Below are positions 1 through 61,656 of a stretch of DNA of 61,656 nt, piece after piece. The notes under the pieces are model-generated. The model searched no databases. It worked only from the letters and a program-made list of their open reading frames with translations, and was not told the DNA's origin. Source of the stretch: Beijerinckiaceae bacterium (GTDB taxonomy: Bacteria > Pseudomonadota > Alphaproteobacteria > Rhizobiales > Beijerinckiaceae); the NCBI GenBank assembly GCA_947456505.1, contig CANGTC010000007.1, positions 1 through 61,656 of the forward strand, written 5' to 3'. The position numbers were made by a program, and so were the translations under genes. Positions within the stretch are counted from its first letter, which is position 1; every line of letters starts with the position of its first letter.

Positions 1-74
1 CTAGCGTCCAGGACCGGCGTTTGCGCCTAGGCAGATTTGTGGCTACTGGTTCTACGATCAACATGGGCGATAAT

Positions 75-97
75 GTCCACTTCTAATACAAGTGGAC
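75..97. repeat. 8-bp perfect inverted repeat
   Basis: GTCCACTT and AAGTGGAC flank a 7-nt spacer. The left arm overlaps the 11-mer CGATAATGTCC (68-78), which recurs in the same orientation at 1477-1487. Meaning unknown; it could be a remnant of an insertion-sequence end or a protein-binding site. Confidence 0.4.
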
Positions 98-189
98 ACT
101 TATACGAGCCTCACAAAAGCAATCTAGGCGGCCCTCGCCGGAGGGATACCTTTTTTCTTGAAATTCGTCATCTAGAAGTTCAGCCGGGT

Positions 190-209
190 GGCTTGGCTTG
201 GCTTGGCTT
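190..209. repeat. GGCTT x4 tandem repeat
   Basis: Four perfect head-to-tail copies of the pentanucleotide GGCTT. They lie in non-coding sequence, so any copy-number change has no obvious consequence. Confidence 0.6.
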
Positions 210-584
210 TGCGCTTAGCGCCGGCTGTGTAGCTCCGGCATCTTTCGCACATTTAGGCTCCCAGCGCTCCTTGATAGGCAGCTATCCTCGTTTCTTTGAA
301 AGCGATCTAGTTGTTTGAGTAAGGTCAGCGCGTAGCTCGATTCCAGAAAGAGCCACCTATGATCACCAATCTTATCAGGAATCACATATGGGTCAGGTGG
401 TAACGGAATGAATAGCGGTAAAGCTCAAAAAATCAGGGGCAATGTCATGGTCTCGTGACATAGCCGAATTGGCTGTATCAGGAATGAACGCTTTGTATAT
501 GCACAGTTTCATAGAGGTGATAGATGGATCTGGGAGAAGACACATATACACAATGATCATGTAGCACATTGAATGAACACTGCG

Positions 585-623
585 CAGTAGGCCGCCTCGG
601 ATCAATATCCGAGGGGCCTACTG
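585..623 (-). terminator. Strong hairpin, probable terminator
   Basis: Arms 585-593/595-602 pair with 607-614/615-623, giving 17 base pairs with one bulged base (G594) and a 4-nt loop. It begins 10 nt after the stop of the 145-aa gene that ends at 633, which is where a terminator would sit. There is no clean U-run on the minus transcript, so termination efficiency is uncertain. Confidence 0.6.
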
Positions 624-632
624 ACCTGCACT

Positions 633-1070
633 TTATTTCACTTCGAGATCAATCAATTCGAGAGAGCTCGATGTAATCTTGAGTTGGAAACCAAGATCCG
701 CCAAACGCATCTCAAGTTTCTCAACACGCCAGAACTCACCTTCGGGCAGTGCTGCGAGATGCTGGATGAGAGAGAACTCAGCGGTACGTGTGATCGGCGC
801 AAAATTACGCAAAATTTCTGCAATCCCGGACATGTCAAAATCGTCCGCCGCATAAATCAAAATTTGGCACATGATATCGACGACGTCCGCCCTCGGCGCC
901 CCTTCCTCAGCCAAGCTAACAATAGCTCCCTGAATAGCGAGCAAAGCGGCGTCATTCACGTTGTTGACGGCAGCTGCTGCGTTTAGCGCATGATAGATTT
1001 CTTGAAGACTGAGAAGTTCTTCGTGTTCATCATTTCCGGCTTGTTCGATATCTCTAGCAACTTGAACCAT
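633..1070 (-). CDS. Uncharacterised 145-aa protein of the flagellar sigma54 regulon
   Basis: I do not recognise a family. The predicted protein is acidic and probably all-helical, with many Ala/Leu/Glu residues. It has no signal peptide and no membrane segment, so it should be cytoplasmic. The case for a real gene comes from context: a -24/-12 sigma54 promoter (TGGCGC-N5-TTGC, 1108-1122) lies 38 nt upstream of the ATG, and a 17-bp hairpin follows 10 nt after the stop. It is therefore a monocistronic unit, probably switched on together with the flagellar genes to its right. A role as a chaperone, regulator or assembly factor is possible, but nothing in the sequence says which. Confidence 0.65.
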   Translation of the reverse strand: MVQVARDIEQAGNDEHEELLSLQEIYHALNAAAAVNNVNDAALLAIQGAIVSLAEEGAPRADVVDIMCQILIYAADDFDMSGIAEILRNFAPITRTAEFSLIQHLAALPEGEFWRVEKLEMRLADLGFQLKITSSSLELIDLEVK

Positions 1071-1107
1071 GTTGGATCCTCGTTAGTGTTAGGCCCACCT
1101 GAACATA

Positions 1108-1122
1108 GCAAATTCGGCGCCA
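1108..1122 (-). promoter_or_regulatory. sigma54 promoter of the 145-aa gene
   Basis: The minus strand reads TGGCGC-N5-TTGC with the required 10 nt between GG and GC. It has one departure from TGGCAC. The 38-nt distance to the start codon at 1070 matches the other sigma54 promoters in this window. Confidence 0.65.
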
Positions 1123-1686
1123 CCTCTAAGTATCTGAAATATCAAAATTAAATACATTTCCGGAGAAGTCCTCAAGGCGATGGGTTCCGCTAGAGTACTT
1201 TATTGGGGCAAATTTAAGCCTTTAAATGTGATCCAGGAGCTCTTCAGAACGCCCTTTGACATCTAGTCTGGGGCGGAGTGGAAGCGGATACCCACTACAA
1301 TTTAATGAGCAAGAAACAGAAAGAATTGCGAGCGGCTTATCCAAGCACGGTAATCGACGGCATGGCCGGACATTTTATTGCGAAATAAGGACGTCAGGCA
1401 ATTAACGTAACCTGCGCCTACATGAATGTGCGCTTGCCAGCTATTTAGCCGCACCAACAACACAGGCACCCCGAACCGATAATGTCCGGGGCGTAGCGGA
1501 AATCAAAGACTTATGAAGAAGAAAACGAGCTTACGCTATCGCAACAGACAAACAAACACACAATGACACTTGAATTTATAAGGAAGTGAGCGACTCTGTA
1601 AAATCAACTACCGATTTGGCGTACTCAACCAAGCGTCCGAAACCGCAAAATGATCAACTCTTAATATAAGACCTTAGTTATATCAT
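1123..1686. other. Spacer between flagellin end and the 145-aa gene
   Basis: No gene above 60 codons. A hairpin with 8-bp arms (1469-1476 and 1484-1491, one mismatch) overlaps the second copy of CGATAATGTCC (1477-1487). A 27-codon frame at 1305-1388 on the + strand has no support. No clear terminator for the flagellin gene could be found. Confidence 0.5.
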
Positions 1687-2526
1687 TTACTTCAACAACT
1701 GGAGCACCAGCTGCGGTTGCTGGTTCGCCTGAGCCAGCATGGCCTGCGCTGCTTGTTGAATAATATTGCGTTTCGCGAGTTCTGTAGTAGCCACAGCGTA
1801 GTCCGTGTCTTCGATGCGGCTGCGCGATTGTTGAGACTGAGTGGAAACGTTGAACAGATTGTCGATTGTAAATTGAAGGCGGCTGATGACAGCGCCCATT
1901 TTTGCGCGCTCGCGGTTGACGGTGTCAAGAGCGCTGATAATCGACCCAAGCGCGTTATTGGACGAAATAGCGCTGGTGATAACTGTTTGTTCGATGCCGC
2001 TGAGAACGCCCCCGTTAACAGTCTGCATATTCGGAAGGGTAATCGTGATAATCTGGTGCGCGTTTGCGCCGACCTGGAACGTGACCAATCCTGACCCGTC
2101 GCCCGCTTGCCCATTCAGAATGTTGGCGCCGTTCCACTGAGTGTATTCCGCAATCTTGGTGATCTGCGTGCGTAGTTGCTGATATTCCAGATTGAGGAAG
2201 CTGCGATCATCTGAATTGTTAGTGTCGTTGGAGGATTGGACCGCCAGTTCACGCATGCGTTGAAGCATATTCGTGACCTGTTCAGTCGCGCCTTCCGCAG
2301 TCTGAATCAGCGAAATGCCATCATTACCGTTACGCGCCGCCTGGTTGAGGCCCCTGATCTGGGCCGTAAGCCGGGTGCTGATCGCGAGGCCCGCGACGTC
2401 ATCAACTGAGTTATTAATGCGCTTTCCCGTCGAGAGTTGCTCCATAACGGTTTGAAGGCTTCGCGCATTAGATGAAATCGACAGCTGAGCATAAAGCGCT
2501 GCTGTGTTTGTGTTGATGGTGGTCAT
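1687..2526 (-). CDS. fliC: Flagellin
   Basis: Filament subunit, exported through the flagellar type III apparatus. At 279 aa it is a short flagellin. The N-terminal helical region (residues 1-140: INTNTAAL..., the QLSTGKRIN segment and the LAVQSSNDTN stretch) and the C-terminal D0/D1 helices (about 200-279) are both present, while the variable outer D2/D3 part is almost absent. The gene starts only 35 bp after the end of the upstream transglycosylase gene. I find no FliA (sigma28) promoter in that gap, so transcription may start inside the upstream gene or read through from the sigma54 site at 3590-3604. Only one flagellin gene is in the window. Confidence 0.96.
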   Translation of the reverse strand: MTTINTNTAALYAQLSISSNARSLQTVMEQLSTGKRINNSVDDVAGLAISTRLTAQIRGLNQAARNGNDGISLIQTAEGATEQVTNMLQRMRELAVQSSNDTNNSDDRSFLNLEYQQLRTQITKIAEYTQWNGANILNGQAGDGSGLVTFQVGANAHQIITITLPNMQTVNGGVLSGIEQTVITSAISSNNALGSIISALDTVNRERAKMGAVISRLQFTIDNLFNVSTQSQQSRSRIEDTDYAVATTELAKRNIIQQAAQAMLAQANQQPQLVLQLLK

Positions 2527-2561
2527 CAGGTGTCTCCGTTGAAAGCAAGAATCTTTGCGAC

Positions 2562-3554
2562 TTAGCGCGTGGCGGCGTCAGAACCATTCTCTCGGTTAGT
2601 CTGGTCGACAGCCTTCAAAATCATCCGCACTCCAGACGCGATAGGCGACAAACTCTGTGGATTGAGGGGTGCGTCACCGCCGCTGCTGGATGCTCCTTGT
2701 GAAGCGTCGCGTGCGCGGGGGTCGCTCACCTGCGTCATTCCGCTGGCATGATCGACGAGTGAGAAATTTTTGAGATATTTTGACATCGTCTCATCAGTGA
2801 CCGGGATGGCGGGCGCGCTTACAGTGTCGCTGGGGCTAACTTGCCTTGTGTCGCTTGCAAGTGCGGCCGCAACAATCTGCCTGAGGCGCGTGTCAAAGCT
2901 GATGGTGCTGCGATCCAGCTTAGGGAGCGCACTATTTGCGAGTTGCGCGCTAACTGACGGCGCGTCATTAAACTTTTGCGCGAAGCGATTGTATATGTCC
3001 TGATAGGAACGCGGGCCGCCATTGTCGAAGAAAATGGCTGCATTTGCGGCAGCAGCTTGCGGCAGGGCTTTAGCAGCTGACGAAGTTGGGGAGTCACGTA
3101 GCCCGTTCAGAAAGGTAGCCGCGCCGCTGGCCCCAAGAAAATGCGCCAGATAAAGCTCAGTTGGCCCGATAGACTTGTGACCGGCTGCGGAAAGGGCCTG
3201 CGCGTTATCAGCAGCAAAGAAGGCGGCCATTGCGGTAGCAGTTTCCGGTTGGTTCCGCAGGTCGAGAATTCTGGCGCGGTCGGCCGGGCTTGCCGTGTTG
3301 AAGCGAAGTGACTGGGCCTCGTCCCCAAGGCCGACCTGGTCGCCATGACGCTTCACCATTTCCACCCACGTGCCGGAGGTGAATTGATAAAGTCCGGCAG
3401 CCGAACTAGTGGCAGCCTTTGCGCGGGGATTCAGCGAGCTTTCAACCTGAGCCTGATTCAGGAGATATTTGAAGTCCGCATTCTGCGAAGCGGCGACCTG
3501 CCGGATCGTCGACACCACATAATCGCGCGCTTCGCTTACTTGCTGAATTGGCAT
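2562..3554 (-). CDS. Flagellar lytic transglycosylase (SLT domain)
   Basis: Peptidoglycan-cleaving enzyme, probably the one that opens the wall for the rod. The N-terminal half (about residues 10-150) is an SLT-type goose-lysozyme fold with catalytic Glu38 in QVESSLNPRA, followed by the SAAGLYQFTSGTW segment. The C-terminal third is low complexity. The FlgJ of this cluster (9237-9788) has no muramidase domain, so the two proteins together replace a two-domain FlgJ. This differs from the Sec-exported SltF of Rhodobacter sphaeroides in having no obvious Sec signal; export by the flagellar apparatus is an inference. A sigma54 promoter lies 36 nt upstream at 3590-3604. Confidence 0.85.
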   Translation of the reverse strand: MPIQQVSEARDYVVSTIRQVAASQNADFKYLLNQAQVESSLNPRAKAATSSAAGLYQFTSGTWVEMVKRHGDQVGLGDEAQSLRFNTASPADRARILDLRNQPETATAMAAFFAADNAQALSAAGHKSIGPTELYLAHFLGASGAATFLNGLRDSPTSSAAKALPQAAAANAAIFFDNGGPRSYQDIYNRFAQKFNDAPSVSAQLANSALPKLDRSTISFDTRLRQIVAAALASDTRQVSPSDTVSAPAIPVTDETMSKYLKNFSLVDHASGMTQVSDPRARDASQGASSSGGDAPLNPQSLSPIASGVRMILKAVDQTNRENGSDAATR

Positions 3555-3589
3555 TGGTCTTCTACTCGTGAGGCTTCATCGGTGCTGGA

Positions 3590-3604
3590 GCAATTGTTGT
3601 GCCA
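3590..3604 (-). promoter_or_regulatory. sigma54 promoter of the transglycosylase (and possibly flagellin)
   Basis: The minus strand reads TGGCAC-AACAA-TTGC, a full consensus match. The start codon is 36 nt downstream at 3554. On the + strand the same bases give only a degenerate match, so I assign it to the minus strand. Confidence 0.85.
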
Positions 3605-3673
3605 GCTCATCCGGTTGCGTTTTTCTTTGTTTTTGCATAAGCTTCGCCCGGAAAATGGCGATGGGGCGGAACA

Positions 3674-4117
3674 ATGGACATCTTCGTCACAGTCATGATG
3701 GTCGCCATGCTGCTGCTCGTGGTGATTGTAGCTGCGGCACTTTTCGTGCAGCAGAGCGGGAACCTCCGCGAGTTGCGAGATAAATTGCAGACGGTCCAGG
3801 ATGAGGCCAAGATCCGCAAGAACCCTGACGCCCTGCGTCGGGAGCGCGTTGCCGTTCTTGATCCATTGTTGTTGCTTGAGACCCGATTAAGTGAAAGGGA
3901 TCCGCTTCTTCTGAGTGAGGAAGAGCTTGCTTTGGTCATTGAGTCTCGCGAGCGGATCATGTTTATTTCCCAGCAGTTGAAGGCTGTGGATGACTGGATT
4001 GGAGCGCCCTATGATCTCGAATGGTTCGAGTATCTAGAGCGCTTGCCACGGATAAAGACGCTTTATTTGAGTGCCGACCTCGGCCAAGACAGCGCAGTTG
4101 CTACTTCAGGTAGTTAA
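3674..4117 (+). CDS. Membrane-anchored hypothetical protein
   Basis: 147 aa with one N-terminal membrane segment (about residues 5-27, rich in Val, Leu and Ala), then a charged, probably helical and coiled-coil cytoplasmic domain (30-135). I do not recognise the family. It is the only + strand gene in the left 26 kb, lying between the divergent transglycosylase and the convergent flgL. Its last 17 bp overlap the end of flgL. A purine-rich GGGGCGGA precedes the ATG. No promoter of its own is evident. Being enclosed by flagellar genes suggests, but does not prove, a flagellar or motor-related role. Confidence 0.65.
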   Translation: MDIFVTVMMVAMLLLVVIVAAALFVQQSGNLRELRDKLQTVQDEAKIRKNPDALRRERVAVLDPLLLLETRLSERDPLLLSEEELALVIESRERIMFISQQLKAVDDWIGAPYDLEWFEYLERLPRIKTLYLSADLGQDSAVATSGS

Positions 4118-5003
4118 ACAGCGAGAGTTGTGCGATCTTTACGAAAGAGGTCTGAGCGGCATCGAGGGTCGTAAGTTTCTTTTGGAGTTCTGTGACGGAC
4201 TTCTCGATATTGGTGTCCTGAAGTATTGATATCTGAGCTGTCGTCGCTGTTTGGTTGTCCTGCAGCTTTTGATCTGCATTATCGAGAAGCGATAGGCGCG
4301 AACCTACCTCCGCTTGTTGACTGATCATGTGGTCAAGCGCTTTCGAGATATCATCGCCTGGTGTCGCGGGCGACTTTCCGTCCGCTAATGCGTTGGCTAC
4401 CGCAGTGACGATCTCAAAAACTGACTTTGACGGCCCGCTCTCAAGTGGTACGCGATCAAACACTTCATGGCCCGAGAATCCTACCGTGACCTGCGCGTCG
4501 TCCCCTACGGCCTGTTGGGTGATATTAGCGTCGCCTATATATTTTATTGAACCGTCAATCTGTTTGGCAAATGGATTGCCAGAGACGAAGCCCCCAAAGA
4601 TAGGAAGGCCATTCGAATCCTTTGTATTCGCAAGATCGAGGAGACTATCTTCGATACCCTTGGCCTCAATAGCCACCAGCTTTCTGTCACCTGCTGATAG
4701 AGAGTCGTTCGAACCCTGAATAGACAATTCTTTCATGCGGGTAAGAAGGTTTGAGGCTTGTTTGAGCGCGGTGTCCTCCAGCGTCAAGGCTTGACGAGCG
4801 ACATCGATATTCCGCTTGTATTGAGCGAGCCGCACTTCTTTTGCTTTCAGCAAGGCGAGATCTGAAAAAGCGACAGGGTCGTCTGACGCAGCCGTGATTT
4901 TCTTGCCAGTCGCGATCTGCTCCTGAAGTTTCGCCGCCTGGGCCTTCAGATCCTGGAAGTTCTCGGTGTTTTGCCGATAGTAGGAGTTGGTGCTTATCTG
5001 CAT
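4101..5003 (-). CDS. flgL: Hook-filament junction protein FlgL (HAP3)
   Basis: Second junction protein between hook and filament. 300 aa, the normal family size. The flagellin-like N-terminal helices (residues 1-130, including IATGKKITAASDDPVAFSDL) and C-terminal helices (about 240-300) are both clear. It is last in the flgB-L operon, 8 bp after flgK, with a GAGG ribosome site just upstream. Unlike its neighbour FlgK and the hook protein FlgE, it is not enlarged. Confidence 0.94.
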   Translation of the reverse strand: MQISTNSYYRQNTENFQDLKAQAAKLQEQIATGKKITAASDDPVAFSDLALLKAKEVRLAQYKRNIDVARQALTLEDTALKQASNLLTRMKELSIQGSNDSLSAGDRKLVAIEAKGIEDSLLDLANTKDSNGLPIFGGFVSGNPFAKQIDGSIKYIGDANITQQAVGDDAQVTVGFSGHEVFDRVPLESGPSKSVFEIVTAVANALADGKSPATPGDDISKALDHMISQQAEVGSRLSLLDNADQKLQDNQTATTAQISILQDTNIEKSVTELQKKLTTLDAAQTSFVKIAQLSLFNYLK

Positions 5004-5011
5004 GATTGACC

Positions 5012-8000
5012 TCAGAAGGATCTTAGAATCGTAGAGAACATGTCACGGGCCGCCATGACGACTTGCGCAGCAGCGCTATAGGCTTGCTGGTATCGAATGA
5101 GGTCGGAGGCCTCGGTATCGAGGTTTACTCCCGTTTTGGCCTCGAAAGCTGATTTGAGATCCGAAGCCTGTTGTGCGGCGCCAGCTGCCGTCATGTTCGC
5201 TGAATTTACGGCCGTGCCAAGCTTGGACGTGACGTTGTTGTAGACATCCTGGAAGGAACCCCCATTTTGCCCAAAGATCGAAACAGTCGCCATGCCTGCA
5301 AGCATGAGTGCGTTTCTATTGTCGGCCGTTCGGGTAGGGTCAGTTTTGACATCGTAGACGTCATTTACTGCGGTAGTGCCGTGGATTGTAAAACTAAGCC
5401 CGCGATAATTGATAGGCTTGTCCGGTTCCCAGGCGCGATAAGCGAGGCTTAATCCTGAAGCAGGATCTATGATCTCCAGTTGGCTGTCGCTGATTATTTT
5501 AACTCGAATGTTTGGAATGGGAGGAACGGGCGCTGCTGAACTCGAAACCCCATCAGGTGGCGGCGCGTCGACTTTACTTGCCGCAACGGTCCGAACACCA
5601 GACGGATCATCATTGACGACTGCGACGATTAGATCTTCCGGAACGCCGGTTGAGAAAGTGAGGCCGCTTCCAACACGAGATACACTCGCTGACGGGTCGG
5701 CTAATGCCGCCAAGCCAGCGTTTGTGGTGTTGTTTGACTTCAACGTCATGATCTCGCCTGAGACGCTAAGATCAAGATCCGAGCCATTGAAGCCCAGAGC
5801 CTGAGCGTCCGCAGCTTTGTTGCTGTCGGACGCGTCAATCAACAGTCCGGCGCGAGGTCCAATCAGCGTGAGATTTTTGCCATTGAAAGACCACGTGATA
5901 CCGCTTGGATCAGTAGATGGAGACGGCCCATTGAGAGAATTTATTGTTAACGTGTGAGATGGAGCTTGATATTGGGCATCCTTCACTTCAATGGTCATCG
6001 GTTTTGAAGCAAGAAGCGTGTCAATGGACAGGTCGGTAGCTAAAATTTGCGTGCCTGATGCCGCTGGGTCGATGCCAAGATTCCTTGCGAGAGTTGCGCC
6101 ATCTCCCGAAGTATCGATGCTCATAGCAGCGTTACCTGAGAGTTGCAGCTTCCCGTCGACCATGGACCATGAAACTCCAGCACTGGAACCAGAAATGGAA
6201 TCTATGGTGAGCGTCTTTTGCACACCTCCAACGCTCAGTTTCAAGGTTGGCTTGGTGGCCGCCAGGAGAGAGGTCTGAAGATCACCCGTTCCCGTAACCA
6301 AGGTATCAGGCTGTTGGTTGACGGTGGAAATATTCAGGCCTTGATCAGTGTCAAAAAGTGTAGGATCGATGACCGGAGTTATACTGATCGTTGGAGCGGT
6401 GTTGCGCAGCGTTTGTGGCGCAGAGATGAGCACTCGCGCGTTAGCACGCATGCCGGGCCCAGCCGGTGTCCCCGGGACCAGACTTGCAGTGAAATTCGCA
6501 CCCTCTGGGACCTCGAAGGTACCAGCATAAGCCGGTTTATAGGTGACAGCATGGGTGGTTGGGTCTTCAAGGCGCTCCAAAGCCATCGAGCCTGTAGCGG
6601 GATCCGTGGCTCGATGGAAGATTACTCTTTGGGGCGGCTTACCGTCGATAGAGACGTCAAAAGAAAGGACCCGCGTCGTATCGGCAAGAGAAAGATTCGA
6701 CCCCCGCCAACTGAATTTGCTGGCCTGAGCATTCATCTGTCCTGCCAAGGCATTTGCCACGTCAGGGGCCGATTTCCCGGCGAGTGCGTCGCCAGCCAAA
6801 CGGATGGGAGCAAGGCCGTTAACATTCAAGGCATAGACCGCCCCAGACACAACGGGCTGCCCGCCGCCGCCGTGAGCCATGTTAAATTCAGGAAGTGCTG
6901 AAACATTAATAGTGGTGTTTGAAAAATCTCCGCTCACGCTGAGAAGATTACTCGCTGGCGTTATGTTAGCGCCGGGATAAATTGGCGGTGGCTGCGTATA
7001 GTTCTTATAGTCGTCAGCTGATAAGCCCGGCAGGAAGCCGTTTGCTGGCGTTAAAAAGTCTTCTCTACCGCTTGGAGGAAGAATGGGGCCAAAAATCTGC
7101 CGGCCTTCCCGTGTGAAAACCCGAATTTGCGCCGCACTCGCACCGATTTCATTAACCGCCTTAATCTCAACGGGTTGTTGTTGTGTGTTATATCCCTTGA
7201 ACCCCGCGTTAGCCACGCTATGAGCGCCTAATGCGTTTACAGTGAGCGCCCCGTTTACGACGCTAGCATATAGATAATTCTGATATCCTGCTTTAACCGC
7301 TGCATTATTGATATCAGCAGCGATTTGATTGAGGTCATTAGATTTGGTGCTAATCGCAAGCGATTTAGCCTCGCCGTCAAGTTCAATGGAGAGGCTGAGT
7401 TCCGAGCCCCCCGTCGAATTTTGCCCGATTGCAGTGATATCCGAGGCGGACATCGGCAATCTACGTATTGAAAAACTGTCCCGGTCGGCAGGTAGTCCAT
7501 TGAAGGAGAAAGTTATCCCGTCGATAGAAGCCGTGTTCGTGCCTGAGGATGTCTTGCCCTCGCTAGACTTAACAGTCCAAATTTGTGCGTTGGCGTTATA
7601 GGATGCAAAATAGTCGATGTCTCCAATTGAAGCATTCGAGGGTATTGTTGCTGTTACGCTGGCGTTTCCCTGGTTACTCGCGCCAGGAAAGGAGCTAAGA
7701 CCCGTCGTGGTAAAATGCACAGCCGAGAGACGATTGAGGGAGGTAAGAGTTAATGGCGTTGTGCTGGGAGAAAGCGTAAAAGCAGGCCCGTTGCTCAGAA
7801 AGTCTGCAGAGGTATTTACGCCATCGAAAATGCTGCTAGCTGCTGGAATGAGAGACGTCGGATCTTGGGTCGTCCTTTTGAGTGGCGTTAAACTGGCCGA
7901 GCCGATGTTGGTGGAGAATGGATCCACATAAAGCGGGAGGGCTGATGCAATCTCTCCAGGGGTGGAGATAAGAAACTTTGTAGATGCCGCTGCGCCAAAT

Positions 8001-9232
8001 AGTGGGTCTGCGGCAAATGTGTCACCGTCGGAAGCACGACCAGCAAAATGGAAGTCAAGCCCATCTAACGACACGGTGTCAGCGCCAGTCTTGGAGGCGC
8101 CGTCGCTTGATGTAACCGTCCACCTTCCCGTGGACGCATTAAAGCGAGCCGTGTAATGTATGTCGCCAAGCTTCGCTGCATCGGAAACAGAGATTGATAG
8201 TTTCGCGTCACCTTTGTTGAGAGCACCGGCAGTAGCGGCCACTCCGTCCGTTGAGAACAAGGCCTTACCAGGGTTGCCGTTTTGATCAATACCTTGCTTA
8301 TGTTGGGCATTGACTGCAACCGAAAATCCTACCGCAAGGCGATTAACATTTTCGAGTACATGTAGTGTCTCCGCTCGAAAGTTGAGGAGACCGGCGACGG
8401 TACCGCTCGTCAACTGATTTGTCGGCGCTGGGTTCGTAAACGGATCGAGATTAATATCCAGCCTTCCGTTTGTTTCCACTGCGCCAAGCGGATGAGCGCC
8501 ATCGGGCCCAAGCAGGGTCCGCCCGCTTGCTGTATCACCCAAATAGACGGTGATCGCGCCGGAGGACTGCTCCGTGTAGGTAAAACCAACCAGGTCGGAT
8601 AATTTACTTAGAATTTTGTCGCGTTGATCGAGAAGATCGTTTGGTTTTTGACTTCCGGTCGTCACGCTCTGTATTTGAATGTTCAGACGCGCGAGTTGAT
8701 CAGTATAGGAGTTCACTTGATCGAGTGCGGCGTTCAGGCCGGTCTTGATCGAGGTTAATGTATCTTCTATTGAGCTCGCGGTTTGCGAAAAAACCTGAGC
8801 AACGCGGGTGCCTGAATCCAATACGGCCAAACGGGATGCGGCAGAGGTCGGAGACCCTGCGACGTCGCTGAAACGACTATAGAAGTCCTGTACGGCAGCG
8901 CCGGGATTGTTATCGGTTACAAAAAGGTTCTTTTCCAGGCGGGTGAGGGCATCCGCGAGTGTTTGCATCTGATTTGTGAGAGCGTTAGCCTTCAATGATT
9001 GGGTTTGAAGATAGTAATCGCTCGCCCGCCGCACAGTATCGACAATGACACCAGATCCATTGCCAACATTGGCTGAGGTAGGAAGCATGCCTGCCTCACC
9101 GGTCGTGCTGGTCTGCACGTCGCGGCGCAGATAACCTTCCGTCGATGCGTTCGTAATGTTGCCGCCGACGGTCTCAAGAAGCTTTCTGTAGGCTGCAAGC
9201 CCGGAGGCGCCAATGCTGAGAATATCAACCAT
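5012..9232 (-). CDS. flgK: Giant hook-filament junction protein FlgK (HAP1)
   Basis: First hook-filament junction protein. The N-terminal D0/D1 part (residues 1-330: ILSIGASGLAAYRKLLETVGGNITNASTEGY and following helices) and the C-terminal helix (about 1330-1406, ending in the EASDLIRYQQAYSAAAQVV segment) are standard. Between them lies an insertion of roughly 900 residues; ordinary FlgK proteins are about 450-650 aa. The insertion is Ser/Thr/Gly-rich and beta-like. It contains two pairs of diverged internal repeats: about residues 345-408 with 523-592, and 990-1066 with 1073-1160. Spacing to flgJ (4 bp) and flgL (8 bp) indicates one operon. The frame is open throughout, so this is not a fusion artefact within the window. 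Confidence 0.93.
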   Translation of the reverse strand: MVDILSIGASGLAAYRKLLETVGGNITNASTEGYLRRDVQTSTTGEAGMLPTSANVGNGSGVIVDTVRRASDYYLQTQSLKANALTNQMQTLADALTRLEKNLFVTDNNPGAAVQDFYSRFSDVAGSPTSAASRLAVLDSGTRVAQVFSQTASSIEDTLTSIKTGLNAALDQVNSYTDQLARLNIQIQSVTTGSQKPNDLLDQRDKILSKLSDLVGFTYTEQSSGAITVYLGDTASGRTLLGPDGAHPLGAVETNGRLDINLDPFTNPAPTNQLTSGTVAGLLNFRAETLHVLENVNRLAVGFSVAVNAQHKQGIDQNGNPGKALFSTDGVAATAGALNKGDAKLSISVSDAAKLGDIHYTARFNASTGRWTVTSSDGASKTGADTVSLDGLDFHFAGRASDGDTFAADPLFGAAASTKFLISTPGEIASALPLYVDPFSTNIGSASLTPLKRTTQDPTSLIPAASSIFDGVNTSADFLSNGPAFTLSPSTTPLTLTSLNRLSAVHFTTTGLSSFPGASNQGNASVTATIPSNASIGDIDYFASYNANAQIWTVKSSEGKTSSGTNTASIDGITFSFNGLPADRDSFSIRRLPMSASDITAIGQNSTGGSELSLSIELDGEAKSLAISTKSNDLNQIAADINNAAVKAGYQNYLYASVVNGALTVNALGAHSVANAGFKGYNTQQQPVEIKAVNEIGASAAQIRVFTREGRQIFGPILPPSGREDFLTPANGFLPGLSADDYKNYTQPPPIYPGANITPASNLLSVSGDFSNTTINVSALPEFNMAHGGGGQPVVSGAVYALNVNGLAPIRLAGDALAGKSAPDVANALAGQMNAQASKFSWRGSNLSLADTTRVLSFDVSIDGKPPQRVIFHRATDPATGSMALERLEDPTTHAVTYKPAYAGTFEVPEGANFTASLVPGTPAGPGMRANARVLISAPQTLRNTAPTISITPVIDPTLFDTDQGLNISTVNQQPDTLVTGTGDLQTSLLAATKPTLKLSVGGVQKTLTIDSISGSSAGVSWSMVDGKLQLSGNAAMSIDTSGDGATLARNLGIDPAASGTQILATDLSIDTLLASKPMTIEVKDAQYQAPSHTLTINSLNGPSPSTDPSGITWSFNGKNLTLIGPRAGLLIDASDSNKAADAQALGFNGSDLDLSVSGEIMTLKSNNTTNAGLAALADPSASVSRVGSGLTFSTGVPEDLIVAVVNDDPSGVRTVAASKVDAPPPDGVSSSAAPVPPIPNIRVKIISDSQLEIIDPASGLSLAYRAWEPDKPINYRGLSFTIHGTTAVNDVYDVKTDPTRTADNRNALMLAGMATVSIFGQNGGSFQDVYNNVTSKLGTAVNSANMTAAGAAQQASDLKSAFEAKTGVNLDTEASDLIRYQQAYSAAAQVVMAARDMFSTILRSF
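5753..6016 (-). repeat. FlgK internal repeat B, second copy
   Basis: Encodes about residues 1073-1160. It aligns with the copy at 6035-6265 by the shared pattern KP-x-T...TLTI(D/N)S..G...(G)(V/I)(S/T)WS...GK-L-L-G....(I)D.S. It is a protein-level repeat; the DNA copies have diverged. Confidence 0.6.
6035..6265 (-). repeat. FlgK internal repeat B, first copy
   Basis: Encodes about residues 990-1066: KPTLKLSVGG, then TLTIDSISG, VSWSMVDGKLQLSG, SIDTSGDGA and a terminal LGID. It lies head to tail with the copy at 5753-6016. Confidence 0.6.
7457..7666 (-). repeat. FlgK internal repeat A, second copy
   Basis: Encodes about residues 523-592. The shared core with the copy at 8009-8200 is GDI-x-Y-x-A-x2-NA-x4-WTV-x-SS-x-GK/A-x-SGT/A, then S-(L/I)DG-x2-F-x-F-x-G, then D-x-D-(T/S)-F. 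Confidence 0.65.
8009..8200 (-). repeat. FlgK internal repeat A, first copy
   Basis: Encodes about residues 345-408, directly after the conserved N-terminal D1 part. It pairs with the copy at 7457-7666. The two copies are separated by about 115 residues of unrelated sequence. Confidence 0.65.
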
Positions 9233-9236
9233 AAAC

Positions 9237-9788
9237 TTAATCTCCAGTCATGAGCTTGAGCGCGTTCTTTTGCGCGGGAGTGCCCATGGGCAAGTTTGGT
9301 TGCCGGATTGTTTTAAAGCTCAACGCCTGCTGTGCGCCTAGGCTCGACGCCGGATCGCTTGTCGGAATTCGTGCGAGAGTTGCAGACGCATCGACTCCAA
9401 TTCCAGATTGCAAGCTGGAGGCGAGCGCGCTTGCTTGCGCAGTCGTTAAAGACGACTGTTTGCTCTGTCCAGCGCTAGAGGAGATAGCACTATTTTTTTT
9501 TGGAGAAAATTGGCGATTGATCGCCTCAGCAAGACCGAGGTTAGTCTTCTTTACTGACATCTCCGAATAAATACCATCCAGCATCGACTGGAAGGGTTTT
9601 TCGTGTTCGCTGTCGAGCAATCCACCTTCGATTTGAGCGTCACGCATCGACTTGAGCATTGTCTGCATAAAAAGCGTTTCAAAAGCCTTTCCCACCTGAT
9701 CCATCGTGGGTTTTTGGCCATACTGACGACCCTGCTCAAGCGATAACGAGCTAAGAGGAGTGCGAGTGGTTGCGCCTAGTTGTTCCAT
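9237..9788 (-). CDS. flgJ: Rod-binding protein FlgJ (single domain)
   Basis: Rod-cap/scaffold protein. 183 aa containing the rod-binding domain (about residues 28-90: VGKAFETLFMQTMLKSMRDA, LDSEHEKPFQSMLDGIYSEM, GLAEAINRQF). The C-terminal muramidase domain of two-domain FlgJ is absent, which fits the separate transglycosylase gene at 2562-3554. The remaining C-terminus is Ser/Ala/Gln-rich and looks unstructured. A run of nine A bases on the coding strand (9493-9501) falls within a Lys-Lys-Asn stretch and could be slippage-prone. Confidence 0.9.
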   Translation of the reverse strand: MEQLGATTRTPLSSLSLEQGRQYGQKPTMDQVGKAFETLFMQTMLKSMRDAQIEGGLLDSEHEKPFQSMLDGIYSEMSVKKTNLGLAEAINRQFSPKKNSAISSSAGQSKQSSLTTAQASALASSLQSGIGVDASATLARIPTSDPASSLGAQQALSFKTIRQPNLPMGTPAQKNALKLMTGD

Positions 9789-9796
9789 GACTAACC

Positions 9797-10927
9797 TCAG
9801 ATCACGACTAGGTCTGCGTGCAATGCGCCAGCTTGCTTTAAGGCTTCCAGGATCGCGACCAAATCGGCCGGTGATGCCCCCACAGCATTTACCGCGTCTA
9901 CGATGCTTGCCAACTGCACGTCCGGTGCAAACAAGAAGGTGCGGGCTGGGGACTGATTTACGGCTATATTGCTATCCGGCGTCACCGAGGTCGTCCCGCC
10001 AATGGCAAAGCTGCCATTAGGTTGTGATACATTTAGGTTCTCTTTGATGCGGACCGTAAGACTGCCATGTGAAACTGCAGCCGGAGTGACACGAACTCCT
10101 TCGCTGATCACGATGGTGCCCGTCCTCGAATTGACGATGACGCGGGCAGGGGGCTGCGAAGGAATCACAGATAACTCCTCCAAGGCAGCAACAAATGAGA
10201 CCCGGCGATCGAGCTCTTTTGGTGCGCTAACCTTCACAGTGGTTGCGTCGAGTGCGGACGCGGTGCCATTACCGAAAGCAGTATTTATCGCTCGGACAAG
10301 CCTAGTTGCGTTCGAAAAATCAGGACTATTGAGATTAAGCATTAGCGAGGGGGCTGTTTCGAAAGGGTTCGCGACGATGCGTTCGACTGTGGCGCCGTCC
10401 GGAATGCGCCCAACTGTAGGAATATTCACCGTAACGCTAGATCCGTCTTTACCTGTGATGCCCAACCCTCCAACTGCCAGGTTACCTTGCGCGATGGCGT
10501 AAGTCTCATTATCTGGACCCACAAGCTGAGTGATCAATAAGGCCCCACCACGAAGGCTACCCGCTTTAGATAACGACGAAACAGTAACATCGATTTTCTG
10601 ACCGGGCTTTGCGAACGGCGGTAATTCGGCAGTGACCATCACTGCTGCCGTGTTCTTCGCCTGAATATCGCCGGAAGCCACCGTTATACCGAAACGTTGC
10701 ATGAGGCTTGCGACGGTTTGTTGTGTCTGAACCACATTACCGTCGCCTGTGCCATTGAGACCAACGACGATGCCGTATCCCACCAACTGGTTGGTTCGGA
10801 CGCCGCCAATCGATACCAGGTCCTTGACACGGTCACGCGCGGGAGGAGGCGATTGGCTGAAAGCGTTGGTCGCAAAAGTCGCCGCGACGAAGCCAAGGAC
10901 GATTAAACGATGAAGATGCATGAGCAT
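9797..10927 (-). CDS. flgI: P-ring protein FlgI
   Basis: Periplasmic P-ring subunit of the bushing. The open frame extends further upstream, but I place the start at the ATG at 10927: it is preceded by AGGAT at a suitable distance, begins a typical Sec signal peptide (LIVLGFVAATFATNAFS), and removes an overlap with flgH. Family signatures follow: RVKDLVSIGGVRTNQLVGYGIVVGL, GTGD, and the C-terminal SPADLVAILEALKQAGAL. 376 aa is normal size. It sits between flgH and flgJ in the operon. Confidence 0.95.
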   Translation of the reverse strand: MLMHLHRLIVLGFVAATFATNAFSQSPPPARDRVKDLVSIGGVRTNQLVGYGIVVGLNGTGDGNVVQTQQTVASLMQRFGITVASGDIQAKNTAAVMVTAELPPFAKPGQKIDVTVSSLSKAGSLRGGALLITQLVGPDNETYAIAQGNLAVGGLGITGKDGSSVTVNIPTVGRIPDGATVERIVANPFETAPSLMLNLNSPDFSNATRLVRAINTAFGNGTASALDATTVKVSAPKELDRRVSFVAALEELSVIPSQPPARVIVNSRTGTIVISEGVRVTPAAVSHGSLTVRIKENLNVSQPNGSFAIGGTTSVTPDSNIAVNQSPARTFLFAPDVQLASIVDAVNAVGASPADLVAILEALKQAGALHADLVVI

Positions 10928-10938
10928 TTTGTGAAATC

Positions 10939-11649
10939 CTATAATGGAGCGACCGCGCCTACAAAGCGACCAAACCACCCTTGCTTTGTATTGTCGTCTA
11001 GATCGCCCGCCCCGGTATAGGTGATCTGGGCCTGGGCGATCTTCGTTGAACTGACAATGTTGCCTGCCTGAATGTCTTCAGGCCGAATGACACCGGATAC
11101 GCGGATATACTCCTCACCTTGATTAACGGTGAGGCTTTTTTGACCCTGTATCCATAAGTTTCCATTTTCATATACGCGCGTAACGATGACGGTTATGTCG
11201 CCGGTGATTGTGTTAGATTGATCAGCAGACACGGTGCCTTTCTGGGTAGAGTTATTGCCAGCGGCTAAAGAGTTAGATGCAGGTGCGCTGCCAGTGATAG
11301 CCCCTGCCGCCCAGGGGAAATTAAAACCGCCTGGTCCAAACAGCGCCGTCGGCAGGGTAATGCTGGTTGAGTTCGCTTTTGAGCCTTGGGAATTTAACGC
11401 CTTGGTTGCGTTAAGGTTCTCGGCAAGCGTGACTGTAAGTACATCCCCAACCCGCTGCGCCCGGCGGTCTCCCAAGAAAAAGCCGGCATTCGAGCGCGAA
11501 TAGATTGCGCCGTCTGGCGATACCTCTTTGATTGGGACGACCTCGTCGTAATTCATCTGAAATGATTCCGAGATTTTCGCCTCGCGAACGCTTGAGCATC
11601 CTGCGAGCGCAAGACCTGTGAAAAGAGCGATGAAAGCGGGGCGATTCAT
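10939..11649 (-). CDS. flgH: L-ring lipoprotein FlgH
   Basis: Outer-membrane L-ring subunit. The N-terminal signal peptide ends in a lipobox (LALAGCSS, lipidated Cys18). The body carries the family pattern DRRAQRVGDVLTVTLAEN followed by INGEEYIRVSGVIRPEDI-like sequence and an IAQAQITYTGAG C-terminal motif. 236 aa is normal. With flgI it forms the bushing; the gene lies between flgG and flgI. flgA, often next to flgH in other bacteria, is instead at 27908. Confidence 0.95.
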   Translation of the reverse strand: MNRPAFIALFTGLALAGCSSVREAKISESFQMNYDEVVPIKEVSPDGAIYSRSNAGFFLGDRRAQRVGDVLTVTLAENLNATKALNSQGSKANSTSITLPTALFGPGGFNFPWAAGAITGSAPASNSLAAGNNSTQKGTVSADQSNTITGDITVIVTRVYENGNLWIQGQKSLTVNQGEEYIRVSGVIRPEDIQAGNIVSSTKIAQAQITYTGAGDLDDNTKQGWFGRFVGAVAPL

Positions 11650-11660
11650 TGTGGCTCCAA

Positions 11661-12446
11661 TCAGGTGTTGTTTGTGAGATACTTCTGCATCCCATCGACT
11701 GCAGCAATGGCTTTTGAGTTGACCTCGTAGGCTCGCTGCGTCTCGATCATGCTCACCAGTTCTTCAACAACGTTGACGTTTGAAGATTCCAATGAACCCT
11801 GCATGAGTTTACCAGTGCCATTCGTGCCCGGTGCTCCTACGATCGGGTCGCCGGACGAAGCAGTCGCCGTTAAAAAGGATTCGCCAACAGGCTTGAGACC
11901 GGAAAAATTGGCGAAGGTCGCGACTTCAATAGTTCCAACATTCTCAGCTTTAGTTGCGCCTGGTACGGTTACACTCACTATCCCATCTTTCGATATAGCA
12001 ATAGAAGTGGCGTTCGGGGGGATCTTGATGGCCGGTTCCAATGGATAACCGCTGGACGTGACTATGTTGCCATCCGCATTCTTCGTAAAGTTACCCGCTC
12101 TGGTATAGGCGATCTGAGAACCTGGCGTCATGACCTGAAAGAAGCCGGGCCCGTCGATCGTCATGTCGAGGGAATTTTCGGTGTTTATTATGTTCCCCTG
12201 ATTATAAAGTTTCTCAGTTGATACGATGCGAACGCCAGTACCGATAGAAAGACCAGTGGGTGATGTTGACGTCTGTGATGTCTGAGTACCGGCATCTCTG
12301 TAATTTTGATATAGCAACGTTTCAAAATTAGCTCGATCTCGCTTGAACCCAACGGTATTCACGTTAGCGAGGTTGTTCGAGATAACACTCATGCGCTGTT
12401 GCTGCGCATTGAGTCCGGTTTTGGCTACATGGAGTGCGTCAGGCAT
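11661..12446 (-). CDS. flgG: Distal rod protein FlgG
   Basis: Distal rod subunit, exported through the flagellar apparatus. 261 aa, the canonical length. The N-terminal rod signature (LNAQQQRMSVISNNLANVNTVGFKRDRANFE) and C-terminal helix (LESSNVNVVEELVSMIETQRAYEVNSKAI) are near consensus. It lies 30 bp downstream of flgF in the same operon. It is one of five FlgE/F/G family proteins in the window. Confidence 0.96.
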   Translation of the reverse strand: MPDALHVAKTGLNAQQQRMSVISNNLANVNTVGFKRDRANFETLLYQNYRDAGTQTSQTSTSPTGLSIGTGVRIVSTEKLYNQGNIINTENSLDMTIDGPGFFQVMTPGSQIAYTRAGNFTKNADGNIVTSSGYPLEPAIKIPPNATSIAISKDGIVSVTVPGATKAENVGTIEVATFANFSGLKPVGESFLTATASSGDPIVGAPGTNGTGKLMQGSLESSNVNVVEELVSMIETQRAYEVNSKAIAAVDGMQKYLTNNT

Positions 12447-12476
12447 AATTTTACTCCTGCTTCATATGTACGCGGT

Positions 12477-13223
12477 CTACTGGCTGGACCGCATTAATTT
12501 GGCTGTTGAGTCATCAAGTTCCTTTGCCGTTGCAAGCAACTTGACATGAATTTCGAAAGTACGGCTTGCGGTGAGCATATCAACCATTGAGTCAATGGAA
12601 CTTACGTTGCTCGTTTCAAGTCCGCGTGTGTAGAGTGATACTGAGGCGTCGGATGCTGGTACCGTCTTGTCTGCGAGACGGAGTGTTCCGTCGTCGCCAC
12701 GTTCAACATTTGAATTAGGGGTCTTCACGAGTTTGAGACGGTCCAGAGCTATGGGTTTAGTCCCGGAGGGTGAGGCTTGGGGAACGTATAATACCGACCC
12801 GTCGTGTGATATCTCTGCGGAGTCGAAATTTGGAAGCGTGATAGGCCCACCGTCGCCTTCCATGATCAGATTTTCACCGTTTCGCAATGTGCGGTCAGGC
12901 CCCAAGTGAAAATCACCGCGCCGTGTCAGAACGGTTGCGCCGTCCGATTTGCGGCCTATGAAGAATCCTTCCCCCTCGATCGCGACATCCATTGGATTAT
13001 CTGTCGATATAAGTTTTCCGGATTCTAGATCGACGGCAGAACGCCCCCTCGTTGGAAAGGATCGGTCCGCCGCCGCATCTTGTTGGATATATGCTGCGCT
13101 GGATAGGCCGAAGTCGCGTTTGAAAGCAGTTGTATTTTGGTTCGCCAACGAAGCGGCGATGAGCCGCTGGTTGTCGATGTTGATACGCATGCTGCCGGCG
13201 GCGATATGGATATAGCGTTCCAT
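12477..13223 (-). CDS. flgF: Proximal rod protein FlgF
   Basis: Proximal rod subunit. 248 aa. The N-terminus (MERYIHIAAGSMRINIDNQRLIAASLANQNTTAFKRD) and the central NPMDVAIEGEGFF motif are typical of FlgF. The C-terminus has LETSNVSSIDSMVDMLTASRTFEIHVKLL. It sits between flgE and flgG in the expected order. Confidence 0.93.
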   Translation of the reverse strand: MERYIHIAAGSMRINIDNQRLIAASLANQNTTAFKRDFGLSSAAYIQQDAAADRSFPTRGRSAVDLESGKLISTDNPMDVAIEGEGFFIGRKSDGATVLTRRGDFHLGPDRTLRNGENLIMEGDGGPITLPNFDSAEISHDGSVLYVPQASPSGTKPIALDRLKLVKTPNSNVERGDDGTLRLADKTVPASDASVSLYTRGLETSNVSSIDSMVDMLTASRTFEIHVKLLATAKELDDSTAKLMRSSQ

Positions 13224-13247
13224 GAACCTGGGCCCTATCTAGTCAAT

Positions 13248-16200
13248 TTAGCCACGGATTTGAATGATGGTTTGAGACAGTGTAGTCGTTGTCTCAATCG
13301 CCTTTGCGTTTGCCTGGAAGTTACGTTGCGCGGTGATGAGGTTCACCAATTCCTCAGTGATGTCGACGTTGGAGCGTTCAAGAGCGCCCGCTTTGATGGT
13401 GCCGAATCCGTCAGCTCCTGCTTGCCCCAACACCGCCTGACCGGATACCGAGGTCGCGACATAATCAGCGTTGCCTACTTGCTTTAGGCCGTTGGCGTTT
13501 GCAAAGTTGGCGATCATGATCTTTCCAAGCGCTGCCGTTTGGCCATTTGTGTAGTTGGCTCGGATCGTCCCGCTTGCATCGATGTCGAGGCCGTTGAGGC
13601 TTCCGGAAGGATAACCATCCTGAGACAGCGAGAGAACCGAGAAGGGAGACGAATACTGGGTGGAGAACTTGCCGTAATCGATGTTAAGGCGCAAAAGATC
13701 GGAACCGTTTTGCGGGTCAAAGGGAGAGTAAACAACACCCTCTTTCGGAGAGATAAGTTTACCGACGGTATCGAACGTAAGCTGACCTTCCTTGAGGTAG
13801 AGAGGAAACCAATTTTGTTCAGAGGTCGGTGCTTGTGTTGTTATGGCTCCGGATCCATCAACATAGAGCTTGTTCCCCTGCGCATCCGTCGCCTGCTTGA
13901 GGTTGGTGATGATCGGGACGGATCCAGCCGTTTGGGTGACGTTGGCAAGCCCAAAGTTGGCGTGCCCGACGACGTTAATTTGGGAGTTTGGACCCGTTGT
14001 ACCTGAAGTGAATGTCAAGTTGTTGTTGTCCGCATTGAACTTCACGGTGACGCCACTGACGATGCGGCCAGTCTTGGGATCCTCAATCTGATTTACGCGG
14101 TCCTGGATGGCAGATGCAAAGGTATCGCCGGTGTATGCACGGATGGGAAGCGTGATCGTTCCCACAATGCCGTCAATGGTGAAAGTCATCTTGTTTTCAC
14201 CAAGCGCCTCGTTCAACATGAAGGTCTGGCTCATTGGGGTGACGCCACGTGTTCCTACTGCTGTCGCTGCTACAGACGACAAACCAGTCCCCGGGACGAA
14301 TTGTTGCATGGCGGAGTACTTCACACCGATGCCAAGCAGGTCGTTATCGCCCAGGAAACCTGTCGTTTTAGCCTCGCCGATGCTAAGGCCAGCGCGACTT
14401 GTCGACCCCTGGGATCCGATTGGTGACATGTTTTTTACAACGCCATCGATCCGGAGGTTAAGCCGGAACGGCGTTCCCGCAGGATCTCCTGTGACTTCTA
14501 GATTTGACGTATGGCCTATTGTGATCGGACCTATATTGGGGGGTCTGACTGTTATACTGTGCCCGCTTCCGTCTCCTACAGCGACCTGCTCTATGTTGAA
14601 TTTACCAGTGATGTGGCCAACTGTTTTGTAGGTGCCAACAATCTTGTTGCCGATATCTGCTGCGAAAGTAACGCTCGGAAAAGCTCCTGTTAAGCCGTCC
14701 GCTAGATCGTTGAGCGTAGGGTTATTCTGGTCGAGGGTTATTTCAGAGATAGAGACTGAGCCGTTGGCGTTAGGAATTGTTACGCGATATACATCGCCCT
14801 TCATAAGTTGCGGGGCGGTTCCAAGGCTTGATGTAAAGACAATTGTTTGTTTCGTCGGAGTTGTGACTGTTCCATCAATGACGCTTGGGATGCCGGCTAC
14901 CGTTTTTGCATCAGTTAGTTGTACGGGCGTGCTCAGGGAGTCTGATCCACGTTCCGATTGGTTGACGAGCAGGATCGATGACACCGGGCCATTAGTTTTA
15001 TATGTCACTTTGAATAAATTGTCTGAGTGTTCAACTGTTACTCGACCGCCAGTTGCTGTATTGACCGCAGTAGCAATCGCGGTGCTAAGCGCATTTATTC
15101 GTTCTGTTGTCCCTAACGTTGTTGATGAAAGTTGTATGGGTCCTACATTTACCTGTATTGGATTGTTGGTCCCCGGAATTGGAGGTAGTGTGAGTGAAAA
15201 TTTGTCATTGTTCATAATCTTTCCGTATACATGAAAGGTCTGAACTTCGCTGGATGTAGGTGATCCCATGGCTTCCTGGGTTGGATCATCAAAGGTAACG
15301 GGGCACGCCTGTTCGATGCCATTGTAGAAGGCGCTGGCGTCTGCGGGGTCGATGCCATTGGGTGGTGTATAATTGTATGTTAATGTTCTGCCGTTGATTT
15401 CCAGAGTAGCGGTATGCGGTTGGTCGAATTTTAGTCCACTGACGTCGTACGAATTGACTTGAGCTGTGATGTCCGGATTTCCCGCGAGGCGTGCGCGGCC
15501 GACAGTAATTGAAGAGACCTCACCGGTGGACCCAGAACTGAATGAGAATTGTCTAGTATCCTTATTGTAGTTTACAACGATGCCAGTGCGTTGTTCGCGC
15601 GGATCCAGTATGGGGTCGCCACCTGGAAGCGCTGCGCTGCCGCTCCACATAGTATTTGCACGGATCAGTACGGGTTGGCTTGTTGTTTGGGGTGGCAAGC
15701 CCAAATCATTCATCGTATCGGTTGGGTTGTAAACCTGAATGCTGTTGAACCGGCTTTCAGGTTCGTTGGCGTCCGGACCCAGTTGGGCTGGGTCAACCGT
15801 AAATGTGAAAGAACGCGATGATACGTCATATCCTACGATGATCGGTGGGCTGCTTGCATCTGGCCAGCTCGTGGGCTTCCCGAATTCCAGATGGCGTGCC
15901 TTCAGAGCGTCATTTAGTTTGGATTGAGCCGTAGCGACCAGCTGATCGCGAGTTAATTGTAGTTTGTTTTCCGAGGTTGTCGCCGTTAAGTCTGTTGTGA
16001 TGACTGGCGGAGTGCCCGCGGATCCAGCAGTACCAAGGAGATCAATTTCAATTGGATTCGGCAAGGCTACCGATGATCCGTCTTCGGCAAGGCGGGTCAG
16101 ATTAAGTTTTAATATGTCGTTCCCTGAAACGATCGCTCCGCCTTGTTTGCGGTAGGTGTCCGTTATGCTGAAGTAATGCTGGCCACCAAATTTTTCATTG

Positions 16201-17366
16201 ACGGCGCGTGTCATCTCCGCCGCAAGCTGCGTACCAGTGTACTTGCCCGCTCTGATGCTGATGGATTGGGGGGCTGAACCGTCCACCGACACTGAGAACA
16301 TGTCGACGCCCCAGTAAGGCGGGTTTGAGCCGATAGCATCGGCCGAACCGCTGTCTCTGGTTTTGAAGAAGTCTTTCGGGTCGGTGATGATCGTGACTGG
16401 CTGCGCGTCCGTGTCGCCGAAGTCAAATCCCGTTGTTTTCATAATACCGCCAACTACCGCTGCTGCAGTCGACGGAGTTTTGTCTGTCTGATCGTCCTGC
16501 TTGTAGAGTGGGTGCGCCGCGCCTGCGTTGAAGGTGGGGTCGACGGCTTGCGGGCTAGTGGTGATTTGACCAAACTTGTTTATGTAATAAGTCTTGCTCT
16601 GGTCGTCCTTGGCGGTGATCAGCTGTGGCGTGACTTCTCGATCGCCGACGAACACATGGGTTTGCCATTTGTTGGTCGGGTTTGTCTCAGTCGCGTTGCT
16701 TGTTTTGACGTAATAGATTGTCGCGATTGTTGCGTTGCCAAGCGAGTCATAAATGGTGATTGATGTCGATTGATTATAGGTCGCCGGGTTTGTCTTATCG
16801 AAGACGTATGGATTGCTGGGGCCATATGTCGAGCTACTGGGAATGATAGTTGCGTCGGCCGGTAGGTTAAGACCCAGCTGGATTGTTTGTGATGCTTTTG
16901 GCAAGCCTGAGGTTGTTGGAAGTTGAAGATTCTTTGCCGAACTGATGCCTGTGGCGATAACCGATCCGTCGGCGTTGACTGGGAACACCTGAAGCAATTG
17001 ACCCTGGGCGTCGACAACGTAGCGGTCGTTGTTCACACTGAATGAACCGTCGCGGGTATAAACGGTTTGCGTTGAAGTGAGGCTCGGCTTGAGAGCAAAA
17101 AAGCCTTGGCCGGAGATGGCAAGATCTAGCGCGTTCAAGCTTGATTGGATGTTACCCTGCGTGAACTGCTGCTTGATCGACTTCATGATGGTGCCGGAGC
17201 CGACGGCGGAACTGTTGGCTTGCAGGGGAGAGGTGGCGAAGATATCGCCGAATTCTGCGCGCGACCGCTTGAAGCCTGTCGTGCCCACGTTGGCGATGTT
17301 GTTCGAGATGGCGGAGATGTCCGCCTGGGCGCCATTGAGGCCGGTGAGCGAGGTATAAAATGACAT
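13248..17366 (-). CDS. flgE: Giant flagellar hook protein FlgE
   Basis: Hook subunit. The N-terminus (MSFYTSLTGLNGAQADISAISNN and the GTTGFKRSRAEF motif), the ALDLAISGQGFF motif and the C-terminal helix (ALERSNVDITEELVNLITAQRNFQANAKAIE) are canonical, and the gene lies in the normal place between flgD and flgF. At 1372 aa it is about three times the usual 400-600 aa. The extra mass is one continuous middle region of beta-rich sequence. It includes several modules that resemble flagellin-type insertion motifs, for example near residues 735-800, 858-910 and 1058-1130. The enlarged part should project from the hook surface. Confidence 0.93.
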   Translation of the reverse strand: MSFYTSLTGLNGAQADISAISNNIANVGTTGFKRSRAEFGDIFATSPLQANSSAVGSGTIMKSIKQQFTQGNIQSSLNALDLAISGQGFFALKPSLTSTQTVYTRDGSFSVNNDRYVVDAQGQLLQVFPVNADGSVIATGISSAKNLQLPTTSGLPKASQTIQLGLNLPADATIIPSSSTYGPSNPYVFDKTNPATYNQSTSITIYDSLGNATIATIYYVKTSNATETNPTNKWQTHVFVGDREVTPQLITAKDDQSKTYYINKFGQITTSPQAVDPTFNAGAAHPLYKQDDQTDKTPSTAAAVVGGIMKTTGFDFGDTDAQPVTIITDPKDFFKTRDSGSADAIGSNPPYWGVDMFSVSVDGSAPQSISIRAGKYTGTQLAAEMTRAVNEKFGGQHYFSITDTYRKQGGAIVSGNDILKLNLTRLAEDGSSVALPNPIEIDLLGTAGSAGTPPVITTDLTATTSENKLQLTRDQLVATAQSKLNDALKARHLEFGKPTSWPDASSPPIIVGYDVSSRSFTFTVDPAQLGPDANEPESRFNSIQVYNPTDTMNDLGLPPQTTSQPVLIRANTMWSGSAALPGGDPILDPREQRTGIVVNYNKDTRQFSFSSGSTGEVSSITVGRARLAGNPDITAQVNSYDVSGLKFDQPHTATLEINGRTLTYNYTPPNGIDPADASAFYNGIEQACPVTFDDPTQEAMGSPTSSEVQTFHVYGKIMNNDKFSLTLPPIPGTNNPIQVNVGPIQLSSTTLGTTERINALSTAIATAVNTATGGRVTVEHSDNLFKVTYKTNGPVSSILLVNQSERGSDSLSTPVQLTDAKTVAGIPSVIDGTVTTPTKQTIVFTSSLGTAPQLMKGDVYRVTIPNANGSVSISEITLDQNNPTLNDLADGLTGAFPSVTFAADIGNKIVGTYKTVGHITGKFNIEQVAVGDGSGHSITVRPPNIGPITIGHTSNLEVTGDPAGTPFRLNLRIDGVVKNMSPIGSQGSTSRAGLSIGEAKTTGFLGDNDLLGIGVKYSAMQQFVPGTGLSSVAATAVGTRGVTPMSQTFMLNEALGENKMTFTIDGIVGTITLPIRAYTGDTFASAIQDRVNQIEDPKTGRIVSGVTVKFNADNNNLTFTSGTTGPNSQINVVGHANFGLANVTQTAGSVPIITNLKQATDAQGNKLYVDGSGAITTQAPTSEQNWFPLYLKEGQLTFDTVGKLISPKEGVVYSPFDPQNGSDLLRLNIDYGKFSTQYSSPFSVLSLSQDGYPSGSLNGLDIDASGTIRANYTNGQTAALGKIMIANFANANGLKQVGNADYVATSVSGQAVLGQAGADGFGTIKAGALERSNVDITEELVNLITAQRNFQANAKAIETTTTLSQTIIQIRG

Positions 17367-17415
17367 GTGTTTCGTCTCGCGTGCTGATCAGTTGTGGTAT
17401 GTGATTCCGGTTGGG

Positions 17416-18117
17416 TCAGTATTTAAATGCCCGAACATCCGACATTTTGACTACGCCGATGCCCGAGACTTTCAGGGTCTGGTCGCTCCCGACTGGAGCA
17501 ACCATGGCCTCGGTCACCGGCGCATATATGTCAGTTGTTGCGGAGGACTGTTTGCCACCCGACGTCATAACAGCCTTGACCACGTAGCTTGTTTCGCCAA
17601 CGGTCTTTCCATTGGCGTCTTTTCCGTCCCATTGGAATCCGACTAAGCCCGTTGGGTTTGCGCCGAGATCGATCGTCTTGACTAATTCGCCGGTCGCCTT
17701 CGTTATCTGTAGTTGCAGACTGGATGCATCGCTTGGGAGATCTACGGCCCCGCTGATTGCGCCTGTGTCATCGACCATAGCGGTGCTGCCAGGAACGAGA
17801 ACGGTCTTGCCCACGAAGTTTGCGGCCGTAGCGATGCGATTTTCTGATATTTGAGTTGAGACGCCAGTCAGCGTCGTGTTCAATTGGGTGATGCCCGAGA
17901 CGGTGGAGAATTGCGCCATTTGGGCGATCATTTGGTCGTTTGATTGCGGGGCAAATGGGTCCTGATTGGCCAATTGGGCCGTCATTAATTTCAAAAAGTC
18001 GCTTTGGTCCAACTGCGTTTTGTGAGGCGTCGTGGTTGAGGTTGGTGCAGGACTTGCGCCCAGCTTTTTGAGCAATGAGTCGAGCGTCTGTTGCGATGTA
18101 GCGCTGATATCCGTCAT
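17416..18117 (-). CDS. flgD: Hook-capping protein FlgD
   Basis: Scaffold that caps the growing hook. The N-terminal export/capping part carries the FlgD signature (FLKLMTAQLANQDPFAPQSNDQMIAQMAQFSTV, about residues 42-74). The FLIP/Ig-like domain follows (VGFQWDGKDANGKTVGETSYVVKA, about 156-180). 233 aa is normal. It lies between flgC and the giant flgE and must cap a much larger hook subunit than usual, yet is itself not enlarged. Confidence 0.95.
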   Translation of the reverse strand: MTDISATSQQTLDSLLKKLGASPAPTSTTTPHKTQLDQSDFLKLMTAQLANQDPFAPQSNDQMIAQMAQFSTVSGITQLNTTLTGVSTQISENRIATAANFVGKTVLVPGSTAMVDDTGAISGAVDLPSDASSLQLQITKATGELVKTIDLGANPTGLVGFQWDGKDANGKTVGETSYVVKAVMTSGGKQSSATTDIYAPVTEAMVAPVGSDQTLKVSGIGVVKMSDVRAFKY

Positions 18118-18123
18118 ATCTTA

Positions 18124-18537
18124 TTACTTTCCGACGCTGAGGGTTTTGAGCATGAGCGATTTTGCCGTCGCTATGACTTCGACATTGTTCTGGTATTGGC
18201 GGGCTGCTTCCATCATCTCGACCATCTCTTCATTGGTGTCGACGTTGGTGGCGAAGATGTAGCCCTGATCGTCTGCAAGCGGGTGTCCCGGGGAATATCG
18301 CTTCTCCGGGGGGGCCTGGGAGCGTTGCACATCCACGGCGGCGACAGTTGCTACGCCCGAGTTTTTATTAAAGGCGGCATATTCGGTCTCAAACACAGGC
18401 CTCATGGCGCGATAGGCTGTCTCTGGTGAGCTTGAGATAGATCCGGCGTTTGCAAGGTTGCTCGCCACAGCGTTCAGACGGACTTGCTGTGCGGACATGG
18501 CGCGGCCGGTGATCTGGAAGATGTTTAGATCAGCCAT
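18124..18537 (-). CDS. flgC: Proximal rod protein FlgC
   Basis: Proximal rod subunit. The ATGs at 18540 and 18537 are adjacent; GAGG lies 6 nt before the second, so I use 18537 (MADLNIFQITGRAMSAQQ), which also couples to the flgB stop. Family motifs: VRLNAVASNLANAGS near the N-terminus and NVDTNEEMVEMMEAARQYQNNVEVIATAKSLM at the C-terminus. 137 aa is normal. Confidence 0.95.
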   Translation of the reverse strand: MADLNIFQITGRAMSAQQVRLNAVASNLANAGSISSSPETAYRAMRPVFETEYAAFNKNSGVATVAAVDVQRSQAPPEKRYSPGHPLADDQGYIFATNVDTNEEMVEMMEAARQYQNNVEVIATAKSLMLKTLSVGK

Positions 18538-18923
18538 CATTCACCTCTAAGAGCAGAGCGCAGACCGCGGATGCGGTCGCTAAGGAATTGTAGGGTTGCC
18601 TCGTAGCGAGTGCTGTTTTCTGCGAATTGCAATTGCTCCACATGCAGTTCGACGGTGTTGCCATCCAGCGAAGGAGAGATCGGCTGGCGGTACAACATTT
18701 CGGTAGGGCCACCTGAGACAGTAGTCAGGTGCAAATTGTTTGTGGCCTTCAATGTGCCCATGCCGCTTAGCGCGCGGTCATACTCCGCAGCGAAATCAAT
18801 ATCTCGGGCTTTGAAGTTGGGTGTAGCTGCGTTAGCTATGTTTGATGCGAGCACTTCCATGCGTTGCTGACGCAATTGCAAGGCTGCTGCATGGGGTTTT
18901 AGATAATTTTCTAGCACGGTCAT
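18537..18923 (-). CDS. flgB: Proximal rod protein FlgB
   Basis: First rod subunit and first gene of the flgBCDEFGHIJKL operon. The frame is open to 18950, but the sigma54 promoter at 18961-18975 puts the transcript start at about 18949, so the ATG at 18923 (MTVLENYLKPHAAALQLRQQRMEVLASNIANAATPNFKARDIDF) is the likely start. It matches the family N-terminus. The C-terminal helix (VELHVEQLQFAENSTRYEATLQFL) is typical. No strong ribosome site is visible. Confidence 0.94.
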   Translation of the reverse strand: MTVLENYLKPHAAALQLRQQRMEVLASNIANAATPNFKARDIDFAAEYDRALSGMGTLKATNNLHLTTVSGGPTEMLYRQPISPSLDGNTVELHVEQLQFAENSTRYEATLQFLSDRIRGLRSALRGE

Positions 18924-18960
18924 TGCTGTGACGAGTCCTATATGGAACACTTGTCACCCA

Positions 18961-18975
18961 GCAATCTTCGTGCCA
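18961..18975 (-). promoter_or_regulatory. sigma54 promoter of the flgB-L operon
   Basis: The minus strand reads TGGCAC-GAAGA-TTGC, a full consensus match with 10 nt between GG and GC. It lies 38 nt before the flgB ATG at 18923 and should drive about 15 kb of hook and basal-body genes. Confidence 0.88.
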
Positions 18976-19002
18976 GTTCAAAAAAATGCGCAATTCATTT
19001 GG

Positions 19003-19554
19003 TTATTGGACATAGAAACGCTTGATGATGACCTGTTGAACAGGTGTGACATTGAGCCTGTCTTTAAGGCTCATGTTGATCGCGTTCTTGATTTTATCTG
19101 CGATCATTTGTTGCGCGTCGTCTTTTTTGACGTCTTCGACAGTAAGCTCGGACAGTATCGCCAGCGCCTGTGCGCGTAAGGGAATTTTTTTGTCCTTGAG
19201 CAGTTCCTCCGATAGCGGTCCGCGCATTGTCATTAATTCGAGTTCAATAAGAAGCACTCGGCCTTTCCCAGGGAGTGGGGACATGATTTCTTCCCCCAGG
19301 GATACATAGAGTGGTTCAAACGGGTTCGGGCCCTCGTCCGCCTGGACGACACGCTGGGGTGGCGGCGGGGGTTTCGCTGCTTCGGCGGCTGCTGCTATTT
19401 CTGCTTGTTTCTTCTGTAGAGCAGCCTCATCCATCTGGGCGACGACCACAAGTCCAACGACGATGCCGATGATCACAAGTAGAGCCATGCCTAGCGCAAG
19501 CGCGAATGGCCCTCTGATGAAGGCCTTCAGTGCTTCGATGATTTTTTGCACCAT
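19003..19554 (-). CDS. fliL: FliL-family protein (first copy)
   Basis: Stator-associated inner-membrane protein. 183 aa with one membrane segment (about residues 17-40), an Ala/Lys/Pro-rich linker with five consecutive prolines, and a periplasmic FliL domain (about 75-183: LYVSLGEEIMSPLPGKGRVLLIELELMT, a central LRAQALAILSELTVEDV, and the C-terminal VQQVIIKRFYVQ). A second FliL is encoded at 36120-36773 before fliM. This copy is last of a three-gene set: its ATG overlaps the TAA of the 70-aa gene (TAATG), indicating coupled translation. Confidence 0.88.
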   Translation of the reverse strand: MVQKIIEALKAFIRGPFALALGMALLVIIGIVVGLVVVAQMDEAALQKKQAEIAAAAEAAKPPPPPQRVVQADEGPNPFEPLYVSLGEEIMSPLPGKGRVLLIELELMTMRGPLSEELLKDKKIPLRAQALAILSELTVEDVKKDDAQQMIADKIKNAINMSLKDRLNVTPVQQVIIKRFYVQ

Positions 19555-19766
19555 TAAACCCAGCCCCCGCCGCTCTGCGTCTTCTTTGCATCATTGCGCA
19601 TTATGCTTTTGAAGGCTGCGGCCATGGTTTGCGCGCGAACACTCGTCTTTCCGAGTTCGTTTCTTCGTAGAATGATGTCGCCGGTAACCGTGCCACGATC
19701 CATCGTGAATGCGGGATAGAGCTTCATTAATTTCTCGAGAGCTGTGAGAAATTCTTCTTCGGTCAC
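19554..19766 (-). CDS. Small 70-aa protein coupled to fliL
   Basis: I do not recognise the family. The protein is basic and helical at the N-terminus (LTALEKLMKLYPAFTM), with no signal or membrane segment. The start is a GTG with a good GAGGAAAA site upstream. Its stop overlaps the ATG of fliL by one base (TAATG), a strong sign of translational coupling and of a real gene. Probably a cytoplasmic partner of the FliL copy it precedes. Confidence 0.6.
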   Translation of the reverse strand: MTEEEFLTALEKLMKLYPAFTMDRGTVTGDIILRRNELGKTSVRAQTMAAAFKSIMRNDAKKTQSGGGWV

Positions 19767-19775
19767 GGCTTTTCC

Positions 19776-20234
19776 TCAGACCAGTAGATCCACCCTCGCC
19801 CGGAGTTGCGCCAGGTTCCATGGCAGAAACGATATGCAGGCGTAGAGTGTGCTGGCGTAATGATGCATGTAAAGCGGTTCGAACGAGATCCTTGCTTCAA
19901 GCCGGCTTAGCGATGGAACCGCGTCAGCGGGTGCGCCGCGCGGGTTGTAAACAGGTCGCGATTGGTCCCATGACTTGGATTCTGCAAGGGTTCCAGGGCT
20001 TTTTTTGGTCCCTCCGCCCGGCGATGCGCTTTGGCGTCTTGGGGCGAGGGGGCTTTCGTCCACCAATGACTGGAAGGTATCGTCCGGGTAGCGCTCGTCC
20101 GGTAGATCGCGTTCCTCGGGATTGAAATCGCTTCCAGGTTCACTGGCCTGTCGGACTAAGTATGTCCTGACGTCAGCTGCACGCGCCAAATTGACAGGCG
20201 GTACGCTTACAAGTGGTGGAAAATCGAGAGCCAT
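19776..20234 (-). CDS. Hypothetical 152-aa protein upstream of fliL
   Basis: No recognised family. The middle (about residues 35-100) is acidic, Pro/Ser-rich and probably disordered. The C-terminal 45 residues look folded and contain LEARISFEPLYMHHYAS. GGAG lies about 10 nt before the ATG. It is first of a probable three-gene operon with the 70-aa protein and fliL. No clear sigma54 or sigma28 promoter is upstream (20235-20360). Confidence 0.5.
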   Translation of the reverse strand: MALDFPPLVSVPPVNLARAADVRTYLVRQASEPGSDFNPEERDLPDERYPDDTFQSLVDESPLAPRRQSASPGGGTKKSPGTLAESKSWDQSRPVYNPRGAPADAVPSLSRLEARISFEPLYMHHYASTLYACISFLPWNLAQLRARVDLLV

Positions 20235-20360
20235 TGAACACTACTCCGGCTCGAACACACGAGCGGCGCGCGCCACCCCCGAGCTGGAAGCAGTTTAAAG
20301 TCGGCTCTTGGTAAATTCCACTCTTTTTAACCTTTTGTTAACCCTGTTTTTGCGCTCCTG

Positions 20361-21173
20361 TTACCGGGTTAGTGTTTCGATGGCGGAACGAAGCATTTCC
20401 GAGCCTGTTTGGAGCGCCCTGGCGTTTCCGTTGTAGGCCTGCTGCGCTCGTATCATGTTGAGAAGTTCCGCCGTCATGTCGACATTGCCCTGCTCAAGCG
20501 CGCCTTGTGAGATATCGCCAAATCCGTTGACGCCTGCGCGGCTATATTCCGCCTGGCCTGACAGGGCGGTTTCGCCGACCATGGAGCCACCCAGATTTTT
20601 CAAACCATCTTCATTTGTGAAGCGCGCAAGCGCAACTGCGGCGATTTTGGTCGAAGTCCCATCCGTCTTCTGAACGCTGATCACGCCTTTGTTGTCGATT
20701 GCGATGGAGTTGACCTTTGTCAGGTCTCCCCCCACTGCGGCGAGGATATTAACGGCTTTAGGGTTGGTGCCCCCCGCCAATGGCAGCCCCATGAGCTGGC
20801 GGCCGCTACTATCAGTGAGATCGCCATTAACGCCAAGCTTTAGCTGCCCAGCTCGCGTGTAGGAAAATGTAGGATCAGAACCGGAAGCGGCTTGGTCCGC
20901 GAAGGTGAAATGGCCTGCGCCCATGATGGCTAGGTCAAGGGAGCTTTGAGTCGTCTTTATTTCACCCTGTGTATCTGTGCGTCGCACGGATTGTTGCACT
21001 GTTCCTTGACCCACTGTGACGCCCGGGCGTTCACTCTGACTAAGGCCGATCACATCGACGAATTGGGAGGTGGAGCGTTTGAACCCCACTGTCATAGCAT
21101 TCGCAAGATTGTTGGAAATGACGCTGAGGTCGCGCGAGGCGGACATCACGCCGGTAAGGGCGGTTTGGTTCAT
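20361..21173 (-). CDS. Extra hook/rod-family protein (FlgE/FlgF/FlgG paralogue)
   Basis: 270 aa. The N-terminus (LTGVMSASRDLSVISNNLANAMTVGFKRSTSQF), the SLDLAIMGAGHF motif and the C-terminal helix (LEQGNVDMTAELLNMIRAQQAYNGNARALQTGSEML) place it in the rod/hook family. FlgE, FlgF and FlgG are already accounted for in the main operon, so this is an additional member. Its size is closest to FlgF/FlgG and it lacks a large outer domain. It stands alone with its own consensus sigma54 promoter at 21228-21242. Possible roles are a rod segment, a hook-tip or adaptor subunit, or an alternative short hook. Which one is not decidable here. Confidence 0.85.
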   Translation of the reverse strand: MNQTALTGVMSASRDLSVISNNLANAMTVGFKRSTSQFVDVIGLSQSERPGVTVGQGTVQQSVRRTDTQGEIKTTQSSLDLAIMGAGHFTFADQAASGSDPTFSYTRAGQLKLGVNGDLTDSSGRQLMGLPLAGGTNPKAVNILAAVGGDLTKVNSIAIDNKGVISVQKTDGTSTKIAAVALARFTNEDGLKNLGGSMVGETALSGQAEYSRAGVNGFGDISQGALEQGNVDMTAELLNMIRAQQAYNGNARALQTGSEMLRSAIETLTR

Positions 21174-21227
21174 CGGACGGGTATCTCCAACAGTCCGTAT
21201 AATGGCGACAGTGCCGCATAGAATGCA

Positions 21228-21242
21228 GCAAATCTTGTGCCA
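21228..21242 (-). promoter_or_regulatory. sigma54 promoter of the extra hook/rod gene
   Basis: The minus strand reads TGGCAC-AAGAT-TTGC, a full consensus match, 55 nt upstream of the ATG at 21173. Confidence 0.86.
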
Positions 21243-21320
21243 TCATTTAAATATCAGAAAATAAACAATATTTTCACAATCAGATCCCTCATCCACTGGT
21301 TTGGCGTGGGGACGGTCGTG

Positions 21321-22037
21321 TTAATCCTCCTGCATCCATTCGCGAAGTTGCGCCAGCGCCGCTTTCTTGAGTTGCGACACGCGGCCGACGGTTACAGAAA
21401 GGACTTCGCTGATTTCCTCCAGATTGAGTTCCTCGACATAATAAAGCTGCAGCACGAGTGCCTCGCGTTCCTTGAGTCGCTTCAGATGCTTTGCGAGTGT
21501 TTGGCGCAGTTCGTCGGCGACAATTGCGCTTTCGGGAGTATGTCCGTCATCAGCGAACCAGACGGAATGATCATCGTAGATCTCGTCAAGAGACTTGTTC
21601 GGGGCGGACGAAGCCTTGTCGCGCCACGCTTGCAGTTCGCTGACGCTGATGCCCAATTCCGCGGCCACGAGTTCACGATTGGCGGGGTCTCCGCCAGCGG
21701 CCTTGACTGCAAGTTCCGCAACATTGATCTGCGCTCGGCGTTGCACACCAAGGCGCGTGAGCGTCAGATGCTTGCGCAAATGGTCCGTCAATGAACCGCG
21801 GATGCGAACGGCGGCGTAGCTGGTGAAAGTGGCCTGCCCTATGTCGTGAAATCTTTTTGCAGCCTCTACGAGGGCCAACATGCCGATCTGTACGAGATCG
21901 TCGATCTCGAAGACATCCCGCACCCGACCATGGATTTGCCAGGCGATCTTGCGCACGAGCTGCATATGCGAGCGTATGCGTTGTTCAATCTCCGCCTGGT
22001 TATTGGTCGGGGACGCATAGGCGCGGGCGCTCGTCAT
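21321..22037 (-). CDS. fliA: Flagellar sigma factor FliA (sigma28)
   Basis: Directs RNA polymerase to late flagellar promoters and is held by FlgM (28740-29024). 238 aa. Region 2 includes VFEIDDLVQIGMLALVEAAKRF and the RIRGSLTDHLR stretch. Region 3 has the RELVAAELGISVSELQ helix. Region 4 has LVLQLYYVEELNLEEISEVLSVTVGRVSQLKKAAL as the -35-binding helix-turn-helix. The start overlaps the flhG stop (ATGA). It is last of the flhA-flhF-flhG-fliA operon. One good target is the site before fliS (47660-47686). Confidence 0.95.
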   Translation of the reverse strand: MTSARAYASPTNNQAEIEQRIRSHMQLVRKIAWQIHGRVRDVFEIDDLVQIGMLALVEAAKRFHDIGQATFTSYAAVRIRGSLTDHLRKHLTLTRLGVQRRAQINVAELAVKAAGGDPANRELVAAELGISVSELQAWRDKASSAPNKSLDEIYDDHSVWFADDGHTPESAIVADELRQTLAKHLKRLKEREALVLQLYYVEELNLEEISEVLSVTVGRVSQLKKAALAQLREWMQED

Positions 22038-22864
22038 TGAATGGCTCCCTGCGGGACGATGCTATCCCTGGAGAAGAACATGTCGGCATCCTCGTTGATG
22101 GGCGTCGCCTGAGGGCCTGCGATCATGTTGCTCAGGCCTTCGATAGCCTGAGCGGCTTTGGAGTCAGGCGCTGAAACGATTGGCGGCACACAATTGTTGA
22201 CGCTCGCCAGGAGGTGTTCATCCTCCGGGATCGTTGCCGCATGATAAAGGTTGGCGGTCAGGAAGCGGTCAACGATACCTTTGAAGCGCTTGAAAACGTC
22301 CTTGCCATGAGCCTCGTCGCGCGCCAGGTTCACGACGATATCGAAATGCATTACGCGCCCGAATTGGCTCAAAACCTTGATGCAGGCGTATGCGTCGATG
22401 AAGGCCGCAGGCTCGCCTACGACAACCACGAGGACACGATTACATGCGAAGACAAAGTCAAGAACATTGTCCTCGATGCCTGCCGCCGTATCCACGACCA
22501 GATAATCACATTCCGTTGATAGCTCGCGAAGAGAACGGATGATCCGATGGCGGCTTTTAACCGACATATTCATTAACTCGTTAAGGCCGCTGCCTCCCGA
22601 GATAAGTTTCAGGCCTAGCGGACCTTCGGTGCAGACCTGGCTGAGCGGCAGATCCGCCTCCAAAGCATCTACAATGGTTTGCTTGGGGCTTAGACCCATC
22701 ATGATATAGGCGTTCGAAAGCGACAGATCCGCATCGAACAACACGACGCGCTTCCCCAATTTGGAGAGCGCCAGGGCGAGATTGACCGCTATATTTGTCT
22801 TTCCGACGCCGCCTTTGCCGCTCGTAATGGCGATCGCCTGACCTTTTTGAATGGCTTTAGTCAT
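22034..22864 (-). CDS. flhG: MinD-like ATPase FlhG (FleN)
   Basis: Controls flagellar number and placement with FlhF. The deviant Walker A SGKGGVGKTNIAVNLA is at about residues 14-29, followed by VVLFDADLSLSNAYIMMGLSP and the VVDTAAGIEDNVLDFV Walker B/switch. I choose the ATG at 22864 (AGAGG 9 nt before it) rather than the TTG at 22873. The N-terminus before the Walker A is only about 13 residues and lacks the DQAxxLR helix that in FlhG stimulates the FlhF GTPase. This fits the degenerate FlhF encoded just upstream. 276 aa. Confidence 0.92.
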   Translation of the reverse strand: MTKAIQKGQAIAITSGKGGVGKTNIAVNLALALSKLGKRVVLFDADLSLSNAYIMMGLSPKQTIVDALEADLPLSQVCTEGPLGLKLISGGSGLNELMNMSVKSRHRIIRSLRELSTECDYLVVDTAAGIEDNVLDFVFACNRVLVVVVGEPAAFIDAYACIKVLSQFGRVMHFDIVVNLARDEAHGKDVFKRFKGIVDRFLTANLYHAATIPEDEHLLASVNNCVPPIVSAPDSKAAQAIEGLSNMIAGPQATPINEDADMFFSRDSIVPQGAIQ

Positions 22865-22869
22865 TGCAG

Positions 22870-24069
22870 TCAAACCTCTACTGAAGCGGTTGGGAGGAGG
22901 GCGCCTCGAATAAGGTGGTCGAGGTCCTCTGCGCTTGGTTCAGAGAGGCCGCGAGTGATATGTGAGGTGGAGGAGAGGAAGACGACCCGCGCGTTACGAA
23001 GGCTCAGTTGGCCAAGCATGGAAGCGGTCGGTTTACCTTCCGAGAGTTTGGTGATCGCGATGGCCTCAAGACCCTGGTAACGATCAAGAACGCTCAGCGC
23101 CGCTTCCTGAGACAGGCTCGCCGGGATGACGCCGATCTTGGTTATGGGCGCAAGGAAATCAGCGTTTTCCTCCAGGGCTGCGGTAATGCGAGCGCATTCG
23201 TCAGGAGCGCTCGGCATATCAACGAAAATGTAGATCCGCTGGTCGATGCCCCTTGTGAATGTCGACAATTCATCGGGGTGCTCGATATCAATGGTGGGGG
23301 TGTCAAGGATGCGGCCATAGGCTCGCAGATCTTCAGCTGCGCCAAATCTGCTTGAATGAGCGTTGACAAGGGTCACGCGCGCATTTGGATCATTCATGCG
23401 GAGACGTGCGATCATTTGGGCCAGCAATGTTGTTTTGCCAGCGCCTGAGGGCCCGAGCGCGATAACCACCCGAGGCGTGCTCAGGAACCTGTCCGCATCA
23501 GGATAGACAAGCCGCTTTGCCAGGAAGGCTCCAAATTTAGCGTCTGCGTTCGGCTGCTCATAGGCGCCGGATTGGGCCAGATAGATCGCAATAAGTTCTG
23601 GCGTTGCGCCCGCCATTGACAGGGCGTGCGTCATATGCCCCGCGCCAAGCATCGATTTGATTTCAGTCACTGTGTTTTCAATGGAGGCGATTCGCGCCTC
23701 GTCGAAAGTGGGTTGCGGCATCGGTTGCGGATCCGGTTCTGGCGTCCGCTCGGTAACACGTTCTAGGGGTGGCGGTTGGATACGTTCGGTTTGCCTCGGG
23801 GAGCGCTCGCCATACCGGGCGACCTCCCGTGCGCTTGCAAGAAGGGCGGCGAAATCCGCTTGGGCTTTGGCCTTTGGATTAGGAGGCAATCCGCGTTGCA
23901 GGACATCGTGGGTGTCTTCTTCATCGTCGTCGCCTGTGCCGGCGATGATTTCTATGCCACCATTCACGCGGCGCGTGGAATAGATGCGCGCCTCGCCGCC
24001 GAGCTCCTTGGTGATTTTAGCCATTGCTTCGACGCTGTCCGCGGCGAACACTTTCATGCGGTTCATCAT
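22870..24069 (-). CDS. flhF: FlhF-like SRP-family GTPase with degenerate catalytic motifs
   Basis: Marks the site of flagellar assembly in polar flagellates. I start it at the ATG at 24069 (AAGGA 8 nt upstream), giving MMNRMKVFAADSVEAMAKI. The N-terminal region matches FlhF (ARIYSTRRVNGGIEI). A Pro/Glu/Arg-rich linker leads to the NG domain with an intact P-loop (ALGPSGAGKTTLLAQM). The remaining GTPase boxes are altered: DTYR-type G2 is NAHSSRFGA, DTAG G3 is VDMPSAPDE, and TKxD G4 is TKLSEG. GTP hydrolysis is probably weak or lost. 399 aa. It lies between flhA and flhG. Confidence 0.88.
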   Translation of the reverse strand: MMNRMKVFAADSVEAMAKITKELGGEARIYSTRRVNGGIEIIAGTGDDDEEDTHDVLQRGLPPNPKAKAQADFAALLASAREVARYGERSPRQTERIQPPPLERVTERTPEPDPQPMPQPTFDEARIASIENTVTEIKSMLGAGHMTHALSMAGATPELIAIYLAQSGAYEQPNADAKFGAFLAKRLVYPDADRFLSTPRVVIALGPSGAGKTTLLAQMIARLRMNDPNARVTLVNAHSSRFGAAEDLRAYGRILDTPTIDIEHPDELSTFTRGIDQRIYIFVDMPSAPDECARITAALEENADFLAPITKIGVIPASLSQEAALSVLDRYQGLEAIAITKLSEGKPTASMLGQLSLRNARVVFLSSTSHITRGLSEPSAEDLDHLIRGALLPTASVEV

Positions 24070-24082
24070 CTGCGCGATCCTT

Positions 24083-26179
24083 TCAATCCGAGCTGCCAAT
24101 GACAGCTACGACGGTGATGCGTTTTGTTTCGGGGATTTCACGGAAGCTGAGGGTCAGCGCATCCGGCGCCGCCTGTCTCACCAGCACTCCAAGGTCGCGG
24201 CGCAACATCGGACTGGTGACGACCACAAGAGGCTTGTTGTCCTCGGCGAGGACGCGTGACTGTTCCTGGAATGACTCGATCAGTTTGCGCCCGAGACTGG
24301 GCTCAATCATGCTGGCGCCGGTACCCGCAGCACGGGAGTTCTGAACGATGATCTGCTCGAGGCCGGGGTCCAGCGTAACCACTGACAGCGCTTCCTTTGG
24401 ACCACAAACACGCTGGATGATGATCGGCCCAAGCGCGACACGAACAGCGTCCACCAACTCGTCAACCTCCCGGCTTTTCTCGCTCGCCAGACATTCCAGA
24501 ATGCGGTGCATGTCGCTGATCGAAATCTGGTCCGCCAGCAGCAACTTGAGCACACGGGTCAGGATGCTCAGCGTCAGAACCTTTGGTACGATGCCGCTGA
24601 CAAGGTTGGGCGAGGACTTGGCCACGTGATCAAGCAAGGCCTGAACCTCGTCCTGGCTCAACAGGTCGCCGGCATTCTGGCGAAGCAGTTGATTGAAGTG
24701 GGTCGCGATCACGGTGCTGGGGTCAACTACGGTGTAGCTGGCTGCCTGGGCGCGAGCGCGCTCCTGGGGCTCAACCCAGATGGCGTCAAGCCCAAATGTT
24801 GGGTCTTTGACAACTTCGCCACGCAACGCCACGTTACTCTTTCCGCCCTGGATCGCCAGGAGTTTTCCGGGTTGGACACGGTCGTCGGCAAGGATAACAC
24901 CACCGATGGTGACGCGATACCCGTTTGGCTCCAGGGAGAGATTGTCACGTATGCGCACAGCCGGCACAATAAAGCCAAAATCGCGTGAGGCTTGTTTGCG
25001 AATGCCTGTGATGCGGGTGACCAACGAGCTCTTGCTGTCATCCTCCAGGAGCGGGATGAGCCCGTAACCCACTTCCAGCAACAGTTGGGTGCGGCTGGAC
25101 ACGTCCTCAATGGAAAGCTGACCGTCCTTTTCATTTTCCGCCTCGATGGCCTCAGCGGCCACTCCAGCGTCCACGACCGCCTTCTCTTGATCCTTCTGGG
25201 CGCGGGAGGAGGCCATGGCGATGGCGCCCGAGATCATGCCAGCTCCTATAAACAGGGTGCTGGGCATACCGGGAACGACACCAAACATGCACAGAATGCC
25301 GGAGACCGGCCACCACGCGCGAAAACCTCCTAGCTGACGCATCATGCGATCCGTCAGGTCGTGGCCGGAGGAATCTCGGGTGACGATCACGGCGGTGGCG
25401 AGCGAGAGAAGCAGCGAGGGGATCTGTGCAACCAGGCCGTCGCCGATCGCCAAAGTCGTGTAAACCTTGAGCGCGCCTACGAAGCTTTGATTATGAAACA
25501 GCATGCCGACGATGAGGCCGCCGATGATGTTAATGGCCAGGATCATCAGACCTGCGACCGCGTCGCCCTTAACGAATTTGGTGGCGCCGTCCATGGCTCC
25601 GTAGAAGTCGGACTCTCTGGTGACCAGTTCGCGGCGCAACTTGCCTTCTTCCGGGGTCAGCAAACCTGCGTTCAACTCGGCGTCGATAGCCATCTGCTTG
25701 CCGGGCATGGCGTCGAGGGTGAAGCGAGCGGCCACTTCTGACACGCGGCCCGTGCCCTTCACGATCACGATCAGGTTGATTGTGACCAGAATCAGGAAGA
25801 CCAGAAGGCCGATAGCGAAATTGCCGGCCGTAATGAATTCGCCGAAGGCCTTAATTACCTGTCCGGCAGCGTCTGTGCCCGTATGACCATTAGCCAGAAC
25901 GACGCGCGCAGAGGCGACGTTGAGAGATAGGCGCAGGATGGTCGCAAAAAGCAGAACTGTCGGGAATGAGGAGAAGTCCAATGGACGAAAAGTGTTCAGG
26001 CTCGCCATCAAAATCGCCAAGCCCAAGACGATGTTCATCGTGAAGAAGATATCCAGCAGGAATGCTGGCACCGGGACCACCATCATCACGATGAGCGCGA
26101 TCACAGCAATCGGCAGGACAAGCGACTTCGCCATCTTGCCGCTGGTGGATCCCGAGGATGTCAGAGCTACGTCCGCCAC
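24083..26179 (-). CDS. flhA: Flagellar export gate protein FlhA
   Basis: Inner-membrane core of the export gate. 698 aa with eight predicted membrane segments in the first 320 residues and the FHIPEP-family signature around residues 150-170 (RVSEVAARFTLDAMPGKQMAIDAELNAGLL). The C-terminal cytoplasmic domain (about 330-698) binds chaperone-substrate complexes. The start is a GTG with GGAG 7 nt upstream. A consensus sigma54 promoter at 26274-26288 drives flhA-flhF-flhG-fliA, so FliA production depends on sigma54. Confidence 0.96.
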   Translation of the reverse strand: MADVALTSSGSTSGKMAKSLVLPIAVIALIVMMVVPVPAFLLDIFFTMNIVLGLAILMASLNTFRPLDFSSFPTVLLFATILRLSLNVASARVVLANGHTGTDAAGQVIKAFGEFITAGNFAIGLLVFLILVTINLIVIVKGTGRVSEVAARFTLDAMPGKQMAIDAELNAGLLTPEEGKLRRELVTRESDFYGAMDGATKFVKGDAVAGLMILAINIIGGLIVGMLFHNQSFVGALKVYTTLAIGDGLVAQIPSLLLSLATAVIVTRDSSGHDLTDRMMRQLGGFRAWWPVSGILCMFGVVPGMPSTLFIGAGMISGAIAMASSRAQKDQEKAVVDAGVAAEAIEAENEKDGQLSIEDVSSRTQLLLEVGYGLIPLLEDDSKSSLVTRITGIRKQASRDFGFIVPAVRIRDNLSLEPNGYRVTIGGVILADDRVQPGKLLAIQGGKSNVALRGEVVKDPTFGLDAIWVEPQERARAQAASYTVVDPSTVIATHFNQLLRQNAGDLLSQDEVQALLDHVAKSSPNLVSGIVPKVLTLSILTRVLKLLLADQISISDMHRILECLASEKSREVDELVDAVRVALGPIIIQRVCGPKEALSVVTLDPGLEQIIVQNSRAAGTGASMIEPSLGRKLIESFQEQSRVLAEDNKPLVVVTSPMLRRDLGVLVRQAAPDALTLSFREIPETKRITVVAVIGSSD

Positions 26180-26273
26180 ACTTTATCTCCGCTGTCGGTT
26201 TTCCGCCGATATGAGGCTCGGCGTCTGATTTCCGACAGTGTTTTGAGCCAAAAACTTAACGAAAAAGGGGATT

Positions 26274-26288
26274 GCAAGGCGTGTGCCA
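26274..26288 (-). promoter_or_regulatory. sigma54 promoter of flhA-flhF-flhG-fliA
   Basis: The minus strand reads TGGCAC-ACGCC-TTGC, full consensus, 95 nt before the flhA GTG. It is 14 bp from the divergent flgP promoter, so one activator complex could serve both. Confidence 0.88.
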
Positions 26289-26301
26289 GTCAGTTTTGGG
26301 G

Positions 26302-26316
26302 CGGCACAACTTTTGC
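26302..26316 (+). promoter_or_regulatory. sigma54 promoter of the flgP operon
   Basis: CGGCAC-AACTT-TTGC on the + strand, one mismatch from consensus outside the invariant GG/GC. The flgP GTG is 39 nt downstream. It is divergent from the flhA promoter. Confidence 0.85.
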
Positions 26317-26354
26317 TAATGACCGTCCAGATGGCTCTTTAATGAGGTCTGGAC

Positions 26355-26780
26355 GTGAAAAAGCTCTTTGTCGTCGCTGCTTGTCTCTTTTTGGCGGGGT
26401 GTGTTGGAAGCGAGGAGCAGCTGCGCGCTGACATCATCCAGCAATTGCCATACCGCGCGATCGGTTATGCCTCCATGCGCGTGCAGCCGGGGCATACGCC
26501 TGCGCAAAAACAACTGATGGCGATCCGTGCAGCGAAAGCTGCCGCTATGCGCGAACTGGCGGAGAAGATTTATGGGGCTGACATATCGGGCCAAACTTCG
26601 CTGATAAGCGGTGGCGTCTACAGTGATCAGTTGCGCAGCAGCGTTGATGGACTGGTCCGTGGCGCGCGCGTCGTTAGCCTTACACCCATACGTAACGACG
26701 TCTATGAGGCCGTCCTGGAAGTTGAGGCCTGGGAAGTCGAAGCAATGCGCGCCCGTTGGCCGCATGGTCATTTTCGCTAG
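26355..26780 (+). CDS. flgP: Outer-membrane lipoprotein, FlgP / LPP20 type
   Basis: The signal peptide ends in a lipobox (LFLAGCVG, lipidated Cys16). The rest resembles the LPP20 domain of FlgP lipoproteins (QKQLMAIRAAKAAAMRELAEKIYG and the DGLVRGARVVSL segment). In Vibrio and Campylobacter FlgP builds an outer-membrane-associated disk or ring around the basal body. GTG start with GAGG 7 nt upstream. First gene of a sigma54-driven operon with flgT and flgA. 141 aa. Confidence 0.82.
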   Translation: MKKLFVVAACLFLAGCVGSEEQLRADIIQQLPYRAIGYASMRVQPGHTPAQKQLMAIRAAKAAAMRELAEKIYGADISGQTSLISGGVYSDQLRSSVDGLVRGARVVSLTPIRNDVYEAVLEVEAWEVEAMRARWPHGHFR

Positions 26781-26788
26781 GAGCTCCC

Positions 26789-27898
26789 ATGCGTCCTCTC
26801 GCTTATATTTTCGCCGCCGCTATGTTCGCAGCGACTTTCGCTCAGGCTCAAGCTGGGTATCGTGTGGTGCAGGGCGAGGGCAGGGCCACCATTGGCGGGA
26901 AGGACGTTGCGAGCGCTCGGAAAGCCGCTTTGGCCGATGCGCTGCATGATGCTGCCGGAAAGCTTCAGTCGCATGTTCGTGGGGCCTCGCTAGTTGATAT
27001 GCAGGGCTCTATAAAAGAAGAGAGCACGATCCTCGTAGAGGGGCGTTTTTCCCGGTACCATGTGCTGTTCGAGGGCCGCGAAGGCGGGACCTTTGTCGTG
27101 CGGATTGAGGCGATCGGCGTCTCGGAAGATGAGGCTTGCGCCGGGAAGCGGGTGGATCTCGACATGCGGGCGGTGCGCATTCGGGTGGCTCCGGGCATTC
27201 AAGGCCATGTGCAGCGCAATGTCACCGAAGGATTGTCGCGAGGCATGGCCATGCTCGCTGACGGGAATGCGTTCAGGGTCGCTGATCAGCGGTGGTTGCC
27301 AGCTCTGGCTGGCAGCGAACGCAGCCACTATTCCCAATATGACTATATGGGCCAGATGACCAATACGCTCCCGAGTCCGGCGGGCTATTCGGTGTCGGGC
27401 GAAATCATTGTGGAAATGGCGCGGCGGGATGGCTTTGTGACCAACGTGACCGATGTGGTGGTACGGTTGGCCTTCACTGTAAAGGATAATTATACGGGCG
27501 CCCGCGTGAACCAAATCCGGCGCGAATTGGTGGTTGCCGACCGGCGCACCATCATGGGCATCGAGAATCTGGTGGGGCTCACTCCTTCAAGGGGCTCGCA
27601 GCCCCAGGTCGACACAGCGCCTCTGTTTGAACAGGTTCGGGAGGATCTGGAGGAGGCGCTTGCCTGCAAACCTTTGCGCGCCATGGTCCTGGATGAAATG
27701 GAAGGTAAGATCTCCCTTTCGGTCGGACTTGAGCATGGCGTGGAAGTGGGCGACTACTTCCTCGTGACGCTCCCCAATACGAAAAATGAATGGCAGGTCA
27801 TCCGTATTGAAGACGCGACGCCTTCGCGTTCCATTGCGCGGGCCATGAAAGCGAAGCCCGGCATCCCGGTCAATGCGCTGGCAACGCTTATGCGATAG
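26789..27898 (+). CDS. flgT: FlgT-like periplasmic basal-body protein
   Basis: 369 aa from the ATG at 26789 (AGGAG at 26779-26783). The longer frame overlaps flgP and disrupts the signal peptide. The Sec signal MRPLAYIFAAAMFAATFAQAQA precedes an N-terminal domain like that of Vibrio FlgT (GRATIGGKDVASARKAALADALHDAAGKL), a middle domain and a C-terminal domain (SVGLEHGVEVGDYFLV). Vibrio FlgT is the core of the H-ring, and R. sphaeroides has a distant FlgT needed for rotation. Position beside flgP and flgA supports the assignment. Confidence 0.8.
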   Translation: MRPLAYIFAAAMFAATFAQAQAGYRVVQGEGRATIGGKDVASARKAALADALHDAAGKLQSHVRGASLVDMQGSIKEESTILVEGRFSRYHVLFEGREGGTFVVRIEAIGVSEDEACAGKRVDLDMRAVRIRVAPGIQGHVQRNVTEGLSRGMAMLADGNAFRVADQRWLPALAGSERSHYSQYDYMGQMTNTLPSPAGYSVSGEIIVEMARRDGFVTNVTDVVVRLAFTVKDNYTGARVNQIRRELVVADRRTIMGIENLVGLTPSRGSQPQVDTAPLFEQVREDLEEALACKPLRAMVLDEMEGKISLSVGLEHGVEVGDYFLVTLPNTKNEWQVIRIEDATPSRSIARAMKAKPGIPVNALATLMR

Positions 27899-27907
27899 GA
27901 GTTCTTC

Positions 27908-28648
27908 ATGACGCGCAAGTTTGCCGCAGTTCTCATTACGGGCGTGCTTTTGATCGGGCCAGCTGCTGCGGAGCCCGAGCGCTGGGGGCCAGCCGATTTA
28001 CGTAGCGTCATGATTGATTGGCTGATCAAGAATGGACGCGCGGCTCCGGCGGCCTCATCGATTGGTCCGATTGATCCCCGCCTGAGCATCGAACCTTGCG
28101 ATCAGGTTGAAGTCATGCCCAGAGGCGCGACGGGATCGAGTTACACCCTGCGCTGCAAGAGCGGGGCTGGATGGAGCTACACGGTCCGTCTCGACCAGCC
28201 TGCGCCCGCTCTGTCGGTTGCGGCGTTGTCCGCGCAAACGACTGACCCGGCTACAGGTCAGCCATCGTGGCGCGTGGTTGCGCCGAAGATCGATCTTCCT
28301 GCGGGAGCCGTGCTTTCGGCGGACGTACTTGAGGAGCGAACAGTTACCGTCCAGCCTCCGGGGCAGGCTATCAAGTCTATTAAAGATGTCGTGGGCTTGC
28401 GTGTGACGTCCCCGATTGGTCCGGGGCTTACTCTCACCACCCACAATGTCGCCAGGGCGCCCTTGGTGGCCAAGGGCGAGAATGTGACGCTGGTGGCGAA
28501 CGGATCGGGGTTCGATATCACCGTACCAGGCAAAGCTGAGCAGGATGGTTATGAGGGGGACTTGATCATGGTCCGTAACATCCGGTCGGGGACGATCCTC
28601 AAGGGCCGACTTGAACGTGGCAAGACCGTAAGCGTTATGCAGCTCTAG
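27908..28648 (+). CDS. flgA: P-ring assembly chaperone FlgA
   Basis: Periplasmic chaperone that helps FlgI form the P-ring. A Sec signal (about residues 1-21, ending in PAAAE) is followed by a variable N-terminal part and the SAF domain (about 120-246: VVAPKIDLPAGAVLSADVLEER, SPIGPGLTLTTHNVARAPLVAKGENVTLV, and the terminal GTILKGRLERGKTVSV). 246 aa. It follows flgT by 9 bp, away from the flgH/flgI genes it serves. Confidence 0.92.
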   Translation: MTRKFAAVLITGVLLIGPAAAEPERWGPADLRSVMIDWLIKNGRAAPAASSIGPIDPRLSIEPCDQVEVMPRGATGSSYTLRCKSGAGWSYTVRLDQPAPALSVAALSAQTTDPATGQPSWRVVAPKIDLPAGAVLSADVLEERTVTVQPPGQAIKSIKDVVGLRVTSPIGPGLTLTTHNVARAPLVAKGENVTLVANGSGFDITVPGKAEQDGYEGDLIMVRNIRSGTILKGRLERGKTVSVMQL

Positions 28649-28739
28649 GCAAAAGCCGAGCTGAAGTCTAAAATCTTGCTTCTCACGAGTATAGATTTTC
28701 GCGCAACAACCGTTTATAAACCTCGAAAGGTGACTTATC

Positions 28740-29024
28740 ATGATCGACGGAATTCGTCATGCATTGACGCAAATGGATCCTGGCTCCCGGAAAGCGGGCA
28801 GGGCTGACTCGTCTAGAGGTCCGGCTTCGATTTCCACGTTGGATCTTTCTTCTGCGGCCGAGTCTGTGGAGATCAATACTCCAAAGGCTAGCCTTGCAGG
28901 AGCTCCTGTTGATCGCGCCAAGGTTGACGCGATCAGAGATGCTATTCGCAACAATGCTTATCCGGTTGATTTTGAAAAGCTCGCGGAGCGGATGATTAGA
29001 TCTGTGGCCGGCGAGCCTGCTTGA
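28740..29024 (+). CDS. flgM: Anti-sigma28 factor FlgM
   Basis: Binds FliA until it is exported through the finished hook. 94 aa, with a Ser/Ala-rich disordered N-terminal half and the conserved C-terminal FliA-binding helices (VDAIRDAIRNNAYPVDFEKLAERMI, about residues 61-86). An AAAGGTGA ribosome site precedes the ATG. A 91-bp gap separates it from flgA; no clear promoter is seen there. Its stop overlaps the TTG start of the next gene (TTGA). Confidence 0.9.
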   Translation: MIDGIRHALTQMDPGSRKAGRADSSRGPASISTLDLSSAAESVEINTPKASLAGAPVDRAKVDAIRDAIRNNAYPVDFEKLAERMIRSVAGEPA

Positions 29025-29332
29025 GGGCTGGTGAGGATTTGACGCAGGTATTAAAGGAAGATGATCTTATTGGCTTGCGGGATGCGTTCCGCGAGCTCGA
29101 GCGTGCTGTGCTTGTTGCCGATTTGGGGTCTGTGGAGGCTGCAACCTCCAATCTTCGCGGTCTCATGGATCGAGTGGGTGTTTCGGAATCTGTTGCGACG
29201 CAGGATCTAATGCTTTTGCGCGATCTTGATGCGTCGAGCGGGGATCTTTCGGCCCTTCTGGAATCCCGCCTGCGCGCGTTCAAGCTCGCTATCGCCGCTT
29301 GGCAAGGACCTGATCCGGGGCGATTGAAATGA
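29021..29332 (+). CDS. flgN: FlgN-like export chaperone (tentative)
   Basis: 103 aa, all-helical and acidic, with Leu heptads. FlgN is a weakly conserved helical chaperone for FlgK and FlgL, usually encoded right after flgM, and both size and position fit. The identity rests on that context more than on sequence. The start is TTG overlapping the flgM stop (TTGA). If FlgN, its client FlgK is unusually large here. Confidence 0.6.
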   Translation: MRAGEDLTQVLKEDDLIGLRDAFRELERAVLVADLGSVEAATSNLRGLMDRVGVSESVATQDLMLLRDLDASSGDLSALLESRLRAFKLAIAAWQGPDPGRLK

Positions 29333-29742
29333 ACATCGACCTGTCCATCGTCTCACTCCTGGTCAGCGCCGCCATTTTCATCTGCGGCCTTTTTTATTTC
29401 AGGAGCCGCGAGAAATTATGGAAAAGTCGCCACGACGAGCTCGCGGCGAGGTTTGATCTGTTGGTGGTGGAGGAGAGCCGTCACCGCAGACAGATGGCCG
29501 ATCTGCTTGGGCAGCGGGATGTGAATTTCGAAAATGAAGTCAGGCAAATACAGACTGACGTGAAAATGTTGGATCTTCAGTTGAAGGCGGGGCCGTCAAG
29601 AGAAGCGCCGGAGTCAGTCGAACTGGCGATTCAATTGACCCGTGCGGGCGAAGCGCGCGAGGTCGTGGCGAGCCGCACAGGCCTTCCTTCTGATATATTG
29701 GACTTCATCACCACAATGCATTCCACTCGCTCGAAGGGTTGA
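29329..29742 (+). CDS. Small bitopic membrane protein, DUF2802-like
   Basis: 137 aa with an N-terminal membrane segment (about residues 6-25), a coiled-coil region (28-85), and a C-terminal helix-turn-helix-like tail (ELAIQLTRAGEAREVVASRTGLPSDILDF). The tail resembles the DUF2802 proteins found in flagellar clusters of Pseudomonas and relatives. Function unknown. Its ATG overlaps the preceding stop by 4 nt (ATGA), so it belongs to the flgM unit. Confidence 0.65.
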   Translation: MNIDLSIVSLLVSAAIFICGLFYFRSREKLWKSRHDELAARFDLLVVEESRHRRQMADLLGQRDVNFENEVRQIQTDVKMLDLQLKAGPSREAPESVELAIQLTRAGEAREVVASRTGLPSDILDFITTMHSTRSKG

Positions 29743-29772
29743 CTGGCGCCATTGGCCACCGGCAAGCGATGA

Positions 29773-30477
29773 TCACGCACCAACGTCTACATGCGTAGAG
29801 CTTGCCAGTGACGCATGGTGTTCTTGGCGCCCTCGCGACTTTATAATTTCACCCGTCCTGATTTCGAGCGCTGCGGCGCTCGCATATGAGCCTAGGCCAT
29901 ACAATCCACGGGGGGAGTACCCCTGTTTTTGCGAAGCGTCGATCAGCATTTTGGATCCGCCCACCATAGCGACGGCCACCGAGACCACATAAGCTAATAA
30001 AAAGGTGATCGGCCCCTCGACGAGTGCGATGCTCAAAACCAACGCGACAGCCGTGAGCATTTGCCAATTACGGAACCTCGCGTACAGGATTGGCGGGAAA
30101 AGCGCCCAGACCCAGGAAAGATTTTCTGGCACAAGCACCATGGCGCCATCGATCTGGATGCCTCCCCAGTAGGTTTCCCACTGATCATCGCTGGGTATGA
30201 TAAGGTTTTCGGCCGGCGTCGCCCCTTCGTAAACGCAGCCTTCGAGGCCCTCGCCAACCGCCAACCTGAACAAAACGCCATCACGCATCACCAGCAGTAA
30301 TTCCCCACGTTTGACTTTCGCCGCCATCTCGGGGTTTTCGAAAAGTTCCGTCGGCGAATGTGCGCCAATCGATAAAATAAGATCGCCCACCATAAGGCCA
30401 TTGCGTTCCGCTGGGGAGTAGCGGTTGACAGAGATCACTTGCACGGGATGATCGAAAGTGCGCTGCTCGGTTTTCAT
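29773..30477 (-). CDS. PDZ-domain membrane protein
   Basis: 234 aa. The N-terminal part has a PDZ-like segment (VISVNRYSPAERNGLMVGDLILSIG, about residues 14-38). Two hydrophobic helices lie around residues 120-170, and the C-terminal tail is hydrophilic. No protease residues are present. It follows the bitopic protein at 30497-31423 by 19 bp and is likely cotranscribed with it. In R. sphaeroides the motor gene motF heads a short unit of hypothetical genes, so this may be a motor accessory. That is inference from layout. Confidence 0.65.
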   Translation of the reverse strand: MKTEQRTFDHPVQVISVNRYSPAERNGLMVGDLILSIGAHSPTELFENPEMAAKVKRGELLLVMRDGVLFRLAVGEGLEGCVYEGATPAENLIIPSDDQWETYWGGIQIDGAMVLVPENLSWVWALFPPILYARFRNWQMLTAVALVLSIALVEGPITFLLAYVVSVAVAMVGGSKMLIDASQKQGYSPRGLYGLGSYASAAALEIRTGEIIKSRGRQEHHASLASSTHVDVGA

Positions 30478-30496
30478 TCGAAGATATTCCCGCGCT

Positions 30497-31423
30497 TCAC
30501 GGATAACGGATCATGCTGTCTCGTCCGGATTCAACGGATCGCGTTTGGCTCACCGGCTTTTTCACCGCCTCGACTCTGGGCTTTTCGACGGGTGGGGGGG
30601 GCGCCTGTTCGCGCACCGCTTGAGCCTGGGCCTGGGCTTGTTGGATCTCAGCCAGTTTCGTGCTGATCGCCTTGTTGGCGGCGCTGAGGTCGTCCAGGGA
30701 TTGCTTCAGAGCGGCTAGCGGCTTGTCGTAGGCGCCGGCAGGCGGGATCTTGGCCGTCAGGGCGTTATGGGCGCTGGTGAAGCCAAGCATGGCCTTCTTG
30801 AGTTCTTCCGACTGAGCGTTGGTCGCCGCCAGAGAACGCTCCGTCGATTTGACGGATTCCTCGATCTTTTTGCTCGTGGCCGTAAGACCGTTAATCTCGC
30901 CTGCGAAGGCCAGAAGCGCATCGCGATTGACTTTCGCAACCGCTTCAAACTCGTTGTAGGATCGCTTGTAGAAAACGAGAGACCCAAACAGGCCAACGCT
31001 ACCCGCAACGATAAGAATGATCGTCGTATAAAAGAGGATCAGGTTGGAACGGCGTGCGCCGTTCACGATTGTCTGCACCTCCGTGCGCAACCGTTGGATT
31101 TCCTGAGCAGAGTCCACCGCTGTGCTTGCTGAGGCAAGGGCCAGTTCGATGGCTTCCTCAATCGGGCTCCGCGAGGTAGGGGCCGGCTTGGCCTCGGTAG
31201 CAGCCACAGCAGTTATGCCGCCTGCGGGTTTTCGAAGGCTCAAACCGAGAGGCTTCTTGAGAGGAGCCTTGCCGCCTTCCGCAGGAGCCTCTGCCGCCGC
31301 CGATTTTTCAGACTGTGCATTGGCGTCAGTAGAGGCCTGCTCATCAGTAGAAGCCGATGCCGAGCCATCAGCGCCATCGACGTTCTTTTTCGCCTTATCA
31401 ACCGTGATGATTGGACTGGCCAT
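30497..31423 (-). CDS. Bitopic membrane protein with periplasmic coiled coil (MotF-like?)
   Basis: 308 aa. A long, low-complexity Ala/Lys/Glu cytoplasmic N-terminus (1-125) precedes one membrane segment (about 127-152: ILFYTTIILIVAGSVGLFGSLV). A periplasmic coiled coil follows (155-270), ending in a Pro-rich tail (APPPPVEKP). This topology (N-in, one membrane pass, periplasmic C-terminus) and the flagellar location match MotF, a protein required for rotation of the R. sphaeroides Fla1 flagellum. I cannot test sequence homology, so the name is tentative. It lies downstream of flhB in the same direction. Confidence 0.6.
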   Translation of the reverse strand: MASPIITVDKAKKNVDGADGSASASTDEQASTDANAQSEKSAAAEAPAEGGKAPLKKPLGLSLRKPAGGITAVAATEAKPAPTSRSPIEEAIELALASASTAVDSAQEIQRLRTEVQTIVNGARRSNLILFYTTIILIVAGSVGLFGSLVFYKRSYNEFEAVAKVNRDALLAFAGEINGLTATSKKIEESVKSTERSLAATNAQSEELKKAMLGFTSAHNALTAKIPPAGAYDKPLAALKQSLDDLSAANKAISTKLAEIQQAQAQAQAVREQAPPPPVEKPRVEAVKKPVSQTRSVESGRDSMIRYP

Positions 31424-31600
31424 TTTAAGCTCCTATATTCCGCTGTATTGGCTCACGCCGCTTGCATGCTTCTCCCGACGACGCCTTCACATCCAGGGCT
31501 GGCAGTCGCCGCGACCGGAACTGGAAGACCCGACAAGCGTAGGGAGTATCGATAAGGTGTGTGATTACGAAATGACGGCACCCGTAGCAGGATGTAAGAG

Positions 31601-32737
31601 TCATGAAGCAACTCCAAGCTTGCGACCATTACCGTCAAACCTGAGCTGCTCCGGCACCTCGACCTCCGGCAGGTCGGCGTCCGGCGCCGCCTGGAAAACA
31701 AAGCTCAGAACTGTCGCGACAGCGCGATAAAGGTCGGAGTGAATTTCGGCGCCAATTTCACTTGTAAAGTAAAGCGCACGGGCAAGCAGTGGGATGGTGA
31801 GCACGGGAACGCCCTGCGCCTCGGCCTTCTCGCGAATGCTCAAGGCGATTGCGTCCGTCCCCTTGGCCAGAACCTTTGGCGCAGTGCCATCTTCGAAATC
31901 GTAGCGAAGGGCGACTGCGAAGCGCTTCGGGTTGACGATCACCACCTGCGCCTGCTCGACCTGAGCTACGGATCCCCGAGAGGCGATCTCTTGCTGCATC
32001 TTACGAATACGTGATTTCACCTCAGGCGAGCCTTCGGTCTGCTTGTGCTCATCCTTCAACTCTTGTTTGCTCATGAGCATGCGCTGGGTGTGCTGACGCC
32101 ACTGGATAAATGCGTCCAGGGCGCCCAACAGCGCGACCGCTCCCACGAGAAAAAGCATGGCCAGCAGGAACAAAGAGCCTGTGTTTTCAAGAGCTGCCTC
32201 AAATGGAGAGCTGGACAAACCGATAATCTCGGGCAGCTTCGCGCTAAGAAACCAGAAACCAACTGCTCCAATGGCTATAACCTTTGCGATTGATTTTCCT
32301 AACTCGATCAGCGAGTGCATCCCGAACATGCGGGACAATCCACCAAAAGGAGAAATGCGGCTCGCCTTGAACGCGAGGTTTTGGAAATTCAAATGAAAGC
32401 CACCGAAAAGAACCTGGACGATGACGGGCGTTAACGCGAGCGGGACCGAAAAAAGAAGCACGAACAGCACCGCTGATCCGAAGCGATCTCCTACGATCGC
32501 CAATAGCGGTATGTCGCGAAACAGAGGACCGGTTATATCCAGTCCAGTTTTGAAGTTCCCGATGATATCGTTGAAGAAACTGCGACCAATAAAATAGAAC
32601 TGCACAGTCCCCGCGAGGAGAACCACGCTCATCATCAGATCTCTTGAGGTAAGGATCTGACCCTGCTCGATCGACTCTCGGAGCCGTCGTTCTGTAGGTT
32701 GTTCTGTTTTTTCCTGACCGCTGTCTTGATCGCTCAT
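31601..32737 (-). CDS. flhB: Export specificity switch protein FlhB with atypical NPKR site
   Basis: Inner-membrane export component that switches from hook to filament substrates. 378 aa: four membrane segments (about residues 33-210) and a C-terminal cytoplasmic domain. In the family this domain self-cleaves inside Asn-Pro-Thr-His. Here the aligned residues 269-272 read Asn-Pro-Lys-Arg (DNA 31922-31933), within VVIVNPKRFAVALRYD, although the flanking sequence is canonical. Asn and Pro are kept; Thr and His are replaced. Cleavage may be slowed or altered. It is last gene of the fliK-flhB operon; the start overlaps fliR (ATGA). Confidence 0.94.
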   Translation of the reverse strand: MSDQDSGQEKTEQPTERRLRESIEQGQILTSRDLMMSVVLLAGTVQFYFIGRSFFNDIIGNFKTGLDITGPLFRDIPLLAIVGDRFGSAVLFVLLFSVPLALTPVIVQVLFGGFHLNFQNLAFKASRISPFGGLSRMFGMHSLIELGKSIAKVIAIGAVGFWFLSAKLPEIIGLSSSPFEAALENTGSLFLLAMLFLVGAVALLGALDAFIQWRQHTQRMLMSKQELKDEHKQTEGSPEVKSRIRKMQQEIASRGSVAQVEQAQVVIVNPKRFAVALRYDFEDGTAPKVLAKGTDAIALSIREKAEAQGVPVLTIPLLARALYFTSEIGAEIHSDLYRAVATVLSFVFQAAPDADLPEVEVPEQLRFDGNGRKLGVAS

Positions 32738-33519
32738 GGCAGCGCCTTTGTCTCGAGGAGGAGGTTACGAACAACTCCAGCAGCCGTCTGAATGAGCCCG
32801 CTCATAGCGGCGCCCATTGTCGGCAAACTGACGAAAACCATCATGAAACCAGCGAGAATCGTCAATGGAAACCCAATGGAGAAAATGTTCATCTGCTGTG
32901 CGACGCGCGTCATGAAGCCGATGAGAATGTTTACCAGAAACAGTAAAACGATGACTGGTAGACTGATGATAAGCGCAGCCGAAAAGACCAGGGCTGCCGA
33001 TTTCACAATTCCAAGAAAGAGAGCCGCATCGAGATCGCCGCCAATAGGCGCAACCTTGTAACTCGCAATAAGTTGTCGTATCAATACGTGATGGCCTTCG
33101 GTGACCAGAAAAATAAGAATAAGCATGATATTCAGAAATTGCGCGACGACGACAGATTGAGAGCCATTCTGTGGATCGATCATAGAGGCGAAACCGAGCC
33201 CCATCGACAATGCAATATGCTCGCCCGCCATCGCAACGCTCGTAAAGGCGATCTGAAAAATGATGCCTACTGAGATGCCGATCACAGCTTCTCGCATGAT
33301 CATGACCACGCCCATGGGTGACAAGACGTCGATGGTCGGGGTGGAGATGGAACTCATAAGCGCAAGCGTCAATCCCGCCATCAACGCGATACGGACAGGT
33401 AAAGACACCGCCGTGGTCGAAAACAACGGAGATATAAGCAAAAATGCAGATATTCTAATGGAGAGCAACAAGAATGTGCTCATTCTCTCCATCAGGAAAT
33501 TGTCGTTTAGGACAATCAT
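32734..33519 (-). CDS. fliR: Flagellar export gate protein FliR
   Basis: Inner-membrane gate subunit. The frame is open upstream through fliQ, but the real start is the ATG at 33519 (MIVLNDNFLMERMSTFLLLS), which overlaps the fliQ stop by 4 nt. That gives 261 aa with about six membrane segments, the usual FliR size. Family stretches include ISPLFSTTAVSLPVRIALMAGLTL and a Gly-rich ALSMGLGFASMIDPQNGSQS. Confidence 0.94.
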   Translation of the reverse strand: MIVLNDNFLMERMSTFLLLSIRISAFLLISPLFSTTAVSLPVRIALMAGLTLALMSSISTPTIDVLSPMGVVMIMREAVIGISVGIIFQIAFTSVAMAGEHIALSMGLGFASMIDPQNGSQSVVVAQFLNIMLILIFLVTEGHHVLIRQLIASYKVAPIGGDLDAALFLGIVKSAALVFSAALIISLPVIVLLFLVNILIGFMTRVAQQMNIFSIGFPLTILAGFMMVFVSLPTMGAAMSGLIQTAAGVVRNLLLETKALP

Positions 33520-33785
33520 TTGTTCACCCGAGCTATCTCGGAGAAGACCGTCTGGAAGAACCCTGAAAGCGTGGACAACATGAAGGGCGCGGAAAGAGCC
33601 AGCACCCCCGTGATCACGATCAGCTTGGGTACAAAGGTCAGCGTCGCTTCGTTGATTGATGTGGCCGCCTGAAAGACGCCGATGAGGAGACCGATCAAAA
33701 GAGACGCAACAAGGGTTGGCCCGATGGTCCACAGCACGCTCAGGATCATCTCTCGGCCGATCGTAATGAACTGGGCATATTGCAT
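33516..33785 (-). CDS. fliQ: Flagellar export gate protein FliQ
   Basis: Small gate subunit with two membrane helices (about residues 15-38 and 50-75). 89 aa, the standard length. Conserved features are an N-terminal hydrophobic hairpin with GPTLVASLLIGLLIGVFQAATSINEATLTFVPKL. It lies between fliP and fliR with 4-nt overlap to fliR. Confidence 0.95.
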   Translation of the reverse strand: MQYAQFITIGREMILSVLWTIGPTLVASLLIGLLIGVFQAATSINEATLTFVPKLIVITGVLALSAPFMLSTLSGFFQTVFSEIARVNK

Positions 33786-33788
33786 CGA

Positions 33789-34565
33789 TCAGCTCCTCAG
33801 AAAACTTTCCACCAACGCAGTGACCGTCGCGCTCCAACCATCCACCACAACGAATAGGAGGAGTTTGAAGGGTAGGGACACCAACGCAGGCGACAGCATC
33901 ATCATGCCCAGAGCCATAAGTATGCTCGAGACGACGATGTCGATGACGAGAAAGGGTAGGAAAAGGAGAAAGCCAATGGTGAAAGCGGTGCGTAATTCAC
34001 TCATAATGAATGCTGGCACAATGACCTGAAGCGGGACCGCCTCAGCATTCGCGTATTTCGCATCTCCTTGCATGTCAGCCATAAGCAAGAGATCGCTTTC
34101 GCGCGTGTGACGCAGCATGAAGCCCTTCATAACGCCTGCTCCGCGGAATGCCGCTTCTTCGATGGTGATCGTGCCTGCGGCGTATGGTTGGAACGCGGAT
34201 TCATTGATCTGTTTGATCGTAGGCGTCATCACGAAGAGGGTCATGAACAGCGCAAGGCCAACGAGGACCTGGTTGGGTGGCGTTTGTTGCGTGCCCATTG
34301 CCGTGCGCAAAATAGACAGCGTGATGATGATGCGTGTGAAGCCAGTTGTGACTAATAGGAGTGATGGCAGCAGCGTTAATGCCGTCATTAGTATGAGTGT
34401 TTGCAACGACAACGAAAGGGTTTGCCCCCCGCCTGCCTGAGATTGCACTTGCAGCAGTGGTAGATCGAAACCTGATGACTGGGCGAACGCCACTTGAGCG
34501 TTTGACGCGACAGCCGCGCCAAGCACCATGATAGACAGCAGATTAAAACGCAGGAGCCGCTTCAA
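33789..34565 (-). CDS. fliP: Flagellar export gate protein FliP
   Basis: Gate subunit forming the FliP5 ring. A cleavable signal peptide (residues 1-28, ending QVAFA) is followed by the family pattern LLVTTGFTRIIITLSILRTAMGTQQTPPNQVLVGLALF, the periplasmic loop, and the C-terminal helix pair (LVIDIVVSSILMALGMMMLSP). 258 aa. It overlaps fliO by 4 nt. Confidence 0.96.
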   Translation of the reverse strand: MKRLLRFNLLSIMVLGAAVASNAQVAFAQSSGFDLPLLQVQSQAGGGQTLSLSLQTLILMTALTLLPSLLLVTTGFTRIIITLSILRTAMGTQQTPPNQVLVGLALFMTLFVMTPTIKQINESAFQPYAAGTITIEEAAFRGAGVMKGFMLRHTRESDLLLMADMQGDAKYANAEAVPLQVIVPAFIMSELRTAFTIGFLLFLPFLVIDIVVSSILMALGMMMLSPALVSLPFKLLLFVVVDGWSATVTALVESFLRS

Positions 34566-34831
34566 CTGGCTCTCCTATCAGGTGTTGGACCTACCACGTG
34601 CAATGCGGTGATCCCGGTTCTGCTGATGCCGCACACCACAGTCATTCCTTCTATTTCAACCACGGTTAGACGGGCTCCCGGTGCGATATCGATAGTCGTC
34701 CGCGTCATGGGTGATCGTGGTCCGAAGAGAGAATTCAGGCGATCACGATATCGTGACAGCAAGATGCCGACACCAATGAGGGCGCCCAACAAGATGGTCA
34801 TCATCACTGAATAGGCGCCAAGGCTTGTCAC
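34562..34831 (-). CDS. fliO: Flagellar export accessory protein FliO
   Basis: Small membrane protein that helps assemble FliP. 89 aa with one N-terminal membrane helix (about residues 5-25) and a short cytoplasmic beta-rich domain (ARLTVVEIEGMTVVCGISRTGITAL). Poorly conserved in sequence; identified by size, topology and position between fliN and fliP. It overlaps both neighbours by 4 nt. Confidence 0.85.
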   Translation of the reverse strand: MTSLGAYSVMMTILLGALIGVGILLSRYRDRLNSLFGPRSPMTRTTIDIAPGARLTVVEIEGMTVVCGISRTGITALHVVGPTPDRRAS

Positions 34832-35133
34832 AGGCTGCGAGCTCGCTTCTCAGGTGAAATGATTTCCGTAAACCGAATGCCAAGTCGCTCGCCCACGAGC
34901 ACAACTTCGCCTCGTGCGAGCAGGGTTCCATTGACCAGGATGTCCAGATGTTCGCCGGCCAGACGTTCAAGCTCAACGACGGATCCGTCATTCAGCTTCA
35001 TCAGGTCGCCAATCGAAATCTTGGTGCCTCCCACTTCGACGGTGAGTTGTACCTGGATATTCTCCAGCCTTTTGATGTTTTGCGCCGAGCCTTCGCTAAG
35101 TTCGGCGTCCGAATTGTTGTCGGTGATTGCCAT
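34828..35133 (-). CDS. fliN: C-ring protein FliN
   Basis: Rotor switch subunit. 101 aa with a short acidic N-terminus and a complete SpoA/FliN domain (about residues 24-95: ENIQVQLTVEVGGTKISIGDLMKLNDGSVVELERLAGEHLDILVNGTLLARGEVVLV). The terminal GIRFTEIISPEKR is typical. It lies between fliM and fliO. Confidence 0.96.
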   Translation of the reverse strand: MAITDNNSDAELSEGSAQNIKRLENIQVQLTVEVGGTKISIGDLMKLNDGSVVELERLAGEHLDILVNGTLLARGEVVLVGERLGIRFTEIISPEKRARSL

Positions 35134-35153
35134 GTGGTCTCTCGCTTTTTCGT

Positions 35154-36113
35154 TTAGCCCGTGATGCGAACGGCGATCTTCCCATCGCGCTCGCCGATGC
35201 TGCCATCAAATAACGCTTCCCCTTCGACGAATATTTTAACTGCGTCGAAAGGAGGAATTTCGATAACCATCCCCTCATGAACATTCATCAAGTCGCCAAG
35301 TGTAATCTTGGGTTCCGCGATACGGGGAATGAAGTTTAGGGGGACTTCCATAAGCGCGTCATTCAAACGTTGCGCCCAGATCAAGTCACGTCCATCGCTG
35401 GTGTGCTGAATCTTGCTTCGCATGATAGTTGCAATGGTTTTCAGTGATTGCCGTGGGTAGACAATGTCTATTGTCGCAGGCTTCGCGAAGGGCAACTGCA
35501 CGACGAAAGAATTGACCACAACCATTTCCTGTCCCTCCACGAAAGCTGTGAAGGATGGATTGGTCTCCATTCCCATAAACTCGAAATTAACAGGATAGAC
35601 CTCGCGCCAGCAATCCTCAAGGGTCCGAAGCGCGCCTTCCACGACGATTTGCAGGATGCGTTCTTCAGTCGGAGTGAATTCGGTTTGATGCGTTGTGCCT
35701 ATGTCGCCTTTTCCACCGAAGAAGGTATTCACCAGAATACTGATGAGACGTGGTGGCACGCGAACCAGAATGAGACCCTTCAGCGAGTCCGCGCGGGCGA
35801 TGCTTTGGCTGGTGAATGCATCGACTGAGCGCATATGCTCGTCGAACCGCACCGACTCCGGAGGCAGTGTCACGATGCGCGGCATAAAGCGCAACATCGG
35901 CAAAAGGACGTTGCGTACCTGGCGCCCAAAGCGTTCGTTGATCAACCTTAGCGTATGCAAATCGCCCAGAAGGCTGGCGTCCTCCTGGCCAAGTTGATAG
36001 GGTTTGAAGTCGACTTCAGGCGCGCTTCCCGCACCGGCGCCGATTTCTCCAGTATTCAGCCCCTCGATCAGGGCGGATACTTCTTCGTTGCTGAGTTTAG
36101 GAGGAGATGCCAT
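35154..36113 (-). CDS. fliM: Rotor switch protein FliM
   Basis: C-ring subunit that binds CheY-P and sets rotation direction. 319 aa. The N-terminal CheY-binding-like segment (LSNEEVSALIEGLN) is followed by the middle domain with LRLINERFGRQVRN and a Gly-Gly pair in FFGGKGDIG. The C-terminal SpoA domain (about 245-319) ends IAVRITG. No chemotaxis genes lie in this window, so the CheY partner is elsewhere. Confidence 0.95.
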   Translation of the reverse strand: MASPPKLSNEEVSALIEGLNTGEIGAGAGSAPEVDFKPYQLGQEDASLLGDLHTLRLINERFGRQVRNVLLPMLRFMPRIVTLPPESVRFDEHMRSVDAFTSQSIARADSLKGLILVRVPPRLISILVNTFFGGKGDIGTTHQTEFTPTEERILQIVVEGALRTLEDCWREVYPVNFEFMGMETNPSFTAFVEGQEMVVVNSFVVQLPFAKPATIDIVYPRQSLKTIATIMRSKIQHTSDGRDLIWAQRLNDALMEVPLNFIPRIAEPKITLGDLMNVHEGMVIEIPPFDAVKIFVEGEALFDGSIGERDGKIAVRITG

Positions 36114-36119
36114 TGCTTT

Positions 36120-36773
36120 TCACTGCAAGACGAGTGCGGTAATGTAGACATCCTCGACGCCGCCAAAGCTGGTGCGTTCGGTCAGGAGTTTGTTGATAGC
36201 GTCCTTGATCAGCACTTGTAATTTTTTACGGTTCTCAACGCCGATCACGTCCGCTTCTGACTGCTCTGCAAGCAAAGCAAGCACTTCCGCACGAACCGCA
36301 ACTTCGTGTTTTTGGACGTTCTCGATGACCTTCTTGTCGTATTGCGTGGCGAGCGCCACCGACATCTGTGCGAAACGCCTTGAACCGCGCAGGTTCGTGG
36401 TGAAGTTGCCTGGAAACTCAAAGTAGCTGGTGACGTATGTCTCTTTCGACGGCACAGGCTTGCCTGTGGGGCCTGCGGGCGCAACCGCGCCGTGACCGCC
36501 TCCGGCGGGCGCGCCGTGACTGTCCGCAGCAGGCGCGCCGTGGCTATCCGCTGCAGGTGCGGCTCCATGCTCATCCTTCGCTGGTTCCGCGTCAGCCTTC
36601 CGCTCGATCACAATCGCGAGTGGATTTTCGTCGGCAGGCTTGGTTAATTTTTGAAACAGGATTGCACCGCCTGCGCCTGCACCAACCATCGCAATCGCCC
36701 CAACGGTCATGAAGAGGATTTTGACGATCGGCAATTTCTTCTTTGGTTCTTGTTCTTCAGCTTCCGCTGCCAT
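36120..36773 (-). CDS. fliL: FliL-family protein (second copy, next to fliM)
   Basis: 217 aa. A short cytoplasmic N-terminus leads into one membrane segment (about residues 16-38: KILFMTVGAIAMVGAGAGGAILF). An Ala/Gly/His-rich linker contains repeated SHGAPA units (about 70-100), and a periplasmic FliL domain follows (SYFEFPGNFTTNLRGSRRFAQMSVALATQYD...). The position before fliM is the conventional fliL place, so this is the likely orthologue. The copy at 19003-19554 would be the additional one. Confidence 0.92.
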   Translation of the reverse strand: MAAEAEEQEPKKKLPIVKILFMTVGAIAMVGAGAGGAILFQKLTKPADENPLAIVIERKADAEPAKDEHGAAPAADSHGAPAADSHGAPAGGGHGAVAPAGPTGKPVPSKETYVTSYFEFPGNFTTNLRGSRRFAQMSVALATQYDKKVIENVQKHEVAVRAEVLALLAEQSEADVIGVENRKKLQVLIKDAINKLLTERTSFGGVEDVYITALVLQ

Positions 36774-36792
36774 GGGTGTGGCTCCCGTTTGT

Positions 36793-38841
36793 TCAGGCGT
36801 TCATGTCGATGGTGAAAGAGTCGCTCTTCCCACCACGGCTTGTCGAGTTTGTCGGCTCGGATGGCGTTTGGCGCCGGGCTTGCTCTTCATCGTATTGATC
36901 GTCGTTTACGTCGAATTCCGCGAGGTCGAGACCATTGCCGGAAAGCGCGTGGCGGAGATCGCCTTCCATTTCCTTCAAGGTGCTTACAGCTTCTGCATTG
37001 GCCGCGCGCGTTACAATTCTAAGCCGTTGTCCATCCATCACGAGGCGGATCATTACCTGTCCCAGTCCCGGCGGATAGAGTTGCAGTGTAAGAGTCTCCG
37101 TGCCTGCCCTGGCTGCTGCGACCACCATACGTTCCATCGCCCGCAATCGAATATCGGCTGCGATGGATCGACGTTCGCTATTGGCTTCGGGATTCGCCGT
37201 TGTGGCGGCGCTGGTTTGCGCCTGTGTTGGAGTGGTGGTCGTTGTGGGAGGTGAAAGTGTTGGCGTTTGGTCCTGCGGCAATTCTGCCGGCAGCGCTTTG
37301 GGCTCGATGTGGTAGGTAATTTCCTTCGCACCTAATTTGGCAAGTTCCTGGAGGCTGACGCCAACATTCGTCGCTCCGGGATTGGATTGCTGAAATTGGT
37401 CGGCGTTGGCTTTTGATTGCATATTGATAGTTAGCTTGGGATCAGTGAATTTTGGTTGAAGTTCGCCGCTGTCCGTCTTTGTCGTATCCGTTTGCTCAGA
37501 ATCCGTCGCCATTTGAAGGTCGCCTTGCGCCGCTGGCGCCGACGACGTTTCTTGCAATTTTAGTACATTGCGGCCCTCTGCGTTTTCGGAGGGGTTGATC
37601 CAAGTCGGTTTGATAGGGAGCTCTGCTGCAGGAGTTGGAAGCTCGGGGCTGTTCACAGGGGCCGTCTGGCCGGCTGATTGGGGAGTAGATGATTGGTTGT
37701 TCAGGTTTGCGAACTGCTCTGTATTTTGAGTGCGGCGACCCGTCAGGACCTGGTCCGGTTCAATCAATTGTGAATTTTGCGGGGCGAGCGTGATCGGAAC
37801 CTGAAGGCTCGCCATCGAAGCATCGTTCTGTACATTGGAATTTGGTTGTTGTGTTGCCGCAGCCGCTGTCGCCGCGTCGTTTTGACCATCTTTAGTCTTT
37901 CCGTCGCTTGTATCTAGATCCTCTGCCTGTGCAGTTTTAGAGCCGGTGTCTGATTGATCAGAAGTGGCGTCTTGATCAGGATTTTGAGATGGGTTTGTTG
38001 ACGCTTTAAGGGAGTTCGCAATAGCGGGGGCGCTTGCGTTTTTTGTCCCATTTGGGTCAGAGAGCGCCGCATCTGCATTCGATTGATTGGCGAGGGCCGA
38101 TGCGTCATTCGACGCAGACTTAGCCTGTGCAATTTGAGCATTTTTAACTGCCGGGTCAACCGCGTCTTGCGTTAGCTGTTGGATGCTCACGGGAGCGCGT
38201 TGATCGGCCAACTTTTCTGTATGCGAAATCGCAGCCTGTTGGTCGATCGTCGGCGTTTTGGCGGCCTGTGTCTCATCACCCGTCGAAATGTCGACATCCG
38301 AGGAGGCGGGTTCGGCGGCTTTCCCTTCGTGGGGCGGCTCTTTGGTGCTGGACTCCGAAGCGGCCCCGTCCGTCAGGCGCGATAGATCAGCGGCCTTATC
38401 TACGGATTTTGCGTTTTCGGGCACATTCGTTGCGTCTGAGGAATCTTTACTCGCGGCTTTCGCCCTTGCCTTTTCCGCAGCGGAACGACTTGCTTTCTCA
38501 GCGCGGCTTTGCTCTTCGGCGGCCGCACGCTGTTTTATCTTCATATTACGCGCTGCAAATTCGGCAGCCGCTTTGAGGGCCGCGACCGTGTTTTCGCTAT
38601 CTTTGGTTTCTGATTCAGACCCCGATTTATTTTGTTCCGCAGTGCGCCTTGCCGCCTGTTCCTTCTCTCTGGCGAGCCGCTGGTCCGCAGCCGCATCAGC
38701 CTGAGACATCAGGTCGTTAAAAGCGACGCTGCTGTTCGAGCCGGAATTTGACGCGCCATTGTTGCTGGCGTCACCAGCATCAATCGGGGTTAAGAGCTGT
38801 TGTAGTGCGAGCGGCTGCAAGTGCTGGCGCCTCTGGATCAT
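36793..38841 (-). CDS. fliK: Hook-length control protein FliK
   Basis: Secreted molecular ruler that stops hook growth by acting on FlhB. 682 aa. The first 500 residues are low-complexity (Ser, Asn, Gln, Asp, Ala, Lys) and mostly disordered. The C-terminal Flg_hook domain is clear (about residues 570-660: MERMVVAAARAGTETLTLQLYPPGLGQVMIRLVMDGQRLRIV and the LRHALSGNGLDL helix). Its length exceeds enteric FliK (about 400), but long FliK proteins are known in alphaproteobacteria. First gene of the fliK-flhB operon, 38 nt after a sigma54 promoter. No good ribosome site is visible before the ATG. Confidence 0.92.
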   Translation of the reverse strand: MIQRRQHLQPLALQQLLTPIDAGDASNNGASNSGSNSSVAFNDLMSQADAAADQRLAREKEQAARRTAEQNKSGSESETKDSENTVAALKAAAEFAARNMKIKQRAAAEEQSRAEKASRSAAEKARAKAASKDSSDATNVPENAKSVDKAADLSRLTDGAASESSTKEPPHEGKAAEPASSDVDISTGDETQAAKTPTIDQQAAISHTEKLADQRAPVSIQQLTQDAVDPAVKNAQIAQAKSASNDASALANQSNADAALSDPNGTKNASAPAIANSLKASTNPSQNPDQDATSDQSDTGSKTAQAEDLDTSDGKTKDGQNDAATAAAATQQPNSNVQNDASMASLQVPITLAPQNSQLIEPDQVLTGRRTQNTEQFANLNNQSSTPQSAGQTAPVNSPELPTPAAELPIKPTWINPSENAEGRNVLKLQETSSAPAAQGDLQMATDSEQTDTTKTDSGELQPKFTDPKLTINMQSKANADQFQQSNPGATNVGVSLQELAKLGAKEITYHIEPKALPAELPQDQTPTLSPPTTTTTPTQAQTSAATTANPEANSERRSIAADIRLRAMERMVVAAARAGTETLTLQLYPPGLGQVMIRLVMDGQRLRIVTRAANAEAVSTLKEMEGDLRHALSGNGLDLAEFDVNDDQYDEEQARRQTPSEPTNSTSRGGKSDSFTIDMNA

Positions 38842-38878
38842 GGAAAGTGTCGATTTTTCGTCACCTTACCCTGTAACA

Positions 38879-38893
38879 GCAATTTTTATGCCA
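38879..38893 (-). promoter_or_regulatory. sigma54 promoter of fliKLMNOPQR-flhB
   Basis: The minus strand reads TGGCAT-AAAAA-TTGC with correct GG-N10-GC spacing. It fills the short gap between the end of fliJ (38894) and fliK (start 38841), so the fliE-J and fliK-flhB units are separately initiated. Confidence 0.85.
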
Positions 38894-39304
38894 CTAATCT
38901 CGGCGCGCCGGAACCAAGGCTTCCGCGCGTCTTTCGCGCTCGATGCGTTCTTCTTTTCGAATGATATTTGCGGACTCTTCCAGTTTTTCAATCTGCTGCT
39001 TTTTTTGGGCCAGGATCTCTGTGAGCCTTTTGCGCTCTGCGCTCAGGATTTCGTTGCGCGCAACGTCGATTCCCTTGCGCTCGTTTAATCGGCCGATGAT
39101 TTGCAAGACGTCCCGATATTCCATGATATGCAGGCTGGGTTCCTTCAATTGTTCCCGATAGCCCTGATCAAGTTCCGTGATTTGCGCGATACGCGCGTCC
39201 AGACGCGCTATCTCTTCATAGAGGCGCGTGGCTTCGCGGCGATAGGCCTGCAGGGTGATCGTATGCTTTAGCGCGATCAACTCGAATTTGCGCGCCCGGC
39301 TCAT
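38894..39304 (-). CDS. fliJ: Export chaperone / ATPase regulator FliJ
   Basis: Stalk-like coiled coil that couples the FliI ATPase to FlhA. 136 aa, almost entirely helical with long charged heptads, as in FliJ. Sequence conservation in the family is low, so the call rests on coiled-coil character, length and location directly after fliI (8-bp gap). Last gene of the fleT-fliEFGHIJ operon. Confidence 0.85.
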   Translation of the reverse strand: MSRARKFELIALKHTITLQAYRREATRLYEEIARLDARIAQITELDQGYREQLKEPSLHIMEYRDVLQIIGRLNERKGIDVARNEILSAERKRLTEILAQKKQQIEKLEESANIIRKEERIERERRAEALVPARRD

Positions 39305-39312
39305 GAATTTTC

Positions 39313-40638
39313 CTATGGTAACAGGGCCTGGAGCCTGGCTTCACTTTCTACGAAGGTTGATCGTTCTTGCATCCCTTGGGCGATGTATCCGACCATGGAA
39401 GAATGCAGCTGAAACGCGACATCAAGTTCGGGATCCTGCCCGGCCTGGTAACCGCCGAGCAGCATCAGATCGCGATTTTCCTCCCAAAGGCTCAGGTAAC
39501 GCCTGAATTTGCGAGCGCGCGCGATATGGCTTGGCGATACGCAATCAATCATTGTGCGGCTGATGGATGCGTTGACGTCGATAGCGGGGAAGATGCCCTG
39601 TTCGGCTTGTTTGCGGGAAAGCACAACGTGTCCATCGAGGATGGCGCGTGCGGTGTCGACGATGGGATCGTTGGTGATGTCGTCACCGTCGGCCAGAATG
39701 GTGTAAACACCGGTGATGCTGCCCCCTGTTTGTGAATCTATTCCGGCGCGTTCAATCACTGAACCGATGAGAGAGATCACGGATGGCGGATAGCCCTTGG
39801 TGGTCGGATGCTCGCCGAGAGCGAGGCCAAGCTCTCGCTGCGCATGGGCGACCCGGGTTAGAGAGTCTATCATCAAAAGCACGTTCTTGCCCTGCGAGCG
39901 GAAATATTCCGCGTAAGCGGTCGCTCGATGCAGGCCCCGAAGGCGCAAGACCGGAGATTGATCTGCTGGAACGGCCACCACGGTGGTATGGGCGAATGAT
40001 GGCGAGGTTGATAGCTCCTCGACGAAGCCCGCGACCTCTCGTCCGCGCTCTCCAATCAGGCCGATGATGACGACGTCCGCTTCGGTGAAACGCGCGATGC
40101 AGGACAGCAAAGATGATTTGCCTACGCCGCTGCCAGCGATAATACCGATCTTTTGACCGCGTCCAACGGTCAACAAGCCATTGAGCGCCCGCACGCCAAC
40201 ATCAAGCGCCTCGCGAACCGGGCGGCGGCGCAATGGATTTACGCGCTCGCCACGCAAAGGCGCGTGATGGGGAAGATAGGCGGCGCCGAGGCCATCCAAT
40301 TCATTGCCTGCGCCGTCGAACACGCGGCCAAGCAGTCCATCGCCCGCCGCCACAACGTCCGCGCGATGCGTCGTTTCCACCCGTGCTCCTGCGAGCAGGG
40401 GCGCCGAGCCGCCTGTCAAAACCATGACTGTGTAATTGTCGAGAAAGCCGATGACTTCGGCCTCTGCCCATTCGCCATTTTCGCACGCCACTCGACATTC
40501 CGTGCCCACTGACGCCGGAAAGGAGGTGGCGTGAACAATCTGTCCGTCATAGCGCCTGACCCTGCCAGCAGCGTTGGTCAAACGCGTTCCCTTGATGCTT
40601 TGCAAGCGGCGATCAAGGACTGTCGCCAGATCATGCAT
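39313..40638 (-). CDS. fliI: Flagellar export ATPase FliI
   Basis: Hexameric ATPase that energises substrate unloading at the export gate. 441 aa. Walker A is AGSGVGKSS at residues 168-176. Walker B is VLLMIDSLTR. The characteristic GERGREVAGFVEEL and the arginine-finger region (GYPPSVISLIGSVIERAG, TGGSITGVYTILADGDD) are intact. It is homologous to F1-ATPase beta. Encoded between fliH and fliJ. Confidence 0.96.
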   Translation of the reverse strand: MHDLATVLDRRLQSIKGTRLTNAAGRVRRYDGQIVHATSFPASVGTECRVACENGEWAEAEVIGFLDNYTVMVLTGGSAPLLAGARVETTHRADVVAAGDGLLGRVFDGAGNELDGLGAAYLPHHAPLRGERVNPLRRRPVREALDVGVRALNGLLTVGRGQKIGIIAGSGVGKSSLLSCIARFTEADVVIIGLIGERGREVAGFVEELSTSPSFAHTTVVAVPADQSPVLRLRGLHRATAYAEYFRSQGKNVLLMIDSLTRVAHAQRELGLALGEHPTTKGYPPSVISLIGSVIERAGIDSQTGGSITGVYTILADGDDITNDPIVDTARAILDGHVVLSRKQAEQGIFPAIDVNASISRTMIDCVSPSHIARARKFRRYLSLWEENRDLMLLGGYQAGQDPELDVAFQLHSSMVGYIAQGMQERSTFVESEARLQALLP

Positions 40639-40640
40639 CG

Positions 40641-41474
40641 TTATTCGCTCCGCTGATCTGAAAGCTGAGGCGCATCTTCGTAGTCGAGATCACGTGAGAA
40701 GAGATGGAAGGCGCCGGATTGAAGTTGGGCATCTTCAATGATTCGTATCTTCTCGAATATCTCATTCTCACTAATCAAGTTGGAGAGCGCCAGGAGGTCG
40801 TGAGGGTTCATCGCGAGGGTGAATTCACCGCCGGCCTTTGTAAACATCTCCGCAGCAGATTTAATGCGTTCTACAAAGACGGTCGGCATTTCAGCGAAGA
40901 CTGCCCCAAAGAGCTCCTGCGCAATTCGCCTCACATGATGGGCCATGATGTCGGCGTTGCGCTGCACGGCGTCCTGGGTCAGCGTCGTCAACTGCGCTTC
41001 AAGCTTCCGCAGGGTGGAAAGTGAGGCTCCAATTTCTTTACGTGTCGCGTCGACGCCCTGCTGATAGCCCAGCGCCCGCCCATCCTCTTTCGCCCTTTCG
41101 ATCGCCGCTATGATCTCTTCGGGCGATGGGCCCGCCTCGATTGAGGCGGCAGGGGGTGGAGGAGGAGCCGGGGTCTGCTGATGAGGCGCCGCCTGCGCGT
41201 CAGTGCTTGATTTTGCTTCCGCGCTGGTAGCCGACGCCTCTTTCGGTGGCTCTTCAGCAGTCTGCTGTTTTTCCGTCGTCGCCTCGGGTTCAATTGGACG
41301 ACGGGGCTCGGGAGGCTTTGGGATTGGCGCAGGTTTGAAGCTGTTTCTGCCCCAAGGTACAAAGCTTGCGTCGGGGGCTCTCCCGTAGCGGCTTTCGACC
41401 TGAAAATCCCCGCCACGCTGCAGAAGCGTTGCGATCTCGGATAGTTGTACGGAGCGTTGCGCTTGCTCAGACAT
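40641..41474 (-). CDS. fliH: Export ATPase regulator FliH
   Basis: Binds FliI and anchors it to the C-ring. 277 aa from the ATG at 41474, which overlaps the fliG stop; an in-frame GTG at 41486 is the alternative. The N-terminal third is Pro/Glu/Ala-rich. The helical part (about residues 120-180) includes EDGRALGYQQGVDATRKEIGASL with glycine-spaced helices typical of FliH, and the C-terminal domain resembles the delta/E subunit of rotary ATPases. Sequence similarity is modest; context is decisive. Confidence 0.88.
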   Translation of the reverse strand: MSEQAQRSVQLSEIATLLQRGGDFQVESRYGRAPDASFVPWGRNSFKPAPIPKPPEPRRPIEPEATTEKQQTAEEPPKEASATSAEAKSSTDAQAAPHQQTPAPPPPPAASIEAGPSPEEIIAAIERAKEDGRALGYQQGVDATRKEIGASLSTLRKLEAQLTTLTQDAVQRNADIMAHHVRRIAQELFGAVFAEMPTVFVERIKSAAEMFTKAGGEFTLAMNPHDLLALSNLISENEIFEKIRIIEDAQLQSGAFHLFSRDLDYEDAPQLSDQRSE

Positions 41475-42507
41475 AGTCTTCGCCACGTCCAGCCAGGACC
41501 ATTGTGCCAGCGTCGGATAGCTTGCGTGCGACGGCTACTATGCGCTTCTGCGCTTCCTGGACTTCGGTGACGCGCATGGGGCCCTTCGCTTCCATTTCAT
41601 CGACGATGGCTGCCGCCGCACGGGACGACATACAACCCAATATCTTGTCTCTAAGCCGCTCGTCGGCGCCCTTGAGCGCGATGGATAGATCCGTCGGCTC
41701 GACATTGCGCATGAGCACGCCAAGGTTCTTGTCGTCGACAGCAAGGAGATTGTCGAAGACGAACATGTTTTCCTGGATCGCGACCATGAGATCCTTGTCC
41801 AGCTTCAACAGGTCCTTCATGATCCGCGTTTCCTGCGCGGCCTGAGTGAAGTTCATGATCTTTGCTGCGGCCTTGACGCCGCCGATCTTTGAAGCGCGCA
41901 ATGATGTATTGGCTTGGAACTGGAGTTGCATCACTCGCTCAAGCTGCTCGATGGCTTCCGGTTGAACTGAATCCAGGGTCGCAATGCGGTGAAGCACCTC
42001 ATGCTGTATGTTCTCGGGCAACAAGATCAGCACGTCCGCCGCTACCGCATAGTCGAGATGCGCTACGATAAGACCTATGATCTGGGGATGTTCGCCTTCG
42101 ATCATCTCCGCAATGGAGCGGGCGTCCATCCATTGCAGAATTTCGATTCCTTTGGCGCTGCTGGAAGGGGTGATGCGGGTCAGAACGCTGCCCGCTTTGT
42201 CCTCTCCCAAGGCCTTGACCAGCATGCGGCGGATATAGGCGTCGGCTCCAAGGCCGACGCTTGTCTGCGCCTTGATGATCGCCAGGAATTCATCGAGAAC
42301 GACATTTACGGTGCGTTGATCCACCTCGGTCACGGAATACATTGCGCTACCGAGCTGTTGAACCTCACGAGGGCTGAGGTTCTTCATTATTTCGGAAGCC
42401 TCGTCCTCGCCCAGGAGCAGCATCAGGATGGCGCATTTTTGCGTTCCCGATAAGAGCCGGATGGCGTCGTCGTCTGGTTCCGGGGATGTCGCCACTGCAT
42501 CAGCCAT
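41467..42507 (-). CDS. fliG: Rotor switch protein FliG
   Basis: C-ring torque-generating subunit that contacts FliF and MotA. 346 aa with the three usual domains. Conserved landmarks are KCAILMLLLGEDEASEIMKNLSPREVQQLGSAM (N), EHPQIIGLIVAHLDYAVAADVL (middle, EHPQ motif) and the C-terminal charged helix (ALKGADERLRDKILGCMSSRAAAAIVDEME). The torque-helix charges (Lys/Arg/Asp/Glu) look normal. Encoded between fliF and fliH. Confidence 0.97.
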   Translation of the reverse strand: MADAVATSPEPDDDAIRLLSGTQKCAILMLLLGEDEASEIMKNLSPREVQQLGSAMYSVTEVDQRTVNVVLDEFLAIIKAQTSVGLGADAYIRRMLVKALGEDKAGSVLTRITPSSSAKGIEILQWMDARSIAEMIEGEHPQIIGLIVAHLDYAVAADVLILLPENIQHEVLHRIATLDSVQPEAIEQLERVMQLQFQANTSLRASKIGGVKAAAKIMNFTQAAQETRIMKDLLKLDKDLMVAIQENMFVFDNLLAVDDKNLGVLMRNVEPTDLSIALKGADERLRDKILGCMSSRAAAAIVDEMEAKGPMRVTEVQEAQKRIVAVARKLSDAGTMVLAGRGEDYV

Positions 42508-42528
42508 GATCGATACCGTTCACTTGTT

Positions 42529-44247
42529 TTAGTTGAGATCGCGTTGGATGAGGGACTTGAGAACCGCTGTCACGCGTGTCGCGTCGTCGCCCACCAACAT
42601 CCGGATCAAGGTAACTTTATCATCATACGTATTCGCCGTGTCGAGCATCTCAGGCGAGATGGTTGACTTCTTCGGCTTGAGCCTTGCCTTGATCTGTTCA
42701 AGGCTCTCGCCTTCGCGCACTTCGATCGTCGCGCCATCTTCCGCAACAGCCGGTTCGTCAGCACGCATGGAGGAGGTCAGCGAGCGGTCGAGGAGGCGTT
42801 CCAGGAAGGGCTTCAGAGCTCCGAGTACGACCACGCCAAGGATGAGAACGACGGCGAGCTGCTTTATCGCGTCCTCGAGCCAGGGGGCGTCAAACCAGGA
42901 GCGGGTTTCGTACTTCTTTTCTTCCGCGAAGCTGCTGGAGATGATGGTCAGCTTGTCGCCGCGTTCCGCATTGTAGCCAACGGCTTCCTGCAGGAGTTGA
43001 GTGAGGCGGGTCTTTTCCTCATCGCTGAGGGGTTTTTCGATGGTCTTGCCATTCTCGTCCACGGAGGTGCCAGAGCGCACCACGACTGCGAGCGTCAGCC
43101 GCTTGATGTCTCCGGTCGCACGCCTTGTTGAGCGGATTTCCTTGCTGACTTCGTAGTTGCGGACGGTGGTGCTTGACTTGTTGCGAGTGCTTTCCGTTGC
43201 GTTCGCATTGCTGCCGTTTGCAGGCGGCGTGGGGGTCAGTGTCGGCGTGTTTGGCGCCTGGTTGGACGTCGCGCCGGGTATGCCACGGCTGCGGCCATCA
43301 GAAGATTCCTGAATCGTCTCCTGCTGACTGCGCATGATCTGCGTCGTCGGGTCAAAAGTCTCGTTCGTCTGTTCAGTGCGAGTGAAGTCAATGTCCGCGT
43401 TCACTTCCGAATTGAAGTTGCCTGTGCCGACAATGGGTGTCAGGAGGTTTGCGACGCGCTCACGCAGAAGCTTTTCCACCTGCGTTTTATAGTCGAGCTG
43501 CTGAGATGACAGACCAAGGTCCGTATCCCGGCTCGGGTTCGTCAGGAGGCCTCCGGACTGATCGACGACGGTCACGCTCGCAACCGGCATGTAGGGGACG
43601 CTTGAGCTCACAAGATGAGTAATGGACTGAACCTGCCCAACTGAAAGGCTGCGCCCGGGCGCGAGCCGGAGAAACACTGAAGCCGAAGGGGGCGTCTGAT
43701 CACGAACGAATGCGGAGCGCTCGGGCAGGGCGAGATGAACGCGCGCGCCTTCGATATCACGGATTTCCATGATGCTGCGGGCGAGTTCGCTCTCTTGCGC
43801 CTGCTTTAATTTTACCTGCTCGACCGCGCGGCTGGCGCCGAGCGGCAACGAAGTCAAAAGATCATATCCTGTCACCGATGCTTTTGGCAGACCGGCTGCA
43901 GCGAGCTGCATTTTTGCTCGGTAGTAGTCGTTCCTTGGCACGAGCAATTGGCCTGTTGACGGGTCCAGCTTGGCTTTGATGCCCTGCGCCTCAAGGTTTT
44001 GCATGACCAGGCCCTTGTCCTCCTCGCCAAGGCGAGGAAAGAGCTGTGTCATCGCTGGTTCGCGCATCGTAAAAATCGCTGCGAGGCCCACCATGATCAC
44101 GAGGCCGACGAGGACGATGGGCATAGAGCGAACAATCGCTGGCTGCCTCATGAATTCCTGGACGCTGGCGAGTCCTCGCATTAGCTGCGGCCCAAATGGA
44201 CCCAAGCCGGCCGGCGATGGAATAGCGACGGGATTGATGTCTGACAC
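42529..44247 (-). CDS. fliF: MS-ring protein FliF
   Basis: Forms the inner-membrane MS-ring on which the rotor is built. 572 aa with two membrane segments (about residues 40-62 and 465-487). The periplasmic ring-building motifs lie between them (LLVPRNDYYRAKMQLAAAGLPK, ELARSIMEIRDIEGARVHLALPERSAFVRDQTPPSASVFLRL). The C-terminal FliG-binding helix is conserved. GTG start with GGAG about 11 nt upstream. The Asn/Thr/Pro-rich loop around 330-370 is typical. Confidence 0.97.
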   Translation of the reverse strand: MSDINPVAIPSPAGLGPFGPQLMRGLASVQEFMRQPAIVRSMPIVLVGLVIMVGLAAIFTMREPAMTQLFPRLGEEDKGLVMQNLEAQGIKAKLDPSTGQLLVPRNDYYRAKMQLAAAGLPKASVTGYDLLTSLPLGASRAVEQVKLKQAQESELARSIMEIRDIEGARVHLALPERSAFVRDQTPPSASVFLRLAPGRSLSVGQVQSITHLVSSSVPYMPVASVTVVDQSGGLLTNPSRDTDLGLSSQQLDYKTQVEKLLRERVANLLTPIVGTGNFNSEVNADIDFTRTEQTNETFDPTTQIMRSQQETIQESSDGRSRGIPGATSNQAPNTPTLTPTPPANGSNANATESTRNKSSTTVRNYEVSKEIRSTRRATGDIKRLTLAVVVRSGTSVDENGKTIEKPLSDEEKTRLTQLLQEAVGYNAERGDKLTIISSSFAEEKKYETRSWFDAPWLEDAIKQLAVVLILGVVVLGALKPFLERLLDRSLTSSMRADEPAVAEDGATIEVREGESLEQIKARLKPKKSTISPEMLDTANTYDDKVTLIRMLVGDDATRVTAVLKSLIQRDLN

Positions 44248-44289
44248 GGGACGTCGTCTCCAGGAGGATGGCTAATTCGTCATTCCCGA

Positions 44290-44586
44290 TTAAACGGGCA
44301 TGGACATGATGTCTTTGTAGGCGCTGAGCAGCTTGTTGCGGATCTGCATGGTGGCCTCAAAAGCTAGAGAGGCCTTTTCACGCGCAAGCATCACCTTGGC
44401 AACATCCACTTCCTTGCCGCTCTCGAAGGCCTGCGCGGCGTTCCCCGCTTCGACCTGGGCCTGCGCGACCTGCGCCAGAGCATTATTGAAGTGCTGCCAG
44501 AAATCACCGCTTGGCGTTGTTCCGGTTTGCAGCTTCTGCTGAAGGTTGTTTTGGATTTCCCGAGTGAAACCGATCACGTTTGCCAT
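44290..44586 (-). CDS. fliE: MS-ring/rod adaptor FliE
   Basis: Joins the MS-ring to the proximal rod and is the first exported substrate. 98 aa. The C-terminal half carries the FliE signature (VDVAKVMLAREKASLAFEATMQIRNKLLSAYKDIMSMPV). An AAGGAG site precedes the ATG. It starts 12 bp after the regulator fleT; the same fleT-fliE arrangement occurs in the R. sphaeroides fla1 cluster. Confidence 0.95.
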   Translation of the reverse strand: MANVIGFTREIQNNLQQKLQTGTTPSGDFWQHFNNALAQVAQAQVEAGNAAQAFESGKEVDVAKVMLAREKASLAFEATMQIRNKLLSAYKDIMSMPV

Positions 44587-44598
44587 TTTATCGACTCC

Positions 44599-45759
44599 TT
44601 AAACGGTAGCTGCGAGGCGGCGGGGAGCCAGCTCGATGACGTTGAACATTTCCTGGATTTCCAGCATGAGATGCTCACCACGGATTGCTTCGCCTCCCGA
44701 CAGCACAAGGGCGCGTTGCAATACATTCTCGAGTTCTCGGACATTGCCGGGCCAGGCATGAGCTTCGAGCTTCTCGATTGCGTCTTCGGTCAGCTCGGGC
44801 ATCTTGGCGAACCCGCCAGCATGCTTCGCCAGCAAGCTCACCGCGATTGGCAAGATATCGCCGGAGCGTTCCTCGAGCGCTTTGGTCACGAGGGGGAACA
44901 CGTTCAGACGATAGTAAAGATCTTCGCGGAAGCGGCCCGCCTTTACTTCATTCAGCATGTAACGGTTGGAGGTGGCGATCACTCGCACGTCCACCGGCAC
45001 TGGTTTTGCGGCGCCCAAGGGCGTTACCTCCTTCTCCTGCAAGACGCGCAGAAGCTTGGCTTGCAGCGACAAGGCCATCTCCGAAATCTCGTCCAGCAGG
45101 AGCGTGCCGCCATCGGCCGCCCGGAAGATGCCCTTGTTGGGATGATGGGCGCCGGTGAATGCGCCGCGCTCGTAGCCGAACAAGAGAGCTTCGAGCATGG
45201 TGTCGGGAACAGCCGCACAATTGACCGCGATGAAGGGATTGCGGTTGCGGGGAGAGGCCTTGTGCAGGAAGCGCGACAAGACTTCCTTGCCGGTGCCTGT
45301 TGGACCCACCAACATAACCGTGACATCGCTGGCGGCCACGCGCCTGGCAAGACGGAGCAGGTTGAAGGTTGAGGCGTCGCCAGCCGCAGCGCTCTGGTCT
45401 TCATCAATGAAGCGTGCTACCACTTCGGCCGTGAATCGCCAGTTGTTATCGGCGGGGCGCACATGCAACGTGGTTCCGTTGAATTCGCATTTTAACGAGA
45501 AGCCTTTGCCGGCCTCGCCAAGCACGACGATCCGCTCGGCCTTGAGTTGCCGACACCATTTCACGAAGCCGGTCGAGTCTGAGGCCAGTTTCTTCGCTAC
45601 TGCGTAGGACATGAGCAGGCCGCATTGTTGCCAAGTAGGCTCGACAGTATGGAGTTTGGCGACTGTCGCCGTATGCGTCTCGTACCCGCGATTATGCAGG
45701 TGAGTGATCCAGGCTTCTGAATCGGCAAGACTGTCGGTGACACAGAGTACTGCGCTCAC
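44599..45759 (-). CDS. fleT: sigma54 enhancer-binding protein lacking a DNA-binding domain (FleT-like)
   Basis: 386 aa. Residues 1-120 look like a receiver-derived domain without an identifiable phosphorylatable Asp. The AAA+ domain (about 130-365) is complete: Walker A GPTGTGKE (152-159), sigma54-contact loop GAFTGA (199-204), Walker B GGTLLLDE (217-224), and the FREDLYYRLNVFPL and HAWPGNVREL sensor motifs. Only about 20 residues follow, so the Fis-type helix-turn-helix is missing. This is the architecture of R. sphaeroides FleT, which acts by forming mixed complexes with FleQ. Here too the gene precedes fliE and is divergent from a FleQ-like gene. GTG start; sigma54 promoter at 45799-45813. 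Confidence 0.87.
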   Translation of the reverse strand: MSAVLCVTDSLADSEAWITHLHNRGYETHTATVAKLHTVEPTWQQCGLLMSYAVAKKLASDSTGFVKWCRQLKAERIVVLGEAGKGFSLKCEFNGTTLHVRPADNNWRFTAEVVARFIDEDQSAAAGDASTFNLLRLARRVAASDVTVMLVGPTGTGKEVLSRFLHKASPRNRNPFIAVNCAAVPDTMLEALLFGYERGAFTGAHHPNKGIFRAADGGTLLLDEISEMALSLQAKLLRVLQEKEVTPLGAAKPVPVDVRVIATSNRYMLNEVKAGRFREDLYYRLNVFPLVTKALEERSGDILPIAVSLLAKHAGGFAKMPELTEDAIEKLEAHAWPGNVRELENVLQRALVLSGGEAIRGEHLMLEIQEMFNVIELAPRRLAATV

Positions 45760-45798
45760 AGCATTTCCCTTCGTATATTCGTCCTCGGGATGGGAAGT

Positions 45799-45813
45799 GC
45801 AACGGTCGAGCCA
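45799..45813 (-). promoter_or_regulatory. sigma54 promoter of fleT-fliEFGHIJ
   Basis: The minus strand reads TGGCTC-GACCG-TTGC with GG-N10-GC spacing, one change from consensus. The fleT GTG is 40 nt downstream. It implies that fleT expression itself needs sigma54 and so an activator made earlier, plausibly FleQ. Confidence 0.78.
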
Positions 45814-46083
45814 GAGCTGTTTCCGCTTAAGTTACTTACCTTGCGTAAAGTTTCTCGAATTGACCATGTAACTGATTTGCAATGATTTTTTTAAAAACCC
45901 ATTTTGGTGCTTTTGGTGAATTCATGTGGCCTTGTCTGTGTTTTTGTATGCCAGACACCGAATTGCGTTGTGTTTGTGGCTCGGCGTTCTTGATTGTCCG
46001 ACAGTTCCAAGTCAAAAACCCGACAGGCGCAAAACAAACCGTCTGAGATTCGACATCCGACTTTCTCTGGCCGCGACTGCTTC
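45814..46083. other. Divergent fleT-fleQ control region
   Basis: An AT-rich stretch (45880-45900, with runs of T and A) lies in the middle. A possible sigma70 -35 element, TTGACC at 45860-45865, points toward fleQ, but no good -10 lies at a proper distance. An early, sigma54-independent promoter for fleQ would be expected here; I cannot point to it with confidence. Binding sites for the activator are not recognisable by eye. Confidence 0.35.
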
Positions 46084-47241
46084 ATGACCAAGGACGAATT
46101 GTTCCGCTACCTGGATCTTCCGAGCCGCGCCATGCGCGAAGCGCTTGATCTGATCTCCCGTGTGGCGCCGCTATCTACGACTGTCTTTATCAGTGGCCCC
46201 TCGGGCAGCGGCAAGGAGTTCGCTGCGCGCGCTGTCCATGCCTTTTCCACACGAAGCGCAGCGCCGTTCGTCGCTGTAAATTGCGGCGCCATTCCCAAGG
46301 AACTTCTGGAAAGCGAACTTTTCGGGAGCGAGAAGGGCGCCTATACAGGCTCTGTGCGAACCCGGTCTGGATTGCTGGAGACAGCGGCCGGTGGCACGCT
46401 TTTTCTCGATGAATTGGGCGATATGCCGCTCGACATGCAGGTGAAGCTGCTCCGCGTTCTAGAAGATCGGCGCTTTACAAGGGTCGGCGGGTCGCAGGAA
46501 ATCAAAGCCGATGTCAGGCTGGTATGCGCCACCCATCGCGATCTCATGAAAATGGTGGAGGAGGGGCTTTTTCGGGAAGACCTTTTTTATCGTATTAATG
46601 TGTTTCCGATCGCCATGAAGGGACTTGAGGACCGCCGAGAGGATATCCCCCGACTGGTCGAACTCATTCTAAAGCGTTTCAGAGGGCAGGGGGTCGGAGA
46701 AGCGCCGAAATTCCAGCCCTCCGCCATCACTGCTTTGCAAGCTGCCTCATGGCCCGGCAATGTTCGCCAGCTCAGGAACGTGCTTGAGCGTTGCTGTGTG
46801 CTCTATCCAGGCCAGTCCATCGGCGCTGCGGAGATCGAGCGGATTGCAGCCCCGCGCAAGGTGATTGATCGGGTGGAGGAGACAATGGCTTTATTCTCTT
46901 CCGTGCAGGGTTTGGGCTTTGGAGCTCCCGTGACCCAGGAGCCAGCGGCTGCGTCTGAGCCGGAGGAGGAGCCCGGGGATGAGCCGGAGCGAACGATGGA
47001 GCTGGCGCCTCCGATGGCGCCGGATCTGCTCTCCTGTCCCGCTGATGTTCAGGGCTTCTTGCGCGCGACCCCGGATTTCAATTTCCGCGATCATATCATG
47101 CGGATTGAGGTGGCCTTTATCAAAGGCGCGCTGGTTGAAATGAATGGATCGGTAAGTGGGGCGGCGCGGGTGCTTGGACTGCAGCGCACCACCCTTATCG
47201 AAAAGATGCGAAAATACGCGATTGACCGGGAAGACGCCTGA
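46084..47241 (+). CDS. fleQ: sigma54 enhancer-binding protein with HTH and variant GAYTGS loop (FleQ-like)
   Basis: 385 aa from the ATG at 46084; the frame is open to a TTG at 45994, but that extension has no domain. The AAA+ domain begins almost at once, with no receiver: Walker A GPSGSGKE (38-45), Walker B GGTLFLDE (103-110), FREDLFYRINVFPI. The sigma54-contact loop reads GAYTGS (85-90) instead of GAFTGA. An acidic Pro-rich linker (about 280-320) leads to a Fis-type helix-turn-helix (about 350-380: GSVSGAARVLGLQRTTLIEKMRKY). It matches FleQ-class masters of polar flagella and complements the HTH-less protein encoded divergently. No strong ribosome site is visible. Confidence 0.87.
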   Translation: MTKDELFRYLDLPSRAMREALDLISRVAPLSTTVFISGPSGSGKEFAARAVHAFSTRSAAPFVAVNCGAIPKELLESELFGSEKGAYTGSVRTRSGLLETAAGGTLFLDELGDMPLDMQVKLLRVLEDRRFTRVGGSQEIKADVRLVCATHRDLMKMVEEGLFREDLFYRINVFPIAMKGLEDRREDIPRLVELILKRFRGQGVGEAPKFQPSAITALQAASWPGNVRQLRNVLERCCVLYPGQSIGAAEIERIAAPRKVIDRVEETMALFSSVQGLGFGAPVTQEPAAASEPEEEPGDEPERTMELAPPMAPDLLSCPADVQGFLRATPDFNFRDHIMRIEVAFIKGALVEMNGSVSGAARVLGLQRTTLIEKMRKYAIDREDA

Positions 47242-47631
47242 TCACGCGGCTTTGGCGCTGATCTGGCTCCAGGCGCTGGAGATGTCGGCAATCGTCTTGT
47301 GCACTTCCTGGAGCGCGGGGATGTTGTTTTTAACGCTGCCCTCGAGCATTTTGAGCCTGCACCATTCGTAGATCTCGGCCAGTGACGCGGCCACCTGGCC
47401 GCCGTTCTCGAAATCCAGACTGGTCGCAAGGAGGTGACAGGCCATCATGGCCTTGGTGATATGCGCCGACTTCGCCGCCAGATCAGAACGCTCAAGTGCC
47501 GCGATCGTGAGTTCAAGGCTTACTAAAAATTCAGTAAAGAGAATCTGAACAAGGCTATGGGGATCGGCCCCCTCGACGAGGAGGTCCTGCTCGACGGTCT
47601 GATATGCCTTGATCGCGTGGTGGTTAATCAT
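47242..47631 (-). CDS. fliS: Flagellin chaperone FliS
   Basis: Cytoplasmic chaperone that keeps flagellin unpolymerised. I start it at the ATG at 47631 (MINHHAIKAYQTVE), with AGGAG upstream; the longer frame has no support. 129 aa, helical, with DPHSLVQILFTEFLVSLELTIAALE and the ALIEAS-like helices of the family. It is convergent with fleQ with no gap. Its usual neighbour fliD is absent from the window. The FliA promoter is at 47660-47686. Confidence 0.9.
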   Translation of the reverse strand: MINHHAIKAYQTVEQDLLVEGADPHSLVQILFTEFLVSLELTIAALERSDLAAKSAHITKAMMACHLLATSLDFENGGQVAASLAEIYEWCRLKMLEGSVKNNIPALQEVHKTIADISSAWSQISAKAA

Positions 47632-47659
47632 GGGCGGCGGTACTCCTTTACTGCATCTA

Positions 47660-47686
47660 TGAACGGCGCGTGGTCGCCAAAATTTA
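47660..47686 (-). promoter_or_regulatory. sigma28 (FliA) promoter of fliS
   Basis: The minus strand reads TAAATTTT-N11-GCCGTTCA, which matches 13 of 16 positions of the enteric consensus TAAAGTTT-N11-GCCGATAA with exact spacing. The transcript would start about 20 nt before the fliS ATG. Confidence 0.75.
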
Positions 47687-47716
47687 GAGCCGCCTTGGTT
47701 TGGGATCTCGTTGGGC

Positions 47717-47731
47717 TGGCACAAGGATTGC
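47717..47731 (+). promoter_or_regulatory. sigma54 promoter of the second FlgE-like gene
   Basis: TGGCAC-AAGGA-TTGC on the + strand, full consensus. The ATG is 60 nt downstream at 47792. It faces away from the FliA promoter of fliS, so this spacer joins an intermediate and a late class of flagellar genes. Confidence 0.87.
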
Positions 47732-47791
47732 TAGTCACCGTCCGGAAGCTGTTTGTTGCAGCTAGATCCGTAATGGGTGGCGGAGAAACGA

Positions 47792-48865
47792 ATGCTATCG
47801 ATTGTCATGTCCGGCTTGAACGCCGCGCAAAAAGATCTTTCTGTTACCGCCAATAATCTCGCCAATGCGGGCACCACTGGTTTTAAACGGTCCGACGCCT
47901 CCTTCATGGATGTCTATTCGTCAGATCCTTCGGCGAACCCGTCCACGGAGATTGGCGGAGGGACGACCTTGGCGGACATTTCCCGCAGCACCGCCCAGGG
48001 CCCGCTCAAAACCACTGGTAATGTCACAGATCTGGCGATCACAGGGCGGGGGTTTTTCACGCTGGCGCGGGATTCCGGTAGCGCTGTCGTTGGGGCGGAC
48101 CAACTGATCTATACGCGCGCCGGTAACTTCTCGGTGAATACAGCCGGGATTATCGTCGACTCCCAAGGTAACCGGTTGCAGGCCTTTCAGCTGGATCAAA
48201 CAGTCGACCCCACGACCAATCTGGCTTCTGGCAAGCCCTTGATTAGCAGCCCGACGACAGACATCGTTATTCCGACCGAAAAGGGTCCAGGCAAGTCCGT
48301 GGTCACGCTTAATGATACTGTGCCGGTGGGCGCAGAGGTTACCGTGTCCTTCAGCGGTGGTTCCATTCCGCCGCGGCAAGTCACAGCAGCGGAGCATCTT
48401 GCAGGTGTTATGACTTTTGAGTCTCCGGACCTAAACTTTCAAGACGCGTCAACTCTGTCAGCGTCGTCGTCAGCAAATGGCGGCGTCACGCTTGGCGTCG
48501 AATATCAGAACATCTTCACCCAGGGCATCTCGATAGACACCAAGGGTCTCATCAACGTCAATTATAGCGATGGGACGAATTCCGCCATTGGCGCCTTGGC
48601 GATCGCGAACTTTCCGTTTGAGCCTGGGCTCAGGCCAGTGGGCGACACCAATTTCGTGCCAACCGTAGACAGTGGCGCTCCGGTCATGGGTCAGGGGGGC
48701 GCTCCTGCGGCGGGCGACATCCGCTCCGGGATGCTGGAGGAGTCCAATGTCGATATGACCGAAGAGTTGACGCAAATGCTCAAGGCTCAGCAGATCTATA
48801 ATGGAAATGCGCGAATGATGCAGACGTCTGTGGATTTGGTCTCGCGTATCGTCGACAAGATCTAG
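47792..48865 (+). CDS. Second hook-type protein (FlgE-like)
   Basis: 357 aa from the ATG at 47792 (GGAG 6 nt upstream); a GTG 15 nt earlier is less likely. The N-terminus (LSIVMSGLNAAQKDLSVTANNLANAGTTGFKRSDASFMDVY), the VTDLAITGRGFF motif and the C-terminus (LEESNVDMTEELTQMLKAQQIYNGNARMMQTSVDL) are hook-family. Its length is near that of an ordinary FlgE, unlike the 1372-aa FlgE of the main operon. It has its own sigma54 promoter and lies ahead of motA. It might form an alternative hook, a hook segment or an adaptor. Confidence 0.87.
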   Translation: MLSIVMSGLNAAQKDLSVTANNLANAGTTGFKRSDASFMDVYSSDPSANPSTEIGGGTTLADISRSTAQGPLKTTGNVTDLAITGRGFFTLARDSGSAVVGADQLIYTRAGNFSVNTAGIIVDSQGNRLQAFQLDQTVDPTTNLASGKPLISSPTTDIVIPTEKGPGKSVVTLNDTVPVGAEVTVSFSGGSIPPRQVTAAEHLAGVMTFESPDLNFQDASTLSASSSANGGVTLGVEYQNIFTQGISIDTKGLINVNYSDGTNSAIGALAIANFPFEPGLRPVGDTNFVPTVDSGAPVMGQGGAPAAGDIRSGMLEESNVDMTEELTQMLKAQQIYNGNARMMQTSVDLVSRIVDKI

Positions 48866-48977
48866 TTTCGGGTCTCAGTTGTTTTAAGCTGCGGTTACGC
48901 GTGGTGCGTAATCGTTTGGTCCTATCCGCCGCTGTCGGCGGCGCAGCGCCCAGGCGGCGCAATTCAGGGAGTCGCTC

Positions 48978-49841
48978 GTGTTCGGCATCATAGGCCTCGT
49001 GCTGCTGTTTGGTTGCGTGTTCGGTGTGTTCGTCGCCCACGGCGGCGATCTTGCGCCCATCATTCACGCAGCGCCATCTGAGCTTGCAACCATCGGCGGC
49101 GCAGCCATCGCCGCCATGTTGATCGGCAATGATCTTGACACCATCAAGGGCGTCGCCGGTGGCTTCGGCAAGATTTTCGGCGGTTCCAAGTGGAAAAAGC
49201 AGGATTTCCTGGACGTCATTTTCCTGGTTTCACGTTTGATGAAAATCTTGCGCGTCGACGGGCCGGTCGCCCTTGAAGCCCATGTCGAGAGTCCGGATTC
49301 GAGCGCAATCTTCGCCGAATATCCCAAGATCATGAAGGATCATCATCTCCTTCATCTCATCACCGACAACATCCGCCTCATGGTTATTTCATCTGGCAAC
49401 CTCAACGCCTATGCGGTTGAGGAGGTGATGGACGCATCGATCAAGGAACATTCGCATCATGCGCAGCATCCTGCCCATGCCCTCGCGTCGATGGCGGGCG
49501 CGTTGCCGGCTCTGGGCATCGTGGCCTGCGTGCTCGGCGTGGTGAAAACCATGGGCGCGATCGACCAGCCTCCAACCGTTCTGGGCGCGCTCATCGGTTC
49601 GGCTCTGGTCGGCACCTTCATCGGCGTGTTCCTCGCTTACGGCATTGTGGAGCCGATGGCGGGCCGCCTGGCTGTGGTCTGCAAGGAAGAGATGCAGATC
49701 ATGCATGTGGTCAAGCAGATTATCGTCGCCAGCCTTCATGGTCATCCCCAGCCTCTCGTCATCGAGGCGGCGCGCGTCACCATCAGCTCGCACAATCAGC
49801 CGAGTTTCGCTGAAGTCTTTGACGGTCTGCGAGGGAAATAG
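48978..49841 (+). CDS. motA: Stator protein MotA
   Basis: Proton-channel subunit of the stator. 287 aa with four membrane helices (about residues 3-20, 33-50, 170-190, 200-225). The large cytoplasmic loop has LMVISSGNLNAYAVEEVMDASIKEH. The P-loop region PALGIVACVLGVVKTMGAI and the GTFIGVFLAYGIVEPM stretch are conserved. GTG start with AGGGAG 6 nt upstream. A GC-rich hairpin (48926-48941) lies in the leader. No clear promoter was found. Confidence 0.96.
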   Translation: MFGIIGLVLLFGCVFGVFVAHGGDLAPIIHAAPSELATIGGAAIAAMLIGNDLDTIKGVAGGFGKIFGGSKWKKQDFLDVIFLVSRLMKILRVDGPVALEAHVESPDSSAIFAEYPKIMKDHHLLHLITDNIRLMVISSGNLNAYAVEEVMDASIKEHSHHAQHPAHALASMAGALPALGIVACVLGVVKTMGAIDQPPTVLGALIGSALVGTFIGVFLAYGIVEPMAGRLAVVCKEEMQIMHVVKQIIVASLHGHPQPLVIEAARVTISSHNQPSFAEVFDGLRGK

Positions 49842-49843
49842 CC

Positions 49844-50866
49844 ATGGCGGAAGCCAAGAAGGGGAAGAAGTCGGAAACCCCGCCTCTCCCCGCTCCGATT
49901 ATCATCAAGAAGGTCCAGCCCGAAGAGGGCGGTGGCCATGGCGGCGCCTGGAAGATTGCGCTGGCGGACATGATGACCGCCATGATGGCCTTCTTCCTTC
50001 TCATGTGGCTGCTCGGCGCGACGGCCGAATCCAAGCGCAAGAGCGTGGCCGACTACTTCAAGCCTACGCCCAAGAGCCTCGTTCAGATGGGTCAGCTCGC
50101 AGGCTCCAATGGCATCCTCGGCGGTCGTTCCATTCTCGATCCGGAAGGCTTGCCAACAGCGGCCTCCCAGACCTCTGTTCTCGATCTCGAGCCGCCCAAG
50201 ATGCCCGAGGGGCAGGACGCGCAGGGCAAGGGCCCGGATAACGAAGACAAGCAGGGTAAGGGCAAGAGCAACGACTCCGGTGACAAGTCCGGCATGGGCA
50301 AAGGCGCCGAGGCGGACGACAAAAACGGCAAGGGCAGTTCCTCGGGCGATCAATCCGAGGCGGCCAAAGCCAAGGCGGCCGCAGAGCAGGATCAGAAGAA
50401 CTTTGACAGCATCGAGCAGGAACTGAGGCAGAAGCTTCAGGACAACAAGGCGCTCGCAGCCTTGCAGGGCCAGGTGCAGTTCATTCGTGACAAGGATGGA
50501 TTGCGCATCGAGGTCATCGACAAGGCTGACTTCTCCATGTTCGCGCTTGGCACTTCAAAGATGGCGCCGCGCGCCCAGCAACTCCTTGACGAGATCGCCA
50601 AAACCGTGGCCGCCATGCCCAACAAGGTCAAGGTGCGCGGACATACCGATAGCGTTCCCTTCTCCAACCCAGAGCAGAAGAACAACTGGTTGCTGTCCGC
50701 AGATCGTGCGGATCAGACCCGCCAGATGCTTGAGAAACGCGGTGTGGCTGGCGATCGGTTCGCCGCTATCGAAGGGGTCGCCGATATCGAGCCATTCGTT
50801 CCGAATGACAAGTCGGATCCTCGCAACAGACGCATCAGCATAACGCTGAAATATCAGGGGCAGTGA
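49844..50866 (+). CDS. motB: Stator protein MotB
   Basis: Peptidoglycan-anchored stator subunit. 340 aa. One membrane helix (about residues 38-58) contains the essential proton-carrying Asp (Asp42 in ALADMMTAMMAFFLLMWLLG). A plug region follows, then a long, repetitive Lys/Gly/Asp/Ser-rich linker (about 125-180). The OmpA-like domain is at the C-terminus (VKVRGHTDSVPFSN, DPRNRRISITLKY). Two bases separate it from motA. Confidence 0.96.
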   Translation: MAEAKKGKKSETPPLPAPIIIKKVQPEEGGGHGGAWKIALADMMTAMMAFFLLMWLLGATAESKRKSVADYFKPTPKSLVQMGQLAGSNGILGGRSILDPEGLPTAASQTSVLDLEPPKMPEGQDAQGKGPDNEDKQGKGKSNDSGDKSGMGKGAEADDKNGKGSSSGDQSEAAKAKAAAEQDQKNFDSIEQELRQKLQDNKALAALQGQVQFIRDKDGLRIEVIDKADFSMFALGTSKMAPRAQQLLDEIAKTVAAMPNKVKVRGHTDSVPFSNPEQKNNWLLSADRADQTRQMLEKRGVAGDRFAAIEGVADIEPFVPNDKSDPRNRRISITLKYQGQ

Positions 50867-50869
50867 TTC

Positions 50870-51169
50870 ATGATGCGCGTGATTGGTCCTCTGCTGGCGT
50901 TGGCATTGGCTCTTTCCAGTGGCGCTTTGGCGAATGACGCCCCGGCGCCGCCGAAAAAGAATGATCCCAATGCGCCGCCGCCAAAGCCGCCTTCCAGCCT
51001 CACGGGCAACGCCATACCGCATTGCGATCTTGGCTCCTATCCGGCCGGCAATATCTGCAAGCCAGCGCCCCCCGGTTTTTATGCCGGTCCAAGCGCAACC
51101 TATCCCACGGCCTGTCCTCCTGGCACAACATCGAGCTATGGCGCGCGCGGCAGGTCGGAGTGCTATTGA
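50870..51169 (+). CDS. Small secreted Cys-motif protein
   Basis: 99 aa with a Sec signal peptide (cleavage near residue 22, SGALAND), a Pro/Lys-rich spacer and a C-terminal part with four cysteines: HCDLGSYPAGNIC, then PPGFYAGPSATYPTACPPGTTSSYGARGRSEC. This spacing resembles the short GCC2/ephrin-receptor-like Cys repeats of eukaryotic proteins. It starts 3 bp after motB, so it may be cotranscribed with the stator genes. Function unknown. Confidence 0.6.
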   Translation: MMRVIGPLLALALALSSGALANDAPAPPKKNDPNAPPPKPPSSLTGNAIPHCDLGSYPAGNICKPAPPGFYAGPSATYPTACPPGTTSSYGARGRSECY

Positions 51170-51882
51170 AAACAGGCGCGGACCGCACAGGCGGGCTGTT
51201 CTGGCATATGCGCGCTCTCGTTGCGCGCAGGTCTCTCTGGAGGCCTTTTCGCGCTGGCGTGGAAGACTGGCTCGCCAGTTGGACGCCGCCTTGCGATGAC
51301 CTGATCCTTGTTGGGCCGAGCGCCGGGTGGTGCCTGCCTGACTCGTTCTTGATGCGGTTTGCGCGCCTGCATGCTTTTGACATAGATCCCGCCGCCCAGA
51401 CTTTATTTCGCTTGCTCCATGGCGGCGCCTTGCGAGGCGCAGGGGCTGATCTGTCTTGGACGCAGGCGGATTTTTTCGCCAACCTCGCCGACATCCTCGC
51501 CGCCCACCCTGGCGCAGCCATTCTCTTTTGCAATGTGGCCGGTCAGCGTTGCATTCAGATCTCGGACGCTCGCATGGTTGAGGCGGAGATGCTGCGGCTG
51601 CAAGAGCAGCTCAAGGGACGATCTTGGGCCTCGTTCCATGATCTTCTGTCCGGTCATTCAAGCTTAGCGTTGCCTCATCGTCACTTAGCCGGACGGATCG
51701 ATGCGCGCGATCTCATCGCCTCCTATGGACTCGGCGGGGAATGGTATGACCACTCCACTGGCAATCTTTTGCCCAAAGGGACGCCCCGCCGCATTTTGCC
51801 ATGGCGCTTTCAGCGAGGGCGCCTGCATTTGATCGAGGCCGGATGGGTGGAGGGGCGGGGGACTATTGATGGGCGAGTTTGA
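51166..51882 (+). CDS. Methyltransferase-like protein
   Basis: 238 aa from a TTG at 51166 that overlaps the preceding stop (TTGA), with GGAG 5 nt upstream; an ATG at 51208 is the alternative. The central sequence looks like a Rossmann-type SAM-binding fold: a glycine-containing first strand/loop (LILVGPSAGWCLP) and an acidic end of strand two (LHAFDIDP). Substrate unknown and no family recognised with confidence. Coupled to the small secreted protein downstream of motB. Confidence 0.5.
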   Translation: MKTGADRTGGLFWHMRALVARRSLWRPFRAGVEDWLASWTPPCDDLILVGPSAGWCLPDSFLMRFARLHAFDIDPAAQTLFRLLHGGALRGAGADLSWTQADFFANLADILAAHPGAAILFCNVAGQRCIQISDARMVEAEMLRLQEQLKGRSWASFHDLLSGHSSLALPHRHLAGRIDARDLIASYGLGGEWYDHSTGNLLPKGTPRRILPWRFQRGRLHLIEAGWVEGRGTIDGRV

Positions 51883-51955
51883 ATTTTGTAATATTTTTGT
51901 TAATCGCTCAGCGTCTTAGTTCTGCCCTCATCCTTGCTCATTTCTGGAGGCCCAA

Positions 51956-53017
51956 ATGAATAGTCCCTTTGTTAAACCCACTCCGGCTTTTGCCGCCTCC
52001 TCCGCCAGAGCGAGGCTCGCGCCCGTCACCATTGAGCGCCGCGCGGTGGGGCCGCGCGATGTTCTGATCGACATCGACTATTGCGGCGTCTGTCACTCGG
52101 ACCTGCACATGGTCAATAACGACTGGGGCATGTCGGCTTTCCCCATGGTGCCCGGCCACGAGATTATCGGGCGCGTTGTCACCACTGGCGCCGAGGTGAC
52201 GGATCTCGTCCCCGGTCAGCGCACCGGCGTGGGGTGTCTCGTCGACAGTTGCCGTCAGTGCGAGGCTTGCGAGGACCATCTGGAGCAGTACTGCGCCAAG
52301 GGTTTCACGCTCACCTACAGCAGTCCCACCAGGGATCCCGGTGGACTGACTTTCGGCGGCTACTCCAAACAGATCGTGGTTGACCGCAATTATGTGGTTA
52401 AAGTGCCTGAGAATCTTGATCCGGCCGCTGCAGCTCCGTTGCTCTGCGCGGGCATCACCACCTATTCGCCCTTGGTCCATTGGAAGGTGGGGCCCGGCAT
52501 GACTGTCGGTGTGATCGGGCTTGGGGGCCTGGGCCACATGGGCGTCAAGTTCGCTCACGCCATGGGCGCGCGGGTGGTCATGATCACCACCTCGGCGCAT
52601 AAGGGCGAGGACGCAAGGCGGCTGGGCGCCGATGAGGTGCTCGTGTCATCCGATGCGCAGGCCATGGCCGCCTCCATGGGCAGGTTCGATTTCCTGCTGA
52701 ACACGATACCCGTGCCCCATGACTTCAACGCCTACATGATGCTGCTGAAGCGTGACTGCACCATGTGCATCGTGGGGGCCATAGGCCCGACCGCGAACCT
52801 GAACACGGCGCCCCTGATCATGGGCCGACGCACGGTGGCGGGCTCCCTGATCGGCGGTCTTAAGGAGACCCAGGAGATGCTGGATTTCGCAGGGCGGCAC
52901 AACGTTGTCGCTGATGTGGAAGTCATCGATATCGCCACCATCAACGAGGCCTATGGGCGCATGCAGCGCAGCGACGTCAAATATCGCTTCGTGATCGACG
53001 TGGCGACGCTGGGTTGA
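51956..53017 (+). CDS. Zinc-dependent alcohol dehydrogenase (cinnamyl-alcohol type)
   Basis: Interconverts alcohols and aldehydes with NAD(P)H. 353 aa, medium-chain dehydrogenase. Catalytic zinc ligands are in CGVCHSD and GHE. Four structural-zinc cysteines are spaced as C-x2-C-x2-C-x7-C. The cofactor loop is GLGGLGHMG. The APLLCAGITTYSPL stretch is typical of the YahK/cinnamyl-alcohol subfamily, which prefers NADP. TGGAGG precedes the ATG. Not related to the flagellar genes. Physiological substrate unknown. Confidence 0.9.
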   Translation: MNSPFVKPTPAFAASSARARLAPVTIERRAVGPRDVLIDIDYCGVCHSDLHMVNNDWGMSAFPMVPGHEIIGRVVTTGAEVTDLVPGQRTGVGCLVDSCRQCEACEDHLEQYCAKGFTLTYSSPTRDPGGLTFGGYSKQIVVDRNYVVKVPENLDPAAAAPLLCAGITTYSPLVHWKVGPGMTVGVIGLGGLGHMGVKFAHAMGARVVMITTSAHKGEDARRLGADEVLVSSDAQAMAASMGRFDFLLNTIPVPHDFNAYMMLLKRDCTMCIVGAIGPTANLNTAPLIMGRRTVAGSLIGGLKETQEMLDFAGRHNVVADVEVIDIATINEAYGRMQRSDVKYRFVIDVATLG

Positions 53018-53032
53018 ATTGCCGCCAGAAGG

Positions 53033-53057
53033 GCCGGGCTCCATATGGAGGTCCGGC
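53033..53057. terminator. Hairpin between convergent genes
   Basis: GCCGG...CTCC pairs with GGAG...CCGGC around an ATAT loop, with small bulges. It lies between the stops of the alcohol dehydrogenase (53017) and the convergent 132-aa gene (53059). No U-run is present, so it is a weak bidirectional terminator candidate. Confidence 0.4.
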
Positions 53058-53058
53058 T

Positions 53059-53457
53059 CTACCGACCCGCCATCATGATCAACTGCAGATAGCAGACGCG
53101 GCGGCGGAAGGTGCGTTCCTGATTGTATTCAAAGATCACCAGCCGTGGCCGCTCCAGATTGAAGCGCTCCACCTTGATGTCGATCTCGTCGGGGAGAAGG
53201 ATTCCCAGGCTGCGCAGGGCCCGGTGAGGATGAGCCTCGATTTGTTCCAGCAGGCTCCTGTCCAGCCAGCAGCGAGCCAGGACCGCGCCAAGGTAATCAA
53301 TGATCCTATCCTTGATCTGCCTTGGATCGATGACGAGTTCGATGGGTGGTTCCTGGACGAACTCCTGCTCAGTAGGCTCCGTCCAGGTAGCGGGGGGCAT
53401 CCCGGTCTCGGGGCCGGGGATCAATGCAGGAAGCTTCTGTGAACTGTTTTCGTCCAT
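53059..53457 (-). CDS. Small protein with NHLP-like region
   Basis: 132 aa, soluble. The middle (about residues 65-110: DRSLLEQIEAHPHRALRSLGILLPDEIDIKVERF, then a hydrophobic strand) resembles the nitrile-hydratase-like leader (NHLP) fold found in some RiPP precursors: L-L-x2-P-x2-AL-x2-LGI-x-LP. There is no double-glycine cleavage site and no core-like tail; a basic tail ends the protein. No modification enzyme is encoded nearby. Function unknown. Confidence 0.5.
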   Translation of the reverse strand: MDENSSQKLPALIPGPETGMPPATWTEPTEQEFVQEPPIELVIDPRQIKDRIIDYLGAVLARCWLDRSLLEQIEAHPHRALRSLGILLPDEIDIKVERFNLERPRLVIFEYNQERTFRRRVCYLQLIMMAGR

Positions 53458-53570
53458 GACGCCGACGCCAACTCACGCACTAATGACAAGCTTAAGAGTA
53501 CTAGTTTGTAAAAATAGTGATTTTCAAGGTGTTTGGCAACGCTCCCGGCATGGCCCGGTCAGATTTTCGT

Positions 53571-53801
53571 TCAGCTGATCACCATGACGTCCGCATGGGC
53601 GGGGCGCAGCAGGCCAGCCGAGTAATGCACTTGAACATATTCCATGCCCAGCATCGAGGGCTCGATGGAGACCGGTACGGCGTCGCTGAAGTCCGGGCGG
53701 ATGCGATCCCGGATGAGCTCTTCATCCCTGGTGGCTTCGCAATGGATGACGATTTTCTCGACGGCGCCAAAGAGGATGGATTTAACGCTAATCATCTTCA
53801 T
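53571..53801 (-). CDS. Small hypothetical protein
   Basis: 76 aa, no signal or membrane segment. I do not recognise it. The C-terminal half (VPVSIEPSMLGMEYVQVHYS) could be beta-rich. It lies upstream of, and in the same direction as, the NHLP-like gene, 113 bp away. The ribosome site is poor. Possibly a partner of that gene. Confidence 0.35.
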   Translation of the reverse strand: MKMISVKSILFGAVEKIVIHCEATRDEELIRDRIRPDFSDAVPVSIEPSMLGMEYVQVHYSAGLLRPAHADVMVIS

Positions 53802-54130
53802 GCTCTCAGTTTGTACGGCCTCGGTCTACGGTAGGCGCTGAAGGTCTAGCAAGTCTGGGGCCAGCGGAAATTTTTTATGCAACATCCTGTTTTATTTGAT
53901 ATTTATTTAAATCTTGGCGCCGCCTGTCGAAAAGCGTCGGTCAGGGCGGCCAAGGGCGGGGATTTTCCGGTAGCTTTCGACAAGTGTGAATCATATCATG
54001 TTCAGGATTTCTAAAGGGCTCTGGGCGAAAAAACACGATATCGCCTCAGTGGCGCCGGATAAGGTGGCGGTCCAGCTGACGGTGGCCGGATGGCGGGCGC
54101 AATGCGCATGCAGCATGTGAGTATGAAGAA
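53802..54130. other. Intergenic region, 329 bp
   Basis: AT-rich around 53870-53915. An 8-bp inverted repeat, TGTCGAAA (53925-53932) and TTTCGACA (53975-53982), may be a regulatory site. No RNA gene or clear promoter recognised. Confidence 0.4.
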
Positions 54131-54586
54131 ATGAGCGCGCATATGACCATCCGCTCGGCGGCGTCGTTGATTGTGATCTTCGTCACGCTGGTTTCCCCCT
54201 TGGCTTTCGCCCAAGGCTCGAATCCTGCCCCTGCGAAGGCCGAGCAGGAGGGGCCTCTTGAATCATTCGGCCAGTTGATCGGCCTGCGGTCCAAAGCGGT
54301 CACACCAGCTGACTTTGTGCGGGAGTCCCGTCCTGCGGAAAGCAATTTTATTCCGGTGCACAGTCCCCGGCCCACCACCCAGGATCGGCTCTACACGACC
54401 GACGAGTTGCGGGCCAAGGAGCGTGAACTCGACGCCTTGAAGGCCACGCATGACCAGTTGGGCGGTCGCCCTCCCGCCAAGGTCGTCTACAAGCCTCTTC
54501 AGGCGCCCACCCCATCCCCGGTCGCGCCGGTCAGGGCGCCGCAACCCCCGGCTGAAGTAAAATTGACAATTCCCCAGAACCGTTGA
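54131..54586 (+). CDS. Secreted hypothetical protein
   Basis: 151 aa with a Sec signal peptide (about residues 10-31, ending in PLAFAQG). The mature part has a charged helix (TTDELRAKERELDALKATHDQL) and a Pro/Ala-rich tail. No family recognised. It should be periplasmic. It precedes the aminotransferase by about 100 bp; a link is not evident. Confidence 0.6.
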   Translation: MSAHMTIRSAASLIVIFVTLVSPLAFAQGSNPAPAKAEQEGPLESFGQLIGLRSKAVTPADFVRESRPAESNFIPVHSPRPTTQDRLYTTDELRAKERELDALKATHDQLGGRPPAKVVYKPLQAPTPSPVAPVRAPQPPAEVKLTIPQNR

Positions 54587-54685
54587 TCAACCGCTCCCAG
54601 AATGCGGATTTCTTAAGGTCTGCCTGGCAGGATTGGCGCCCCGGTCAGGATCAGGTACACCGGCACAGTTTTCGAGGATGAATCG

Positions 54686-55903
54686 ATGAGCGACTTCCAT
54701 CGCGTCAAACGCCTGCCCCCCTATGTGTTCGAACAGGTGAACCGCCTGAAGGCCTTGGCGCGGGCCAATGGGGCTGACATCATCGACCTGGGCATGGGCA
54801 ATCCGGATTTGCCAGCGCCCCGCCATGTAATCGAGAAACTTGTCGAGACAGCTGGCAAGCCGCGCACGGACCGCTATTCCGCCTCCAAGGGCATCGCTGG
54901 CCTTCGCCGCGCTCAGGCCTCCTATTATGAGCGCCGCTTTGGCGTGAAGCTCAATCCAGACACCCAGGTGGTCGCGACCCTCGGCTCCAAGGAGGGATTC
55001 GCCAATATGGCTCAGGCCATTACGGCGCCTGGCGATGTGGTGGTGGTGCCCAACCCCTCCTATCCCATCCACGCCTTCGGCTTCCTCATGGCGGGCGGCG
55101 TGATCCGCTCGGTCAACGCTGACCCGACCCCGGATTTCTTCCATCAGCTAGAACGGGCGGTGATCCACTCCATTCCCAAGCCCATCGCCATCGTGACCTG
55201 CTATCCGTCCAATCCGACGGCCTGCGTGGCGGGCCTTGATTTCTATAAGGACCTCGTCGCCTTCGCGAAGAAGCATGAGTTGTTCATCCTTTCCGACCTC
55301 GCCTATGCCGAGGTCTATTTCGATGACAACCCACCCCCGTCCGTGCTCCAGATCCCTGGCGCCAACGATGTGACGGTGGAGTTCACCTCCATGTCCAAGA
55401 CCTTCTCCATGGCGGGTTGGCGCATCGGCTTCGCCGTTGGCAACGAGCGCCTGCTCGCGGCTCTGGCGCGTGTGAAGTCGTATCTGGACTATGGCGCCTA
55501 TACGCCTATCCAGGTTGCGGCCGCCGCCGCCCTGAATGGCCCCGAGGATTGCATTGTTGAGATGCGCTCCATCTACAAGAAGCGCCGTGATGTGCTGGTG
55601 GAGAGCTTCGCCGCCGCTGGTTGGGACATTCCCGCGCCGCAGGCGACCATGTTCGCCTGGGTGCCGGTGCCGGAGAAATTCCGCCACCTCGGCAGCCTCG
55701 AATTCTCCAAGCTGATGATCGAGAAGGCGGATGTGGCGGTGGCGCCGGGCATCGGCTTTGGCGAATTCGGCGACGACTATGTGCGCCTCGCCATCGTCGA
55801 GAATGAACAGCGCATCCGCCAGGCGGCGCGCGGCGTGCGGCGGTTTTTCGATCAGGCGGACCAGATCCTGCACAATGTTTTGCCGATCAAGCGGCCGGCC
55901 TGA
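54686..55903 (+). CDS. PLP-dependent aminotransferase (AlaC / LL-DAP aminotransferase group)
   Basis: Class I/II aminotransferase, probably transferring amino groups to pyruvate or another 2-oxo acid in amino-acid synthesis. 405 aa. Landmarks: DIIDLGMGNPDLPAP near the N-terminus, CYPSNPTA (cofactor ring), DLAYAEVYFD, and the catalytic-Lys segment SMSKTFSMAGWRIGF. In related alphaproteobacteria such a gene commonly lies directly before homoserine dehydrogenase and glpX; here about 4 kb of other genes intervene. A perfect terminator follows. Confidence 0.9.
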   Translation: MSDFHRVKRLPPYVFEQVNRLKALARANGADIIDLGMGNPDLPAPRHVIEKLVETAGKPRTDRYSASKGIAGLRRAQASYYERRFGVKLNPDTQVVATLGSKEGFANMAQAITAPGDVVVVPNPSYPIHAFGFLMAGGVIRSVNADPTPDFFHQLERAVIHSIPKPIAIVTCYPSNPTACVAGLDFYKDLVAFAKKHELFILSDLAYAEVYFDDNPPPSVLQIPGANDVTVEFTSMSKTFSMAGWRIGFAVGNERLLAALARVKSYLDYGAYTPIQVAAAAALNGPEDCIVEMRSIYKKRRDVLVESFAAAGWDIPAPQATMFAWVPVPEKFRHLGSLEFSKLMIEKADVAVAPGIGFGEFGDDYVRLAIVENEQRIRQAARGVRRFFDQADQILHNVLPIKRPA

Positions 55904-55923
55904 TCGGTCTGCAAGCTCTTCTG

Positions 55924-55953
55924 AAAGGCCAGCCCCAAAGGCTGGCCTTTTTT
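55924..55953 (+). terminator. Rho-independent terminator
   Basis: An 11-bp perfect stem (AAAGGCCAGCC with GGCTGGCCTTT), a 5-nt loop and six T at the end. It ends the aminotransferase transcript and separates it from the TctC genes. Confidence 0.92.
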
Positions 55954-56043
55954 GATTTCATAGGCCAGTGGACGTGACGGGCGACTTCTGGTCTCATGCG
56001 CGCGCGGGCGTCATATTCGCCTCGGCAAAACAAGGGATTGGAA

Positions 56044-57105
56044 ATGCACGGTATGGGATTTGCCTGGATTCGACGCCTCGGTGCTTGGGCGATCACTGGC
56101 TCTGTGGTTCTTTGCGGGGTTGGCTTCGCGCGCGCTGACGATGCGGCTGTGGCGTCCTTCTACAAAGGTAAGACCATCACCATTCTGGTCGGCTCCTCAG
56201 CTGGTGGCGGCTATGACACCTATGCGCGCCTGATCGCCCGGCACATGACCAAGCATATGCCTGGCAATCCAGCAGTGATCGTTTCCAATATGCCGGGCGC
56301 GGGCAGCAATGTGGCCGCGAACTATATCTACAACGCCGCCGCCAAGGACGGGACGATGATCGGCGCGCTATACGGCGGCTCGCCGCTGGAGCCCCTGATC
56401 GGCACGACGCCGGTGCAGCATGATCCCTCGAAGTCGCCCTTTCTCGGCAGCGCCAACAATGACGTCTATATCTGCGTAGCGCGCAAGGACGCGCCCCAGC
56501 AGACCATCGAGGATGTGTTCAAGACGGAGCTGCTGGCCGGCGCCAGCAACGCCAGCTCAACGGCGGATTTCCCGTCCATCCTAAATGCGGTCATCGGCAC
56601 CAAATTCAAGCTTGTGCTTGGTTACCCCGGCAGTCGCGAAATCGGGCTCGCCATCGACAAGGGCGAGGTGCTTTCGGCCTGCGGGCTCGCCTGGCCCTCC
56701 GCTTCCGTCACCAATCCCGGCTGGTTCGGCGAGAAGGGCACGATGCGCGTGCTGCTTCAGGCCCATCCCAAGGGCCATGCGGAGCTGAACGCCATGGGCG
56801 TGCCCAACGCCATGAGCTTCGCGAAGACGGACGAGCAGCGCGCCATGCTGGAACTCTTCTTCGCGCAGGAGGTCTTCGGCCGTCCCTATGTGGTTGCGCC
56901 CCAGGTGCCGAAGGATCGCGTGGAGGCTCTGCGCAAAGCCTTCTGGGACACGCTGAAGGATCCGGAACTGCTGGCGGACGCCAAGCGCGCCAATCTGGAG
57001 GTCGATCCGGTCTCGGCTGACGAGGTTCAGGCGTTGATTGCGAAGATCTATGCTGCGCCAAGGGAGATCACGGAAAAGATCAAGAAGGCCATTCAGCTGA
57101 ACTGA
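56044..57105 (+). CDS. TctC/Bug-family periplasmic binding protein (first copy)
   Basis: Binds carboxylate or related solutes for tripartite tricarboxylate transport, or serves as a sensor. 353 aa from the ATG at 56044; the longer frame would bury the signal peptide (IRRLGAWAITGSVVLCGVGFARA). Family features: GKTITILVGSSAGGGYDTYARLIARHM, GNPAVIVSNMPGAGSNVAANYIYN. No TctA/TctB membrane genes lie in the window. It is followed 13 bp later by a clear paralogue. Confidence 0.88.
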   Translation: MHGMGFAWIRRLGAWAITGSVVLCGVGFARADDAAVASFYKGKTITILVGSSAGGGYDTYARLIARHMTKHMPGNPAVIVSNMPGAGSNVAANYIYNAAAKDGTMIGALYGGSPLEPLIGTTPVQHDPSKSPFLGSANNDVYICVARKDAPQQTIEDVFKTELLAGASNASSTADFPSILNAVIGTKFKLVLGYPGSREIGLAIDKGEVLSACGLAWPSASVTNPGWFGEKGTMRVLLQAHPKGHAELNAMGVPNAMSFAKTDEQRAMLELFFAQEVFGRPYVVAPQVPKDRVEALRKAFWDTLKDPELLADAKRANLEVDPVSADEVQALIAKIYAAPREITEKIKKAIQLN

Positions 57106-57118
57106 GCGGGAGGGATCG

Positions 57119-58150
57119 ATGCGGATTGCCGGTCTTTGCATCGCAGCGCTGGCGATCTGCGCGCCGGATCCAGCTCCCGCGCAGGATGCTGTGGCGCAGT
57201 TCTACAGGGGCAAGCAGATCTCCATTGTAGTCGGTACTACGGCCGGGGGCGGGTATGACGCCTACGCCCGCTTCATAGCCCGCCATTTTGGCGATCACAT
57301 TCCCGGTAACCCTGGCGTCATCGTCTCCAACATGCCCGGCGCCGGGAGCAATCTGGCCGCCTACCATGTGGCGGCCACGGCGCCGAAGGATGGCACAGTC
57401 ATAGGCGCCATCTTCGCGGGCGCCTTGCTGGAGCCGCTCATCGGCACGACCACCGTGCGTCACGACCCCAATCGTTTCCAGTTGCTGGGCTCGGCCAACG
57501 ACGACGTCTATGTGTGCCTCGCGCGCAAGGACGCCCCCGTCAAGACCTTTGCCGAGGCGCTCGAAAAGCCTCTCATCATGGGCGCCAGCATGGCCAGCTC
57601 CAGCGCTGATTTCGCCATGACCTTGAACAATGTTCTGGGCGCAAAGTTCAGGACGGTTCTGGGTTATACCGGCAGTCGCTCCATCATGCTCGCCATGGAG
57701 AAGGGCGAGGTGCAGGGCGCCTGCGGTTTCGCCTGGCCCTCCATCTCCGTCACCAATCCCGAATGGTTCGGCGAGAGTGGACCGATGCGTGTTCTGGCCC
57801 AGACCCATGCCAAGGGCTATCCCGGCCTCAACAAGGAGGGTGTGCCGCGCGCCAGTGATTTCGCCAGAACGCCCGAGCAGCGCGAGATCATGGAGCTGTT
57901 CTTCAGCCACACCAGTTTCGGTCGCCCCTATCTTGTGGCGGGCGAGGCGCCCGCCGACCGGGTCGCCGTCCTGCGCAAGGCTTTCATGGAGACCATGCGC
58001 GATCCCCAATTCATGGCGGAGGCCCAGCGCGCGGGTCTCGATATCGACGCCGTCGATGGGGTTGAGACCCAGCGCCTCGTGCGGCGCTTTTACGAAACAT
58101 CACCCGATATCATCGGGAAGGTGAAAAAGGCGCTGCAGCCGCCGCAATGA
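57119..58150 (+). CDS. TctC/Bug-family periplasmic binding protein (second copy)
   Basis: 343 aa with a short signal peptide (residues 1-20). It is clearly related along its whole length to the protein at 56044-57105 (shared AGGGYDAYARFIARH, NMPGAGSN, GTTxVxHDP, ARKDAP and GEV-x-ACG-x-AWPS motifs), so this is a tandem duplication. The conservation of ligand-loop residues suggests related substrates. Cotranscribed with the next hydrolase gene. Confidence 0.88.
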   Translation: MRIAGLCIAALAICAPDPAPAQDAVAQFYRGKQISIVVGTTAGGGYDAYARFIARHFGDHIPGNPGVIVSNMPGAGSNLAAYHVAATAPKDGTVIGAIFAGALLEPLIGTTTVRHDPNRFQLLGSANDDVYVCLARKDAPVKTFAEALEKPLIMGASMASSSADFAMTLNNVLGAKFRTVLGYTGSRSIMLAMEKGEVQGACGFAWPSISVTNPEWFGESGPMRVLAQTHAKGYPGLNKEGVPRASDFARTPEQREIMELFFSHTSFGRPYLVAGEAPADRVAVLRKAFMETMRDPQFMAEAQRAGLDIDAVDGVETQRLVRRFYETSPDIIGKVKKALQPPQ

Positions 58151-58193
58151 CGGATTGCCAGCGTCCAGCGAAAAAACCAGAAGGGAGAATGTC

Positions 58194-59576
58194 ATGGACC
58201 GCCGTAATTTTCTGCAATCCGCTTCGCTCGTCGCCGCAGCCTCCGCAGGTGCGGGAGTAGGGGCAGGGGTCGCCCTTGCGGCTGAAGATAAGATCCTGCT
58301 CGCACAGGCGCCTGCGCCAGCAGCCTCCGCAGCCGCCAGGCCCGCCGTATCCCACGGTGGTCCGATGACGAAGCGTTGGACCGAGCAGCGCTGGCAACTC
58401 GACAATATCATCCAGGCCAATGGCATGGATTGGGACCAGCCGCGCTCGATCTATCTCAGCTCCCCTTGTGGTCCCGAGGCCAATGGCGACATCGCGGGCG
58501 TGCGCGCGCGCATCCGCAAATATGCCGACGCCGCGCCCGCCTTCGAGGCCGTGGCCCGCCGTCGCGAGGCTCGGGCGAAAGAGGCCGAGGCGGCTGGCAA
58601 CACGATCACCGCGCGCGACAATTATTTCATCGCCTCCGTCTGGTGGGGCGCCGCCCAATGGCCCATCGACGAGGCGGACGAGCAGAACCTCGCCTACAAC
58701 AAGAGCAAGCGCGATTGCTATGCCAAATACGCCAAGATCGCCGACCACCGCGTCGAGGAGGTCTGGGTGCCCTTCGGGGAGAAGAAACTGCCCGCATGGC
58801 TGCATCTTCCCTATGGTTATTCGGGCGGCAAGGTTCCCGCCGTGATCGCCGTACCCGGCATGGACAGCCTGAAGGAGATCAGCGTCGCGCTGTATGGCGA
58901 CCGCTGGCTAAGCCGCGGCATCGCCGTGCTCGCCATCGATGGACCGGGCCAATATGAAAGCCCCTTGCTGGGCATCTATGTCTCCATGGATAACTGGATG
59001 CGCGCCGGCAAGGCCTGTGTCGATTATCTCGCCACGCGCCCGGAAATCGATATCGACAAGATCGGCATGACCGGCAACAGCTTCGGGTCGTTCTTCTCGA
59101 CCATTGCGGCGGCGAACGAACCGCGCATCAAGGCGGTCTCCGTCTCCGCAACCTGTCTGGAGCCCGGTTGCCACACGATTTTCGAAGAGGCCTCGCCGAC
59201 CTTCAAGATGCGTTTCATGTTCATGTCGAATATCATGGAGGAGAAGGCCTTCGACGAATTTCGCAAGACCCTCACATGGGAAGGCCATGCGGAAAAGATC
59301 CGCGTGCCCTATCTGTGCATCGCCGGTGAGGCGGATGAGCTTTCGCCCATGCGCTACACCGACGCCTTGTTCAAGACGCTCACTTCGCCCAAGCAGTTGG
59401 TGGTGTATCAGGACTCCCGTCATTCCGTTGGCGGTGTGCCCTCGGCCATCCTGGGCCCCAACCCTGCGATTGTGGTCGCGGACTGGATGGCGGCGCGTCT
59501 GGCAGGCAAGCCCATGACCAGCGAGAAGTGGTATGTGGACGCCACCGGCCGTGTGACGAAGTCCGCATTCGCATGA
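58194..59576 (+). CDS. Tat-exported alpha/beta hydrolase
   Basis: 460 aa from the ATG at 58194 (AGGGAG upstream). The N-terminus has a twin-arginine signal (DRRNFLQSASLVAA). The C-terminal half is an alpha/beta hydrolase of the dienelactone/FrsA-like type: nucleophile Ser296 in GNSFGS, Asp381 in GEADELSP and His410 in SRHS fit a catalytic triad. A helical N-terminal domain precedes it. Together with the two upstream TctC proteins it may cleave an ester or C-C bond of an imported compound in the periplasm. The substrate is unknown. Confidence 0.8.
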   Translation: MDRRNFLQSASLVAAASAGAGVGAGVALAAEDKILLAQAPAPAASAAARPAVSHGGPMTKRWTEQRWQLDNIIQANGMDWDQPRSIYLSSPCGPEANGDIAGVRARIRKYADAAPAFEAVARRREARAKEAEAAGNTITARDNYFIASVWWGAAQWPIDEADEQNLAYNKSKRDCYAKYAKIADHRVEEVWVPFGEKKLPAWLHLPYGYSGGKVPAVIAVPGMDSLKEISVALYGDRWLSRGIAVLAIDGPGQYESPLLGIYVSMDNWMRAGKACVDYLATRPEIDIDKIGMTGNSFGSFFSTIAAANEPRIKAVSVSATCLEPGCHTIFEEASPTFKMRFMFMSNIMEEKAFDEFRKTLTWEGHAEKIRVPYLCIAGEADELSPMRYTDALFKTLTSPKQLVVYQDSRHSVGGVPSAILGPNPAIVVADWMAARLAGKPMTSEKWYVDATGRVTKSAFA

Positions 59577-59585
59577 CGTGAACAG

Positions 59586-59621
59586 GGATGGCCGTTGGTC
59601 TTGCCGCCAGCGGCCATCCTT
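59586..59621 (+). terminator. Hairpin terminator after the hydrolase
   Basis: A 13-bp stem (59586-59598 with 59607-59619, one G-T pair) with an 8-nt loop, followed by only a short T stretch. It begins 9 nt after the hydrolase stop. Confidence 0.65.
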
Positions 59622-59680
59622 GCCCCCGGGCTCGGGAGGGACTAGCGTTTGATCGACTCGGCAGTCGCAACGAGGCCCTC

Positions 59681-59926
59681 TTGATCGACCGCATTATCAA
59701 ATTTCTTGCCTTGTCCCTCGGGGTATTGCTGATTTTCCTCGTCGGCTTTTTCGTCGCGCTCCTCAACGAGGAGACGAAGCCCCCTGTCCCCACGCCGGCG
59801 CCTCCGCCCATGGCCGAAGCCGCGCCCCCCAAAATGGACCAGAATCCCAACGACCTGACCACCAAGCGGGTCAAGACCATCATCGTGCGCCCCGAAGATC
59901 TGTCCTCGACTTCTGTAAACCCCTGA
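59681..59926 (+). CDS. Small bitopic membrane protein
   Basis: About 81 aa from a TTG at 59681 (GAGG 5 nt upstream); an in-frame ATG at 59588 lies inside the terminator stem and is unlikely. One membrane helix (about residues 6-28: IIKFLALSLGVLLIFLVGFFVALL) and a Pro-rich hydrophilic tail. No family recognised. Confidence 0.5.
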   Translation: MIDRIIKFLALSLGVLLIFLVGFFVALLNEETKPPVPTPAPPPMAEAAPPKMDQNPNDLTTKRVKTIIVRPEDLSSTSVNP

Positions 59927-60032
59927 TTTGCAAGCAACTTGGGGAGGGCGCAGGGCCGATGGCTGAGCTTCCTTGATCGCAGCCTCCAAATCAGGCACAA
60001 CCCTGACAGCGTCACCCTCGTCCAGAGGCCCC

Positions 60033-61346
60033 ATGTCCCAGTCCCTGCGCGTTGGCATAGCCGGTCTCGGCAACGTCGGCGCTTCCGTCATCCGTCTTCT
60101 TGACCGCCAGTCCGCCGCCCTTGCGAGCCGCACGGGGCGCTCCATCAAGGTCGTGGCCGTATGCGCCCGCGAGCGTAACCGTGAGCGGGGCATTGATGTC
60201 TCGGGCTTCACCTGGTTCGACGATCCCGTGGCGCTGGCCCGTTCGCCGGACATCGACCTCTTTGTCGAGTTGATGGGCGGGGCTGAAGGGGCGGCCCGGG
60301 AGGCCGTGGAAGTGGCGCTCGCCGCAGGCAAGTCCGTCGTCACCGCCAACAAGGCGCTGCTGGCCGCCCACGGCATGGCTCTGGCCAAGCTGGCGGAAGA
60401 CAAGCATGTGGCGCTGGCCTTCGAGGCCTCGGTCGCTGGGGGCATCCCCATTGTCAAGACCCTGCGCGAGGGTCTGGCGGGCAACCAGATCGTGCGCGTC
60501 TATGGGATCCTGAACGGCACCTGCAATTACATCCTCTCCCGCATGGAGTTGGAGGGCCTGTCCTTCGAGGCCTGCCTCAAGGAGGCCCAGAGGCTCGGCT
60601 ATGCGGAGGCGGATCCGACCTTCGACATCGGCGGCTTCGATTCCGCCAACAAGCTCGCGATCCTGACGGCGCTTGCTTTCGGCACTGCGGTGGACCTCGA
60701 CGCCATTCATGTGGAGGGGATCCAGTCGATCACTCTGGCCGATCTCAAGGCCGCGGATGAGCTGGGCTATCGCATCAAGCTCCTGGGCGTCGCCCAGCGC
60801 ACGGCGGGTGGCATCGAGCAGCGCGTCCACCCCACGATGATCCCCAAATCCTCGTCCGTGGCGCAGGTCATGGGGGTCACCAACGCCGTCACCATCGACG
60901 CCGATGCGGTGAAGGAATTGACGCTGGTTGGCCCTGGGGCAGGGGGCGACGCCACCGCTTCCGCCGTGGTGGCCGACATCGCCGACATCGCCAAGGGCAT
61001 CCGCTCGGCTCCCTTCGGCCTGCCGGTCGCCGATCTCGAGTCCGCCACGCGCCTGCCCATGCAGCGCCACGAAGGCGGCTATTATATTCGTCTGTCGGTC
61101 CATGACCGGCCGGGCGCCGCCGCCGCTATCGCCACCCGCATGGCCGAGCGCCAGATCTCGCTGGAGAGCATCGTGCAGCGCAGCCGCCCCGCCAAACCCG
61201 GCGAAGTCAGCGCCAATGGGGTTGTGCCGGTCATCCTGATGACCTACGCAACCTCCGAAACGACAATTCGGGAAGTTCTGGAAGCCGTCGTCAAGGACGG
61301 CTATATCGCCGAACGCCCGCAAGTCATCCGAATCGAGCGCGAATAG
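60033..61346 (+). CDS. hom: Homoserine dehydrogenase
   Basis: Reduces aspartate semialdehyde to homoserine for threonine and methionine synthesis. 437 aa from the ATG at 60033 (AGAGG upstream), monofunctional form. The N-terminal Rossmann fold has [11 protein letters not shown]. The catalytic domain carries [13 protein letters not shown] and [12 protein letters not shown]...[22 protein letters not shown]-terminal ACT domain (about 355-437: [34 protein letters not shown]) suggests feedback control by threonine. It is followed 31 bp later by glpX. Confidence 0.96.
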
Positions 61347-61377
61347 CGCGCCCCCTTTCCCCGGCCAGAGGACCATC

Positions 61378-61656
61378 ATGCCCGATCTTGTCATCCAGGA
61401 AGAAAAGATCATCGAGCGCATCCTGACGCTCGAACTCGTCCGCGTGACCGAGCGCGCCGCCGTGGCCTCCGCGCGTCTGCGTGGCCGGGGCGACGAGAAA
61501 GCCGCCGACCAGGCCGCCGTGGACGCCATGCGCCGGGAGTTGAACCGCCTGCCCATCGACGGCACCGTGGTCATCGGCGAGGGCGAGCGCGACGAGGCGC
61601 CCATGCTCTTCATCGGCGAGCGCCTTGGCACCCGCACCGGCCCGCGCGTCGACATC
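61378..61656 (+). CDS. glpX: Class II fructose-1,6-bisphosphatase, partial
   Basis: First 93 codons only; the gene runs off the right edge. Removes the 1-phosphate of fructose 1,6-bisphosphate in gluconeogenesis or the Calvin cycle. The GlpX signature [21 protein letters not shown] (metal and substrate site) is present. AGAGGA precedes the ATG. The adjacency to hom is common in alphaproteobacteria. Confidence 0.93.

Follow-up and report, generated by a model that had tools for sequence, protein, structure and literature searches.

A divergent FleQ/FleT-type pair of sigma54 activators at an alphaproteobacterial flagellar locus, with an HTH-less FleT of the FleR/FlrC lineage

Introduction

FleQ and FleT of Rhodobacter (Cereibacter) sphaeroides are reported to form a hetero-oligomer, with FleT inactive by itself; FleQ activates class II promoters, including that of the fleT-fliE operon, and FleQ/FleT activates class III (PMC11999139, PMC7277832). 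A 2020 review presents FleT as the sole known activator without both regulatory and DNA-binding domains (PMC7175178), and CtcC and FlgR are described as activators without a DNA-binding domain (PMC3162934). In Pseudomonas syringae, HrpR and HrpS are reported to have a central domain complete in its characteristic motifs and to be co-dependent (PMC7057263).

We analyzed a window of 61,656 nucleotides from a Beijerinckiaceae bacterium, in which an earlier note had described two divergent sigma54 activators, each having what the other lacks. The source bacterium is close to freshwater Beijerinckiaceae-type MAGs. The pair is a further case of the already known R. sphaeroides FleQ/FleT kind. The divergent pair is conserved in relatives, and FleQ/FleT pairs occur widely in the class; FleT proteins without an HTH make up a family that spans several alphaproteobacterial families.

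Results

Domain content of the two proteins

Table 1. Features of the fleT-fleQ region and their positions in the window
Feature	Position	Strand	Remarks
fleT-like gene	44599-45759	-	386 aa ORF; sigma54 activator with GAFTGA, without HTH, FleR/FlrC lineage
Receiver-like N-terminal domain of FleT	45400-45759	-	about residues 1-120; AlphaFold model and gamma FleR alignment
GAFTGA loop 1 of FleT	45148-45165	-	F3 and A6 kept in 34/34 clade rows
fleQ-like gene	46084-47241	+	sigma54 activator with Fis HTH, without N-terminal domain
GAYTGS loop 1 of FleQ	46336-46353	+	read from sequence, compared with relatives
HTH_8 (Fis-type) DNA-binding domain of FleQ	47104-47217	+	Pfam 30.8 bits; helices in model
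sigma54 promoter TGGCTCGACCGTTGCA	45798-45813	-	54 bp before fleT start codon
FleQ-type box GTC-N8-GAC, GTCGGGTTTTTGAC read on -	46011-46024		about 200 bp upstream of fleT sigma54 promoter
Second GTC-N8-GAC	46041-46054		weak; same place in 4/32 loci only
fliE	44290-44586	-	first gene after fleT
fliF, fliG, fliH, fliI	39313-44247	-	same direction as fleT-fliE; named by sequence, order recurs in relatives

The FleT-like ORF matched Sigma54_activat (215.7 bits) and the AAA lid, and the Pfam scan listed no HTH family at E ≤ 1 and no receiver. This bears out the earlier reading of a GAFTGA activator without HTH and leaves no overlooked HTH among the Pfam families at that threshold; FleT in the same-genus loci likewise had GAFTGA in 12/12 and a C-terminal HTH in 0/12. 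The AlphaFold model has a receiver-like N-terminal domain of 120-125 aa (pLDDT about 90) that aligns with the receiver of a gammaproteobacterial FleR, placing Y52 opposite an Asp that we take to be the phospho-acceptor of FleR. FleT lacks both marks of FleR/FlrC response regulators, the phospho-acceptor Asp and the C-terminal Fis HTH. Its nearest solved structure in a fold search was V. cholerae FlrC (57%), and its top-scoring NCBIfam model was FlbD, at 295.9 bits vs a cut-off of 750.

The FleQ-like ORF was listed as 45994-47241 (+, 415 aa, TTG start), and comparison of relatives favored the ATG at 46084, which gives 385 aa. Pfam matched Sigma54_activat (227.7 bits) and HTH_8, above its curated cut-off of 22, and no N-terminal family, in agreement with the earlier description of a Fis HTH, GAYTGS, and no receiver. 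The fold search found P. aeruginosa FleQ as nearest solved structure (51%, AAA+). The Walker A Lys, the Walker B Asp-Glu and the first arginine finger were invariant in FleT and FleQ (alignments of 60 and 48 rows). The idea that each protein has what the other lacks goes too far, as FleQ has a complete ATPase and a loop whose two changes are tolerated singly.

Gene order and distribution

The order fliS, fleQ, fleT-fliE-fliF parallels the gammaproteobacterial fliS-fleQ-gap-fleR-fliE-fliF (FleS being assigned by position only), with fleT in the place of FleR before fliE and fleQ divergent and adjoining. FleQ ORFs were found at 10 of the 12 same-genus loci, nine with GAYTGS and one with GAFTGS. 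The remaining two are L019, which ends at a contig edge inside fleT, and L021, whose contig is shared with L058 and had no fleQ match within 858 bp before fleT. Three of 35 Rhizobiales contigs had no visible pair, two of them beginning inside fleT; on L058, the 858 bp before fleT held no fleQ match.

HTH-less FleT preceded fliE in 13 further genomes among 387 from Alphaproteobacteria, and in 21/345 genomes of family f44, presumably Rhodobacteraceae given its member G494. Thirteen of these presumed Rhodobacteraceae genomes had no fleQ beside fleT, and FleQ was encoded elsewhere in 12 of the 13. In five genomes of family f36 the FleR relative retains its HTH, without a recognized receiver, and FleQ was found in 0/5. 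The pattern filter missed FleT of L165, L170, L175 and L176 (f44) and of L132, as well as the f36 row L137; trees and upstream counts cover 17 of the 21 f44 FleT genomes, and trees four of the five f36 genomes. The filter also called the HTH absent in FleQ of L165, L170 and L175, although the Pfam scan found HTH_8 there.

The closest described counterpart is G494, which we take to be R. sphaeroides 2.4.1. Its FleT is also without HTH and before fliE, and shares 51% identity with ours over residues 41-367. Its FleQ partner likewise carries a Fis HTH but lacks an N-terminal regulatory domain, and a sigma54 site and a GTC-N8-GAC precede fleT there too (at 55 bp and 164 bp). These related partners, the position of fleT before fliE and the co-occurrence of FleQ with FleT, apart from the exceptions named above, uphold the earlier assignment to the FleQ/FleT kind. 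Unlike here, fleQ lies ~20 kb away from fleT in G494, and the FleQ loop is GAFTGA rather than GAYTGS, so the two FleQ proteins may differ in function.

Phylogeny and origin

The 50 alphaproteobacterial FleT rows and four HTH-bearing relatives, all from f36, formed one clade inside the FleR group (SH-aLRT 100), and the same clade was recovered in a second tree (46 rows, 100/100). Window and G494 FleT fell together in this 100/100 clade. Gammaproteobacterial FleR/FlrC were the closest outside relatives of FleT by tree, synteny and fold search. FleT descends from the FleR/FlrC lineage, minus phospho-acceptor and HTH. By pattern, gamma FleR before fliE had a Fis-type HTH in 31/31 rows (33 loci), and the three scanned by Pfam all had HTH_8 and a receiver, whereas FleT matched neither. 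An FlbD origin, suggested by the best NCBIfam score, is ruled out by the trees, where FlbD-like rows are separate (100/100) and FleT lies outside them, as well as below the FlbD cut-off. That such a FleT was invented twice, once in this lineage and once in R. sphaeroides, is unsupported given the single 100/100 clade, though that clade includes the four HTH-bearing f36 rows; HTH presence or absence changed twice on the careful tree, and a single clade of HTH-less rows is compatible with the data (p-AU 0.518).

Alphaproteobacterial FleQ (40 rows, support 88) and gammaproteobacterial FleQ (16 rows, 98) fell in the same half of the tree as NtrC and NtrX. The tree does not resolve the two as sisters, so orthology leans on synteny, the recognition helix and the fold search. 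The helix is the same RTTL-EK as in gammaproteobacterial FleQ/FlrA, from which our FleQ differs in having no N-terminal FleQ domain and GAYTGS for GAFTGA. Judged from these features, our protein and gammaproteobacterial FleQ are most likely orthologues.

Loop 1 of FleQ

Loop figures for the Rhizobiales clade cover 32 FleQ and 34 FleT rows; L049 FleQ, truncated and with GAYTGS, was left out. FleQ had Tyr at position 3 in 17/32 and Ser at position 6 in 20/32, while both positions were constant in all 34 FleT rows. G1, T4 and G5 never varied in the 32 FleQ rows, and we therefore conclude that the loop is not decaying. In the groups counted outside this clade, where some loci are partial or double-counted, FleQ had only GAFTGA or GSFTGA, and 5/31 gamma FleR rows had GAYTGA. 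One source lists Tyr at position 3 in TouR and Ser at position 6 in PrpR, both of them experimentally validated activators (PMC3162934). GAYTGS is a clade-specific change, each substitution being singly known from working activators. The loop probably still works, judging the double change from the single ones, and it may shift the range of promoters fired by FleQ alone. The earlier suggestion that the variant loop makes FleQ dependent on FleT finds no support in these observations.

Promoters and FleQ-type boxes

Sigma54 sites were scored with a weight matrix built from a consensus sequence (threshold ≥13). The whole window had 15 such sites, nine of them 25-109 bp before a correctly oriented gene start, matching the nine promoters counted earlier. 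A site scoring at least 13 preceded fleT in 32/32 related loci, at 52-58 bp in 31, and preceded fleQ in 0/61. GTC-N8-GAC was also present upstream of fleT, whose promoter region spans 45760-46083, in 32/32 loci, against a mean of 1.93 and a maximum of 6 after shuffling. Among the later promoters, the cross-locus comparison covered only the flgE-like one (site at 47717 in the window), which had no aligned box. GTC-N8-GAC is predicted as a FleQ site from a Pseudomonas consensus, which one ChIP study reports as unreliable (PMC6120874). The sites alone predict that fleT is under sigma54 and FleQ while fleQ is not; the fleT promoter may include a sigma70 type too. Because fleT has its own sigma54 promoter and FleQ-type box, some activator must work there before FleT exists, and this is probably FleQ.

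Discussion

We consider it likely that FleQ alone starts fleT-fliE and that FleQ with FleT drives the later promoters. The sequences show the domains, the relationships, the synteny, the conserved promoter and box sequences and the loop statistics; the assembly of oligomers, their binding to DNA, the classes of promoters and the activity of the loops are predictions of this model. FleQ would bind the GTC-N8-GAC upstream of the fleT promoter, and a FleQ-only ring would switch on fleT-fliE-fliFGHI. FleT, as a former FleR/FlrC response regulator that would have lost FleS-dependent phosphorylation and its HTH, would once made join FleQ through the AAA+ faces. By homology, the mixed ring would take its DNA contact from FleQ and additional GAFTGA loops from FleT, and would drive later promoters.

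A preferred FleQ-FleT hetero-oligomer is plausible by homology. The obligate form put forward earlier, in which GAYTGS disables FleQ, we regard as improbable; all flagellar sigma54 promoters, that of fleT among them, would then need FleT loops, and the first FleT would have to come from a leaky or sigma70 promoter. The variation of the FleQ loop beside an unchanged FleT loop, the confinement of FleQ elsewhere to GAFTGA or GSFTGA in the groups counted, and the reported co-dependence of HrpR/HrpS (PMC7057263) would fit the obligate form. The invariant G1, T4 and G5 and the occurrence of each substitution in a validated activator (PMC3162934) speak against it, as does the sigma54-type fleT promoter with its FleQ-type box at all 32 loci examined, since fleT is probably switched on by FleQ at a time when FleT is still absent. 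The Hrp pair resembles ours in that the two activators act together and have no N-terminal regulatory domain. Both Hrp proteins carry an HTH, whereas FleT here has none.

A FleT homo-oligomer acting from solution, as in Helicobacter FlgR or Chlamydia CtcC, with FleQ as a separate class II activator, would suit the complete AAA+ core of FleT and the absence of a DNA-binding domain reported for those proteins (PMC3162934). It is very unlikely, as R. sphaeroides FleT is described as inactive by itself (PMC11999139), FleQ persists in 12 of the 13 presumed Rhodobacteraceae genomes without fleQ beside fleT, and the f36 FleR relative, found without FleQ, keeps its HTH. We also regard it as improbable that FleT serves chiefly as a brake or timer, with mixed rings switching FleQ off the box at fleT in a passage from class II to class III: GAFTGA and the ATPase residues are retained, and a protein that only brakes could do without them. 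The box conserved at the fleT promoter and unaligned at the flgE-like one, so that DNA sites may differ, and the reported division of R. sphaeroides promoters between FleQ and FleQ/FleT (PMC11999139) would be consistent with such a role. Unlikely, too, is a re-tuned FleQ loop in the Rhizobiales clade (Ala6 to Ser, Phe3 to Tyr), with FleQ-only rings opening just the fleT promoter and mixed rings, in which FleT supplies canonical GAFTGA loops, needed for the other flagellar promoters.

The HTH-less FleT can now be traced to FleR, a kinase-controlled activator. The relatives form a natural series in which to study how DNA grip may be lost and partner dependence may arise, from FleR (HTH and receiver) through the FleR relative (HTH, no recognized receiver, no FleQ found) to FleT (neither, usually with FleQ). 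FleQ loops of GAFTGA, GAFTGS, GAYTGA and GAYTGS within one clade could serve to test directly the number of good loops that a sigma54 ring requires. If the FleQ loop had been re-tuned in this way, the two-step flagellar order would be set by loop 1 chemistry and ring composition, not by DNA sites alone, and the pair would represent a class of activator ring derived from FleQ-FleS-FleR, minus the kinase, receiver function and HTH.

The two activators and the activator set of the genome

Sequence searches bore out what the earlier note had claimed of the pair, namely that FleT has an intact AAA+ core and no helix-turn-helix (HTH), and that FleQ has a Fis-type HTH, a GAYTGS loop 1, and no receiver. 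FleT ends about 50 residues past its sensor II motif. Pfam found the Fis HTH of FleQ (HTH_8, 30.8 bits) and recognized no domain N-terminal to its AAA+ domain. In the genome, 88% complete, a single Sigma54_DBD match was taken as rpoN. Sigma54_activat gave nine matches, five of which exceeded 170 bits: FleT, FleQ, two proteins named by sequence (one NtrC-like and carrying GAFTGA, one NtrX-like and lacking the motif), and a receiver-HTH protein with GAFPGA. Judged by sequence, FleQ is the sole obvious DNA-binding flagellar activator found in this 88% complete genome, and the GAFPGA activator is probably not sigma54-active under the constraints of a published survey.

Coordinates of the activators and other features discussed. 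Positions are in the window unless a locus is given.
Feature	Position	Strand	Description
FleT-like ORF	44599-45759	-	sigma54 AAA+ domain and lid intact, HTH absent (Pfam)
FleQ-like ORF	start ATG 46084	+	preferred over TTG 45994 by comparison with relatives
FleQ-type box	46011-46024		GTC-N8-GAC, upstream of the fleT sigma54 promoter
GAFPGA activator	L004:1051-2550 (own genome, contig C145)	+	receiver-AAA+-HTH, loop Thr to Pro
FlgE hook protein	13248-17366	-	very long, 1372 aa; end domains recognizable, large middle
FlgK hook-associated protein	5012-9232	-	very long, 1406 aa; end domains recognizable, large middle
Further FlgE/FlgF-like protein	47777-48865	+	besides the 1372-aa FlgE; sigma54-type site ahead
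Further FlgE/FlgF-like protein	20361-21173	-	besides the 1372-aa FlgE; sigma54-type site ahead
Protein of unknown kind	633-1070	-	145 aa; sigma54-type site (1122, -) 52 bp before start
Orphan FleT	L084:7866-8960 (Paracoccaceae MAG)	+	HTH-less; adjoins apparent KDO-synthesis genes, not fliE

Descent of FleT and FleQ

A tree built from 144 AAA+ cores placed 50 alphaproteobacterial FleT rows and four rows of family f36 in one clade (SH-aLRT 100) within a 70-row FleR/FleT group (98), and the Rhizobiales FleT rows formed a clade of their own (99). The earlier note had proposed a phylogeny against R. sphaeroides FleQ/FleT. For FleT the expected kinship held, as the FleT of G494, the genome inferred to be R. 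sphaeroides (present twice among the 50 rows), fell in the same SH-aLRT 100 clade. The alphaproteobacterial FleQ rows grouped (40 rows, 88) and shared half of the tree with gammaproteobacterial FleQ (16 rows, 98), NtrC, and NtrX without a resolved branching order. A more careful tree of 68 rows again joined FleT with f36 (100/100), placed FlbD-like rows in a separate group (100/100), and nested FleT inside gammaproteobacterial FleR (81/89).

For FleT, the AlphaFold model (mean pLDDT 89.1) matched V. cholerae FlrC most closely, in its AAA+ domain (57% identity); we take FlrC to be the FleR protein of Vibrio. The FleQ model (86.1) was closest to P. aeruginosa FleQ (50-51%). Gammaproteobacterial gene order was fliS-fleQ-gap-fleR-fliE-fliF, and the fleQ-fleR gap of locus L113 held a 414-aa frame, taken as fleS by position. 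The modeled N-terminal domain of FleT alternates strands and helices in a receiver-like manner and is covered by full-length fold matches to receiver proteins, NtrC1 among them. Aligned with one gammaproteobacterial FleR, its Tyr52 stood opposite the FleR Asp. Pfam found a receiver in the three gammaproteobacterial FleR proteins scanned and none in the three FleT proteins scanned (window, G494, and a marine relative). Because of its place in the trees, its likeness to FlrC, Tyr52, and the absent Pfam receiver, FleT can be read as a FleR from which phosphorylation and DNA binding were lost. The FleQ/FleT pair itself is already known. We did not meet the FleT-FleR link in a full-text literature search whose scope leaves aside the original R. 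sphaeroides FleQ/FleT papers, and the FleR origin of FleT and its wide distribution are possibly unreported.

Distribution

FleT occurred at 70-100% identity in 12 of 37 same-genus genomes (own included). None was found in 24 further genomes from the order, and the best match besides these 12 reached 245 bits (49%). FliE scores among 51 genomes of the genus fell into two groups, 84-96 bits (n = 18) and 51-69 bits (n = 16). The high group was present in all 12 FleT genomes and, without FleT, in a 63% complete genome (G012); the FleT search did not take in five more genomes with high-group FliE. One same-genus genome, G017, holds both FliE types (contigs C250 and C39), which suggests two flagellar systems there.

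From a scan of named genomes we kept the best 80 of 268 relatives, which we sorted into 35 Rhizobiales/Beijerinckiaceae-type, 11 marine alphaproteobacteria, one Paracoccaceae MAG, and 33 gamma- or unassigned proteobacteria. Divergent fleQ-fleT was found in 32 of the 35 Rhizobiales/Beijerinckiaceae-type among these best 80; two of the other contigs start within fleT, and the third locus, L058, has 858 bp ahead of fleT and no fleQ match. Class-wide (387 genomes), FleT matches reached 445 bits or more in 13 genomes besides our own (next 403); all 13 were HTH-less and ahead of fliE, and 12 had divergent fleQ adjoining. In family f44 (345 genomes), which we infer to be Rhodobacteraceae, 21 had FleT at 452 bits or more (next 289), again all HTH-less and ahead of fliE, with fleQ adjoining in eight. 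In a published survey, the fla3 type, with a C. sphaeroides cluster as reference, made up 23 of 284 Rhodobacterales flagellar clusters (PMC12363192). We have taken it as the FleQ/FleT cluster; that paper is silent on FleT and its naming sentence is ambiguous.

HTH loss and FleQ

HTH loss goes with FleQ presence, apart from the exceptions named below: among the f44 genomes lacking a neighboring fleQ, 12 of 13 encoded a FleQ-like protein with an RTTL recognition helix elsewhere, and the HTH-keeping FleR relatives of f36 occurred without FleQ. The latter lie ahead of fliE in five f36 genomes (loci L135-L139, L195, and L196) and have a C-terminal HTH-like ISERTLRYRL helix; in the one scanned (L195), Pfam confirmed the HTH and found no receiver. 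The best matches in these genomes (maximum 323 bits) included no FleQ and were longer proteins with other C-termini (4/5 inspected). The exceptions were G474 (f44, 340 contigs), where no FleQ-like protein was found, G148 (outside f44), whose sole candidate is diverged (GAFSGA, RSTL helix), and G446, which carries the orphan Paracoccaceae FleT and in which no FleQ was found. Three f44 loci (L165, L170, and L175) had a long-branch FleQ adjoining fleT with an HTH_8 match and no RTTL-EK recognition helix, perhaps reflecting a changed DNA site.

Loop 1

We compared 32 Rhizobiales FleQ, 34 Rhizobiales FleT, and 46 other FleQ. Loops of Rhizobiales FleQ were GAYTGS (15), GAFTGA (9), GAFTGS (5), GAYTGA (2), and GSFTGA (1), with G1, T4, and G5 unchanged, and all 34 FleT retained F3 and A6. 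Nine of the 76 columns that reach at least 90% conservation in the other FleQ were kept by <85% of Rhizobiales FleQ, including loop positions 3 and 6, both invariant across the 46. Two more invariant columns outside the loop were also altered, and the loop change is therefore not unique. On a FleQ tree built without the loop, the changes took 3 and 2 steps. The earlier view that the variant loop makes FleQ dependent on FleT gains from a drifting FleQ loop beside a constant FleT loop, and loses in that both substitutions of GAYTGS are known singly, in TouR and PrpR (PMC3162934, section 6 part 1). A review describes a few activators with Tyr at the Phe position (PMC7057263), and GAYTGA occurred in 5/31 gammaproteobacterial FleR rows. 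On the other side, the majority of GAFTGA mutants are reported inactive (PMC7175178). The FleQ loop is altered, probably working, and perhaps weaker.

Promoters and proposed regulation

Of 36 Rhizobiales loci, four end too early and 32 were examined; a sigma54 site scoring at least 13 preceded fleT in all 32. Its distance was 52-58 bp in 31 of them and 317 bp in L058. Such a site also preceded fleT in 16/18 f44 rows (15/17 genomes, G494 counted twice) and in 10/21 marine rows; none preceded fleQ in 61 rows. The whole window had 15 sites vs a shuffled mean of 3.95 (twenty shuffles), a chance rate near 0.01 for each upstream region. Roughly 200 bp upstream of the fleT site, all 32 Rhizobiales regions had GTC-N8-GAC; 200 shuffles gave a mean of 1.93 and a maximum of 6. 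It also occurred in 11/18 f44 rows (10/17 genomes; mean 1.27, maximum 5) and 8/21 marine rows (mean 0.41, maximum 3), closer to the gene in most of these than in Rhizobiales. The box resembles the proposed FleQ sites GTCaNTAAAtTGAC and GTCAaAAAAtTGAC, a consensus from Pseudomonas, where genome-wide the former is described as unreliable and the latter as too stringent (PMC6120874). The flgE-like promoter had a sigma54 site in 24/27 loci and a GTC-N8-GAC string in 6/27, at scattered positions (500 bp examined). In the window GTC-N8-GAC is also found no more than 80 bp from the flgB and flhA/flgP sigma54 sites, perhaps by chance, because the window holds 17 such strings.

An activator would be required at fleT before any FleT exists, and FleQ, having box and HTH, is the candidate. 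In R. sphaeroides, FleQ is described as activating class II, including fleT and fliE, and FleQ/FleT then class III (PMC11999139, PMC7277832); the order here would be the same. In alignments, the Walker A, Walker B, and arginine-finger residues are retained in FleQ and FleT alike, which would allow mixed FleQ-FleT rings that share ATP sites.
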